DNA of 64,000 bases from Muricea muricata (taxonomy: Eukaryota > Cnidaria > Anthozoa > Malacalcyonacea > Plexauridae). Shown piece after piece: positions 1 through 64,000 of this stretch (position 1 is the stretch's first letter; every line of letters starts with the position of its first letter). The position numbers and the translations under genes are program-made. Below the pieces are notes generated by a model that had not been told where the DNA came from, ran no database searches, and saw nothing but the letters and a program-made list of their open reading frames with translations. Where the stretch lies: the NCBI GenBank assembly GCA_963855995.1, contig OY979726.1, positions 647,001-711,000 of the forward strand. The letters are read 5' to 3'.

Positions 1-1700
1 AAATCAAAGTCTCAAACTAATTTAAATTATTCTACTCCATATAATGCCAGACAGTTTTACTTTTTCTCAGGAAAGACCTTATGTTCAACAAGGTAAATTT
101 GGCATGTTAATTAAGAAGTCTGTAAAATTTGAAATTGCATAGTATCAACTAAAAGCTTCATGTGACTTAAAACTTTTTCAAGTCGATGTAATACGAAGAA
201 CTCTGGTAAAGTATTTACTGTATCCAGGCATCAATAGAAAACTTTTAAAATTAAAAATTGTAGTTACTTATACTTATTATTGGCCAACATCTGTACTGCT
301 TGTTTATCTAGAAAATCTGGCATACTGTCAATTTTTTTAGTCCAAGGAAACTTTTTTACTCTTAAATTCTTACATCCGCCACATCTTTTCTTTGCTAATA
401 AAAAGAGCCCACAGAATTTATTTGGCAAGTTGTGGTTTTCTTTTTCATTTAAGATATGTAATTAATTGATAAAGTTAAAGAACAACTGCATCAGTTCATC
501 TCAATTCCAAACAAGTTCCACTTTGTAAACAAAAGACAATATGCTAGCTTATTTTGTCCTTAATAAGTAGTCATCTTAAAGTTTGAAAGTCAACATTCTA
601 GTACAAAATCACAAAGTCTGTATCTAAGATAAATTACTAGTAGTATAAAATATTACAAAGTAATTTTTTAACTTTAAAGGGTCCAATATAACATTGAGAA
701 CTATTGTGATTTTCAAATGAACTTTCCAAACTTTCAAATGAACACTCAAAGCCAGCTTAAACAAAAGATGATTGAGATAGTAAACCAGGAAATAACATAG
801 GTGTTGTAATTTTTTATCAAAAATATGATATAGTGCATATAACAGAAACATTTCAATTAAAAAGTAGAAATATATTTCCTGTGGTTAGTTTTAATTGCTA
901 TATATATTGAAATTTTAGTATAATAATGGATGTTTTTGTTTCTGGCAAAGTCACCTCAATCTCCTTATGTTTAACCAACATTACAAAGTCAAATAATGAC
1001 AAACACGAATGATTAAACACAAATTTATATTTTAATGGGTAAAAATAAATATGTCCAAATTAGTATAATCATGCATATAGGTCTAGTAGGGTACCAATTT
1101 TTAGAAACAGAATTGTGTTGTTTAGAGGCATAACATATAAAATTGCTAGATTTGATATTTCAGTTTTTTAAGAAAGCCTTTTGTATGTGTTTTCATGAAC
1201 TCTTGGGCCATAATTCAATTGATTTGAACCAAATAAGATTCTAACTTTCTTTTAAAACACAGTTCATCATTATTTGACTTTTTCTAAGATTAAAATGCTT
1301 CTGGAGCACATGAGATTCCACGGTATGTGTACCCACAAAATAATCGTCAAATTAGGTGAGAATGAAACCGTCATGTCCAAAATTATACTGTCCCAAATTG
1401 TCCCATATTCAATATTGTACATGCAATATTCCAATACCTTTAACAATTTCATTTTTCATAATCTGCCAGTTGTTGAGAGGAGGTTAAGCATTTTGTCGAT
1501 CTACAAACAAATTTCAAAGAATTCTATTGAAGATAGATAACTGAAATGGTAAACAAACTGCAAAAGATAACAATGCAAGTGGTTGTGTAAAAACTAAAGA
1601 CCACATAAAGTCGGCCATTCTGTACAGTGTTTGGATTTGACAGTTTGAATTTTAATTGCCTCAAGAAAAGTCTAAAAGGCATTAAAAACATAACATTCCT
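1..1700. other. AT-rich stretch, no gene recognised
   Basis: I see no exon with a recognisable protein family, no RNA gene and no clear repeat here. Short open frames exist on both strands (for example near 1,270-1,540), but they overlap each other antisense and have no family resemblance. Confidence 0.5.
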
Positions 1701-1851
1701 TGTTCTTTTTTAACATCCCGACCTTGCACGACTCCCACATCCTGCTCCGTCTCCTCCTATCCACCTCCCACCCTCAAGGCCCTGTCACACGGTGCAATTT
1801 TTCTTGCACTTGTAACTGCTCCGTCTCCTTCTCTATCCACCTCTTACCCTT

Positions 1852-2270
1852 AAGGCCCTGTCACACGGTGCACTTTTCCTTGCATTCACCGTAGCAAAAA
1901 AGATGGCGACATGTCGATTTTACCAGAATGCATTGCAGGTATCAAGAAAGAATACGTGGGAAAAGATGACAAGAAGCAAAGCTACTGGATTGAAATTTTA
2001 ACACAAGTGTGAAAATAACCTATTGTCTTCTGTCTGTTCTTCAAAAGACGTTAATTTGCCTCATGTACCTCATGCACTCTGGTAAAATCGACATTTGCCA
2101 TCTTTTTTGCTACAGGGAAAATCTACTCTTAAGTAAATTTGTGACAAATGTTTGGTACGTTAAAAAACCCCAGCAAACTGTGATGGAAACTTGCATTTGC
2201 CAATTTTACATCTCCCAATAGTAGAATTGCATTTCAAGTTGCAAGAAAAATTGCATTGTGACAGGACCTT
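1852..2270. mobile_element. MITE with inverted termini
   Basis: The left end begins AAGGCCCTGTCACACGGTGC. The right end, read in reverse complement, begins AAGGTCCTGTCACAATGC. Inner parts also pair: a block with AAAAAAGATGGC and TCGATTTTACCAGA occurs near 1,896-1,925 and inverted near 2,080-2,115. The first 40 bp of the terminus is also present once more upstream as part of a tandem duplication of about 73 bp (1,742-1,890, shared CTGCTCCGTCTCC and TATCCACCTC). No coding capacity is visible. Confidence 0.75.
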
Positions 2271-3160
2271 TATTCTCCAGTGTTCCCGCCAACCTGCTCC
2301 CACCATTAGATGGAAAGTCCTTTTTTCACTACATTTTAGTAATTAGGCTACCCCCCTCCTCTTACAAGTCTGTAATCGCCTGACGAAATCAATTGGTCGA
2401 CAGTCCAAGGCATGTTTTGTAATCGAAATTCACAAAATTAAAATTAAATTGCCTTTTTTCAATAAATTTGAACCAGAACCAACTCTATACATAGAACTGT
2501 CTCAGCATACTTTCTTCGACAATCTCAACAATTCAAGACCTCATTCAGTTTCTATAGCGGATTTCATGGTATTATTATCGAACCAACTTCAACTGAAAAC
2601 GGTAGCCTTAATCTTACATGCGACCATAGCCATGCTTGGAAAGCACAAACTTACAATACTCGAAAATTGTACTTATTTCCAGTCTGATCTCTCAAAAATC
2701 GATCTCTATGCACAATCTAAGTACTTTGCTACAAATAATGATAGAAAATAAAGCATATTACCTTAAAACAAAGTTAGGATGCATGAAAATTTAGAGGACT
2801 TTCAAGGAGCAAAATCTTCGAGCTAGAGAAAAATTTTGAAAAAATAGTATTCGGAAAATCTTCGAGCAGCGTCGGAAACCGACGAATTCCGAGGAACGCC
2901 GAAACTACCACTTTGTGTCGACATGCTCCGAGCAAGTTCCTTGTTCCTGATTCAGAAGAAGCTGTATCACCATTGATCTGGATAATACTGGATCGCGCAT
3001 ACATAATAAAATTTTGAAGCCATCGCCGCCATCTTGGTACTCCAGGTCCAGTGTTCTTTGCGGGTGTAAGAGTAAGCTTTTAAGCAGCGTTTTCAATTTC
3101 CGTAAATTTCCTTAAAATAAGGAAGTTTATTTATTTATTGAAAATGCTGATCATTGAGTT
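2271..3160. other. Unassigned stretch with weak exon candidates
   Basis: An open + strand frame (2,449-2,751, 100 codons from a TTG, no ATG) has protein-like composition but no family I recognise. On the minus strand an ATGGCGGCGATG start in a good context (around 3,026-3,037) opens a frame of about 20 codons that ends near a possible GTGATA donor, so it could be a first exon. No downstream exon was found for either. Both are weak. Confidence 0.2.
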
Positions 3161-3164
3161 CTAT

Positions 3165-3860
3165 TATATCTGGAGAGAGTCACGGTGACTTTACCTTAGT
3201 TGACTAACGTAACTCTAGTCTACCACTAAGGTAGACTTAGAGTTACCTTAGTCAACTAAGCGAACTCTACTATACTAACTATAGTAGATTAGAGTTACCT
3301 TCTGAGCATGTCAGATAGACTTACCTACCAAATGGTAACCGTAATAACTAGATTGTTGTGAGAGCTATAAAGCTACGAAAACTGGTAGGGGTGGAAATAC
3401 ACATTGCGGTCGGGGGCGGTTTGTGGGCGTGCGTTTAACTGTGAGCACCCACTATCATTTTAAATTTAGTATACTTTCTTCTACTAACCTTAGTTCTCAC
3501 AACAATCTAGTTATTACGGTTACTGTTAGGCAGGTAAGTTCATTCAGAAGGTGACTCTAATCTACTATAGTTAGTATACTAAAGTTACCTCAGTTGACTA
3601 AGGTAACTCTAGTCTACCTTAGTAGTGGATTAGAGTTACGTTAGTTAACTAAGGTAGAGTCGCGGTAACTTTACCTTAGTTAACTAACGTAACTCTGGTC
3701 TACCACTAAGGTAGACTAGAGTTACCTTAGTCAACTAAGGTAACTCTAGTATACTAACTATAGTAGATTAGAGTTACCTTCTAAGCATGTCATAGACTTA
3801 CCTACCTAACGGTAACCGTAAGCACCCACTATTATTTTAAATTTAGTATGCTTACCTCCA
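3165..3860. repeat. Mosaic of short palindromic repeats
   Basis: Three copies of a block of about 170 bp lie in direct (about 3,176-3,345), inverted (about 3,478-3,655) and direct (about 3,656-3,830) orientation. The block is built from self-complementary words such as TTAGTTGACTAA, CTAAGGTAGAC, TAGAGTTACCTTAG and ACTATAGTAG. The alternation of orientations makes the region able to form several alternative hairpins. A related TATAGTTAGT-rich sequence is scattered at 7.2-7.8 kb. Confidence 0.7.
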
Positions 3861-3924
3861 TTAACTGTACCAAGTATAGTTGGTGTTTATCAGTACACAT
3901 CATCTTTTTGTCTCCAGGAATTGA

Positions 3925-4500
3925 ACCTGGAAACCTAATTAGGTCCACTCTAATTAGGTCCCCTCCAGGGGCAGTTTTTGTTAAAGTTTAGTGATAAGGT
4001 TACAGGCGTGACATAACAAAACATAGAAGAAAATGTAGTAATGTACCACCTATGCTTTTGACTGCGACCACCCGTATTGAAACGAAAGCTGAACTGACAA
4101 AGAAAATGGAAACGACAAAATAAAATCAACAAACTTACTTCCACTCGGTCTCTTTTTATCATGCTGTTTATGGCTACATCTGGTATGCATTCTCTCTTCA
4201 TAAAACATCACGCCGGTCCAGTAGGTAACAAGCTTACTCATATCCAGTCAACCTTCATAATAGAAGAACAGAATATATTAACGTTACAAAATTTTTAAAA
4301 TATTGGAAACTAAACGAAAATTTGATTGTAAATGTCCAAAATGACTTTGACAAACCATACATTGTTATAGTATTTGCATCTTGACATCTTCCGATGGGCA
4401 CGGCTAGTGATTCACTTCTTAGGTCGATATATATCCTTTCTATCTTGTTCTGTTCTGCCTTTGAAAAAATAAACAATTACGATGTTTAGAAAACTGTTTA
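3925..4500. repeat. Dispersed repeat, copy 1
   Basis: This copy shares long near-identical stretches with 6,563-7,190 and part of 7,308-7,680. It starts with a word containing AACCTGGAAACCTAATTAGG, then CCCCTCCAGGGGCA, and ends about AACAATTACGATGTTTAGAA. On the minus strand each copy contains a short open frame starting ATGAGTAAGCTTGTTACC (copy 1) followed by a GGAAGTAAGT-type donor, so it could be a duplicated exon rather than a transposon. I do not recognise the peptide. Confidence 0.75.
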
Positions 4501-4910
4501 CAAGATAAGCAAAGAAACCTACGTTTACTTAATATGAAGCATTAGAGAGGACTAAGTAATTATTTCATAGATATAATCAATAAGGCGAACTATATCATTC
4601 GATATATTACATAAACGTTGTACGCATGCTCCAGGGCAGTTCGCAGATCGCTGTAATATGCGTGTTCTGCGCATGTGTTTATTTAGGATAGAATTCCGCA
4701 AGCAACGAGGTATAATATTTATTAGTACGATCATACTAGTATTCTATTGCAAATGCTGTAATTTGATTGGTTACTCTACTCGTTATCTATTCCTCGACAG
4801 ATAGCGAATAGCGAAACAATCATCTTCCTATAGAGATTTCTTTTAAAAAGATTGCTTAAAAATCAAATTTTTTGTTGAATATTCCATGTTTGACCTCTGA
4901 TTCTACTAAA

Positions 4911-5014
4911 ACAATTAGATCACTCGCTTTCGATTTCTATGCGGTGATAGCTGATTCGGGCTTCGCCCTCATCAACTATCACCGATAGAAATCTCGAGCT
5001 CGTAATCTAATTGT
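4911..5014. mobile_element. Small hairpin MITE
   Basis: The arms ACAATTAGAT and ATCTAATTGT enclose an almost perfect stem (…ATTTCTATGCGGTGATAG / CTATCACCGATAGAAAT…) with GGGCTTCGCCC at the apex. Flanking sequence from about 4,741 (GCAAATGCTGTAATTTGATT) and the AATTAGAT/GGCGAAGCCC words recur inside a USO1 intron at 49,650-49,890, so this is one member of a dispersed family. Confidence 0.75.
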
Positions 5015-5117
5015 TAATTGGTGATATAACTATTGTGGTATAAATTCGAAGGTTAAAGTTCAAGTCACTTAAGCCTTACTTCAAAAGCCTTTACTAGCAG
5101 ACAATTTAATAAAATAT

Positions 5118-5356
5118 ATGAAAAAACATACTCCGAAGAACAACATCTTGTAAACTCAAGATATGAGCTTATTAACAACAAGACAACAGTTTTGCGGTGA
5201 TATTTCGAAAACAGTTTTGCGGTGATATTTCGACTCTATTTCAAAGTCATTGCCAAATAGAGTCGAAATATCACCGCAAAACTGTTGTCTTGTTGTTAAA
5301 AGCTCATATCTTGAGTTTATAAGATGTTGTTCTTCGAAATATGTTTTTTTTCTTAT
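5118..5356. mobile_element. Hairpin MITE
   Basis: The left arm (GAAGAACAACATCTTGTAAA … AACAACAAGACAACAG) pairs with the right arm (CTGTTGTCTTGTTGTT … AAGATGTTGTTCTTCG) over about 90 bp with very few mismatches. Near the apex a block of about 25 bp containing TTTTGCGGTGATATTTCGA is duplicated in tandem on the left side only. No coding capacity. Confidence 0.85.
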
Positions 5357-6560
5357 ATTAGTCTTACTTTCACTTCAGCCAATGATATTTGAATAAGGCG
5401 GATTTCCTAGCATCACATGTCCGTTTTATTTACTAGAACGTTATCGCGTTATTGAAGAAATAGTCCTCAGTGTTTAAAGTTGCAGCACGCAGATTGTATT
5501 ATTTTTGATAATGTTGCGTCCAGGCTTCGTAGTTTTAAACAAATCTTTTTAACATAATGTTTTATAAAATTACTATAGTGTTTTTTAACATTACCTTAAC
5601 GTCTGGAAATTTGGCGTTTATAACATTTGGATTTGGAATTTCTAAAATCAAAACAAAGTAATATATAGAATTGAACGCTTTGCAAATTAAAGATAATGAT
5701 CTGTTGTTTGTTTTAAATGCTCAGCACTAAGTTAAACCTACAAGTGGATAAATCATTGATAAAATATTTAGATCTGCATGTATATATGTCTGTTCAAAAT
5801 GAGAATCCTCTTTGATTATAAATAATATGACAAGTAAGCCTGATGCTTTCAGATTCGTTTTGGTAAGCAGGAACAATTGAACAATTATGTCATTGTTTGT
5901 GGGCACTAGAGCAACTGCAGTCAAAACAAAGCAGGTTGTATTCCCATGGGAATTAAAAATGCGCAAAAAAAAGGCAGGGTGAACAGAAAAAAGAAAACTA
6001 GCGAGAATGAGCTATTGTTGGAATTTCAATAGTCTAGCACCACAGTCAATGTGAAGAGTGCAAAATATTAACAAGGGCATATTTAAGATCGATTAGGCTA
6101 CCCATGGATGGGTTTAATTCGTTTTGTCTAAAATAGGTATCATGGAAAAAAGGCGTTTCAGCTAAATAAGTATGAAAACTGCTGAAAAGTTTCAAAATTT
6201 AAACTATATATAGAGACTGAACGTTATTAGGGACATTAAAAATTTCACGTCAACAAGAATTTAAATATTTTTTATCTTTGCATAATTCTCATGCGTATTT
6301 AACCAAATCTTTGCTACGTACAGATTTATATTTACTTGCGACCAGTTAACACAACGAAAAATCCGTAGAGACAACGTAATTTATCTTTTATTTTTTTCTC
6401 TCTTTTACGTAATTTATTAGCTAAATGTATCGGACTGCGACGGTGTGCGCCGTGTGTAAGTTGCATGGGGTGAAGGCGGATTTCCAGTGCAAAATGTCGC
6501 GCGATCGATTTTTAGCGAGCGCTTTCTTTTGAAATGTGTGAAGTCAACCACAGCTAATGA
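5357..6560. other. No gene recognised
   Basis: AT-rich, non-repetitive at the scale I can see, with no exon I can defend. The minus-strand frame at 5,727-5,966 has no family resemblance. Confidence 0.4.
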
Positions 6561-6562
6561 GA

Positions 6563-7190
6563 ACCTGGAAACCTAATTAGGTCAACTCTAATTAGGTCCC
6601 CTCCAGGGGCAGTTTTTGTTAAAGGTTAGTGATGAGGTTACAGGCGTGACATAACAAAACATAGTAGAAAAATGTAGTAATGTACCATCTATGCTTTTGA
6701 GTGCGACTACCCGTATTGAAACGAAAGCTGAACTGACAAAGAAAATGGAAACGGCAAAATAAAATCAACAAACTTACTTCCACTCGGTCTCTTTTTATCA
6801 TGCTGTTTATGGCTTCATCTGGTATGCATTCTCTCTTCATAAAACATCACGCCGGTCCAGTAGGTAACAAGCTCACTCATATCCAGTCAACCATCATAAA
6901 ATAAGGAGAGAATCAATATCACAAATTATATCAAAATATCGAAAATCAATATCACAAATTATGTCAAAATATCGAAAATTTGATTGAAGATGTCCAAAAT
7001 GACTTTGACAAACCGTACATTGTTATAGTATTTGCATCTTGACATCTTGTGATGGACACGGCTAGTGATTCACTTCATAGGTCGATGTCAACTCTTTCCC
7101 ATCTTGCTCTCTCATTCTTTGGTGGTTGGTGTATTAACTTTTTACTTGGCATCCTTTGAAAAAACAAACAATTACGATGTTTAGAATTAG
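6563..7190. repeat. Dispersed repeat, copy 2
   Basis: Near-identical to the copy at 3,925-4,500 from AACCTGGAAACCTAATTAGG through CATATCCAGTCAACC. After a short divergent patch (6,900-6,990) similarity resumes with TGTCCAAAATGACTTTGACA and runs to ACGATGTTTAGAA. Within the patch a segment of about 50 bp containing AATCAATATCACAAATTAT is duplicated. Confidence 0.75.
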
Positions 7191-7307
7191 TTATAACTGT
7201 AAGTAGAAAGTGTTAGTTTATATTTAGTAAACTCACCTCTACTAACTATACTAAGTATAGTTAGTGCATAACAGGTAGTGCACATCTGTATATGTCTCCC
7301 GGAATTG

Positions 7308-7680
7308 AACCTGGAAACCTAATTAGGTCCCCTCCAGGGGCATCTCTATTTAAAACTTAGGAATAAGGTTACAGGCCTAACATAACAAAACTTAGTAGAA
7401 AATATAGTCATGTACCACCTATGTTTTCGCGTGCTTTTGACTGCAAGTCTGCAACTACTGGCATTGAAACGAAAGCTCAACTGACAAAGAAAATGGAACC
7501 TCAAAATGAAATCAACAAACTCACTTTCACTCTATCTTTCGATCGTCATGGCTTCGGTTGGTCTCTTTTTATCATGCTGTTTATGGTTTGATCTGGTATG
7601 CATTCTCTCTTCATAAAACATCACCTTGGTCTAGTAGGTAACAAGCTCACTCATATCCAGTCAACCATCATGAAATAAGG
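7308..7680. repeat. Dispersed repeat, copy 3 (diverged)
   Basis: Same order of blocks as copies 1 and 2 (CCTGGAAACCTAATTAGGTC, CCCCTCCAGGGGCA, GGTTACAGGC, then TTTATCATGCTGTTTATGG and CATATCCAGTCAACC) but with more substitutions and an extra GATCGTCATGGCTTCGG segment. A fourth, heavily decayed start of the family (TTGAACCTGGAAACCTAATT) is visible at about 7,877. Confidence 0.65.
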
Positions 7681-8046
7681 AGAAAATTAAACATATTTAC
7701 TAGCATATTAGACTATAGTCTACTTACTATGGGCTAGGATGTACTTAGGTAACATCCATTTCTAGTATACTTAGTTTATATAGTTATTACATACTTATAG
7801 TTAACCTTACACCACACACAGTATATCGTCACGCCTGTAACCAACGGTTAGTGCACACCTATATTGTTCTAGGTATTGAACCTGGAAACCTAATTTACTA
7901 GCTCCCCCATCCAAGGCAACTACTTTGTTAAAAAATTCCGTAAAAAGAACCCAACATATAACTCTTAATAAAGCCCCCAAGCCTTATACAAGAAATTTTA
8001 CTAGTAACGTTATATTAGTTCAATAGTTAAAGATGAAACGTAATTA

Positions 8047-8233
8047 ACAAATAGATTTCATTTTTGCTTGCGTCTGTACTGTAATAGATCACAGATGACG
8101 TCATAGCGTGTGAAGAACAAAAAAGTACGCACGAGACGCAGCCGAGTGCGTGACTTTTTTATCTTCACACGCCATGACGTTATCTGTGATCTATTACAGT
8201 ACAGAAGCACAAAAAAATGAAATCTATTTGTTT
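8047..8233. mobile_element. Hairpin containing the intact target of the giant element
   Basis: Two arms of about 85 bp (AACAAATAGATTTCATTTTT… and …AAATGAAATCTATTTGTTTT) pair around a short GACGCAGCCGAG loop. AAATCTAT at 8,220-8,227 lies in the right arm. The right-arm sequence recurs at about 14,788-14,850 and is there interrupted, after AAATCTAT, by the 18-kb element. The local copy therefore acts as a paralogous empty site. Confidence 0.8.
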
Positions 8234-8754
8234 TATATTATAATAAAGTTGGCAAAAATCATGCGAAGACCCGCGAAATAAATTAGCTAAATTAAGATCA
8301 CGCCATCAGTTGACGTCATCCATGCGTGTGTACTTTAATAACACACAGCTCGCGACCAATGAAAATGCAGAACGAACACGCATTATTATAAAATTATAAA
8401 TATTTCTTATATGGTTATGGTGTTTTACCGTAAACTAACACACTCGCATTTTCCATATTTTCACTAGTGAAGATATGAAAATCTGTTCTCTGTAAGCTTG
8501 TTCCGACTTCTGACCATATAATAAAAAGAAAAAACATAACACGGTAGCTTGAAGATATGAATATTTTTTTTCTCGTGTTGAAAACAATATTTTACTCACT
8601 CGCTGCGTTCGTTCGTAAAATATTGTTTTCACCACTCGAAAATATTCATATCTTCAAGCTACCGTGTAATGTCTTCTCTATATATATATACATATAATGT
8701 ATAAACGTGTTAGTTTTGGTTTGCGAAATACAAAAGAGTGCTCAATGACATATA
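8234..8754. repeat. Dispersed repeat, left part (copy 1)
   Basis: From TTGTTTTATATTATAATAAA to GTGCTCAATGACAT this is collinear and highly similar to 33,083-33,655. It includes a perfect-looking hairpin at 8,539-8,667 (ACACGGTAGCTTGAAGATAT and its complement). The repeat continues at 10,330 after the interrupting mariner-like element and leads into a Penelope-like frame, so it may be the 5' part of that retroelement family (inference). Confidence 0.7.
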
Positions 8755-10327
8755 CAGTGCGAACCATGGTATTAGTTTTATAAGATATTTATGCCGTACG
8801 TATTCAAAATGAGCATTGCTATTCATTAAAATTTACGAACATCAAAACAAAGTTGTGAGACGATTCTGGCGATGTTGATATTTGATGTTAGTCATATGAC
8901 TGAAAAATATGGCGCTGTTCCATATTTGAGGTGGACCACGCTATTAGTTTTAAGAATGTGATAACACGATAGGACGTGGTTTTTAACCTAATTGGTAGTG
9001 GAAACGACATTCTTTAACCAAAAACAGCATAGGTAACAACAAGAGAATGTTTTAGTTAGAAAATAAACGAACTAGGTGTCCTAGTTGAAGGATTTTTCAA
9101 AGATTGCGTGGAACGGTTGAAAAGATGGATTCTGGATTTCTAAAATGGATAAGAATGGGAGGTATTAGGCGTTTGAAGGAGAACTGTTCGTAAATTATCA
9201 TGATCAGCGTCGGCCAACATTTTGAGAAAGTTTGCTTTGCCATGTACCTTCAAAACAAGCAATGATGGATTCCTGGTAAGTAACAATGATTGTAAAAATA
9301 TACCTTAACTACTGTCATGGAAGAAACTGGATTAAGCAAAAAGTGCATGAAAGCACAACAAGTCGAGACAGACAAGGCAGACAAGTGGAGATCAACATGA
9401 TAATGCTCTAATGCTGGGAAAAGGAACTTCTCATTAAAGGTTTTAGGTACTGCCAAAAAAGTGGTAGAACGACCAGTTAGATCCGTATTATTAGCAACCA
9501 ACGTGTCTTCACGTGTGCCTAAATGTGCAAAAGAGACCTCTGATCCCTATTTCCTTTGTTACCAGCAGAACTCGTTTACTTTACCACTTTTTTGTTGACT
9601 CCTTTACCTCGCCGGTCACATACCATGATTGAATATCAATAATCTAACCCATGCATGCATTTTCCAAGCTTTATCATGCTGATTTTGTCTGCCCGTCAAA
9701 AGGACAATCTTCTGTTGTGCTCTCAAGCATTTTTTTGCCTCAGTACAGCTCCAAACGTTTATTCCACGACACCATTAGAGGTACTTTCAGAATTATTATT
9801 TCTTACCAGGAATCCATCATTGCTAGTTTTGAAGATATATGGCAAAGCAAACTTTCTCAAAATGTTGGCAGACGTTGATTATGATAATTTACGAACAGTT
9901 CTCCTTCAAACGCCCAATTCCTCCCATTCTTATCCATTTTAAAAATCCAGAATCCTTTTTTCCGCCGTTCCACGTATTCTTTGAAAAATCCTTCAACTAT
10001 GACACCAAGTTCGTTTATTTTCTAACTAAAACATTCTCTTGTTGTTACCTACGCTGTTTTTGGTAAAAGAATGTCGTTTCCACTTCCAGTTAAGTTAAAG
10101 ACCACGTCCTATCGTGTTATCATATTTTTAAAACTAATAGCGTGGTCCGCCTCAAATATGGAACAGCGCCATATTTTTTCAGTCATGTGACTAACATCAA
10201 ATATCAACATCGCCAGGATCTTCTCACAACTTTGTTATGATGTTCGTAAGTTTTAATGAATAGCAATGCTCATTTTGAATACGTACGGCATAAATATCTT
10301 ATAAAACTAATACCATGGTTCGCACTG
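8755..10327. mobile_element. Tc1/mariner-like non-autonomous element, long TIRs
   Basis: The ends read CAGTGCGAACCATGG and CCATGGTTCGCACTG and are flanked on both sides by TA. Inverted similarity extends over roughly 500 bp per arm (about 8,755-9,290 and 9,790-10,327) with scattered substitutions. The related unoccupied sequence at 33,650-33,670 reads GACATACAGACAG, consistent with insertion at a TA. The internal 500 bp has no frame resembling a transposase. CAGT termini with TA duplication are typical of Tc1/mariner; the superfamily is inferred from the ends only. Confidence 0.8.
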
Positions 10328-10329
10328 TA

Positions 10330-10592
10330 TAGACAGAGCAAAATGTATAATCGTGCAAAATACCTCAAAAACTGACCACTACAGTCTGTTTCATCTAGAA
10401 GGAGTCTTCAGATACCAGAAAAATATTTTGAAATGTAGTGGCAAGTTTTTGGGGTATTTTGCAGGATTACATGTTTTGCTCTATGTCATTGAGCACTCTT
10501 TTGTATTTCGCAAACTAAAACTTACACATTTATATCCGCACCCTATATTGGTTGTGCACTCTCGTTTTTGAAATCTGATTTTCTACCTTAAA
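10330..10592 (+). repeat. Dispersed repeat, right part (copy 1)
   Basis: Continuation of the repeat interrupted at 8,754. Words such as CAAAAACTGACCACTACAGT, TTTTGAAATGTAGTGGCAAG and CGCACCCTATATTGGTTGTG match 33,655-33,900 almost exactly. It sits directly upstream of the Penelope-like open frame and probably represents its untranslated leader. Confidence 0.65.
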
Positions 10593-10920
10593 ATGAGACA
10601 ATTTCGACTGGACTACTTACTGAAAAACATCCCTTTACCATCAAGGGACAACTATTTGAGGAATTTGATTGAAAAATCGGAAAGCGTGCTAAAACGTATG
10701 AGATGGGAAGCTCATTTCTTTCTAAGTAGATAAAAAAGCCAGGAAAACACTAAGAATTTCGGCCTTTCGTCTAATAAAACACCTACCACAGTTTTGGAAT
10801 TGAAGAAGACGTTATAAAATTGTTAGAAAACATTAAATTTCGAGACACAAAAAAATTTTTAAGACAACTTTGGCAAATGACTTAAAGAAAATTAATTCAC
10901 CCGACAAAATGCTCGTACCA
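10593..10920 (+). pseudogene. Penelope-like retroelement remnant (N-terminal part)
   Basis: An ATG at 10,593 opens 46 codons. They contain KNIPLPSRDNY, then SVLKRMRWEAHFF, a pattern I know from the region upstream of the reverse transcriptase fingers in Penelope-like proteins of cnidarians and other invertebrates. The frame is stopped at 10,731-10,733. Further pieces in shifted frames (NFGLSSNKTP, then DLKKINSPDKMLVP at 10,879-10,920) continue the same protein, so the copy is broken by stops and frameshifts. Similarity ends near 10,920. The copy at 33,9xx is cut by a different insertion. Assignment to Penelope-like elements is from memory of the family. Confidence 0.55.
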
Positions 10921-10959
10921 TACTCAAATATCATAATTCACATGCACTACTCGGACTTA

Positions 10960-11630
10960 GACCGCGTAGCACAGATGGTTATTTACCTTAAATATCGATA
11001 GTTTTAGACATTTGAAACGCATATTTAGTTCTATCATACAATATGAGCGGGATTAAACGAAACTTAGAAGGGTTTTTATTAGAAAACATTCTAGAACCAG
11101 TTCCCTAACGTGCGCGCACAACTAAATTTAAGTTCTCTGCGCAGACAAGTCAACCTCCGCGAGCCGTTAAAAGGGATATGGCAATATATTTTTATTAGTA
11201 GCATGTTAGTTTATGAATTATTGAAAGACAAAGAACCCACTATCCACCATCTTGTTTTATAATTAGGTCTATTTTAATGACGTCACAACCAGGGAGAAAA
11301 GTATAAAACTTGCTGTTAGTTGTTTAAATCCCTATCAAATTTTCCGAAAACTTTGCAACTTATGTAAGAAGTATATACATACAAATCCAGTAATTTTTAG
11401 CATTGCACAACTTTCCTATGTGCTCTTTAAAGAAAGCAAATTTTACCCCGGTTGTGGCGTCATTGGTTTTTGAATATCCAAGATGGCGGACGAGTAATAT
11501 ATCTCTGTCCTTTAATATTTCAAAAGCTAGGCATGCTATCAAAATTTTAAAAACAGATTTTAGAGTTATTTCAATAGTTCTTAGCCATAAGCTAATCAAA
11601 CATATATTGCTATATCCTTTTAAAGCTCTA
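10960..11630. other. No gene recognised
   Basis: AT-rich sequence between two retroelement remnants. The + strand frame beginning at 11,403 is open mainly because it runs into the LINE fragment downstream. Its N-terminal part has no family resemblance. Confidence 0.4.
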
Positions 11631-11859
11631 AAGAGAGGAAGGAACGTATTGGATCAGATCCTAACCAATATGCATGACTGTCGTATCAACAAGTTCAACA
11701 TCTCCGCCCATTGGTCGATCAGATCATCAAACTTTATTGCTTAAGCCGAAAATTAAGGAGAAGACTAAACTATATAGTACGATGCATCAGACAAATGAAG
11801 CCAGAGAACGTTCGATCTCTGGGTTTCAAACTTAATTTAGAAAGTTGGAATGCAGTTTT

Positions 11860-12317
11860 TAATTCAATTCAATTCAAAAACATTTATTTAAACACGATAT
11901 GAAAAATAGCAGCAAATTGCTGATGTGGTCGTGTGTTTACCAGTATAATAAAATCTATTTACATAAGCAATGTTGATATATATAGTTTATATATAAATTA
12001 AATATCGTAAAAATAATAATAGTAAGAATATATATATATAAGAATATGACTAGAAAAATCTAGAAATGGATATAGTTCAGATCATTATTATTTGTGTAGG
12101 AGGTAAAATCCATTGCCTCAAGATCTTGTTGCCGTATCAACATTTTAAAATTATAAAGTCGTTCCTCGTTTTTAAGATCGGTCGGTAGTTTGTTCCACAA
12201 TCCTGCTCCCCTAAATGTTACTGACTTATGCAGGAAGTTGGTTTCTGGTTTTGGAATAACCAATTTTTCTGATCCTCTTAAATCATTATCTTTCTTTGTA
12301 ATTATATTCTGACGCAT
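11860..12317 (-). pseudogene. LINE 3' end (C-terminus of reverse transcriptase ORF)
   Basis: On the minus strand an open frame of 85 codons (12,317 to 12,060) contains the sequence HKSVTFRGAGLWNKLPTDLK, followed by NFKMLIRQQDLEA. This FRGxxLWNxLP pattern is the usual C-terminal tail of CR1/Jockey-type LINE ORF2 proteins. Downstream on the same strand are TATA-rich 3' UTR and a terminal TTGAATTGAATTGAATT simple repeat at about 11,862-11,880, typical of LINE 3' tails. It is 5'-truncated and inserted into copy 1 of the other LINE fragment. Confidence 0.65.
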
Positions 12318-12435
12318 TATATTTTAACGCATCTATATTTTAACGCATATATATTTTAACGCATTATATTTTAACGCATTATATTTTGGCGCATTATATC
12401 TTAACGCTTTGTAATTATATTTTAACGCATCTGAT
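12310..12435. repeat. Minisatellite of TATATTTTAACGCAT type
   Basis: About seven imperfect copies of a 16-18 bp unit (ATTTTAACGCATTATA and variants). The same word, GCAGTTTTTAACGCATCTGA, is part of the interrupted LINE fragment (see 12,799 and 13,141), so the array seems to have grown from the target sequence at the edge of the LINE insertion. Confidence 0.7.
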
Positions 12436-13490
12436 CACGACGAAAAAGTTAATATATAATATACTACAACCTTAAAGAACCCGCTAAATCAATGTCAATG
12501 CTCGATAAAAGTTCACCCATCGGATAAACCCTGGGTAACACCTCAGATTAAGTGAGAGATTAAAGCAAGACAGCAAGCGTATGCAAGAGGAGATTCAGTT
12601 GAATATAAAGAGAGGTGTGAAAAAGTATCAGGTTTAATGCCATACTCAAGTATTATACATCGAAAGTAGAGAATACGAAACACTACGAGCCAAAAATTAA
12701 GGAGAAGACTAAACTATACAGTACGATGCATCAAACAAATGAAGCCAGAGAACATTCGATCCCTGATGTGAAACTTAATTCAGAAAGTTGGGATGCAGTT
12801 TTTAACGCATCTGATGTCGATGAAAAAGTTAATATATTTACTACAATACTACAACCTTAAAGAACCTGCTTAATCAATGTCTACCTCGATAAAAGTTCAC
12901 CCATCGGATAAACCCTGGCTAACACCTCAAATTAAGCGAGAAATTAAAGCTAGACAGCAAGCGTATGTAAGAGAAGAATCAGTTGAATATAAAGAGAGGT
13001 ATTAAAAAGTATCAGTTTTAGTGTCAAAACTCAAGAATTATATAAGAAGAAGCCTAAAAATATATAGTACGACGCATCAAACAAATGAAGCCAGAGAACA
13101 TTCTATCTCTGGGTGTGAAACTTAATTCAGAAAGTTGGGATGCAGTTTTTAACGCATCTGATGTCGATGAAAAAGTTAATATATTTACTACAACTTTAAA
13201 GAACCTGCTTAATCAATGTCTACCTCGATAAAAGTTCGCCCATCGGATAAACCCTGGGTAACACCGCAGATTAGGCGAGAAGTCAAAGCAAGACAGCAAC
13301 ATTCGTCGTATATTGAGTGTCGACCTTTCGTCGTAATCTGACAATTGTTTTAAGAATATTTTTTTCGTAGTCTGATTGGCTTATTAAAGCTTTTAAACAG
13401 TTTCAGGCTGTTCCATTATTAGCAGCTTGTGTCTTCTTACTTACAAAGCAAGCGTTTAAACCGAGTTTAAAATATTTTCAAAAAATAATG

Positions 13491-13583
13491 AAACAATTAT
13501 TGAATTCGGCTCTTGCAGGATATGAAAAAACCTCTACCTTAATAATTCCTCATATCCTGCTCGGCCTAATTCAATAATTGTTT
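13491..13583. mobile_element. Small hairpin
   Basis: AAACAATTATTGAATTCGGC…CAGGATATGA pairs with TCATATCCTG…AATTCAATAATTGTTT around an unpaired centre of about 24 bp. The size and symmetry suggest a very short MITE. No target duplication could be assigned. Confidence 0.65.
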
Positions 13584-13879
13584 ATTCTGTGATAATATAC
13601 ACCAAGACATTAGCACCGAAATTGCTGTTAGTTACTTGAACACACGTGGATTTATAGACTATTGCGCAAATTGCTACTGTCGCAATTTTAATCTGCACCC
13701 CCTTGTCCAGGAACCCTATGTTTTATACTATACACCCCTATGGAAAATTTCCCAATAACTAACATTCCAATTTCCAAGTGTTAACGCCCCCTTTTCCTTG
13801 TGGGAATTTATCCTTGTAACATTCCCCAACAATCCAGACTGCAGAGTATGGCTTTGGCGCACCTGAGATTTATTTCGTC

Positions 13880-14765
13880 ACAATTTTTGGCGCGCCTAAG
13901 GTGCATTACGTAATGTTTTTGAATAGCCTTGACCACCCTGATAATTGTAGCGTATAAACTTATCTAACTTCTGTACAGTCAGTTGTATTTTACAATAGTG
14001 AAGGAAATCGCCATTTGTTATAATTTCGGGTAATTACCGCCCTTTGGCCACTCCGGAGGCCACCCCTAGATCATTTTTGCGCCCCTGCCCTGAGATTTTA
14101 CAGCTTTCCTGCACCCGAGATCTCAGCAAAAACAGCCACACTGCACTCTGGCTAATGATGGAAGTTTCCAATTTTTCCCTCCCACCCGCTCTGGAAGTTC
14201 TTATCGTCTTTCACCCCTGGTGGAATTTATCAGTTGGTTAATTTCCCTTTGGGAACTAATGATACTTCCAACAACCCCCTTCTCCCCCTGGAATTTTGAG
14301 ATTTCTCTACAGGGAATGCAGATAACAACTAAAACATAAAAATACTTATGATAAACAATATTCATGCTTACAGTACCTGATCCATGCTCAGAATTGTCGA
14401 AATGTTCAACCAGTGGTCTGCTCTGCGATCTTCAACACGTTTATTTCGTCTGAAGCGACAAGAAGCAAAAAAATTTTGCTTTTTACCCACATATTTTTGA
14501 ATTTAGCAAAAAATTGTAGGCGGCCATATTCTGCAGATTGCAGTTTTATATATGTATGCAATGAAGTACTGAATCGATTTTCTCTCAGAATACAGTGGGC
14601 TCTTGATTAAAAATGCCAAGTAATCCTCAATGCTAATAATCTAATCCCCAATGCTAATAATCGAAATCCGATGATTGGAAACAATTTTTGTCGCAAAATT
14701 CCGGGTGGCGAAATTTTTTAGAGCGGGCAGTCAAGTCTTGTATATTTTGGCAAATGTTCCATTAG
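13880..14765. repeat. Dispersed repeat A, copy 1
   Basis: Collinear with 37,759-38,690: GCGCCTAAGGTGCATTAC, then AGATCATTTTTGCGCCCCTG, then TTGTCGCAAAATTC, ending near GTTCCA in both. The copies differ by substitutions and by an insertion of about 70 bp in copy 2 near 37,827-37,900. I see no protein family in its frames. The two copies bracket the giant element and the DDE transposon. Confidence 0.7.
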
Positions 14766-14842
14766 TAACAAGACCTTGACCTTGTTCTTCACACGCTATG
14801 GCGTCATCTGTGGTCTATTACAGTACAGAAGCACAAAAAAAG

Positions 14843-14850
14843 AAATCTAT
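14843..14850. repeat. Left 8-bp target site duplication
   Basis: AAATCTAT directly precedes the left terminus (ATGGAAAGCCATAGC) of the 18-kb element and is repeated directly after its right terminus at 33,075-33,082. The related uninterrupted sequence at 8,220-8,227 has AAATCTAT once. Confidence 0.9.
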
Positions 14851-15847
14851 ATGGAAAGCCATAGCTGTCTTAAGTGATAAAACGTCATTTCATTAGGTGC
14901 TTTATACATTATATACGGTGCTTTAAACATGACATGCGGTGCTTTGAGTATTATATGCGGTGCTTTAAACATTATATGCGGTGCTTTGAGCATTATATGC
15001 GGTGCTTTAAGCATTATATGCGGTGCTTTAAACATTATATGCGGTGCTTTAAACATTATATGCGGTGCTTTAAACATTATATGCAGTGCTTTAAACATTA
15101 TATGCGGTGCTTCGAGCATTATATGCGGTGCTTTAAACATTATATGCGGTGCTTTGAGTATTATATGCGGTGCTTTAAACATTATATGCGGTGCTTCGAG
15201 CATTATATGCGGTGCTTTAAACATTATATGCGGTGCTTCGAACATTATATGCGGTGCTTCGAACATTATATGCGGTGCTTTGAACATTATATGCTGTGCT
15301 TTGAGCATTATACACAGTGCTTTCATCATTATACGCAGGTATTTCATCATTATACGCGGTGCTTTCATCATTATATGCGGTGCTTTCATCATTATGCGCG
15401 GTGATTTCACCTTTGTACGCGGTGCTTTCATCATTATATGCGGTGCTTTCACCTTTATACGCAGTGCTTTGAACATTATACGCGGTGGTTCCAGCGTCAT
15501 TATACTCAGTGAGCCAGTACCTTTGGTCAGCGTTGTGGAATCTTACACGATTCTGCTTACGTCATGTCATCAAGAATATCTAAACACTCATCGAATATTC
15601 ATAGGGCGATCACGTGTCATTTCCTGCTTGGAAATTTACAAGTTGAGCGCAGTTATAAAACGGTAAAATATATAAGACTTTTCTGGCGTTTTAAATCGAA
15701 AGTAAACCCAAAGGGTTTGAAATATGGAACAAATACTGAAGGAACAAATATCGTTAATATATGGAACAAATATCTTTAAATTTGGGGACTTTGCGTGGCC
15801 GATTTGAAGCACAGCGAATAGAACCGCAGGCAGTTTTAAATTTAATG
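14851..15847 (+). repeat. Left inverted arm of the giant element
   Basis: Order from outside: 47 bp of terminal sequence, the 21-bp array, then a unique segment with TGAGCCAGTACCTTTGGTCA, CACGTGTCATTTCCTGC, AACCCAAAGGGTTTG and GCGTGGCCGATTTGAAGC, ending GCAGTTTTAAATTTAATG. Everything is found in reverse order and complement at 32,191-33,074. This arm has about 35 extra bases around 15,736-15,775 (duplicated GGAACAAATAT words) and about four more 21-bp units than the right arm. Confidence 0.9.
14898..15503. repeat. 21-bp minisatellite, left arm (about 29 copies)
   Basis: The consensus begins GCGGTGCTTT and continues AAACATTATAT. Most variation is at one or two positions (AAACATT, GAGCATT, GAGTATT, CATCATT). 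Because 21 is divisible by three, several frames stay open on both strands and yield heptapeptide repeats such as ICGALNI or MRCFKHY. These are not taken as coding. Confidence 0.9.
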
Positions 15848-18800
15848 CGAAATTTTGAAAAATTTTGGGAAAAAATTTTGGCAAAAAATTTGGGAAAAAA
15901 ATTTGAAAAAAAATTCGGGAAAAAATTTTGGCAAAAAATTCTGAAAAAATTTGGGAAAAAATCTTGAAAAAAAATTCTGGAAAAAATTTTTAAAAAAAAT
16001 TTGGGAAATTCATGAATAATTTATGAATATTCATGAATAATTCATGATAATTCATGAAAAATATTGGGGAAAATTTTGAACAAAAAATTTGGGAAAAAAA
16101 TTTGAAAAAAAATTCGGGAAAAAATTTTGGCAAAAAATTCTGAAAAAAATTTGGGAAAAAATCTTGAAAAAAAATTCTGGAAAAATTTTGAAAAAAATTT
16201 GGGAAATTCATGAATAATTCATGAATAATTCATGAATAATCATGAATAATTCATGATAATTCATGAAAAATATTGGGGAAAATTTTGAACAAAAAAATTT
16301 GGGAAAAAATTTTGAAAAAAAAATGTGGGAAAAAATTCTAAAAAAAAAATTTGGGAAAAAATTCTGAAAAAAAAAATTGACAAAAATATTGGGGAAAATT
16401 TTGAACAAAAAATTTGGGAAAAAATTTTGAAAAAAGTTTGGGAAAAAAATTTGAAAAAAAATTCGGGAAAAAATTTTGACAAAAAATTCTGAAAAAAATT
16501 TGGGAAAAAATCTTGAAAAAAAATTCTGGAAAAAATTTTGAAAAAAAATTTGGGAAATTCATGAATAATTCATAAATATTTCATGAATAATTCATGATAA
16601 TTCATGAAAAATATTGGGGAAAATTTTGAATAAAAAATTTGGGAAAAAATTTTGAAAAAAGTTTGGAAAAAAAATTTGAAAAAAATTCGGGAAAAAATTT
16701 TGACAAAAAACTTTGACAAAAAATTCTGAAAAAAATTTGGGAAAAAATCTTGAAAAAAAATTCTGGAAAGAATTTTGAAAAAAATTTTGGGAAATTCATG
16801 AATAATTCATGAATATTCATGAATAATTTATGATATTTCATGAATAATCATGAATAATTCATGAAAATCATGAATAATTCATGATCATGAATAATTCATG
16901 AATTTTTCAGGAAAAAATCTTGAAAAAAATTAGGAAAAAGTTTTGACAAAATTTTTTTTCCCAATTTCTTTTTCAAAATTTTTTCCTGAATTTTTTTTCA
17001 AGATTTTTTCCTGGAAAATTCATGAATTATTCATGAATCATTCATGAATTATTCATGAATCATTCATGAATTATTCATGAATTTCATGAATTATTCATGA
17101 TATTCATGAATTATTCATGATTTCCCAAATTTTTTTCAGAATTTTTTCCCAAATTTTTTTTTCAAAATTTTTTTCCCAAATTTTTTTTAAAATTTCCCAA
17201 AAAAATTTGGGAAAAAATTTCGGGAAAAAATTTCGAAAAAAAATTTGGAAAAAAATTCTGAAAAAAAAATTTGGAAAAAGAATTCTAAAAAAATTTGGGA
17301 AAAAATTTTGAAAAAAGTTTGGGACAAAAAATTCTGAAAAAAATTTGGGAAAAAATCTTGAAAAAAAATTCTGGAAAGAATTTTGAAAAAAATTTTGGGA
17401 AATTCATGAATAATTCATGAATAATTTATGAATATTTCATGAATAATCATGAATAATTCATGAAAATCATGAATAATTCATGATCATGAATAATTCATGA
17501 ATTTTTCAGGAAAAAATCTTGAAAAAAATTAGGAAAAAGTTTTGACAAAATTTTTTTTCCCAATTTCTTTTTCAAAATTTTTTCCTGAATTTTTTTTCAA
17601 GATTTTTTCCTGGAAAATTCATGAATTATTCATGAATCATTCATGAATTATTCATGAATTTCATGAATTATTCATGATATTCATGAATTATTCATGATTT
17701 CCCAAATTTTTTTCAGAATTTTTTCCCAAATTTTTTTTTCAAAATTTTTTTCCCAAATTTTTTTTAAAACTTCCCAAAAAAATTTGGGAAAAAATTTCGG
17801 GAAAAAATTTCGAAAAAAAATTTGGAAAAAAATTCTGAAAAAAAAATTTGGAAAAAGAATTCTAAAAAAATTTGGGAAAAAAATTTGAAAAAAAATTGGG
17901 AAAAAAATTTGAAAAAAATTCGGGAAAAAATTTTGACAAAAAACTTTGACAAAAAATTCTGAAAAAAATTTGGGAAAAAATCTTGAAAAAAAATTCTGGA
18001 AAGAATTTTGAAAAAAATTTTGGGAAATTCATGAATAATTCATGAATAATTCATGAATAATCATGAATAATTCATGATAATTCATGAAAAATATTGGGGA
18101 AAATTTTGAACAAAAAAATTTGGGAAAAAATTTTGAAAAAAAAATGTGGGAAAAAATTCTAAAAAAAAAATTTGGGAAAAAATTCTGAAAAAAAAAATTG
18201 ACAAAAATATTGGGGAAAATTTTGAACAAAAAATTTGGGAAAAAATTTTGAAAAAAGTTTGGGAAAAAAATTTGAAAAAAAATTCGGGAAAAAATTTTGA
18301 CAAAAAATTCTGAAAAAAATTTGGGAAAAAATCTTGAAAAAAAATTCTGGAAAAAATTTTGAAAAAAAATTTGGGAAATTCATGAATAATTCATAAATAT
18401 TTCATGAATAATTCATGATAATTCATGAAAAATATTGGGGAAAATTTTGAATAAAAAATTTGGGAAAAAATTTTGAAAAAAGTTTGGGAAAAAAATTTGA
18501 AAAAAATTCGGGAAAAAATTTTGACAAAAAACTTTGACAAAAAATTCTGAAAAAAATTTGGGAAAAAATCTTGAAAAAAAATTCTGGAAAGAATTTTGAA
18601 AAAAATTTTGGGAAATTCATGAATAATTCATGAATATTCATGAATAATTTATGATATTTCATGAATAATCATGAATAATTCATGAAAATCATGAATAATT
18701 CATGATCATGAATAATTCATGAATTTTTCAGGAAAAAATCTTGAAAAAAATTAGGAAAAAGTTTTGACAAAATTTTTTTTCCCAATTTCTTTTTCAAAAT

Positions 18801-21800
18801 TTTTTCCTGAATTTTTTTTCAAGATTTTTTCCTGGAAAATTCATGAATTATTCATGAATCATTCATGAATTATTCATGAATCATTCATGAATTATTCATG
18901 AATTTCATGAATTATTCATGATATTCATGAATTATTCATGATTTCCCAAATTTTTTTCAGAATTTTTTCCCAAATTTTTTTTTCAAAATTTTTTTCCCAA
19001 ATTTTTTTTAAAATTTCCCAAAAAAATTTGGGAAAAAATTTCGGGAAAAAATTTCGAAAAAAAATTTGGAAAAAAATTCTGAAAAAAAAATTTGGAAAAA
19101 GAATTCTAAAAAAATTTGGGAAAAAATTTTGAAAAAAGTTTGGGAAAAAAATTTGAAAAAAATTCGGGAAAAAATTTTGACAAAAAACTTTGACAAAAAA
19201 TTCTGAAAAAAATTTGGGAAAAAATCTTGAAAAAAAATTCTGGAAAGAATTTTGAAAAAAATTTTGGGAAATTCATGAATAATTCATGAATATTCATGAA
19301 TAATTTATGAATATTTCATGAATAATCATGAATAATTCATGAAAATCATGAATAATTCATGATCATGAATAATTCATGAATTTTTCAGGAAAAAATCTTG
19401 AAAAAAATTAGGAAAAAGTTTTGACAAAATTTTTTTTCCCAATTTCTTTTTCAAAATTTTTTCCTGAATTTTTTTTCAAGATTTTTTCCTGGAAAATTCA
19501 TGAATTATTCATGAATCATTCATGAATTATTCATGAATTTCATGAATTATTCATGATATTCATGAATTATTCATGATTTCCCAAATTTTTTTCAGAATTT
19601 TTTCCCAAATTTTTTTTTCAAAATTTTTTTCCCAAATTTTTTTTAAAATTTCCCAAAAAAATTTGGGAAAAAATTTCGGGAAAAAATTTCGAAAAAAAAT
19701 TTGGAAAAAAATTCTGAAAAAAAAATTTGGAAAAAGAATTCTAAAAAAATTTGGGAAAAAATTTTGAAAAAAGTTTGGGAAAAAAATTTGAAAAAAATTC
19801 GGGAAAAAATTTTGACAAAAAACTTTGACAAAAAATTCTGAAAAAAATTTGGGAAAAAATCTTGAAAAAAAATTCTGGAAAGAATTTTGAAAAAAATTTG
19901 GGAAATTCATGAATAATTCATGAATAATTCATGAATAATCATGAATAATTCATGATAATTCATGAAAAATATTGGGGAAAATTTTGAACAAAAAAATTTG
20001 GGAAAAAATTTTGAAAAAAAAATGTGGGAAAAAATTCTAAAAAAAAAATTTGGGAAAAAATTCTGAAAAAAAAAAATTGACAAAAATATTGGGGAAAATT
20101 TTGAACAAAAAATTTGGGAAAAAATTTTGAAAAAAGTTTGGGAAAAAAATTTGAAAAAAAATTCGGGAAAAAATTTTGACAAAAAATTCTGAAAAAAATT
20201 TGGCAAAAAATCTTGAAAAAAAATTCTGGAAAAAATTTTGAAAAAAAATTTGGGAAATTCATGAATAATTCATAAATATTTCATGAATAATTCATGATAA
20301 TTCATGAAAAATATTGGGGAAAATTTTGAATAAAAAATTTGGGAAAAAATTTTGAAAAAAGTTTGGGAAAAAAATTTGAAAAAAATTCGGGAAAAAATTT
20401 TGACAAAAAACTTTGACAAAAAATTCTGAAAAAAATTTGGGAAAAAATCTTGAAAAAAAATTCTGGAAAGAATTTTGAAAAAAATTTTGGGAAATTCATG
20501 AATAATTCATGAATATTCATGAATAATTTATGATATTTCATGAATAATCATGAATAATTCATGAAAATCATGAATAATTCATGATCATGAATAATTCATG
20601 AATTTTTCAGGAAAAAATCTTGAAAAAAATTAGGAAAAAGTTTTGACAAAATTTTTTTTCCCAATTTCTTTTTCAAAATTTTTTCCTGAATTTTTTTTCA
20701 AGATTTTTTCCTGGAAAATTCATGAATTATTCATGAATCATTCATGAATTATTCATGAATCATTCATGAATTATTCATGAATTTCATGAATTATTCATGA
20801 TATTCATGAATTATTCATGATTTCCCAAATTTTTTTCAGAATTTTTTCCCAAATTTTTTTTTCAAAATTTTTTTCCCAAATTTTTTTTAAAATTTCCCAA
20901 AAAAATTTGGGAAAAAATTTCGGGAAAAAATTTCGAAAAAAAATTTGGAAAAAAATTCTGAAAAAAAAATTTGGAAAAAGAATTCTAAAAAAATTTGGGA
21001 AAAAATTTTGAAAAAAGTTTGGGAAAAAAATTTGAAAAAAATTCGGGAAAAAATTTTGACAAAAAACTTTGACAAAAAATTCTGAAAAAAATTTGGGAAA
21101 AAATCTTGAAAAAAAATTCTGGAAAGAATTTTGAAAAAAATTTGGGAAATTCATGAATAATTCATGAATAATTCATGAATAATCATGAATAATTCATGAT
21201 AATTCATGAAAAATATTGGGGAAAATTTTGAACAAAAAAATTTGGGAAAAAATTTTGAAAAAAAAATGTGGGAAAAAATTCTAAAAAAAAAATTTGGGAA
21301 AAAATTCTGAAAAAAAAAATTGACAAAAATATTGGGGAAAATTTTGAACAAAAAATTTGGGAAAAAATTTTGAAAAAAGTTTGGGGAAAAAATTTGAAAA
21401 AAAATTCGGGAAAAAATTTTGACAAAAAATTCTGAAAAAAATTTGGCAAAAAATCTTGAAAAAAAATTCTGGAAAAAATTTTGAAAAAAAATTTGGGAAA
21501 TTCATGAATAATTCATAAATATTTCATGAATAATTCATGATAATTCATGAAAAATATTGGGGAAAATTTTGAATAAAAAATTTGGGAAAAAATTTTGAAA
21601 AAAGTTTGGGAAAAAAATTTGAAAAAAATTCGGGAAAAAATTTTGACAAAAAACTTTGACAAAAAATTCTGAAAAAAATTTGGGAAAAAATCTTGAAAAA
21701 AAATTCTGGAAAGAATTTTGAAAAAAATTTTGGGAAATTCATGAATAATTCATGAATATTCATGAATAATTTATGATATTTCATGAATAATCATGAATAA

Positions 21801-24800
21801 TTCATGAAAATCATGAATAATTCATGATCATGAATAATTCATGAATTTTTCAGGAAAAAATCTTGAAAAAAATTAGGAAAAAGTTTTGACAAAATTTTTT
21901 TTCCCAATTTCTTTTTCAAAATTTTTTCCTGAATTTTTTTTCAAGATTTTTTCCTGGAAAATTCATGAATTATTCATGAATCATTCATGAATTATTCATG
22001 AATCATTCATGAATTATTCATGAATTTCATGAATTATTCATGATATTCATGAATTATTCATGATTTCCCAAATTTTTTTCAGAATTTTTTCCCAAATTTT
22101 TTTTTCAAAATTTTTTTCCCAAATTTTTTTTAAAACTTCCCAAAAAAATTTGGGAAAAAATTTCGGGAAAAAATTTCGAAAAAAAATTTGGAAAAAAATT
22201 CTGAAAAAAAAATTTGGAAAAAGAATTCTAAAAAAATTTGGGAAAAAATTTTGAAAAAAAATTGGGAAAAAAATTTGAAAAAAATTCGGGAAAAAATTTT
22301 GACAAAAAACTTTGACAAAAAATTCTGAAAAAAATTTGGGAAAAAATCTTGAAAAAAAATTCTGGAAAGAATTTTGAAAAAAATTTTGGGAAATTCATGA
22401 ATAATTCATGAATATTCATGAATAATTTATGATATTTCATGAATAATCATGAATAATTCATGAAAATCATGAATAATTCATGATCATGAATAATTCATGA
22501 ATTTTTCAGGAAAAAATCTTGAAAAAAATTAGGAAAAAGTTTTGACAAAATTTTTTTTCCCAATTTCTTTTTCAAAATTTTTTCCTGAATTTTTTTTCAA
22601 GATTTTTTCCTGGAAAATTCATGAATTATTCATGAATCATTCATGAATTATTCATGAATTTCATGAATTATTCATGATATTCATGAATTATTCATGATTT
22701 CCCAAATTTTTTTCAGAATTTTTTCCCAAATTTTTTTTTCAAAATTTTTTTCCCAAATTTTTTTTAAAATTTCCCAAAAAAATTTGGGAAAAAATTTCGG
22801 GAAAAAATTTCGAAAAAAAATTTGGAAAAAAATTCTGAAAAAAAAATTTGGAAAAAGAATTCTAAAAAAATTTGGGAAAAAATTTTGAAAAAAGTTTGGG
22901 AAAAAAATTTGAAAAAAATTCGGGAAAAAATTTTGACAAAAAACTTTGACAAAAAATTCTGAAAAAAATTTGGGAAAAAATCTTGAAAAAAAATTCTGGA
23001 AAGAATTTTGAAAAAAATTTTGGGAAATTCATGAATAATTCATGAATATTCATGAATAATTTATGATATTTCATGAATAATCATGAATAATTCATGAAAA
23101 TCATGAATAATTCATGATCATGAATAATTCATGAATTTTTCAGGAAAAAATCTTGAAAAAAATTAGGAAAAAGTTTTGACAAAATTTTTTTTCCCAATTT
23201 CTTTTTCAAAATTTTTTCCTGAATTTTTTTTCAAGATTTTTTCCTGGAAAATTCATGAATTATTCATGAATCATTCATGAATTATTCATGAATCATTCAT
23301 GAATTATTCATGAATTTCATGAATTATTCATGATATTCATGATATTCATGAATTATTCATGATTTCCCAAATTTTTTTCAGAATTTTTTCCCAAATTTTT
23401 TTTTCAAAATTTTTTTCCCAAATTTTTTTTAAAATTTCCCAAAAAAATTTGGGAAAAAATTTCGGGAAAAAATTTCGAAAAAAAATTTGGAAAAAAATTC
23501 TGAAAAAAAAATTTGGAAAAAGAATTCTAAAAAAATTTGGGAAAAAATTTTGAAAAAAGTTTGGGAAAAAAATTTGAAAAAAATTCGGGAAAAAATTTTG
23601 ACAAAAAACTTTGACAAAAAATTCTGAAAAAAATTTGGGAAAAAATCTTGAAAAAAAATTCTGGAAAGAATTTTGAAAAAAATTTGGGAAATTCATGAAT
23701 AATTCATGAATAATTCATGAATAATCATGAATAATTCATGATAATTCATGAAAAATATTGGGGAAAATTTTGAACAAAAAAATTTGGGAAAAAATTTTGA
23801 AAAAAAAATGTGGGAAAAAATTCTAAAAAAAAAATTTGGGAAAAAATTCTGAAAAAAAAAATTGACAAAAATATTGGGGAAAATTTTGAACAAAAAATTT
23901 GGGAAAAAATTTTGAAAAAAGTTTGGGAAAAAAATTTGAAAAAAAATTCGGGAAAAAATTTTGACAAAAAATTCTGAAAAAAATTTGGGAAAAAATCTTG
24001 AAAAAAAATTCTGGAAAAAATTTTGAAAAAAAATTTGGGAAATTCATGAATAATTCATAAATATTTCATGAATAATTCATGATAATTCATGAAAAATATT
24101 GGGGAAAATTTTGAATAAAAAATTTGGGAAAAAATTTTGAAAAAAGTTTGGGAAAAAAATTTGAAAAAAATTCGGGAAAAAATTTTGACAAAAAACTTTG
24201 ACAAAAAATTCTGAAAAAAATTTGGGAAAAAATCTTGAAAAAAAATTCTGGAAAGAATTTTGAAAAAAATTTTGGGAAATTCATGAATAATTCATGAATA
24301 TTCATGAATAATTTATGATATTTCATGAATAATCATGAATAATTCATGAAAATCATGAATAATTCATGATCATGAATAATTCATGAATTTTTCAGGAAAA
24401 AATCTTGAAAAAAATTAGGAAAAAGTTTTGACAAAATTTTTTTTCCCAATTTCTTTTTCAAAATTTTTTCCTGAATTTTTTTTCAAGATTTTTTCCTGGA
24501 AAATTCATGAATTATTCATGAATCATTCATGAATTATTCATGAATCATTCATGAATTATTCATGAATTTCATGAATTATTCATGATATTCATGAATTATT
24601 CATGATTTCCCAAATTTTTTTCAGAATTTTTTCCCAAATTTTTTTTTCAAAATTTTTTTCCCAAATTTTTTTTAAAATTTCCCAAAAAAATTTGGGAAAA
24701 AATTTCGGGAAAAAATTTCGAAAAAAAATTTGGAAAAAAATTCTGAAAAAAAAATTTGGAAAAAGAATTCTAAAAAAATTTGGGAAAAAATTTTGAAAAA

Positions 24801-27800
24801 AGTTTGGGAAAAAAATTTGAAAAAAATTCGGGAAAAAATTTTGACAAAAAACTTTGACAAAAAATTCTGAAAAAAATTTGGGAAAAAATCTTGAAAAAAA
24901 ATTCTGGATAGAATTTTGAAAAAAATTTTGGGAAATTCATGAATAATTCATGAATATTCATGAATAATTTATGAATATTTCATGAATAATCATGAATAAT
25001 TCATGAAAATCATGAATAATTCATGATCATGAATAATTCATGAATTTTTCAGGAAAAAATCTTGAAAAAAATTAGGAAAAAGTTTTGACAAAATTTTTTT
25101 TCCCAATTTCTTTTTCAAAATTTTTTCCTGAATTTTTTTTCAAGATTTTTTCCTGGAAAATTCATGAATTATTCATGAATCATTCATGAATTATTCATGA
25201 ATTTCATGAATTATTCATGATATTCATGAATTATTCATGATTTCCCAAATTTTTTTCAGAATTTTTTCCCAAATTTTTTTTTCAAAATTTTTTTCCCAAA
25301 TTTTTTTTAAAACTTCCCAAAAAAATTTGGGAAAAAATTTCGGGAAAAAATTTCGAAAAAAAATTTGGAAAAAAATTCTGAAAAAAAAATTTGGAAAAAG
25401 AATTCTAAAAAAATTTGGGAAAAAATTTTGAAAAAAAATTGGGAAAAAAATTTGAAAAAAATTCGGGAAAAAATTTTGACAAAAAACTTTGACAAAAAAT
25501 TCTGAAAAAAATTTGGGAAAAAATCTTGAAAAAAAATTCTGGAAAGAATTTTGAAAAAAATTTTGGGAAATTCATGAATAATTCATGAATAATTCATGAA
25601 TAATCATGAATAATTCATGATAATTCATGAAAAATATTGGGGAAAATTTTGAACAAAAAAATTTGGGAAAAAATTTTGAAAAAAAAATGTGGGAAAAAAT
25701 TCTAAAAAAAAAATTTGGGAAAAAATTCTGAAAAAAAAAATTGACAAAAATATTGGGGAAAATTTTGAACAAAAAATTTGGGAAAAAATTTTGAAAAAAG
25801 TTTGGGAAAAAAATTTGAAAAAAAATTCGGGAAAAAATTTTGACAAAAAATTCTGAAAAAAATTTGGGAAAAAATCTTGAAAAAAAATTCTGGAAAAAAT
25901 TTTGAAAAAAAATTTGGGAAATTCATGAATAATTCATAAATATTTCATGAATAATTCATGATAATTCATGAAAAATATTGGGGAAAATTTTGAATAAAAA
26001 ATTTGGGAAAAAATTTTGAAAAAAGTTTGGGAAAAAAATTTGAAAAAAATTCGGGAAAAAATTTTGACAAAAAACTTTGACAAAAAATTCTGAAAAAAAT
26101 TTGGGAAAAAATCTTGAAAAAAAATTCTGGAAAGAATTTTGAAAAAAATTTTGGGAAATTCATGAATAATTCATGAATATTCATGAATAATTTATGATAT
26201 TTCATGAATAATCATGAATAATTCATGAAAATCATGAATAATTCATGATCATTAATAATTCATGAATTTTTCAGGAAAAAATCTTGAAAAAAATTAGGAA
26301 AAAGTTTTGACAAAATTTTTTTTCCCAATTTCTTTTTCAAAATTTTTTCCTGAATTTTTTTTCAAGATTTTTTCCTGGAAAATTCATGAATTATTCATGA
26401 ATCATTCATGAATTATTCATGAATCATTCATGAATTATTCATGAATTTCATGAATTATTCATGATATTCATGAATTATTCATGATTTCCCAAATTTTTTT
26501 CAGAATTTTTTCCCAAATTTTTTTTTCAAAATTTTTTTCCCAAATTTTTTTTAAAATTTCCCAAAAAAATTTGGGAAAAAATTTCGGGAAAAAATTTCGA
26601 AAAAAAATTTGGAAAAAAATTCTGAAAAAAAAATTTGGAAAAAGAATTCTAAAAAAATTTGGGAAAAAATTTTGAAAAAAGTTTGGGAAAAAAATTTGAA
26701 AAAAATTCGGGAAAAAATTTTGACAAAAAACTTTGACAAAAAATTCTGAAAAAAATTTGGGAAAAAATCTTGAAAAAAAATTCTGGAAAGAATTTTGAAA
26801 AAAATTTTGGGAAATTCATGAATAATTCATGAATATTCAGGAATAATTTATGAATATTTCATGAATAATCATGAATAATTCATGAAAATCATGAATAATT
26901 CATGATCATGAATAATTCATGAATTTTTCAGGAAAAAATCTTGAAAAAAATTAGGAAAAAGTTTTGACAAAATTTTTTTTCCCAATTTCTTTTTCAAAAT
27001 TTTTTCCTGAATTTTTTTTCAAGATTTTTTCCTGGAAAATTCATGAATTATTCATGAATCATTCATGAATTATTCATGAATTTCATGAATTATTCATGAT
27101 ATTCATGAATTATTCATGATTTCCCAAATTTTTTTCAGAATTTTTTCCCAAATTTTTTTTTCAAAATTTTTTTCCCAAATTTTTTTTAAAACTTCCCAAA
27201 AAAATTTGGGAAAAAATTTCGGGAAAAAATTTCGAAAAAAAATTTGGAAAAAAATTCTGAAAAAAAAATTTGGAAAAAGAATTCTAAAAAAATTTGGGAA
27301 AAAATTTTGAAAAAAAATTGGGAAAAAAATTTGAAAAAAATTCGGGAAAAAATTTTGACAAAAAACTTTGACAAAAAATTCTGAAAAAAATTTGGGAAAA
27401 AATCTTGAAAAAAAATTCTGGAAAGAATTTTGAAAAAAATTTTGGGAAATTCATGAATAATTCATGAATATTCATGAATAATTTATGATATTTCATGAAT
27501 AATCATGAATAATTCATGAAAATCATGAATAATTCATGATCATGAATAATTCATGAATTTTTCAGGAAAAAATCTTGAAAAAAATTAGGAAAAAGTTTTG
27601 ACAAAATTTTTTTTCCCAATTTCTTTTTCAAAATTTTTTCCTGAATTTTTTTTCAAGATTTTTTCCTGGAAAATTCATGAATTATTCATGAATCATTCAT
27701 GAATTATTCATGAATTTCATGAATTATTCATGATATTCATGAATTATTCATGATTTCCCAAATTTTTTTCAGAATTTTTTCCCAAATTTTTTTTTCAAAA

Positions 27801-30800
27801 TTTTTTTCCCAAATTTTTTTTAAAATTTCCCAAAAAAATTTGGGAAAAAATTTCGGGAAAAAATTTCGAAAAAAAATTTGGAAAAAAATTCTGAAAAAAA
27901 AATTTGGAAAAAGAATTCTAAAAAAATTTGGGAAAAAATTTTGAAAAAAGTTTGGGAAAAAAATTTGAAAAAAATTCGGGAAAAAATTTTGACAAAAAAC
28001 TTTGACAAAAAATTCTGAAAAAAATTTGGGAAAAAATCTTGAAAAAAAATTCTGGAAAGAATTTTGAAAAAAATTTTGGGAAATTCATGAATAATTCATG
28101 AATATTCATGAATAATTTATGATATTTCATGAATAATCATGAATAATTCATGAAAATCATGAATAATTCATGATCATGAATAATTCATGAATTTTTCAGG
28201 AAAAAATCTTGAAAAAAATTAGGAAAAAGTTTTGACAAAATTTTTTTTCCCAATTTCTTTTTCAAAATTTTTTCCTGAATTTTTTTTCAAGATTTTTTCC
28301 TGGAAAATTCATGAATTATTCATGAATCATTCATGAATTATTCATGAATCATTCATGAATTATTCATGAATTTCATGAATTATTCATGATATTCATGAAT
28401 TATTCATGATTTCCCAAATTTTTTTCAGAATTTTTTCCCAAATTTTTTTTTCAAAATTTTTTTCCCAAATTTTTTTTAAAATTTCCCAAAAAAATTTGGG
28501 AAAAAATTTCGGGAAAAAATTTCGAAAAAAAATTTGGAAAAAAATTCTGAAAAAAAAATTTGGAAAAAGAATTCTAAAAAAATTTGGGAAAAAATTTTGA
28601 AAAAAGTTTGGGAAAAAAATTTGAAAAAAATTCGGGAAAAAATTTTGACAAAAAACTTTGACAAAAAATTCTGAAAAAAATTTGGGAAAAAATCTTGAAA
28701 AAAAATTCTGGAAAGAATTTTGAAAAAAATTTGGGAAATTCATGAATAATTCATGAATAATTCATGAATAATCATGAATAATTCATGATAATTCATGAAA
28801 AATATTGGGGAAAATTTTGAACAAAAAAATTTGGGAAAAAATTTTGAAAAAAAAATGTGGGAAAAAATTCTAAAAAAAAAATTTGGGAAAAAATTCTGAA
28901 AAAAAAAATTGACAAAAATATTGGGGAAAATTTTGAACAAAAAATTTGGGAAAAAATTTTGAAAAAAGTTTGGGAAAAAAATTTGAAAAAAAATTCGGGA
29001 AAAAATTTTGACAAAAAATTCTGAAAAAAATTTGGGAAAAAATCTTGAAAAAAAATTCTGGAAAAAATTTTGAAAAAAAATTTGGGAAATTCATGAATAA
29101 TTCATAAATATTTCATGAATAATTCATGATAATTCATGAAAAATATTGGGGAAAATTTTGAATAAAAAATTTGGGAAAAAATTTTGAAAAAAGTTTGGGA
29201 AAAAAATTTGAAAAAAATTCGGGAAAAAATTTTGACAAAAAACTTTGACAAAAAATTCTGAAAAAAATTTGGGAAAAAATCTTGAAAAAAAATTCTGGAA
29301 AGAATTTTGAAAAAAATTTTGGGAAATTCATGAATAATTCATGAATATTCATGAATAATTTATGATATTTCATGAATAATCATGAATAATTCATGAAAAT
29401 CATGAATAATTCATGATCATGAATAATTCATGAATTTTTCAGGAAAAAATCTTGAAAAAAATTAGGAAAAAGTTTTGACAAAATTTTTTTTCCCAATTTC
29501 TTTTTCAAAATTTTTTCCTGAATTTTTTTTCAAGATTTTTTCCTGGAAAATTCATGAATTATTCATGAATCATTCATGAATTATTCATGAATCATTCATG
29601 AATTATTCATGAATTTCATGAATTATTCATGATATTCATGAATTATTCATGATTTCCCAAATTTTTTTCAGAATTTTTTCCCAAATTTTTTTTTCAAAAT
29701 TTTTTTCCCAAATTTTTTTTAAAATTTCCCAAAAAAATTTGGGAAAAAATTTCGGGAAAAAATTTCGAAAAAAAATTTGGAAAAAAATTCTGAAAAAAAA
29801 ATTTGGAAAAAGAATTCTAAAAAAATTTGGGAAAAAATTTTGAAAAAAGTTTGGGAAAAAAATTTGAAAAAAATTCGGGAAAAAATTTTGACAAAAAACT
29901 TTGACAAAAAATTCTGAAAAAAATTTGGGAAAAAATCTTGAAAAAAAATTCTGGATAGAATTTTGAAAAAAATTTTGGGAAATTCATGAATAATTCATGA
30001 ATATTCATGAATAATTTATGAATATTTCATGAATAATCATGAATAATTCATGAAAATCATGAATAATTCATGATCATGAATAATTCATGAATTTTTCAGG
30101 AAAAAATCTTGAAAAAAATTAGGAAAAAGTTTTGACAAAATTTTTTTTCCCAATTTCTTTTTCAAAATTTTTTCCTGAATTTTTTTTCAAGATTTTTTCC
30201 TGGAAAATTCATGAATTATTCATGAATCATTCATGAATTATTCATGAATTTCATGAATTATTCATGATATTCATGAATTATTCATGATTTCCCAAATTTT
30301 TTTCAGAATTTTTTCCCAAATTTTTTTTTCAAAATTTTTTTCCCAAATTTTTTTTAAAACTTCCCAAAAAAATTTGGGAAAAAATTTCGGGAAAAAATTT
30401 CGAAAAAAAATTTGGAAAAAAATTCTGAAAAAAAAATTTGGAAAAAGAATTCTAAAAAAATTTGGGAAAAAATTTTGAAAAAAAATTGGGAAAAAAATTT
30501 GAAAAAAATTCGGGAAAAAATTTTGACAAAAAACTTTGACAAAAAATTCTGAAAAAAATTTGGGAAAAAATCTTGAAAAAAAATTCTGGAAAGAATTTTG
30601 AAAAAAATTTTGGGAAATTCATGAATAATTCATGAATATTCATGAATAATTTATGATATTTCATGAATAATCATGAATAATTCATGAAAATCATGAATAA
30701 TTCATGATCATGAATAATTCATGAATTTTTCAGGAAAAAATCTTGAAAAAAATTAGGAAAAAGTTTTGACAAAATTTTTTTTCCCAATTTCTTTTTCAAA

Positions 30801-32190
30801 ATTTTTTCCTGAATTTTTTTTCAAGATTTTTTCCTGGAAAATTCATGAATTATTCATGAATCATTCATGAATTATTCATGAATTTCATGAATTATTCATG
30901 ATATTCATGAATTATTCATGATTTCCCAAATTTTTTTCAGAATTTTTTCCCAAATTTTTTTTTCAAAATTTTTTTCCCAAATTTTTTTTAAAATTTCCCA
31001 AAAAAATTTGGGAAAAAATTTCGGGAAAAAATTTCGAAAAAAAATTTGGAAAAAAATTCTGAAAAAAAAATTTGGAAAAAGAATTCTAAAAAAATTTGGG
31101 AAAAAATTTTGAAAAAAGTTTGGGAAAAAAATTTGAAAAAAATTCGGGAAAAAATTTTGACAAAAAACTTTGACAAAAAATTCTGAAAAAAATTTGGGAA
31201 AAAATCTTGAAAAAAAATTCTGGAAAGAATTTTGAAAAAAATTTTGGGAAATTCATGAATAATTCATGAATATTCATGAATAATTTATGAATATTTCATG
31301 AATAATCATGAATAATTCATGAAAATCATGAATAATTCATGATCATGAATAATTCATGAATTTTTCAGGAAAAAATCTTGAAAAAAATTAGGAAAAAGTT
31401 TTGACAAAATTTTTTTTCCCAATTTCTTTTTCAAAATTTTTTCCTGAATTTTTTTTCAAGATTTTTTCCTGGAAAATCATGAATTATTCATGAATCATTC
31501 ATGAATTATTCATGAATTTCATGAATTATTCATGATATTCATGAATTATTCATGATTTCCCAAATTTTTTTCAGAATTTTTTCCCAAATTTTTTTTTCAA
31601 AATTTTTTTCCCAAATTTTTTTTAAAATTTCCCAAAAAAATTTGGGAAAAAATTTCGGGAAAAAATTTCGAAAAAAAATTTGGAAAAAAATTCTGAAAAA
31701 AAAATTTGGAAAAAGAATTCTAAAAAAACTTGGGAAAAAATTTTGAAAAAAAGTTTGGGAAAAAAATTTGAAAAAAAAAATTTGGGAAAAAATTCTGAAA
31801 AAAAATTTGGGAAAAAAATTTGAAAAAAAATTAGGAAAAAGTTTTGACAAAAAAATTTTTTCCCAATTTCTTTTTCAAAATTTTTTCCGGAATTTTTTTC
31901 AAGATTTTTTCTTGAAAAATTCATGAATTATTCATGATATTCATGAATTATTTATTATTTCCCAATTTTTTTTTCAAAATTTTTTCCAGAATTTTTTTGC
32001 AAGATTTTTTCCCAAATTTTTTTTTCAGAATTTTTTGTCAAAGTTTTTTGTCAAAATTTTTTCCAGAATTTTTTTTTCAAATTTTTTTCCCGAACTTTTT
32101 TCAAAATGTTTTCCCAAATTTTTTTTTCAAAATTTTTTCCCAAATTTTTTTCAAATTTTTTTTCCCAAATTTTTTTTCAATTTTTTTCCC
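15848..32190. repeat. Higher-order satellite core, 635/1,244-bp monomers
   Basis: The array is made of four motifs: GGGAAAAAATTTTGAAAAAA-type purine-rich runs, their pyrimidine-rich complements, ATTCATGAATAATTCATGAA-type palindromic runs, and junctions of the two strands that form hairpins. A marker block (ATTCATGATTTCCCAAATTT) recurs 18 times, starting near 17,117, 17,694, 18,938, 19,573, 20,817, 22,060, 22,694, 23,359, 24,602, 25,237, 26,481, 27,116, 27,750, 28,406, 29,649, 30,284, 30,918 and 31,552. Spacings are close to either 635 or 1,244 bp (577 once). The long form has an extra block of about 609 bp carrying AAAAATATTGGGGAAAATTT. The left edge is in the purine-rich and the right edge in the pyrimidine-rich orientation, continuing the inverted symmetry of the arms. 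Confidence 0.9.
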
Positions 32191-33074
32191 ATTAAATTTA
32201 AAACTGCCTGCGGTTCTATTCGCTGTGCTTCAAATCGGCCACGCAAAGTCCCCAAATTTAAAGATTGCAGTATTTGTTCCATATTTCAAACCCTTTGGGT
32301 TTACTTTCGATTTAAAACGCCAGAAAAGTCTTATATATTTTACCGTTTTATAACTGCGCTCAACTTGTAAATTTCCAAGCAGGAAATGACACGTGATCGC
32401 CCTATGAATATTCGATGAGTGTTTAGATATTCTTGATGACATGACGTAAGCAGAATCGTGTAAGATTCCACAACGCTGACCAAAGGTACTGGCTCACTGA
32501 GTATAATGACGCTGAAACCACCGCGTATAATGTTCAAAGCACTGCGTATAAAGGTGAAAGCACCGCATATAATGATGAAAGCACCGCGTACAAAGGTGAA
32601 ATCACCGCGTATAATGATGAAAGCACCGCATATAATGATGAAAGCACCGCGTATCATAATGATGAAATACCTGCGTATAATGATGAAAGCACTGTGTATA
32701 ATGCTCAAAGCACAGCATATAATGTTCAAAGCACCGCATATAATGTTCGAAGCACCGCATATAATGTTTAAAGCACCGCATATAATGCTCGAAGCACCGC
32801 ATATAATGTTTAAAGCACCGCATATAATGTTTAAAGCACCGCATATAATGTTTAAAGCACCGCATATAATGTTTAAAGCACCGCATGTAATGATTAAAGC
32901 ACCGCATATAATGCTTAAAGCACCGCATATAATGCTCAAAGCACCGCATATAATGTTTAAAGCACCGCATATAATACTCAAAGCACCGCATGTCATGTTT
33001 AAAGCACCGTATATAATGTATAAAGCACCTAATGAAATGACGTTTTATCACTTAAGACAGCTATGGCTTTCCAT
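32191..33074 (-). repeat. Right inverted arm of the giant element
   Basis: Reverse complement of 14,851-15,847, beginning CATTAAATTTAAAACTGC at the core side and ending GCTATGGCTTTCCAT at the outer end. Single-base differences from the left arm are few in the unique parts; the main difference is length of the minisatellite and of the AACAAATAT segment. Confidence 0.9.
32508..33027. repeat. 21-bp minisatellite, right arm (about 25 copies)
   Basis: Same unit as 14,898-15,503 in the opposite orientation. One unit has three extra bases (GTATCATAATGATG near 32,651), shifting the phase of the frames past that point. The variant order at the core-proximal end (CATCATT, CTTTGTACGC, CTTTATACGC units) matches the left arm; the outer middle part differs by several whole units. 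Confidence 0.9.
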
Positions 33075-33082
33075 AAATCTAT
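33075..33082. repeat. Right 8-bp target site duplication
   Basis: AAATCTAT directly follows the right terminus and is then followed by TTGTTTTATATTATAATAAA, exactly the sequence that follows the single AAATCTAT at 8,220-8,227. Confidence 0.9.
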
Positions 33083-33984
33083 TTGTTTTATATTATAATA
33101 AAGTTGGCAAAAATCATGCGAAGACCCGCGAAATAAATTCGCTAAATTAGATCACGCCATCAGTTGACGTCATCCATGCATGTGTACTTTAATAACACAC
33201 AGCTCGCGACCAATGAAAATGCAGAATGAACACGTATTATTATATAATTATAAATATTTATTATATGGTTATGGGTATTTTACCGTAAACTAAAACAATC
33301 GCATTTTCCATATTTTCACTAGTGAAGATATGAAAAAATATGTAACGCGTGAAAAACGCGTGTGTTTTCCCGCGGGATTTCTATGTTCTCTGCTAGCTTG
33401 TTCCGACTTCTGACCATATAACAAAAGGAAAAAACATAACACGGTAGCTTGAAGATATGAATATTTTTTCTCGTGTTGAAAACAATATTATACTCACTCG
33501 CTGCGTTCGTTCGTAAAATATTGTTTTCACCACTCAAAAATAATATTGATCTTCAAGCTACCGTGTAATGTCCTCTCTCTCTATATATATTCATATAATA
33601 TATGAACGTGTTAGTTTTGGTTTGCGAAATACAAAAGAGTGCTCAATGACATACAGACAGTCCAAAATATATAATCGGGCAAAAACCTCAAAAACTGACC
33701 ACTACAGTCTGTTTCATCTAGAAGGAATCTTCAGATAGTAGAAAAATATTTTGAAATGTAGTGGCAAGTTTTTGGGGTATTTTGCAGGATTATACGTTTT
33801 GCTCTATGTTATTGAGCACTCTTTTGTATTTCGCAAACTAAAACTTACACATTTATATCCGCACCCTATATTGGTTGTGCACTCTCGTTTTTGAAATCTG
33901 ATTTTCTACCTCAAAATGAGACAATTTCGACTGGACTCACTGAAAAACATCCCTTGATCCCTATACCATCAAGGGGCAACTATT
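33083..33984 (+). repeat. Dispersed repeat (copy 2) leading into Penelope-like start
   Basis: Copy of 8,228-8,754 plus 10,330-10,657 without the mariner-like insertion; the junction here reads GACATACAGACAG. It includes the hairpin at 33,439-33,566 (ACACGGTAGCTTGAAGATAT). Near 33,916 the ATGAGACAATTTCGACTGGA start of the Penelope-like frame is present but soon stopped, and it is cut at 33,985 by the next transposon. Confidence 0.7.
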
Positions 33985-35649
33985 CGGGGTCACTCCATGT
34001 CAATTCATCAGATTTTTGTGGAATTTGTAATCCGACATTTCAGATTTGGCTAATTTTCGCTGTACTGGTAGACATTAGTAGGAAATGGAAGCACGCAAAA
34101 TTTGAAGTCAATATCTCAAACGGTTATTGATTTATAACTCATAATTTATAATCAAAAATTGACTGGTTGGAAGATGTTAGGTACCTCAAATTTCACTTCC
34201 GGTACAACACACTAAATTCAAAAGTACATAATAACTTATGTATTTGTCCTATTCCTCTGAAATTTGGCAAACTGAACCTATTCTTAATGGAGAAGATGAA
34301 AATCATATTGAACATACGGTACAAGTACACCACGTCTATTTATTACGATAATAATTGGGTATTTCCGGTTTTGAAAATTTATGCATGTCTTTGTTTCAGG
34401 TCAAAAATTTTTATGTCTCCGACTAGATATGAAGATATGATATATGTCTGATGAAAGACCAAACTTTAATCTATCAAGAAACACTATTGTAAACATTTGC
34501 ATATGAACCGTCGAACCCCATTACAGTTCCGGTTCAAAAAAATGAAATTTTTAAGACATTTTTTTGACGTCCCAAAATTATGGAAAAGGAAAACATGTCA
34601 CATCGAAGTCAAAGTCTCGAAAACTTTTGGGTAAGACCATTTTTAATCACAACATTTATATATACACATTTGAGTTGATCACGTTTTGCATTTGCAATAG
34701 CAATCTGCAATTAGGTCTAGTTTAGGCGGCTTGATAAAGTTTTCAAACGTCAGGCGTACAATAGTTTGATAATTTCAAACATCGCATTGTTACTTTAGAT
34801 TTTATGTCGCAGTTATTAGGCTACTCATCTACTTTAATGTTTCTTCTTTCATTTTATGTCGGTTTACGTGGCACATTGTTCGTTACTATGGCAATACACA
34901 CGTACGAAATTCTCTCTAACATAACTCATTGCTTTGTCTAATTAAAATGAAGCGCGGTGATCTCCAATTCTTTTCGATAAATATTTTTTTGGCATTACAA
35001 TTTTATTCTATTTTGGTCTGTTGAAAGACTTTTGCAGTACAATTCAGTGTGTAAAATTTCAACATAGGTCACCGCACAAAATAATGAAATGTAGCGCAAT
35101 ATTGTTCAAAAATGAACTTTTCTGATTATGTCAGCTATTGACATGCAACGTTATAAACCCGTACAATGACGCGAGATTGCGCCAGCAAGGTGCCACGTCA
35201 GGTAATATATATAAGTCCATCCTTTCGTTACTATACGCGAAGAAACGAATGGTCACGCGGGTTTGCAATGAATGTGTCATTTACCCTGTCGAATATTGTT
35301 AGGTTATTCATATTAATTTTGCGCTGGGAAACGTTAATTTATTTATTTATTTATTGTGCTTCGCTTCCAAACATCGTACAATAATTGCATTAAAGAAGCT
35401 GGGATACCACAACAGCTTAACACCAATTACAGCGGGCCCTTTACAAAATATCAGTATTAATATGGAAACAGAAATAATTAACAATTTTTCGCCGAAGGCC
35501 GCGTGATTATCGTTGAGTAGGGCGAAGACAAAGTCGATGTTTTCATTTAACAATAACCACCGAGCCTGAGGCGAATAATTGTTTTAGTGTGATTTCATAG
35601 GTGATTATTTCATAGGTGATTAATGTGTCTGACATGTTACAGTCTCCAT

Positions 35650-37287
35650 TTAGCGGCTGCATGTCGTCAGAAATTTTGTATTTATTTTCCTGCAGTCTTC
35701 TTCGCTGATTTTGTATACTCGACCAGTTGCAGTAACAGGAGCCTGGATTTGACATATGACATCTGTAATGGGTACCCAACAAACATCAAGTCTTCTTGGC
35801 CACTGGAAACTTGGTGAGTGTCCAGGAGGGTGTAAGAAGTTTATCTTCACATCTTGTTCCACTTCGCTAACTTCATCAACCACACCAATCCACCACTTTT
35901 CGTCGTACATGCATGCAACATATTCACTCAATCGTATGGATTCTATGGTCACGTCCTTGATTTCTGGCTCCCCAGTCATGTTAAATGAACCAAGGAAAAA
36001 ATCATCTTCTGCAGTACGTTTGAAAGCGATCACATTCGTACCTACTGGTGTAAAAATGTGGCAACCTCTTGTTCCGAGTATTGTATGACCGCTGGCAAAT
36101 CTTTCTTTTAGCTGCGCCCTAACTTCTTCCACTCTTTCCTTCAAGATATGAATAAATGTTATACCAGGGATGTTTGCCTTACAAAATGAAAGCATTGACG
36201 AAACATTCAAAATTTGTTCCTTTGCAAGCTTGCTCGTGCGGTTAGTCTCTTTACTGTTACGCCAATGCCGTCACACGGTGATTTCCCATGACTTGTTGCG
36301 AAGAAACTCCAAGTCGCCTCAATGCCAAAATCAACTTTGTGTCGACACAAATTTAACATGTTTTTGAAGTTTTTGTATTGGGCTGCACATCCATCAGAAA
36401 AATACTCGAATTTAGTGATGGTTGGGAGTGTTGTGTTAAGGGGGTCCAATAGTAAATAATTTCAAAATTCATCGATTTTCAAAAATTTTACAAACTATTG
36501 TTAACGGCGTTCTCTAAACATATCCAAAATTTCAAACAACAAAATGAATTATAAACGGAAAAATTCAGCAAATTCTACACCGTGTTAGGGTAAAACCATG
36601 ATTTTACCCAGAGCAAATAATGGTATGCAATTGGTTTACTCTATTGTGTCCTTTTCCATAGCATTGTTCGATTAATGTTATTCTAATGCATGCAAAAACT
36701 TTAAAGCAGTTTTTCTCAAATTGCTGAAAACCACCAATTGCCATTATTGCATGCGCAATATCTCAAGAAGTATGTAAGCTATTGACTTCAAACTTTCAGT
36801 GTGTGTTCTGTGTTACATTCTCTTGGAGATGAACCAGAATCATAAAAATATTTGCAATAGCATGCAAGTTATGATAGTCAGTATCATCTCGATAATATCT
36901 AGTTTCAACATTTTGTCCGCAAAAAATTTATGTTTGCCTCAATCACCATAGTTCTGGTTCATCTCCAAGAGCATGTGATACACTATTAAAATAAAGTTAT
37001 TTTAGATTTTTATCATTCATAGTTGTTGAGAAATCATGTTTACAAATATATGGATTTTTCACCGTCAGGGAGTAATTAACATGGTAACCATGGCAATGGT
37101 AACTTTGAAAAACTTATTTTTATGTTTGTGGTACCATGTCCTAACACCTGACCAAAGATGAACTGCATAGCATTAAAACACGCAAAAATTGTTTTTTTAG
37201 TATTGGACCCCCTTAAGGAAAATTACTGACGAAAACGATATATGATTATTCATTAGTTTAAGAGAGAAGCGGTGGTTGAACAACTTC
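35650..37287 (-). pseudogene. Transposase-like protein, frameshifted and interrupted
   Basis: Read on the minus strand, the frame opens after a possible splice acceptor (TTTATTGACTTAG, about 37,288-37,300), is interrupted by the MITE at 36,440-37,212, and resumes with FEYFSDGCAAQYKN and FFATSHGKSPCDGIG to TARASLQ. This is a pattern I recognise from transposon-derived proteins widespread in cnidarians and insects; the aspartate in FSDG is a plausible catalytic residue of an RNase H-like fold. After ASLQ the frame shifts by one near 36,215, and the protein continues in the next frame (KEQILNVSSM … down to KINTKFLTTC, stop at about 35,650). With a frameshift and an insertion it cannot be functional as it stands. 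Confidence 0.65.
36440..37212. mobile_element. TTAA-flanked MITE nested in the transposase
   Basis: The ends are GGGGGTCCAATA and TATTGGACCCCC, flanked directly by TTAA at 36,436-36,439 and 37,213-37,216. Removal of the element plus one TTAA rejoins the transposase frame. Further inward there are paired words around TTCTGGTTCATCTCCAAGAG (36,823-36,842 complement and 36,953-36,972). TTAA duplication indicates a piggyBac- or Kolobok-type donor enzyme. Confidence 0.85.
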
Positions 37288-37758
37288 TAAGTCAATAAAT
37301 AAAATAAAATTACATACATCATACTATTAGCAAAAATTATGATTTTGAAGGACAGCAAAATGTCTTGAAAATTGCGTTTTTTGAACCGGGACTGTAATTT
37401 GTCTCCTTCATATGCAAATGTTTACAATAGTGTTTTTTGATAGATTAAAGTTTGGTCTTTCATCAGACATATACCATAACTTCATATCTAGTCGGAGACA
37501 TAAAAATTTATTGACCTGAAACAAAGACATTCATAAATTTTCAAAACCGGAAATGCCCAATTATTATCGTAATAAATAGACGTGGTGTACTTTTACGGTA
37601 TGTTCAATATGATTTTCATCTTCTCCATTAAAAATAGGTTCAGTTCGCCAATTTTGTGTGCTTCCATTTCCTACCAATGTCTATCAGTACAGCGAAAATT
37701 AGCCAGATCTGAAATGTCGGGTTACAACCCTGTGATGAATTGACATGGAATGACCCCG

Positions 37759-38690
37759 CGCCTAAGGTGCATTACATAATGTTTTTGAATAGCCTTGACC
37801 GCCCTGATAATTGTAGTGTATAAATGCCAATTATAAGAGAGCTGATAAGCCCGCTGATATAATTGGGGTTATATGAGTGAACGAAGGGGGAAATATATGA
37901 GAATGCAATATAATAGTGAAGGAAATTGCCATTTGTTTATAATTTCAGGCAATTACCGCCCTTTGGCCGCCCTGGAGGCTGCCCTTAGATCATTTTTGCG
38001 CCCCTGCCCTGAGATTTTACAGCTTTACTGCACCCGAGATCTCGGCAAAAACAGCCACACTGCACTCTGGCTAATGATGGAAGTTTCCAATTTTTTCCCC
38101 CCACCCACTCTGGAATTTCTTATCGTCTTTCACCCCCGATGGAATTTATCGGTTGGTTACCCTCCCTCTGGGAACTAATAATACTTCCAACAACCCCCTT
38201 CTCCCCCTGGAATTTTGACATTTCTCTACAGGGGGGGTAGATAACAACTAAAACATAAAAATACTTATAATAAACAATATTCATGCTTACAGTGCCTGTT
38301 CCACGCTCAGAATTGTCGAAATGTCCAACCAGTGGTCTGCTCTGCGATTTTAAATACGTTTATTTCGTCTGAAGCGACAAGAAGCAAAAAAATTTTGCTT
38401 TTTACCCACATATTTTTGAATTTAGCCATAAATTTTAGGCGGCCATATTCTACAGATTGCAGTTTTATATATGTATGCAATGAAGTACTGAATCGATTTC
38501 CTCTCAGAATACAGTGGGCTCTTGATTAAAAATGCAAATCTAATCCCAAGTAATCCTCAATGCTAATAATCTAACCCCCAATGCTAATAATCGAAATCCG
38601 GTGATTGGAAACAATTTTTGTCGCAAAATTCTGGGTGGCGAAATCTTTTAGAGCGCGCAGTAAAGTCTTGTATATTTTAGCAACTGTTCC
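37759..38690. repeat. Dispersed repeat A, copy 2
   Basis: Second copy of 13,880-14,765, same orientation. It carries an insertion with GCTGATAAGCCCGCTGATAT at about 37,827-37,905. A run of seven G at 38,231 replaces GGGAATGCA of copy 1. Confidence 0.7.
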
Positions 38691-40340
38691 ACTTCAATTG
38701 ATCAAATTCCAAGTTCAAATGATTACACTGTCAGTTTTTGTCAGTACATTAATTACCCACCACAGATGGTATTTTTCCGCAAATGGAATGAAAACGTACA
38801 CAATTTAATTCTGCAACTCAAATAATACAACTTCAATACCACAAGTAAACTGAATTGTTAATTCATGTGCGTACAGTAAATTAAAGTATTGATTACGTAA
38901 TATGTATATACTGTAGTTAGGTACAAGGTGATCTAGATGGGCAGTTGTTGCACTATACAGGTAGCCGTTGGCTGATCAACATTCCTGGGGCCAGTTTTTC
39001 AAAGCTGGTTCAGCGTCAACCCTGTTTTAAACTTTCGCCCACTGTTTTTGCTTTTAATTTTAGTGCATCAATTTGCTTTAAAAGTTGAGAAAAAGATATA
39101 AAAAATATTTCAAAAAAATTTAAGTTCACAAACAAGCTCTTGAGAACATTTGTTTTCAATTTTGAGTCCACTGAAGCTAAGCCTGTCTTTGAACAACCGG
39201 CCATGAATGACACAATGTACATTCACTTAAATACTGTTCATTATTGCTGCACTGAAGTGGTTTCTGTGCGAATAAATCAGTTCAATCCGTTGTAAGTAAA
39301 ATCACAAATTTTCCGTTCTGGTAGTACAGATTCTGGCTTTTCTTGTTCCAGTTTTCACAATAAGACGTTCAAATAGACAAATACGGATAAAAAGTTGGAG
39401 AGAGGAGGGGGCAGTTGGAGGTAAAATGATCCACACTTGAAGAAAACCTACAGGAAACTATGGATTCAGTTCTTCTTGCAGATTATTTCTCTTCCTCCAA
39501 ATTAAATGCCGGAAATTACATTTCACCTTTTTCTCCCCCCCCTCTCTAATCCTAGACCTGGCTACGCCCCTGGTTTTATAGAGTAACATTTAATGCCTTT
39601 TTACTATGTTTTTTAAAACCGTAGACATTTATCTTTTATTTCTAAACTTTCATGCGTGGACAAGAACATGATACTGTTTATCATTTGAACCGGAATTTAC
39701 ATAAGCATCTGATACCGAACTGTCGCAATTATAACAGTATGTCAGTTGCTAGATAACAATGGCATACCTAAACCAGTAAACCGTGACATCTGTTTGGCAG
39801 TTTGAAGCGAAGACTCTCACTTTTTGTTCACAAACGATTAATATTACCAAAATTACCAGCGAAGAAGACGTCAGCACTTTAAACTGGGCATAATTCCAAA
39901 TGCTGTAGCGAAATGTGTCTTTGTGCTAGACAAAAGCTATCGCCTGCAATCACTTGACGAGTGTTTTCCATTGTGGGCGGCAAAGAACTCGAAATGCATG
40001 CTTACTAAAGTCGGTTGGGAAGATTTCAAGCTGAATTTGCGAGTACCGTTAGTATTTCGTTCAATTTTAATTGTCAGATATTTTGGTATGTAGTGTGTAA
40101 TAGGCGTATCATTTGTTAGTTGGGTGTAGAAATGTCACAATTTGTATATTTGAACATGTGCTTAACAAACATAATTGAGACAAAGTATTGTATTTGTAGC
40201 TTGCTAGTTATTATCATTAAAAGGTGGTGTGTGATTATCAAATGGAAGAAATCCATTTGATTTCGTGTTGCAGTCTTGTCTTTTGAAACAAATAGAAGTG
40301 AAGGAATGTTTATTTTTCACATGCCTGTTAACGGGAAATC
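38691..40340. other. Intergenic, upstream of the zinc transporter
   Basis: No protein-coding exon recognised. The stretch 39,830-40,070 (GACGTCAGC, GTGGGCGGCAAAG, then a possible GTTAGTATTT donor) is less AT-rich than its surroundings and could be a promoter with a non-coding first exon of the transporter; this is only a guess. Confidence 0.3.
38989..39202. mobile_element. Short MITE
   Basis: The left end GGCCAGTTTTTCAAAGCTGG and the complement of the right end GGCCGGTTGTTCAAAGACAG form imperfect terminal repeats of about 30 bp. No coding capacity. Confidence 0.5.
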
Positions 40341-40344
40341 TTTA

Positions 40345-40550
40345 AAACAGGCCAGCTTTTCACTGACATAATTTTGACTGGTAGTTGCAAACACAGCTGT
40401 GAGGGAAAGTCTTTTAAACAGGCCAGCTTTTCACTGACATAATTTTGACTGGTAGTTGCAAACACAGCTGTGAGGGGAAGTCTTTTAAACAGGCCAGCTT
40501 TTCACTGACATAATTTTGACTGGTAGTTGCAAAGACAGCTGTGAGTTGAG
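40345..40550. repeat. 71-bp tandem repeat, three copies
   Basis: The unit starts AAACAGGCCAGCTTTTCACT and includes TTTTGACTGGTAGTTGCAAA and CACAGCTGTGAGG. The copies are nearly identical, in the 5' flank about 470 bp before the transporter start codon. Confidence 0.85.
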
Positions 40551-41009
40551 AAAGATAGAAAAAGATGTAATTAATATTTAATGTGTCCAATGTGAACATT
40601 GTGAGTTGAAATATTTGCTAGCATTGACCTTGTGTAGACAATTTTTCATGTTCTATTTACTGGTGTACTCTACTAACAACTGCAAACTGGGGATTTAAGT
40701 GGGGAATTAACAGCTTTTTCATTCCCTATATATCTTGTAGGTCATTAGCACAGGAAATGATGTGAAATCCCTACACATGCCTGAGATTTGGGAGGAATTA
40801 AACTGACTAGTGCATATTATTGCTGCATTAAGAGTCACTACTTGTCCATTGAAGAACTTTACCTGAAATATTCTCTGCTTTCAAGTTTTGCATTGTATTA
40901 AGTATGCTTCTAATGTACCTCTTTTAGCTGCCAATTCCATCTTACCGACATTCTATATGTAAAAACTAAATTTTTAGGTGTAACATTTTGACTACATTTT
41001 AACCATACC

Positions 41010-44000
41010 ATGTCGACCTCACCATCAGCAGTAATTACAGATGAGGAAAAAACACCACTGCTGACAAACAATCACCGTGGTCATCATCATGATCACACCA
41101 TCCAGGAAGGCCGAGTAAGCATATGCCGACCGAGAAGTGATATATCAACTACAGACACAAATAGTGGCCCTTGTTCCAAGTATGGTAACGAAGATGGCAT
41201 GACAACGTCTGCAATACACAATTCAAAGAGAGCAAAAAGAAAATTGATCATTGCTTGTGTAATCTGTTTGTTTTTCCTAATTGGTGAATTTGCTGGTAAG
41301 TAGTGCCTACGGTCAGGCAATAAAGGGCCTGAAAATTGTCTTACACAAATCAGAAAAACTAAAAAATGTACCTTTTTAAATGTGATAAAAAAATCTTTGT
41401 AAACATTTCAAAAACAATGTTGTTGCATCTTTCCATGCCTCTCGCTTTGATTGAGACTCATGTTTAAAAGTTTTTGTCCATGAAATTAACTACTGTAACC
41501 TCTCACAGTAAATTTAGCATTGCTTAAGTGTATTATTATCTCATGTTAAAACTTCAAGCTATAAAAACTTGAGAAAGACACGACTTGTCAAAAATGATCA
41601 TTGTTCAGGTTTAATCATCTAGAGAAAAATTAATTGGCTTGATAAGCTGCCCAGCTCTGGTAAGTAGCATTCTGGTAAACAAGTGTATTTAATGATGTAC
41701 AATGTATTTTAATCCCTTAGGAGGTTACCTTGCCCACAGTTTGGCAATCATTACTGATGCTGCACATCTTTTATCAGACTTTGCCAGCTTTCTCATCTCA
41801 TTGTTAGCAATATGGTTTGCTACTCGTCGATCCACATCAAAATTGTCCTATGGCTGGCATCGTGCTGGTAGGTACAGAGGATGCTGCATGGCAGTGTGAT
41901 AAAGAATAGAAATTTAATGTGCAAACTGGAGAAAAGGAGTGACAAACTATTAGTAAATTAAGCGGGTTGCCCCTAAACATATGCCCAAAGGAAGGGATGC
42001 CTGCAGCTGACTTCCACCCCCCCCCCCCCCCACTGTCTGTGACTAGTAGGCTAACTGGCTGAGTAACAAAGTTGTAATATGTTCCATTGATAGAGGTGAT
42101 GGGAGCAATATTGTCTGTGCTGATTATCTGGGTATTGACTGGAGTTCTGGTCTTTCAAGCTATTCAACGGATAATAAGTGGTGATCATCACGTCAACGCA
42201 GACATCATGTTGATTGTTGCTGCATGTGGTGTTGGAGTTAATATACTGTGAGTAAGAGTTTAAGGCTTTGTGACCCTCTAATGCAGACATCTGTGTAAGA
42301 CAGACATATCTCTCTAATACAGATATATCTCCCTCTTAAACAGATAACTCTCTGATGCAGACAATACACACATCTCTCTGTCACATACAGACATATCTCT
42401 AATACAGAGTCATCTCTCTCTAATACAGGTATCTCTAATACAAACATCTCTTTTATACACAGTCATCTCTCTAAATACATAAATCTCTCTTTAATACAGG
42501 CATCTCTAATACAGACATCTCTCAAATACAGACATCTCTCTGAAACAGAGTCATCTATCTAATACACAAATCTCTTTCTAATACAGACATCTCTACTACA
42601 GACATCTCTCTAACATTTTTCTAATAGAGAGATCTCTCTAATAGACACATCTCTACTACAGACATCTCTCTTATACAGACATCTCTCTAGCACCGACATC
42701 TCTCTAATAGAGACATTTCTCTTATATGTAAAGACATCTCAAATACAGACATGTCTCTTATACAGACATCTGTCCTCGTCTGTGGCAAATATTTAGAACT
42801 TTTGTGCTTCGCTGTGATTGGTCAATTTTACAAATTCTGAAATCGACAAAGAAACATGAACGACAAAGTGAACGTGTAACACTTGTGTCTATTTATAACA
42901 ATATTTTTCGACTCTACCACAATTAATACATGGTTTATTAAGCTTATCGGGGGAAAAGATGTTCAAAGTTACACCCATATCGATTTAAGCGAAATACGTA
43001 CGTTATTTAATGCATAAAATGTCGATATTGAAGCAGCAATTTGTAATTCTTCGTGGCGCCACTGACATCAGTTGGCAACATGAAGTAGTGTATTACACTA
43101 CTTTTTTTGTCTTAGGCGTTGTTTTTGTGTCTGAATTTCTATCCTATTCGGTGGATACCTTTTTGAAGACTATTGACTGTTAACTATATGGACTACAGTG
43201 GCTGGACTTGAACAAAATAGGTACAAAACGAACAATGGGTGTATTAAATATTTGCCACAGACCGGTCTGTCTAATGCAGACATCTCTCTCTAATGCAGAC
43301 ATCTCTCTCTTATACAGACTTCTCTCTAATGACGATGTCTCTCTCAAATACAGACATCTCTCTAATACACAGACATCTCTCTAATACAGACATCTCTCTT
43401 ATACAGACATCTCTCTAATAAAGATCTCTAAACAGACATATCTTTAATGCAGACATCTCTCTCTTACACGGACATCTCTTTAATGCAGATATCTCTCTCT
43501 GATACAGACACCTCTCTAATGCACAGATATCTCTCTAATACAGACATCTCTCTAGTACAGACATCTCTCTTGTGCAGACATTTCTCTAATACAGACATTT
43601 CTCTTGTACAGATATCTCTCTTATACAAACACGTCTCTGCTGCAAAATTATTTGGTCATCTCAACTTTAATGCAGCATATATTTCTAGAATGGGTCTAAT
43701 TCTTGGCCACAGTCATTCTCATGGCGGCAGTCATGGCTCTCATGGTCACTCGCATCGTAAACGAACCATCTCAGCTACACCAAGTGTTAAAGAACAGGCC
43801 ACGGATGAGAATGTCAATGTTCGTGCAGCATTTGTACACGTTGTTGGTGATCTCTTTCAGAGCTTGGGTGTTCTTATTGCTGCTTTTATCATCAAATTTA
43901 AGGTAATACTCCACTTGAAAATACGACGGTGTTATGCCAAAGGTCTAACATGACTTCACGGTATTGTTTTAGCCAAACTGGTCCATCGCTGATCCCATTT

Positions 44001-45221
44001 GTACGTTTGTGTTCTCTGTCATCGTCTTGTTTACGACAATTACCGTTTTAAGAGACGCTTTGCTTGTTTTGATGGAAGGTAAATCTGAGATTGATTCCGA
44101 TGAGATCTTAGATTGGACACAACCCAGCTTGACGTGTTCGTCTAGTATAGCATTTCTGTAGTAACACTGGATCAATAAGAGATGATCCTTACTGGACCTC
44201 TAGGAAGAACAGTTTAGAACTGATAGAGCTATCCAGTATAAATAAAGTTAGTTTAATTTAGGTTTCCTCCTGTAGTAACACTGGATCTATAAGAGATGAT
44301 CCTTACTGGACCTTTAGGACGAACAGTTTAGAACTGATAGAGCTATCCAGTATAAATAAAGTTAGTTTAGTTTAGGTTTCCCCCTGTAGTAACACTGGAT
44401 CAATAAGAGATGATCCTTACTGGACCTCTAAGAAGACGAATCTAGAACTATGGCTTCAAGATGATGTTTCTTTTAAATTCTTCAGGTACTCCAAAAGGCA
44501 TTAATCTTGACGAAATCAAAGAGAGGCTGGGGAAACTAAAAGGAGTGAAGGCGATTCACGATCTTCACGTTTGGTCTCTAACTGTTGGAACGACAGCACT
44601 TTCCGCTCATCTTGATATTGGTATGTTAGAAACATTCAGTGATAGAATAAAACATGACCTTTATACTGCACCTCTAGGAAGAACAGTTTAAAACTGATGG
44701 ATCCATCTATTGTAAATAAAGTTATAGGTAGTTTAGTTTAGGTTTCCTTCTGTAGTAACGCTGGACCAATAAGAAATGATGCTTACTGGACCTCTAAGAA
44801 GAACAATTTAGAACTGATATAGCTATCCAGTATAAATAAAGTTAGTTTAGCTTAGGTTTCCTCGTGTAGTAGCACTGGATCAATAAGAGATGATCCTTAC
44901 TGGACCTCTAGGAAGAACAAAATAGAACTGATAGAGCTATCCAGTATAAATAAAGTTAGTTTAGTTTAGGTTTTCTCCTGCAATAACACTGGATCAATAG
45001 GAGATGATTCTTTTCGAAGCTCGAATTAGAACAGTTTAGCTGTCGGAGGTAAATAAGTCCGCTCCTATTGTGTCTCTATTATAGAAGATGAAAGTGAATC
45101 ACAGCGGATTCTCTCAGAAGCCACGCAAATGGTGGATGTTGTTTATCGCATAAAACATTCCACGATACAAATCGAGAAATACGATGAAATGTGTAACTCT
45201 TCACACACTATAGACACATAA
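41010..45221 (+). CDS. SLC30A2: Zinc transporter, SLC30A (ZnT2/3/8 type)
   Basis: Proton-coupled zinc exporter that loads Zn2+ from cytosol into vesicles. Coding exons: 41010-41295, 41721-41867, 42094-42247, 43689-43902, 43973-44078, 44486-44620, 45085-45221; phases close to give 392 aa. The N-terminus is cytosolic with a His cluster (HRGHHHDH). The TM2 zinc site has H111 and D115 (AAHLLSD), the TM5 site H246 and D250 (VHVVGD); both HxxxD pairs match the ZnT8 pattern. A His-rich loop lies between TM4 and TM5 (about residues 203-218, HSHSHGGSHGSHGHSH). The C-terminal cytosolic domain has HDLHVWSLT (about 327-335). The start codon is the first ATG of the frame and fits family length. Paralogue assignment (2, 3, 4 or 8) is not possible by eye; the symbol is the closest convenient name. 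Introns are filled with minisatellites. Confidence 0.9.
42262..43640. repeat. Degenerate TCTCTCTAATACAGACA minisatellite in intron 3
   Basis: Dozens of imperfect 16-18 bp units of the type ACATCTCTCTAATACAG run from just after exon 3 to just before exon 4, interrupted by a MITE at 42,778-43,262. The last 240 bp stay open in the frame of exon 4. Confidence 0.85.
42778..43262. mobile_element. MITE inserted in the intronic minisatellite
   Basis: The ends GTCTGTGGCAAATATTTA and TAAATATTTGCCACAGAC are perfect 18-bp inverted repeats. The 485-bp unit is free of the surrounding minisatellite, which resumes on both sides. Target duplication not resolved because the flank is repetitive. Confidence 0.8.
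44150..45010. repeat. Intronic repeat of about 113 bp, two blocks around exon 6
   Basis: The unit includes AACACTGGATCAATAAGAGA, TGATCCTTACTGGACCTCTA, GAACTGATAGAGCTATCCAG and TATAAATAAAGTTAGTTTAG. About three copies precede exon 6 (to 44,455) and about three to four follow it (44,640-45,010). The same unit occurs in a USO1 intron at 53,710-53,970 and as a fragment at 52,930-52,965, so it is a dispersed family that tends to form short arrays. Confidence 0.85.
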
Positions 45222-45383
45222 TGTATGATGACTGGTTACATAGCTTTTCACTTTTCAGATATATTATACCTTTGGCAGTAAGTTAAAATAATAATGAGAG
45301 ATAATAATAACTGTTTACATTATGTACATATATTTTCCAGGTATAAAACATGACGCATCACAAGCTGACCGCGGCCCGTAATC

Positions 45384-45389
45384 AATAAA
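45384..45389 (+). terminator. Candidate poly(A) signal of the zinc transporter
   Basis: AATAAA 163 nt past the stop codon; further AATAAA-type words follow at about 45,433. Confidence 0.5.
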
Positions 45390-45524
45390 GTTGTAGACTG
45401 AGTAATAATCATTACGCAGCATGCTAAAATACTAATAAATAAACATATTATTGCACCAAAAAATGTTTACCATCAATTATTGGGCTACCTAGGCTAAGAA
45501 AAGATAGGAGTACGCATATATCTA

Positions 45525-45749
45525 CAATCGTGTGCAAAAATGTTCTGAAGAACATATCCCGTTTATCTCCTGTGATCTTCCCCGTACCCCATTTCAATGT
45601 CGATTTGAGCTAATAGTAGCTTGCGCAACACAGAAATAACTTTTTTCGACGTTGATAAGGGATAGCGAGAAGGGGAGGGGGAATTAGTTCATATATCACT
45701 GAAAAACTGTAATTAAAAACTTTCTTCCAAAGATTTTTGCACACGATTG
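45525..45749. mobile_element. Tc1/mariner-like MITE between genes
   Basis: The ends CAATCGTGTGCAAAAATGTT and complement CAATCGTGTGCAAAAATCTT are flanked by TA on both sides (45,523-45,524 and 45,750-45,751). At 225 bp, it separates the transporter 3' end from the USO1 promoter. Confidence 0.75.
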
Positions 45750-45932
45750 TAGTATTTCTCCGCGTCAACCTTATCACATACGCGTGTAGTCCGGATTCAG
45801 GGGGGGGGGGGGACAACTGAACAGTACACCACACAAACGTATTAACCACTGATCTATATATGTGGCTTACAACCACTGATCTGTATATATGACGCGACAA
45901 GACACGGTTGCTAAGCTTTTTAAATGCCACGT

Positions 45933-45943
45933 TGCGCGCATGC
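45933..45943. promoter_or_regulatory. NRF1-like motif upstream of USO1
   Basis: TGCGCGCATGC, followed by ACGCCATGTTG (YY1-like), 78 bp before the USO1 start codon in a locally GC-richer patch. Both are common in promoters of animal housekeeping genes. Function inferred from motif and position only. Confidence 0.4.
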
Positions 45944-46020
45944 TTACAACGCCATGTTGTATTGCATTGAATCAAAACTTGATCATTTGGCTGGCGAGTT
46001 TGCTAGAAAATCTTTGAAAT

Positions 46021-49000
46021 ATGGAACTTTTGCGAAATTTTAAGTCGGTTCTCGGAGCGCAAAACGAAGATCCTGAACAGACAGGCTCCGAAACGGTAAG
46101 ATCGTCTGAGTTTTTTGTTATATACAGTATAATTTAAATATTTGTAATTGTATGTGACTGTCATATTATGTGGTATGTCTGGTTTTCAATTGTACGTAGT
46201 GCCTATGGTATTTTATATATATATTGTTCATAAAGTTTTCTTGCATATATAGATGATTGCTGGTGTTTTATTTCCAAGTAAAAGAAATAAGATCAATCTT
46301 GGACCCCGTATTTTGAGCGCAGCATTTTTCGCTGTTTCGTCGTCAGACTAGCTTTCACTATTGTACGAAGATTACAGTAATTAGTATTCAGTTGTATATT
46401 ATTACGTCACTGATAATGATTTATGTCACTGATAATAATTTATGTATAAAAGTTAAAACGTAAACTCGTTGCAGCTTGTCATTAATGGTCATTACTAAAC
46501 GGCAAAAATGAAACAGTGAAATGAAACAAACCGGCAAAGTAATGAATTGAAACAGAGAAACAATGGGAAAATGAAAGATCGAAATTTATTTTGTCATTTT
46601 GTTCTTTCGATTCCTTGTTTCGTTCTTTCGACTCCTTGTTTCACTCTTTCAATTCATTATTTTGCTGTTTCGTTTTGCTGGTAAATAATGTCCAGAATTT
46701 TTGCCACATTAATGTGGGTTGTTGTTGATATTTAGGTGGACAAACTTGTTGATAGAGTGACATCGTCCACGTTGCTGGAAGATCGGAGGGATGCCGTCCG
46801 AGCATTGAAATCCATGTCAAAGGTTTTTTAAATTTTTGTGATTATCAATTTTGCATGCATTGAGCTTATTTCTTATTGGTCAATTTACCTACAAATTACG
46901 GTATTCAAATATAGCAATTTGCATTCAACCACACATCTATTTCATGTTACATTTGTGCTCATTTGCTGTATTTGTATCTGCTATAGAAATATAAACTTGA
47001 TGTTGGCACAAAGGCCATGGACATCTTGTGCAATGTGCTCAACAATGATAGGTAAAGCTTGGTTTTGTTATCTTACATGGTGTTTACAGTGCTTCTGCTA
47101 TATGTGGGCCACTTAGACAGCCAGCTGATTGAACCATGAGTAAAAGGCCTGGAAGTCTATTTTGCTGTTTTTGGTCACTTTTATTCTCCTTTATGAAACT
47201 TGTTGAAACTTTGTAATCATGTTCAGTAAAGAAAATTAAAAGTCCGCCCGAAATTTGGAACCAAAGTAAATTATACTTAATGAGAAATTTGCTAGTTTGG
47301 CTTGAAAAAAGGATTTCTATTTGACAACTAGTGCCAGTACTTTTCCGTGTTTTCAGATCACCTAGAAAATTGACCAATCACATTGAGGAACGAAAAAATA
47401 GGAAATCGCTCATAATCAGTGGCGAAGCCAGGCCGACATTTGGTCATGCAAATGCGAATTTTTCTGTGTTTATAAACCGTATAAGGAATCAATTTCTAAA
47501 GGAATGAATAAATTTGCATAGCATGACCAAATTGTCGGGCTTGGTTCGCTACTGTTCATAATGGCGCATTAACAAATCAGTGTAGCTCAAAAACAATGTC
47601 GATTTCCCAATAAGCATACTAGTAATAAACGTAAATTTGAAAAAAGTCAATGGATATCAACAATTATGTAATATAACAGTTGCACACTAATAATGCAGGG
47701 CCTGTACTCAGGCTTTACACAGCATGCTTCCATATCTAAACCTCGCTATTAAAAATAGCACTGGACTGTACGCGAGTGTTGTCAAGTAGCCTCACTTATA
47801 CAGTAGTAGACACACTGTAGGACTGAAGAATTCCAGCTGTGTTAATGTGTCTCTTATAATTCTCATGCCTATTGTTTTAGAAATGATTCTGAGATTCTGG
47901 GTTTAGCATTGGAAGCATTGTGCAATATAACAAGTGCAGATACTCAAGGACAGCAAGGTATAAAGTGTGGACATTTTTCTACTGTGTAATTGAAGATGAA
48001 ATCAAAGAAATAAACACCGTGTTCTTCAGTCTTCACATATGTCAATCATGCAAATAACTATAGCCAGCCCCCCTTGCCTTATTTCTATTACAATACAACA
48101 ATCCCCCCCCCCCCTTTCAGTGGTGGCATTGTGTGGTGTATCTATGTGACACCCATTATTGCCAGAAAGTCCCTCTTGACCCCATTTCCCCCTGTTGTTT
48201 AGCAAATTCTTTGATCTCTTCAGAGGAGGTAAGCCGAGAAGGTCAGATGACTTCAGATGCGGAGCTTGGAGTGCAGTTTACGGAAATCTTCATAAAAAAT
48301 CAAGAAAATATTTCTGTCCTGCTCAGTTTGCTAGAGGTACAAAGCTAATGTCAGTCCAGTTGTTCTACTCAAATCCTTCACTAAGAATCACATAGATGGC
48401 CAGCTAACCTATTTCCCCGGCAAAAATTTGTTCATGAACGGTTCATGCTCTGTTCATCATATCGATTATTTCATGAACAAATTATTCATGAAAATTTCAT
48501 TAGTATTGGTTGATGACAATAGATTTAAGAACAAATTTAACATATATCATGTATATACATGCAAGCAAATGACAAAAATTGTCGTAGTTCGTTGTGACGT
48601 ATCAGGTTATGAATATTCCTCAAATATTCATGAACAGTTTCATGAGACTTTCATGAATATTGTTCCTTAAATGTTTCATGAGAATAATTCATCAAATTTT
48701 CGCCGGGGAGTAATTGGCAGTCCATGTGGTATTTGGGGTCAGTTTTGATAACTTGACATTTTGACACAAATGAACAAATTATTAGGCCAATATCAGTACT
48801 CGTACCAAACTGACTCAGATATCATAGGATGGCCACATACAATGGCCAGATATCATACAATGGCCACAGTATTAGTGATTTGATCCGTTTAGGAATATGA
48901 TTTTCATGTCCGTTGGCCGGCTGTCAGACTTCTAACTATCCTTCTGAAGAATCGCTGTGGCCAGCTCCAACAATGTGTTCTTGTAAATCCAATGGGTGAG

Positions 49001-52000
49001 ATATCTACAAACACTTCTTTATAAAGTAGTTTAGTTTCTGATTGGCAAACTTGTGTGCAAAATAATGAGGCATACATTTTGTGTAATTATCTTATTTCTA
49101 GGTGTATCAAGATTAATGGACTTGCTGTCCGATAGCAGAGAAATTATAAGAAATGAGGTAAAAATAGAGAAATATTACAATCAGCTCAATAAGTCTTTTC
49201 TAAAACTATATATTTTCCAATTTCAATTATCTCTTATCGTATTGTTTTTCAGGGATTACTTCTGCTAACTCAGTTGACAAAGTCAAATGCAGCTATTCAG
49301 GTTTGTTCAGTAATGTGATTAAGATTAACATTAAGATTAACTTTGAGATTAAGATAACATTAAGATTAACATTAAGATCTACATCAAGATTATGATTAAA
49401 TTTAAGATTGAGATTAACATTAAGATTAAGATTAACTTTGAGACTGAGATTATCTAACTTCATGTCATTCAATAGAAAATTGTTGCATTTGAAAATGCAT
49501 TTGATCGTCTTATCGAGATCATAGCTGAAGAAGAGTATAGCGATGGAGGTGAGATATCAAGAATCACAATCTAACTGCCATAAGTAGAATCATGGATGGT
49601 TAAAGAAACTAGTTTTTTAACTATCCATGGTGGAACCATACTAGCGTACTAATGCAAATGCTGTAATTTGATTGGCAACTCTACTCGCTATCCATTGCTT
49701 GATAAATACAGAGTAGCAAAACAAGAATTTTTCTTATGCAATTCAAAGACAATTTGTGATAGTTTTTTTATGTAAAAAAATGACTTAATCTCATTTCTAC
49801 TCAGACAATTAGATTAGTTAATGATGGCGAAGCCCGAAAAACAGTAACTGCGTAGAAACGCTAAATGCTAATTAGCAACTCTCTATGACAGTTTAATGGT
49901 GCATGTATCTCAAAATTATTGTAATATTTCATGTTTTCTCTTAGGAATTGTTGTTGAAGATTGTCTGTTGCTTATGCTTAGTTTGTTGAAATCAAATGTT
50001 TCAAATCAGAATTTCTTTCGTGAAGGAAGGTAAGGATGTCTCTTGAGTGTGGTAATCCATATAGTTGTTCATTTCTTATTCCTAAGCGCCAGTTTTTGAC
50101 ATTTGTTTTGATATTTTAGCTATATTCAAAGAATGACTCCTTTTTTTGAACTGGAAGCGACTATGGCAGCTGGTAAGTCAGAATGAAAACGAGAACAACA
50201 GTGGCATGAGAGTTGATGAGAGTTGACAAGCGAGAGTTTGTATGGAGTTTTCCCAACTCTCATTTCCTGGTCAAACGAGAACAAGAGTTGCATGAGAGTT
50301 GATGAGAGTTGACAGGCGAGAGTTTGTTCGAGAGTTTTCCCAACTGTCATTTCCTGGTCAAACGAGAACAAGTGTTGCACGAGAGTTGATGAGAGTTGAC
50401 AAGAGAGAGTTTGTATGAGAGTTTTCTCAACTCTCATGTCCTGGTCAAACGAGAACAAGAGTTGCATGAGAGTTGACAAGAGAGAGTTTGTATGAGAGTT
50501 TTCTCAACTCTCATGTCCTGGTCAAACGAGAACAAGAGTTGCATGAGAGTTGATGAGAGTTGATGAGAGTTGACAAGAGAGAGTATGTATGAGAGTTTTG
50601 TCAACAACCCTGAACGCCTTCAATTTTCTTCTTCAGGAACAGAAAGAGCGTGGTCGACTCAAAAAATGTCGAACATAAACTTCATGTTAAAGGTCTGAAA
50701 ATACATTTCTTTTGATTGAAAAAAATACAATTTTATTACTGCTTTACTGAATGTTCTTCTCTCCTTTCTCGATGTAGATTTTGAGAACGCTGGTTTCGCC
50801 TAATAACCCTCAACAGACCACATCTTATGCGCAAAAAATAATGAATCAGTGCGGTAAGAACTCGCCGAAAAATGGGAAATCATTTGTCATTTTCAGACTT
50901 GTTACAACTTGTTGAAACAACTTGCAGTAAGCCTGTGGATAAAAAATTTGATTATGTACTTATATAACATGTTTGTTGACAACCTTTAAGCATCCTGGCT
51001 GATATCGTCTTGTTGATAAGTCTAGTCTGTTAAAGATGCCAACAGACTTGTTACAACTTGAGCAAAGGACGATTGCATTATGAATAGATATTTGAAAAAA
51101 GTTGAAATGAAAAAAATTCATTACCACAGCATTGAAGAGCATCCTAAAATTGGTAAAATTTCAAAGTTTAGTTGCAAAATGTTGTAAAATGAGGAAAATA
51201 TAGCCCTGCAAAGTTTGCGAATTTTGTACACTTTTGTATTACGCACTGAAAATTGATACCGTTTTCTCGATGTTGTTATCAATTTTCCGTGCGTAATACA
51301 AAAATATACAAAATTTGCAATCTTTACAGGCTTACATTTTCCACATTTTACAACGTTTCGCATCCAAAGTTTGCAATTTTACTAATGTTAGGATGCTCTT
51401 CAATGCCGTGGTAATAAATTTTTCTATTTCAACTTTTTTCAAAATTTTGTCCATAGTGCAATCGGTCCATTGTTGTTGTGCATGCATTAAGCAACGAGAT
51501 TCGTCTGATCTGCGCGAGTAACCAATCAAATGTCGTGTTGTTTCAGGCATCCTAAGATTGTTATGTGGGATTCTGATGGCCACAGGAATACCGTCCGATA
51601 TTCTAACCGAAGTAAGTCGCTACCCAATGACCTCTATAAGTAATCTGGAGCAAGGAAGGTGAAGCTGAGATACCGTTTCTGAAGACTTGTTGTATTTTTT
51701 ACGACAGACGATCAACACAGTTTCCGAAATCATTCGTGGTAATCAAGAAAATCAAGATTATTTTTCTCAAGTCAGCGCACCCTGTACCCCGCCAAGGTAT
51801 TACATTTTACTGTCTTCAAAGCTCTAGTATTTCTCTAACAAGCGACACGTCTGCTTGTAAAGCGTTCCGGCGCCAAGTTCAAGCGTTCCAGCCTTTTTAA
51901 CTCGCATCAACTTTGAGCTGGTTCAAATTTTGTTTAGACTTCTTGCTCTTCAAACTGATTATATTTCATCAACTCTCATGTGCACTTCATCAACGTTATT

Positions 52001-55000
52001 CCTACCACACACAACGTCATTCGCATCTTGGCCAGGGCATAAGAGTTGAGAAAACTCTCATTATGAGACAAACTATCGCTTGTCAACTCTCATCAACTCT
52101 TGTTCTCGCTTGACCAGGATATGAGAGAAAACTCTCATACAAACTCTCTCTTGTCAGCTCTCATGCAACTCTTGATCTCGTTTGACCAGGGCATGAGAGT
52201 TGAGAAAACTCTCATAAAAACTCTCGCTTGTCAACTATTTTTCCCGTTTGACTAGAGCTTGACGGTAACTATTTATTATTGTAGATCAGCCATCGTGGTA
52301 CTGCTAATGTCGATGATCAACGAAAGACAACCGTTCAATCTCCGTTGCGCTGTCCTCTATTGTTTTCAAGTATGTCAACTTGTGCTTAAGAAAATTAATA
52401 CAATTGTATCTGTATATTTAAATCCATGTGTACTGATAACACTTACCAAGGATACTCTTCGCATTTCCAGTGTTATTTATATAAGAATGAATCAGGACAA
52501 ACTCAAGTGGTTTCAACATTGCTACCAAGCGCAGCTGATGGTGAGTCTTGTGCGGGGTGTAGGAAATGCGGATAGCGCTGTCCACTGGATAGTGATTTTC
52601 TCAGCTGCCGCAGAAAGGCACAAAAGCAATGACATCGGGGATATTAAACTCGCAAGCGACAAAAAGTAACTTTTAACTCGAAAATATTTAACTTGAATAT
52701 GGTTTGAGAAAATCGCTCTCCTTTCGTACAATCGACCTCTTAAGTATACAAAATGTGATTTGGGCAATGTGTGCTTTGAACTAATGTAAATGCCCTTACT
52801 TATCCACAGTTACCACCGTATCGGCGGGACAGCTGTTGTGTGCTGGTTTGTTCAGGTGGGTAGTCTTACACAAGTCTTACATGCTACTTAATTTAGAAGT
52901 TAGAACAGCTTTGAAGCTATAGATAGTTCCTCAACACTAGATCAATAAGAGATGATACCAGTGTAAAAACTGTTTTAATTTATGTGTTTCAGTCCGAATG
53001 CATTTTCAAATTGGTGTGCAGCCATAGCGTTGTCTCATTGCTTGAAAGATAACGCAGTTCAGAAAGAGCAGTTACTCAGAGTTCAACTGGCAACCAGTGT
53101 CGGTAAGTTGTGGCATCAGAAGAGTTTCTTACGGTTTATGTTGGAAATTAACTTAGTTGGAGGCGACAGGGCCATAGCTACCCATAAAGTTAATAGATAA
53201 TTTTTTGTTGCAAGTTTCCCATCCAAAACAATTCTTCTGCTAAAGACTTTTAACACATACAGAACAGTACGGCGCAAAAAGTTATGTATTAAGTACTTTT
53301 TAAGAAAAGTGTTTCATGCTATCATCACAAGCAATGATTGTCGCACTTATTACATATGCTCCATCACAACCTTTGTCAAAACCCGATTTGTCGCATAAGA
53401 GTTAAAATGAAGACTTATACCAGCGTGACTGTAACTCAAATTTCGGCATCCATATCTGACCTTTCCCTCCGACGCCTGTTGCTGCTCTTAGTAAAATCAA
53501 TCAAGTAAAGTATGCGTTATATTTTCCAGGCAATCCGCCAATCTCTCTGCTTGATCAATGTACCAACATGCTGTCCCAAGGTGGCACAATGCAAGCCAAG
53601 ATTGGTCTTCTCAGCTTGCTATGCAGTTGGTTGACTTCCTGTTCCATTGCCGTGTCTCGCTTTTTACAAAACTCATCAAATATACCTTACGTATCCTTTA
53701 ATTTATAAAATATTTGAGCTATCCAGTATAAATAAAGTTAGCTCATTTTATGTTTCATCCAGTTACTGGATCAATAAGAGATGATCCTTACTGAACCTGC
53801 AGGAAGAACAGTTTAGAACTGATAGAGCTATCCAGTATGAATAAAGTTAGTTTAGTTTAGGTTTTCTCCTGTAGTGACACTGGATGAATAAGAGATGATC
53901 CTTACTGGACCTCTAGGAAGAACAGTTTAGAACTGATAGAGCTATCCAGTATAAATAAAGTTAGTTTAGTTTGGGATCCTTGACATTGGTAAGCTAACGT
54001 CCCAAATTCAAAATCATGGTGGGGAAGAAGAGGAAAGGGTCGTCGCTGGACTGTCTGCTTTGCTCTTGGGAATATGCTCAATTGACAATGATGGCAGTGT
54101 GAAGGACTACAGCAGGTATACAAGACGCAGGGAGTGTGTCATCTAGTGACAGAGGAGAAGAAGACTATGTGATGGTGCCAGAGGGGGGGAGCCGGGAGGG
54201 GGGGAGGGAGAATGTGTGATTGTGCTAGACAGGGAGAGGAGTGTGCGAGGAGGTATAGCAACAGGAGAGGGGGAGTGTGTGCTAATGGAAAATACACACC
54301 ATGGAACTGCGAAAGCGTAAATCTCTGTACATTTCAGGGAAACGATACAACAATTGATAACAAAAAGAATTGGCACAGAGAACTTCCTGGATCGTATTCA
54401 TCATATTTATAAAACGGAATATTACACGCAAGCGTCCAAGGCTCCTGAGGTGAGAAACATACAGAACAGTGAAAGAAGAATGATCGATGAAGCCTTTTTT
54501 TGGTTTAATTCTAACTGTCGGGAACATATCAATCTGCCTGATGTGATAGAGTATGAGCATAGATCTGCAGTCAGTTACTGATTTGAGTCAGGGATTGATT
54601 TACTAGCGTGGGTGATATAGACTACAGTAATGTGAGTGCTTTGAAATATTTTATATCAAAGTCGTTTGCATGTATTGCTGTAGCCCCAAACATGTATGAT
54701 CATGTATTTACATTATCGTTTAATTTTTCATTATTTCAGATCCAAACAAATTCAGCCGAAGGTGTTTTTTTCGACCACGAATTCACAAAGCTTTTCAAGA
54801 AATTGGAAGGTATTTTTGCTGTCCGTAATAATGGCTTAACAACTGATTACTGATTAATGATTACTGAATGACTATGTAGTCAATCCAGATTTATTCATAT
54901 CAGTGTTTAATTTATTCTAGCTGCCGTCAGTGTAGCGGTGGAAGGAGGACCTGGGAACGACACTTCAGCAGTAGCGTCCGCTCCCGTGGCCAGCTCACAG

Positions 55001-58000
55001 AGCCAGGATTCTGTAATTGCTTCGTACAAGGAATTGATTAAGGAACAGGTAGGTATTGACAATCAACTTGCATCAAGCCTGTTGACAACTTGCAGCAGAC
55101 TTGTTATCATCAAGTCCGAACAAGCGATGTGAACGCATCCTGATATCGGCTTGATGGCACGAAGCAAGAAATCTGCAACAGGCTCACTGCATTTATTTGT
55201 TTTTGTGCCTGTGTACAGACGGGGGTGTCTGGCCAACTGTATCGCTTCGACAACGTTTAATTCTCTTCTATTCTCTTAGGACGAGGAACTGGGAAAGATT
55301 CGAGAAAAATGCGGGGAGCTGGAGACCAATTATACTCAGGTATGTATTTTTCGTGCCCAGAGCCTTTCTAGCGCGCTTATTTAACTAAACTACTTGAAGA
55401 ACTGGACTAAATTTATGCGTCTGTTATTTTTCATTTTTCCTATAGGCTCAGATCCATCTGCAGCAACAGGCTCTGGAAATACAAAAACTCAAAGATCAAC
55501 TTAACAACAGATATCGTAAGTGGATTCAGTTAAAGTGTATGATATAATTTCAAAAACTACCGGAAGCTGAAAAGAGGATTAAGGATTCGACAATGCACCC
55601 TCCGAGCAAGCGTCTTTACACAACCAAAACGCGCCAGTTGAAACAAGTCTGTTGATATCTTGCAATAGGCTTGTCACAACAAGCCGATATCAAGATACGT
55701 TCGCATGGTTTGCGACAGCTTGTTGACGGCTAATCTTTTGCAAGTTGTCAACAGACTTGTCGCAAGTTGATTGTCAAAACTTGTTATCTACAGAAGTGCT
55801 GCAAGTTGTTTCAAAAAGTTGTAACAAGTTTGCAAATGAAAAGTTCCAACAAACCCGATTTTTAACAGACTTTTTGCGACCTGATAAAATTGACAAGTTT
55901 GTTTCAACTTGTTGGATTTTAGGTTAGATTTCCCTTCAATACACCCGTGACAGACAGACAGTCATGCGAAAAGATTCAAATCAACGCTGTTCCACAAAAT
56001 TCGTATGTTTTCTATCGAAAATATTTCTTCTCTTTAGATCATGAGGAAATTCCGAGGACGGAAGGTGAAAACACAAACGAAGATTTGGAATCATTACGTA
56101 GTGCAGTTGCTAACCTTGAACACAACTTAAATAACTGTCGACAAGAAATTCACGATAAAGAAGATAGAATTAAACATTTGGTAAGATTTGGTTGTGTTGT
56201 TACTGTACAAAACTAGAGATATCCCGAAAAACGTGTGCATAGTTGTAGTACACTATTTAATTTTAAACTGTATATTTCGAATCGTATAAGATTTAATAAA
56301 ACATAAAACTTATTGATACTCTATAAATTGTCAACATTATTTTTGCTCTAAACGTTTCGACATGTAGCAGAAGTCATCTTCCGTAGAATAACTGTTAATT
56401 TTGAGTTAAATTTGAAAAATTAACAGTTATTGTACTGAAGATGACTTGTACTGCATGTCGAAACGTTTAGAATAAAAAATGTTGACAATATATGGAGTAT
56501 CAATAGTTTTGTGTTTTATTAAAATACTTTATAGCAGTTATAAAGTTTATATTATTCTTTCTTTTCAAAAGGAGCGGGAACTGGAAGTATCTCAAGCTTC
56601 TTTAGCGGTTGCCAACGCTGCGTCAATCTTATCAGATCAAGATACAACCGGTGGAAAGCCATTCTCTCAAGACTTCACAAACTCCGAGCTAAATGAACTG
56701 CAGCAGTCTAAAATGGCACTCAGCTCCTTACAAGAAGAAGTACAATCGTTACGAGCTCAAAATTCCGCTCTACGTTCCGAGCTTACTCAGGTAGGCTAAT
56801 GAGCATTACAGTTCATTATAGATCATGTTATTGCTTTGAAGCCAAACAGACGTTAATTTTAGAGTTAAGGTACCCGCCCAGGCAATATTTGTGCTGATAA
56901 CAGTTCATAATACACTGCCACAGTTTAATTGCTTTCTTTGTTAAATGTAACATAGCTGTTCATATTCTTATCTGCTCTAAATATCTTGCGTGAAAAACTC
57001 AAATATTCTCTCAATTCTAAGCTGATTAACCTCGAATTAACCATGAATGGAAGTAAAATTTTATTTTTTAACGTCAGACATTTACAGTACATGACAATGT
57101 AAGCAGCTATGCGGTTACATTTAGCAAAGAAAGCAATCAAACTGTTTAATCTTGAACTGTTTTCAGCAGAAATATTGCCTGGGCGGGTACCTTAAATCGT
57201 TTTTACCGTCAAGGTTTTGAGAGTGCGGATGTCACCCCTCCCCCGCCCCCTCTCGCTCGCTACGCGTGCACATGTTGAAGTATATTTCGCAATCCAGAAA
57301 TTCAATTTACCTTGCCGTTGTCAAAGTCCACTCAATTCAAATTAATTCTATTGCAGACGCACGCTGGTGATTCTGATCTCGTGCAAAGTCTGGAAAAGAA
57401 AGTGAGTGATTTAATGAAGAATATTGAAGAAATTCAGGAAGAGAAAAAAACTATTGCAGGAGAACTAGAGGACTTGTTAGTTCTATTGAGTGATCAGGAC
57501 GCCAAGTGTAAGAAATATAAGGTAGGTACTCGTATAAGTAATACCCAAAAAATCGTAGATTATTGAAGGCAGTTAGACACAAACCACGCGGGAGTTTATT
57601 GTAGAATACTACCTACACTAGACCACCGCGTTTGAGATATCTTTTTCAGATAGTTCAGACACAAACCACGACAGCTTATAGTAGAATACTACCTACACTG
57701 AACCACCACGTTTGAGATATCTTTTTCAGGTAGTTCAGACACAAACCACGACAGCTTATTGTAGAATACTACCTACACTAGACCACCACGTTTGAGATAT
57801 CTTTTTCATGTAGTTCAGACACAAACCACGACAGCTTATTGTAGAATACTACCTACACTAGACCACCGCGTTTGAGATATCTTTTTCAGGTAGTTCAGAC
57901 ACAAACCACGACAGCTTATTGTAGAATACTACCTACACTAGACCACCACGTTTGAGATATCTTTTTCAGGTAGTTCAGACACAAACCACGACAGCTTATT

Positions 58001-59665
58001 GTAGAATACTACCTACACTAGACCACCACGTTTGAGATATCTTTTTCATGTAGTTCAGACACAAACCACGACAGCTTATTGTAGAATACTACCTACACTG
58101 GACCACCGCGTTTGAGATATCTTTTTCAGGTAGTTCAGACACAAACCACGACAGCTTATTGTAGAATACTACCTACACTGGACCACCACGTTTGAGATAT
58201 CTTTTTCAGGTAGTTCAGACACAAACCACGACAGCTTATTGTAGAATACTACCTACACTGGACCACCACGTTTAAGATACCTTTTTCAAGTAGTTCAGAC
58301 ACAAACCACGACAGCTTATTGTAGAATACTACCTACACTGGACCACCACGTTTGAGATATCTTTTTCAGGTAGTTTAGACACAAACCACGACAGCTTATT
58401 GTAGAATACTACATACACTGGACCACCACGTTTGAGATATCTTTTTCAGGTAGTTCAGACACAAACCACGACAGCTTATTGTAGAATACTACATACACTG
58501 GACCACCACGTTTGAGATATCTTTTTCAGGTAGTTCAGACACAAACCACGACAGCTTATTGTAGAATACTACCTACACTGAACCACCACGTTTGAGATAT
58601 CTTTTTCAGGTAGTTCAGACACAAACCACGACAGCTTATTGTAGAATACTACCTACACTGGACCACCACGTTTAAGATATCTTTTTCATGTAGTTTAGAC
58701 ACAAACCACGACAGCTTAATGCAGAATACTACCTACACTGGACCACTACGTTTGAGATATCTTTTTCAGGTAGTTCAGACACAAACCACGACAGCTTATT
58801 GTAGAATACTACCTACACTGGACCACTACGTTTGAGATATCTTTTTCCGGTAGTTCAGACACAAACTACGACAGCTTATTGTAGAATACTACCTACACTG
58901 AACCACCACGTTTGAGATATCTTTTTCAGGTAGTTCAGACACAAACCACAACACCTTATTGTAGAATACTACCTACAATGAACCACCACGTTTGAGATAT
59001 CTTTTTCAGGTAGTTTAGACACAAACAACGACAGCTTATTGTAGAATACTACCTACACTGGACCACCATGTTTGAGATATCTGTTCTCAACCATTCTTGA
59101 TTACCTTTTCAACTTTCAGAAACGTTTGAAGGAATTGGGCGAGGACCTTGGATCAGAGGATGAGGATGATGAGGAGGATGGCGATGATGATGGCAATGAG
59201 GGTGAAGAAAGTGAGGAAAGTGATGGCAGTGGGGAAGAGGACACCCCGGGGGAGAAAATACCTGACAATACTGAACAAAGTAATGAAGAAAAACTTGATC
59301 AAAATGAAAAAGAACAAGAAACACTGAACTCGAATGAAGATCTGAATACTCAAGATTTACCTGAGGAACAAAATGGGATAGAAAATGTAAATAGGGATAA
59401 TATAGGGACATGTGAGGATACAAAGGAACCTAGTGAAGAAGTCCTGATACCTAGTGGTATTGTTGAGAATGGGGTATGCGAGTCCATGCAACCTGGAGAA
59501 GGCCTTGGGGATGAGAGTGATGTCAATGTCGCGCACACTGAAGAAAGCCCTGAGTACGAAGTTAATCATGAGCAGTTAGGAGACACTGAGGAACAGTTTG
59601 AGGGTAAAACAGTACAGGAAGGTGTTTTAGAGGATGAAAAAGGTGTTGAAAGTACAGAGGAGTAA
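46021..59665 (+). CDS. USO1: General vesicular transport factor p115 / USO1
   Basis: Golgin tether that links COPI/COPII vesicles to Golgi membranes and promotes SNARE assembly; binds Rab1, GM130 and giantin in vertebrates. Thirty exons: 46021-46095, 46736-46822, 46987-47051, 47881-47957, 48203-48336, 48893-48995, 49102-49157, 49253-49300, 49476-49548, 49945-50029, 50120-50172, 50637-50692, 50778-50853, 51547-51611, 51708-51796, 52285-52369, 52471-52540, 52810-52855, 52993-53102, 53530-53690, 53994-54115, 54338-54449, 54740-54809, 54921-55048, 55280-55339, 55446-55515, 56038-56180, 56572-56790, 57357-57521, 59120-59665. Phases close to 1,082 aa. The armadillo-like head covers residues 1-640 (MGVSRLMDLLSDSREIIRNE, NERQPFNLRCAVLYCFQ, FFDHEFTKL). 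The coiled-coil tail is about 680-900 (LEDLLVLLSDQDAK near its end) and an acidic C-terminus is 905-1082. Vertebrate p115 is about 960 aa; the extra length is mostly acidic tail. Weak points are the GTTTTT donor after exon 2 and the poor acceptor of exon 21. Confidence 0.95.
46525..46680. repeat. Purine/pyrimidine mirror hairpin in USO1 intron 1
   Basis: A purine-rich half (CCGGCAAAGTAATGAATTGAAA … GAAACAATGGG trimmed) is followed by its pyrimidine-rich complement (TTTCAATTCATTATTTTGCTG). The imperfect stem is rich in GAAAC/GTTTC words. Possibly a MITE; no target duplication seen. Confidence 0.55.
47417..47554. mobile_element. hAT-like MITE in USO1 intron 3
   Basis: The ends CAGTGGCGAAGCCAGGCC and, in complement, CAGTAGCGAACCAAGCCC are flanked by near-identical 8-bp duplications (CTCATAAT and TTCATAAT). 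CAGTGGCG ends with 8-bp duplications are characteristic of hAT elements. 138 bp. Confidence 0.8.
48415..48709. mobile_element. MITE rich in TTCATGAA in USO1 intron 5
   Basis: The termini TCCCCGGCAAAAATTTG and, in complement, TCCCCGGCGAAAATTTG enclose several TTCATGAA, TTATTCATGAAA and ATATTCATGAAC words in both arms. The same palindromic word dominates the satellite core at 15.8-32.2 kb. Confidence 0.75.
49318..49450. repeat. ATTAAGATTAAC simple repeat
   Basis: Imperfect 6-12 bp units (TTAAGATTAACA, TTTGAGATTAAG) fill most of USO1 intron 8. Confidence 0.8.
49650..49890. mobile_element. Diverged MITE copy in USO1 intron 9
   Basis: GCAAATGCTGTAATTTGATTGG, trimmed here to its shared first 20 bases, and later AGACAATTAGATTAG and GGCGAAGCCCGA match, in order, 4,750-4,975. 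It is a decayed member of that family. Confidence 0.55.
50175..50610. repeat. Tandem repeat of about 85-90 bp, USO1 intron 11
   Basis: About five units of the type CCTGGTCAAACGAGAACAAG, AGTTGCATGAGAGTTGATGA, GAGTTGACAAG, GAGAGTTTGTATGAGAGTTT, TCAACTCTCAT. Each unit also contains its own inverted words (GAGAGTTTTCTCAACTCTC). The family appears in the opposite orientation in intron 15 at 51,960-52,260. Confidence 0.85.
50893..51065. repeat. Dispersed ACTTGTTGACAACTTG repeat family
   Basis: Imperfect words such as GACTTGTTACAACTTG, TGTTGAAACAACTTGC and CATCCTGGCTGATATCG recur here and at 55,049-55,195 and 55,640-55,915, all in USO1 introns. Each occurrence combines the same words in different numbers, suggesting a short-unit repeat that has spread within the gene. 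Confidence 0.6.
51069..51468. mobile_element. Inverted-repeat MITE in USO1 intron 13
   Basis: The left arm (GATTGCATTATGAATAGA, AAAAAAGTTGAAATG, CATTGAAGAGCATCCTAA, AAAATTGATACCG) pairs with the right arm (TATCAATTTTCC, TTAGGATGCTCTTCAATG, CATTTCAACTTTTTTC-type, GTGCAATCG). The arms are about 190 bp with a loop near 51,275. Confidence 0.8.
51960..52260. repeat. Inverted array partner, USO1 intron 15
   Basis: Reverse-complement units of the intron 11 array: TTGTCAACTCTCATCAACTC, TTGTTCTCGCTTGACCAGG, ATGAGAGTTGAGAAAACTCT. About three units, the first ones diverged. Confidence 0.85.
53710..53970. repeat. 113-bp repeat family, copies in USO1 intron 20
   Basis: Two and a half units of the same sequence as in the zinc transporter introns (GAGCTATCCAGTATAAATAA, GGATCAATAAGAGATGATCC). 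The array ends about 25 bp before exon 21, which has an unusually poor polypyrimidine tract (GACATTGGTAAG). Confidence 0.85.
55049..55915. repeat. More copies of the ACTTGTTGACAACTTG family
   Basis: Two clusters (55,049-55,195 and 55,640-55,915) separated by exons 25 and 26. Words include GCCTGTTGACAACTTGC, CAGACTTGTTATCATC, TGATATCGGCTTGATGG and CAAGTTGTTTCAAAAAGTTG. Confidence 0.55.
56291..56523. mobile_element. Hairpin MITE in USO1 intron 27
   Basis: The arms contain TTTAATAAAACATAAAAC, TTGTCAACATTATTTTTGC, CTAAACGTTTCGACATG, AGTCATCTTC, ATAACTGTTAATTTT and their complements in reverse order. It ends about 50 bp before exon 28. Confidence 0.85.
56869..57191. mobile_element. TTAA-flanked MITE in USO1 intron 28
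   Basis: The ends GGTACCCGCCCAGGCAATAT and complement are directly flanked by TTAA (56,865-56,868 and 57,192-57,195). Terminal repeats continue with AACAGTTCA and CAGTTTAATTGCTTTCTTTG words. piggyBac/Kolobok-type duplication; 323 bp; a different family from 36,440-37,212. Confidence 0.85.
57565..59080. repeat. 80-bp tandem array in the last USO1 intron (about 19 copies)
   Basis: An exact 80-bp period without indels. The unit contains GTTCAGACACAAACCACGAC, AGCTTATTGTAGAATACTAC, CTACACTGGACCACCACG and TTTGAGATATCTTTTTCAGG. Eighteen junctions of the form CTTTTTCANNTAG can be read (57,641 to 59,001, every 80 bp); twelve are CAGGTAG, the others CAGATAG, CATGTAG, CAAGTAG or CCGGTAG. Confidence 0.95.
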
Positions 59666-60127
59666 GGGTGGTATTTTGTAGAAGACTTGGGAGAAAGTCT
59701 GGCGAAAATCTAATTCACATCTGGGAGAACAAGAATTACGGGTGAAGTGTATTGATTTAAGGATTCAGAAGGCAAGGCCAGTGAACTCTATAAATACTGG
59801 AATGATAACTTTAAGTAAAAGCCCATGTTTGGCTGAAGCCGAGTGTAGTGGAGTTTACATTCATCAACTATAAATACTTCAAAATTAAAAAAATGGCAAC
59901 CAAGTTATCTTCCAGTCAATTTAATATAGAGTTTAGTGGACAAGGCAACAATTTTCTTAAATTCCATTCACGTTTCCAAAAATGTTTCCTTGTTTGTGTG
60001 ACTGAGCACATATACTACTTTATTAGCAACTGTAAAAAGCACTAATGCATTGTATCGCTTATGCCACCAGTTATTAAGATTAAATGAATTTTTTGTAATA
60101 TATTCGCGTAGAAGTAACAAAGACAGA

Positions 60128-60133
60128 AATAAA
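60128..60133 (+). terminator. Candidate poly(A) signal of USO1
   Basis: AATAAA 463 nt past the stop codon. Another AATAAA near 60,295 lies only about 70 nt before the HMGCL start, so the first is more likely. Confidence 0.45.
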
Positions 60134-60364
60134 TAGTTATTACATACATAGCATTAAATATATTATTTTGAATAATTCCCGTTTGCAGTTCTTTGAAATT
60201 TGAATAATTTCCACACCTCCTCTATTCATGTAAAATTCATGAATCGGATTCGGTTTCTGATCGCGTTTATATTTGTAAGAGACTGGGAGCACAATAAATT
60301 TAAAGGGCTTCAAATAGTCAAATTTTAACTAATATTTTGATAACAAACTCCGTTGTAATTTATC

Positions 60365-62597
60365 ATGACTACTTCAAGGACTCTACAGTCACTTTTTCAG
60401 AGATGTGATTGCAAGGCAAGTATTGGAATCCAAGAAATATATAATTTTAGTAACAAATTTATTGATACATTTGTTAATGCTGTGTTGTGCTTGCAATGTG
60501 TTTCTTGTAGGTGGTTTGTAAACAACATTTACGAAGTTTTGCAACGGTTTTTCCAGCTAGCGATTCATACCCAAAATATGTTAACATTGTGGAAGTTGGG
60601 CCACGAGACGGCCTACAAAACGAAAAGGTTTTTTATTGATTATAATTGATCATAATTACAATGACTATATATACATTTATAGTGATTATATTGGTCCCAA
60701 TAAATGATTATATTTGTCCCAATAATTGATTATATTGTTCCCAATAATTGATTATGTTGGTCCCAATAATTGATTATATTGGTCCCAATAATTAATTATG
60801 TTGGTCCCAATAATTGCCCAATTGATGAGATCAGTGCATGTTTATATAAGAGTGTTTCATGCTGGGGTGTAAGTGTGTTGAAATTGAGTCATGTTGAATT
60901 TATTGGTTGAAAAATATTGTTACATGAATTCATTGTTTAGACGTTTGTTCCAACAGAGTCAAAAATCAAGTTTATTGACATATTGTCAAAATCAGGACTT
61001 CCTGTGATTGAAGTGACAAGTTTTGTCTCACCAAAATGGGTACCACAGGTTAGGTAACATTGCAATCACATCGTAAGATATAATACTAAGATTTGTTAAT
61101 CATTAACAAAATAAGCATCCATATATTATCAGATGAAAGATCATAGAGAAGTGATGCAAGGGATCACTAGGAATCCACTGGTTTCCTACCCAGTCCTAAC
61201 TCCCAATATTCAAGGATTTAATGCTGCTGTAAGTATCTGTCTGTATTTGATTGTAAACCTTTGATGTTTTCAAGTAGTGGCTGGGACTCCCTCTCATCTC
61301 TTTCCACTCTATGCATTCTTTAATGCCTAGGTTGAATCTGGTGCAAATGTTGTTGCTATCTTCGGGGCTGCTTCCGAAACCTTTAGCAGGTGTGATATTG
61401 AAATATGTTTTAATTATCACATTAGCTGTCTTGATAATTTGTCAATCAATATTTAACCTGGCCTTTTCACCAGACCACACTCACACTGATTGTTGTTTTA
61501 GAAAAAATCTCAATTGTTCAATAGAAGAAAGCTTGCAGCGTTTTGAAAAAGTTTGCAAGGCAGCATTAGAAAAAATGGTCAGAGTAAGAGGGTAATAATA
61601 GTAATAATTAAAATATGTACACTAGAAGTGTTCAAATACAATTGACAAATTAACAGGGAAAGTGTTTTGAAATCCCTTATCTTTTTAGATATGTTTCATG
61701 TGTTGTTGGCTGCCCTTACGAGGGAGAAGTCAAACCAGAGGCTGTAGCAAGGGTACTCTTGTTTTATCTCTCAGTTTTGTTAATGGCCAATAGAACACTA
61801 ATCAATGCTAATTACCTGTAATTAATATGGTATACTTATAGTTAACAAAATCTCTAGTGGATATGGGCTGTTACGAAGTGTCCCTCGGGGATACAATTGG
61901 TGTTGGAACCCCAGGTTAGTAATTAAGCTAGGTTACTCAACAGATTGATAATGGTGAATGCATTTTATTCATGGTGGATTATTATATGATTCTGTGATTA
62001 GGGTCGATTCAAAGAATGCTAGAACATGTGACAAGCGCTGTACCAGCTTCTCGACTTGCGTTGCACTGTCATGACACATACGGTCAAGCTTTGCCAAATA
62101 TTCTGACAGGATTGAAGGTATGTTGTATTCTAGGTGAGACTCTACCAAATACAGGAAACATAATTTTGCTATCTCTTTGTTTTTAGTTTGGTATTACAAC
62201 AGTCGATTCATCAACAAGCGGGCTGGGCGGTTGTCCGTACGCAAAAGGTGCTTCAGGAAATGTTGCTACAGAAGATGTGGTTTACATGCTGCATGGCATG
62301 GGCATTAAAACTGTAAGAATTTTTTCTTTAATATTATTTTTTGCATTGCTTTATTATAAACCAACCGACTTCAGTTATATTGAACAATTTCTAAATGGTC
62401 ATGCATTATCTATTAAACATAAATTAGTATTTGGTAGAATCCAACTGGAATGTATTTTATCTAGCGTTTGATTTTGACCACTCTCATTTAAGGGTGTTGA
62501 TTTGGAAACCATAATCGAAGCAAGCAATTACATTTCAACAGTGCTCAAGAAACGTTCCGCATCAAAAGTTACGCTGGCTCATAATAGCAAATCATGA
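60365..62597 (+). CDS. HMGCL: Hydroxymethylglutaryl-CoA lyase, mitochondrial
   Basis: Cleaves HMG-CoA to acetyl-CoA and acetoacetate, the last step of ketogenesis and leucine breakdown. Exons: 60365-60415, 60511-60627, 60941-61048, 61133-61228, 61331-61389, 61502-61591, 61689-61752, 61842-61914, 62002-62117, 62187-62312, 62493-62597; 334 aa (human 325). The N-terminus is Ser/Arg/Thr-rich, fitting a mitochondrial targeting peptide. Active-site residues are present: GPRDGLQ with R49 and D50, metal ligands H241 and H243 (LHCHDTYGQ), signature [14 protein letters not shown] with catalytic C274 and N283. Exon 1 ends in a GC donor (AAG|GCAAGT). The last codons and stop lie at the edge of a MITE, and the protein ends NSKS rather than the CKL/SKL-type peroxisomal signal of vertebrate HMGCL. 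Confidence 0.95.
60691..60825. repeat. 22-bp tandem repeat in HMGCL intron 2
   Basis: About six units of TTGGTCCCAATAATTGATTA plus two bases, with variation mainly TTGGTCCC/TTGTTCCC/TTTGTCCC. Confidence 0.85.
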
Positions 62598-62885
62598 TAA
62601 CGACATTAGAAAACGAGTTCGAAAGATGTTATCGTCGATTTCAGGTCACTTTTTACTGTAAGATTCCAAATTTCATTGCAAAGGTCAAAAGTTCATTTCA
62701 GAATTCGCAAGTCGGTTTGTAAACAAAGGCAGTAATTGGTCCCCAAAATAAAAATGGCCAATCAAATGCTTAGATTACAAACCAGCTTGCAAATTCTGAA
62801 ATGAACTTTGCCACGAAGTTTGGAATCCTACAGCGAAAAGTTAGGTGAAATTGACAATAATAAGTTGCTGTAGTTGTTATCATGA
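62591..62885. mobile_element. MITE overlapping the HMGCL stop codon
   Basis: The terminal words ATCATGATAAC and GTTATCATGAT are inverted. Inside, ACTGTAAGATTCCAAATTTC pairs with GAAGTTTGGAATCCTACAG and GTTCATTTCAGAATTCGCAA with TTGCAAATTCTGAAATGAAC. The TGA stop of HMGCL (62,595-62,597) is within the left terminal word. A short target duplication cannot be told apart from the palindromic end. Confidence 0.75.
62747..62752 (+). terminator. Candidate poly(A) signal of HMGCL inside the MITE
   Basis: AATAAA 150 nt past the stop codon, located in the loop of the MITE. Confidence 0.45.
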
Positions 62886-63145
62886 TCCAGAGTTGCTGGT
62901 AAGCTGATGTGCTGGTCTCAGTCTTTAAGCTGAAAATGTGTCAAAACATCACGGCCCAGAGTGTGTGGTATTTTAGAATAAGCTGTTGTAACTTGTCAGA
63001 AATATGAGAGACCTCGAATATTGAGGCCCAGCATATTTAACTGGGCAATTATCATACAAGGATAAAACAACAAAGACAAGCCATATAATATTTCTGCTAC
63101 CCATAAAAGTACAAATTATAATCAAATTCTGTTTAAGGATTATGC

Positions 63146-63151
63146 TTTATT
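63146..63151 (-). terminator. Candidate poly(A) signal of ATP5IF1
   Basis: AATAAA on the minus strand, 132 nt past the stop codon. Confidence 0.5.
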
Positions 63152-63282
63152 TGCCAATGATTTAGAGAAAAATTAATAGGGCAAAACACTGAGTTCATAA
63201 ACAATGCTGACAAAGTCAGCTCAATCCTTGAGACATGTCTAGTATTTGAGCAATATTTCAGCCAAATAGACATGTTTGGCAA

Positions 63283-63969
63283 TCAGTCTTTCTTGTCTTC
63301 AACTTCTCTCATTGTCTCAATGATTTTATTTTTCATCTTCTTAGCTCGTTCGATTGCTTCCTCGTGTTTCCTGATGCTTTCTTTATGCAGCTGAATCTCG
63401 TCTTCATGGTTTTTAACTGACTCTCGGTGATGGTCGCGCAATGCCTGTAACTGTTCTTGTTGCTAGAAAATGAGCTTAGTTTGTTGTAGATGTTTCATAG
63501 ATGAGTTTTGCTGAATGTTAAACTAATGGTTAGGGCCAGGCCAAAAGAGGATGAGTGTTTGCAGTTACTTGAGACTTTCCCAACACAATCATTCAAATAA
63601 AAACATGCTCAAAACACATATTCTTGTATTTTGTAAGCTTAAAATGTAACATTAACTTTTTGTGACTGCTAACTCTCAACTTTGTTTGACCTGACCTTTA
63701 GTATGAACAGTACAGATTTCCTCAGATGGTATCATATGTTCAAGGGGGCCATGGTGGAAAGTTTGCTTTTCCTGTGTCAGAGATTGTGATTCTACTGCAC
63801 CAAAATATACTGACATGGCTGTATGCCACGCCAAAGATGTCTGGCACAACTGACCAAGGCAGGGGGGGGGTGATTATTTTGAAATGTGAAGTCCTTTCAA
63901 CCTACCTTTTTACGGAAGTATTCTTCCTCTCTTGCTGCCTCCATCTTACCAAATGCACCACCAGCAGTC
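63283..63969 (-). CDS. ATP5IF1: ATPase inhibitory factor 1, mitochondrial (partial)
   Basis: Small mitochondrial matrix protein that binds F1-ATPase and blocks ATP hydrolysis when the proton gradient collapses. Two exons are visible on the minus strand: 63906-63969 (TAGGAFGKMEAAREEEYFRK) and 63283-63462 (59 codons plus stop). GGAFGKxEAAxEEEYFR is the family's inhibitory segment. The second exon begins QQEQLQALRDHHRESVKNHE and is a long, charged helix with regularly spaced His, as in the coiled-coil dimerisation part of IF1. The intron is GT-AG (phase 0). The N-terminal exon with the targeting peptide lies beyond the right edge. It is convergent with HMGCL; the stop codons are about 690 bp apart. 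Confidence 0.93.
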
Positions 63970-64000
63970 CTAGACAAAAAATAGAATTCAAAAAATATTG

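Follow-up and report, generated by a model that had tools for sequence, protein, structure and literature searches.

The window, as we call the whole 64-kb stretch of coral DNA analysed here, contains an insertion of 18,226 bp that, judged from its sequence, belongs to a non-autonomous foldback family of IS3EU type descended from one founder. The assignment follows from the ends and duplications and from the arms, which hold the start of gene 1 of coding relatives, cut at one fixed point and followed by satellite. With a probability of roughly 0.86, we favor an overall explanation in which the family is young and high in copy number, its founder arose by inversion, its copies were moved by a borrowed transposase, and their cores grew copy by copy. 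All results come from one genome assembly.

Limits, ends and coding content

An insert-free version of the element's flank exists in the window: positions 14777-14850 match 8151-8227, the sequence from 33075 onward matches 8220-8752, and AATCTA occurs there only once. One insertion event is thus demonstrated, in agreement with the earlier note, which had proposed insertion as a single unit. Its limits (14851..33074, 18,224 bp) and its 8-bp duplication had to be revised. The base directly outside ATGG is T in all 56 distinct flanks of family ends, so that the terminus is TATGG and the target-site duplication (TSD) is 6 bp; the two additional bases are flanking A/T. The sequence AAATCTAT is found four times in the window, at 8220, 11951, 14843 and 33075. 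Across 21 elements of the family, the TSD is a perfect 6 bp in 17, carries one mismatch in three, and fits 7 bp in one (L091), whereas left and right sequences paired across different elements agree in 0 of 420 controls.

Table 1. Coordinates of the element, its parts and its flanks in the window
Feature	Position	Strand
Whole element, TATGG...CCATA, putative non-autonomous IS3EU-type foldback (18,226 bp)	14850..33075	
Left target-site duplication AATCTA, 6 bp	14844..14849	
Right target-site duplication AATCTA, 6 bp	33076..33081	
Empty-site copy of the target repeat; single AATCTA at 8221-8226	8151..8752	+
Right flank; target repeat shared with 8227-8752 and 10328-10635	33082..33955	+
Left arm, comprising the outermost 45 bp, 21-bp repeats, a unique inner stretch and the gene 1 start to fixed junction ...GCAGTTTTA	14850..15838	+
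Right arm: inverted copy, identical junction	32199..33075	-
Subterminal 21-bp repeats, about 28, consensus GGTGCTTTAAACATTATATGC	14896..15487	+
Right-arm subterminal 21-bp repeats, approximate limits	32513..33029	-
Gene 1 of the relatives, 5' end, MEQISLNLGTLRGRFEAQRIEPQAVL, followed by satellite	15761..15838	+
5' end of gene 1 in right arm, MEQILQSLNLGTLRGRFEAQRIEPQAVL	32199..32282	-
Satellite core: 12-13-bp A-rich/T-rich and 11-bp ATTCATGAATT submotifs in alternating orientation	15839..32198	
Private higher-order array, with 18 exact copies of the 57-bp marker	17194..31685	+

The arms are 989 bp (left) and 877 bp (right) long. Their termini, described before as perfectly inverted, are identical over the outer 182 bp, but the entire arms differ by 4 substitutions and, at six places, in length (42, 21, 21, 3, 28 and 3 bp). 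With 21-bp repeats in both, they are long and internally repetitive like the inverted arms of the foldback class. No enzyme was found among nine long ORFs of the element scanned against Pfam, as the earlier note had stated; seven had no match, and two matched repeat folds only, being read-through of the 21-bp repeats. An ORF in a nearby inverted-repeat element (35650-36270) had no Pfam match above cut-off, and Rfam gave no match at the gathering threshold in the whole window.

Several other superfamilies were considered. Mutator/FB elements of the Drosophila melanogaster FB type have TSDs of about 9 bp, and the P element itself has 7-8 bp. Polinton/Maverick elements possess AG..CT ends with polymerase B and capsid genes. 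Membership in Mutator/FB was rejected on the 6-bp TSD, and membership in the P superfamily (Galileo) likewise, L091 being the only one of 21 elements to fit 7 bp. P, hAT and Merlin assignments also fail on the terminus together with TSD length. Polinton/Maverick, with a TSD of 6 bp (PMC10045372), was rejected on the TA..TA ends and on the absence of such genes among the nine scanned ORFs. The accessible text on IS3EU gives 6-bp TSDs and TAYGG..CCRTA termini as diagnostic (PMC12730594), or TA..TA termini and TSDs usually of 6 bp (PMC10045372). Both descriptions conform to the TATGG..CCATA termini and the 6-bp TSDs found here, including CGCATG on both sides of the coding relative described below.

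The family and its coding relatives

A 53-bp end, allowing up to three mismatches, matched the host genome (453 Mb) 105 times forward and 102 times in reverse, and the reversed pattern, used as chance control, gave none on either strand. Among the 100 of these 207 ends that were listed, 40 paired elements range from 2,397 to 15,847 bp (median 4,206.5), displaying the variable middle of the foldback class. Another 20 copies were fetched (2.4-8.1 kb), and all share arms and satellite core, with cores of 1.1-6.0 kb; 13 of 14 other ends inspected also consist of arm and satellite. The earlier note had suggested a search for copies with 8-bp duplications and cores of varied size; the family is indeed multicopy with very different cores, but the duplications are 6 bp. 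The 18,226-bp element is among the longest copies. Other large ones include a copy of 15.8 kb on C7, one on C12 that measures at least 14.4 kb (left end not reached) and one of 10.0 kb on C5. In all 17 elements where both junctions were found, these follow the same codon, one of AATGC type and the other of AATGG type; the second junction of L094 reads AATTGG, and 4 of 21 elements lack one junction. Outside the family, a 28-base pattern of the 21-mer had no match in viral contigs, a 25-base pattern had none in genome contigs, and the inner arm had none against phages. The 15-bp end matched 48 viral-contig stretches, which we attribute to chance, given a pattern of only 15 bases.

A transposase-coding relative of 7,260 bp with the same ends as the element is located at C1:24578931-24586190. 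It carries a SAM-like gene and pieces of a transposase with an rva_4 integrase core (PF24764, E=1.3e-44 and 2.6e-18); rve, as well as the SAM and HTH matches in the coding relatives, fall below the Pfam cut-off. Autonomous IS3EU members are expected to encode an IS3/IS481-like DDE transposase that groups with IS3EU in a tree, for which the rva_4 core is a candidate. Its gene 1 protein is 64% identical to that of a coding foldback, its subterminal part is 81-84% alike to the element arm, and its own two ends are about 90% alike. The transposase is split over three ORFs, with a LINE-like ORF (recognized by eye) between them. An enzyme-coding relative with the same ends, as had been called for, was thus found in a diverged and interrupted form, and no close enzyme-coding parent of the family was found. 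L109/L110, of 3,205 bp, possess the same ends and coding halves without satellite matches, and are possible intermediates. Three satellite motifs, searched with up to two mismatches, were absent from the coding relatives and coding foldbacks L107-L118.

From these sequences we infer that the founder formed when a short simple-sequence satellite became enclosed on both sides, in inverted orientation, by the 5' part of a coding element, which comprised terminus, 21-bp repeats and start of the SAM-like gene. A coding relative would supply the DDE transposase, which may recognize the TATGG ends and the 21-bp repeats, excise the unit and reinsert it with a 6-bp duplication regardless of the content enclosed. 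In each copy the foldback-shaped core could then expand or contract independently, through unequal exchange or replication slippage. In the copy studied here, one variant unit would have been multiplied to 18 higher-order units, bringing it to 18.2 kb.

The satellite core and the origin of its array

The interior is an AT-rich higher-order repeat of about 16.36 kb, confirming the 16.3 kb of satellite cargo reported earlier. Of the spacings between markers of the private array, 11 are short (577-665 bp) and 6 are long (1243-1244 bp); the exact number of units remains uncertain. All 18 exact matches of the 57-bp marker in the host genome lie inside the element. The 79 one-mismatch matches listed elsewhere each have T replacing one C; the C itself might still be present among 21 further matches, all with two mismatches, of the 121 in total. 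Since the exact marker is absent elsewhere in the genome, the array most likely grew within this copy. Array units diverge by 0.2-0.3%, versus 1.2% among the inner arms of different copies. A T-rich module of 235 bp, counted where at least 200 bp matched at 88% identity, occurs 18 times in this element versus 0-5 times in each of 20 other copies, and higher-order periods differ from copy to copy. The long array thus seems private to the element. Such an array could also have expanded in a donor that has since disappeared.

It is unlikely that the array was already full length in the donor and moved as one piece, the family transporting finished arrays. The clean duplication, the empty-site homologue and the other large copies would agree with such a transfer, but it requires a donor now lost or unassembled, and the marker, the module counts and the differing periods speak against it. 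The proposal that a transposable unit spreads satellites is supported for a mobile foldback carrying satellite, but not for a 16-kb array moving ready-made; the family apparently spreads only a short satellite seed. Somewhat less improbable, though still doubtful, is the capture of a pre-existing genomic satellite between two foldback ends, possibly repeatedly. An outside origin at least once is indicated, because the satellite is missing from the coding relatives and begins abruptly within gene 1. Repeated capture conflicts with the junctions, identical in the 17 elements tested. Of the 43 listed marker matches on C1-C10, 40 are located at ends of the family and the other 3 next to an inner arm, so that no free genomic satellite with the marker was seen there. 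Assembly is difficult where nearly identical hairpin units form long AT-rich arrays, and repeat collapse or expansion might have joined unrelated arms; this is very improbable given the matching duplication, the empty site for the target repeat, and the arm-satellite-arm structure of all 20 fetched relatives.

Growth of the core in each copy from one founder remains our preferred reading. We further suggest, tentatively and at somewhat less than even odds, that the family acts as a mobile seeder of satellites, whose insertions deliver a short and palindrome-rich seed between ends competent for transposition, concentrate near chromosome ends, and develop private arrays in place, of 18 units here and of different construction on C7, C12 and elsewhere. 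The birth of higher-order satellites is an old question that is usually examined after the fact. If the seeder reading is true, it could be traced copy by copy from one founder. The founder appears to have given about 100 copies, and those fetched, whose inner arms differ by about 1%, each hold the same starting satellite at a different stage of expansion, which would make growth rates, unit choice and homogenization measurable. Mobile ends, possible intermediates and the transposase-coding relative all occur in one genome.

Comparison with known foldback systems

The TU foldback elements of sea urchin have an outer arm of short tandem repeats, an inner unique domain and unrelated middles, with 8-bp TSDs. 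Sea-urchin foldbacks (Lieberman et al. 1983) are cited in PMC4079207. Galileo, a P-superfamily element with P-type transposase and 7- or 8-bp TSDs, resembles the coral family in its long foldback-like arms lengthened via direct repeats; its longest copy, without the transposase segment, is 9,021 bp, and a comparable satellite core is not mentioned in the accessible text (PMC4168063).

IS3EU/GingerRoot elements share the TAYGG..CCRTA ends and the 6-bp TSDs and have an integrase-like DDE transposase, to which that of the family's diverged coding relative probably corresponds. A long, internally repetitive foldback with satellite core is not mentioned in the accessible text of PMC10045372 and PMC12730594. 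The Crassostrea gigas satellites CgiSat35 and CgiSat47 are labelled DNA/IS3EU (PMC8268682), and one half of the beetle satellite TCAST10 resembles IS3EU-1_TC (PMC5844308). In the open-licence literature searched, IS3EU and foldback occurred together only in PMC8268682, where, in the accessible text, foldback stands merely in the reference list, and six repeat or end strings did not occur in any text. The earlier note knew of no family with this exact structure; the combination is unreported in the open-licence literature searched, although Tetris and IS3EU themselves have been described. IS3EU-type elements may be added to the origins of foldback elements.

Compared by description, Tetris of Drosophila virilis is the closest precedent. 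It is likewise a non-autonomous foldback with tandem repeats in its arms and a variable non-coding middle, and its internal tandem repeats expand within copies to kb-size satellite arrays (PMC4079207). According to the same accessible text, its TSDs are 8-10 bp, its authors suggested Mutator and found no transposase-coding copy, and its satellite derives from repeats of about 220 bp within the arms. Members of Tetris are recognized by their arm sequence and TIR-220 repeats. The coral family, in contrast, displays a 6-bp TSD, IS3EU-type ends, the satellite in its core, and a diverged transposase-coding relative.

Insertion and content of the window element

The two arms of the window element are inverted copies of each other and are identical over the outermost 182 bp, while over their whole lengths (989 and 877 bp) they differ by four substitutions and six length differences (42, 21, 21, 3, 28 and 3 bp). 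Comparison of the window with itself places both flanks of the element, with the site uninterrupted, elsewhere in the window. Because the flanks match this empty copy, one insertion event into a copy of a repeat took place, and the inverted termini and insertion as a single unit described in an earlier note are borne out.

The long ORFs of the element are read-through of 21-bp repeats and of the low-complexity core. No Pfam match at 0.01 was found in seven of the nine ORFs scanned. The remaining two, running through the 21-bp repeats, match the ice-binding beta roll above the Pfam cut-off (7.2e-15 and 3.8e-12), probably as a by-product of their 7-residue repeat. No enzyme was found among these nine ORFs, as the earlier note had it.

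Other ORFs in the window resemble animal genes that we take to be ZnT, USO1 and HMGCL, with a sub-threshold match to Cation_efflux as the sole support from Pfam. A separate inverted-repeat unit is perhaps another DNA transposon.

Coordinates of features in the window and in the host genome
Feature	Coordinates	Description
Window element	14850-33075	18,226 bp, TATGG...CCATA
Left flank	14777-14850	matches 8151-8227
Right flank	33075 onward	matches 8220-8752, continuing in 10328-10635
Beta roll ORFs	14881-15663, 32340-33041	
Direct repeat pair	13991-14761, 37909-38691	92% alike; one copy adjoins the element's target repeat on its left side
Short self-palindromic segments	8046-8232, 3514-3821, 51063-51472, 56292-56523	empty target site lies at the right end of 8046-8232
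Inverted-repeat unit	34260-37655	~300-bp repeats, of which 304 bp are 92% alike
ORF inside this unit	35650-36270	no Pfam match above cut-off
Tandem repeat	42363-43640	partly open frame (TDISLMQTSLSYTDIS...), directly before ZnT-like exon
Minisatellite	57567-59089	~80-bp unit, ~95% alike, in region of USO1-like coding pieces
L095, family copy	C5:1171367	second, solo left end 901 bp before the complete copy
L109, L110, coding foldbacks	C12:7720441, C12:7309247	3,205 bp each, 0.4 Mb apart
L115, coding relative	C1:24578931-24586190	7,260 bp, CGCATG on both sides
C7 copy	C7:1086412-1102260	first 8 kb read; own array
C12 copy	up to C12:432000	giant, at least 14.4 kb; own array

Copies, termini and distribution of the family

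In the host genome (453 Mb, 74 contigs), where the window lies at G000:C11:647001-711000, the 53-bp end was found 105 times forward and 102 times reverse with up to three mismatches, and a control gave none in either orientation. A total of 40 elements, ranging from 2,397 to 15,847 bp (median 4,206.5), were paired from 100 listed ends of the 207, plus one further end. All 20 elements fetched from these 40 consist of arms and the same satellite as the window element; the earlier note had proposed a search for such further copies. At least 60 bp of other sequence is present only in L091, L093, L095 and L096, and the arms are shortened in L090 and L097. Satellite follows 13 of 14 other ends inspected, and coding sequence follows the remaining one (L086).

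A T stands directly outside ATGG in 56 of 56 distinct flanks of family ends, and the family terminus is thus TATGG. With this boundary, a perfect 6-bp duplication was found in 17 of 21 elements (the 20 fetched and the window element, where it is AATCTA); L088, L094 and L102 deviate at a single position, and in L091 a 7-bp duplication fits instead. When left and right flanks of different elements were paired, agreement was found in 0 of 420 cases. The 8-bp duplication and the boundaries 14851..33074 proposed earlier are corrected accordingly. The position three bases beyond the duplication is an A in 41 of the 56 flanks (binomial probability 9e-9 given the A frequency of the window, both flanks of each insertion being counted).

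Insertions on contigs C4-C7, counted from the listed exact-match ends only, cluster near contig ends: 30 of 40 are no more than 2.5 Mb away from one, where 26-33% would be expected on each contig (p 0.0002-0.03). On contig C1 (124 Mb) the listed ends include a single satellite copy, but several coding relatives are present.

The two inner arms of one element diverge by a mean of 0.9% (19 elements; 0 in the window element), and those of different elements by 1.2% (761 comparisons). Wherever the junction of arm and satellite was located, it comes after one and the same codon, and one of each of two junction types occurs in all 17 elements with both junctions (L090, L091, L093 and L097 have one missing). 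One founder for the family is the simplest reading of these sequences.

Coding relatives and the probable source of the arms

L086/L107 carry two inverted copies of an ORF starting MEQI...LGTLRGRFEAQRIEPQAVL, and this ORF start also terminates both arms of the window element. SAM matches below the Pfam cut-off were obtained for its protein (0.0038) and for a longer relative (0.0011). In a protein search, contigs C1 and C2 gave longer reading frames at L112 and L114-L117 (469-507 aa, 63-75% identity), of which one contains a stop codon within the matched part, and there were weaker relatives of this SAM-like gene (gene 1) down to about 31% identity; 39 match rows cover no more than the first 29-59 residues, as is consistent with the satellite copies. 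The 25-bp end, the 21-bp repeats and gene 1 occur together in L112, L114, L115, L116 and L117, and no 25-bp end was found in the stretch of L113 examined.

L115 was traced to its other end. On the opposite strand, ORFs give weak, sub-threshold matches to HTH and SAM and a match to the rva_4 integrase core (1.3e-44, and 2.6e-18 for a second piece). L115 is an enzyme-coding relative with the same ends, for which the earlier note had proposed a search. Since its transposase is divided among three ORFs and interrupted by a LINE-like one, this copy may be inactive, and with 64% identity in gene 1 it is not the direct parent. The partner type is identified; the direct parent was not found.

Among coding copies, foldbacks come closest to the window arms, L109 being 93.6% identical to the right arm over 877 bp. 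Both L109 and L110 are complete elements whose halves are coding and in which no satellite match was found; 10 sites distinguish them. They have the duplication CTCAAA in common, and 750 bp of left flank are 98.7% alike between the two, which denotes one insertion in segmentally duplicated DNA.

The satellite, its probable growth and comparison with known elements

In the core of the window element A-rich blocks alternate with T-rich ones, and 18 copies of a 57-bp marker bound 17 units, 11 short (577-665 bp) and six long (1243-1244 bp), diverging on average by 0.3% and 0.2%, respectively, gaps excluded. One unit as single-stranded DNA folds far better than its shuffles (z -24.9, 20 shuffles). 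Three satellite motifs, with up to two mismatches, gave no match in the examined stretches of the coding relatives and coding foldbacks L107-L118. Of the 43 marker matches listed on C1-C10, 40 are found inward of a listed end at a distance of up to 16 kb, and the other three adjoin an inner arm at C4:1459588.

The earlier note raised the possibility that satellites reach new loci as cargo of such a unit; in place of a finished satellite, what spreads appears to be a seed, with private growth in each copy. The marker has 121 matches in the genome with up to two mismatches (control 0), and its exact form has 18, all inside the window element. Elsewhere, T replaces one C in 79 of 79 listed one-mismatch matches and in all three listed two-mismatch matches, 21 further two-mismatch matches standing outside those listed. 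A T-rich module of 235 bp, scored where 200 bp or more matched at 88%, occurs 18 times in the window element and zero to five times per fetched copy (n=20), and higher-order periods differ between copies. Markers in the C12 copy are often spaced by 711 bp. This copy may exceed the window copy in length, as the sequence read stops short of its left end. The private marker, module counts, periods and separate arrays on C7 and C12 point to growth copy by copy, and we infer that the array grew after insertion.

We conclude that the window element is real, mobile and multicopy. IS3EU elements are diagnosed by 6-bp TSDs and TAYGG..CCRTA ends (PMC12730594), or by TA..TA ends and TSDs usually of 6 bp (PMC10045372); the family shows both features and is of IS3EU type in its ends and TSD. 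Satellites born from foldback elements have a precedent in Tetris, and new here are the IS3EU-type ends, the position of the satellite in the core, the coding relative and the evidence from a single variant for private growth.
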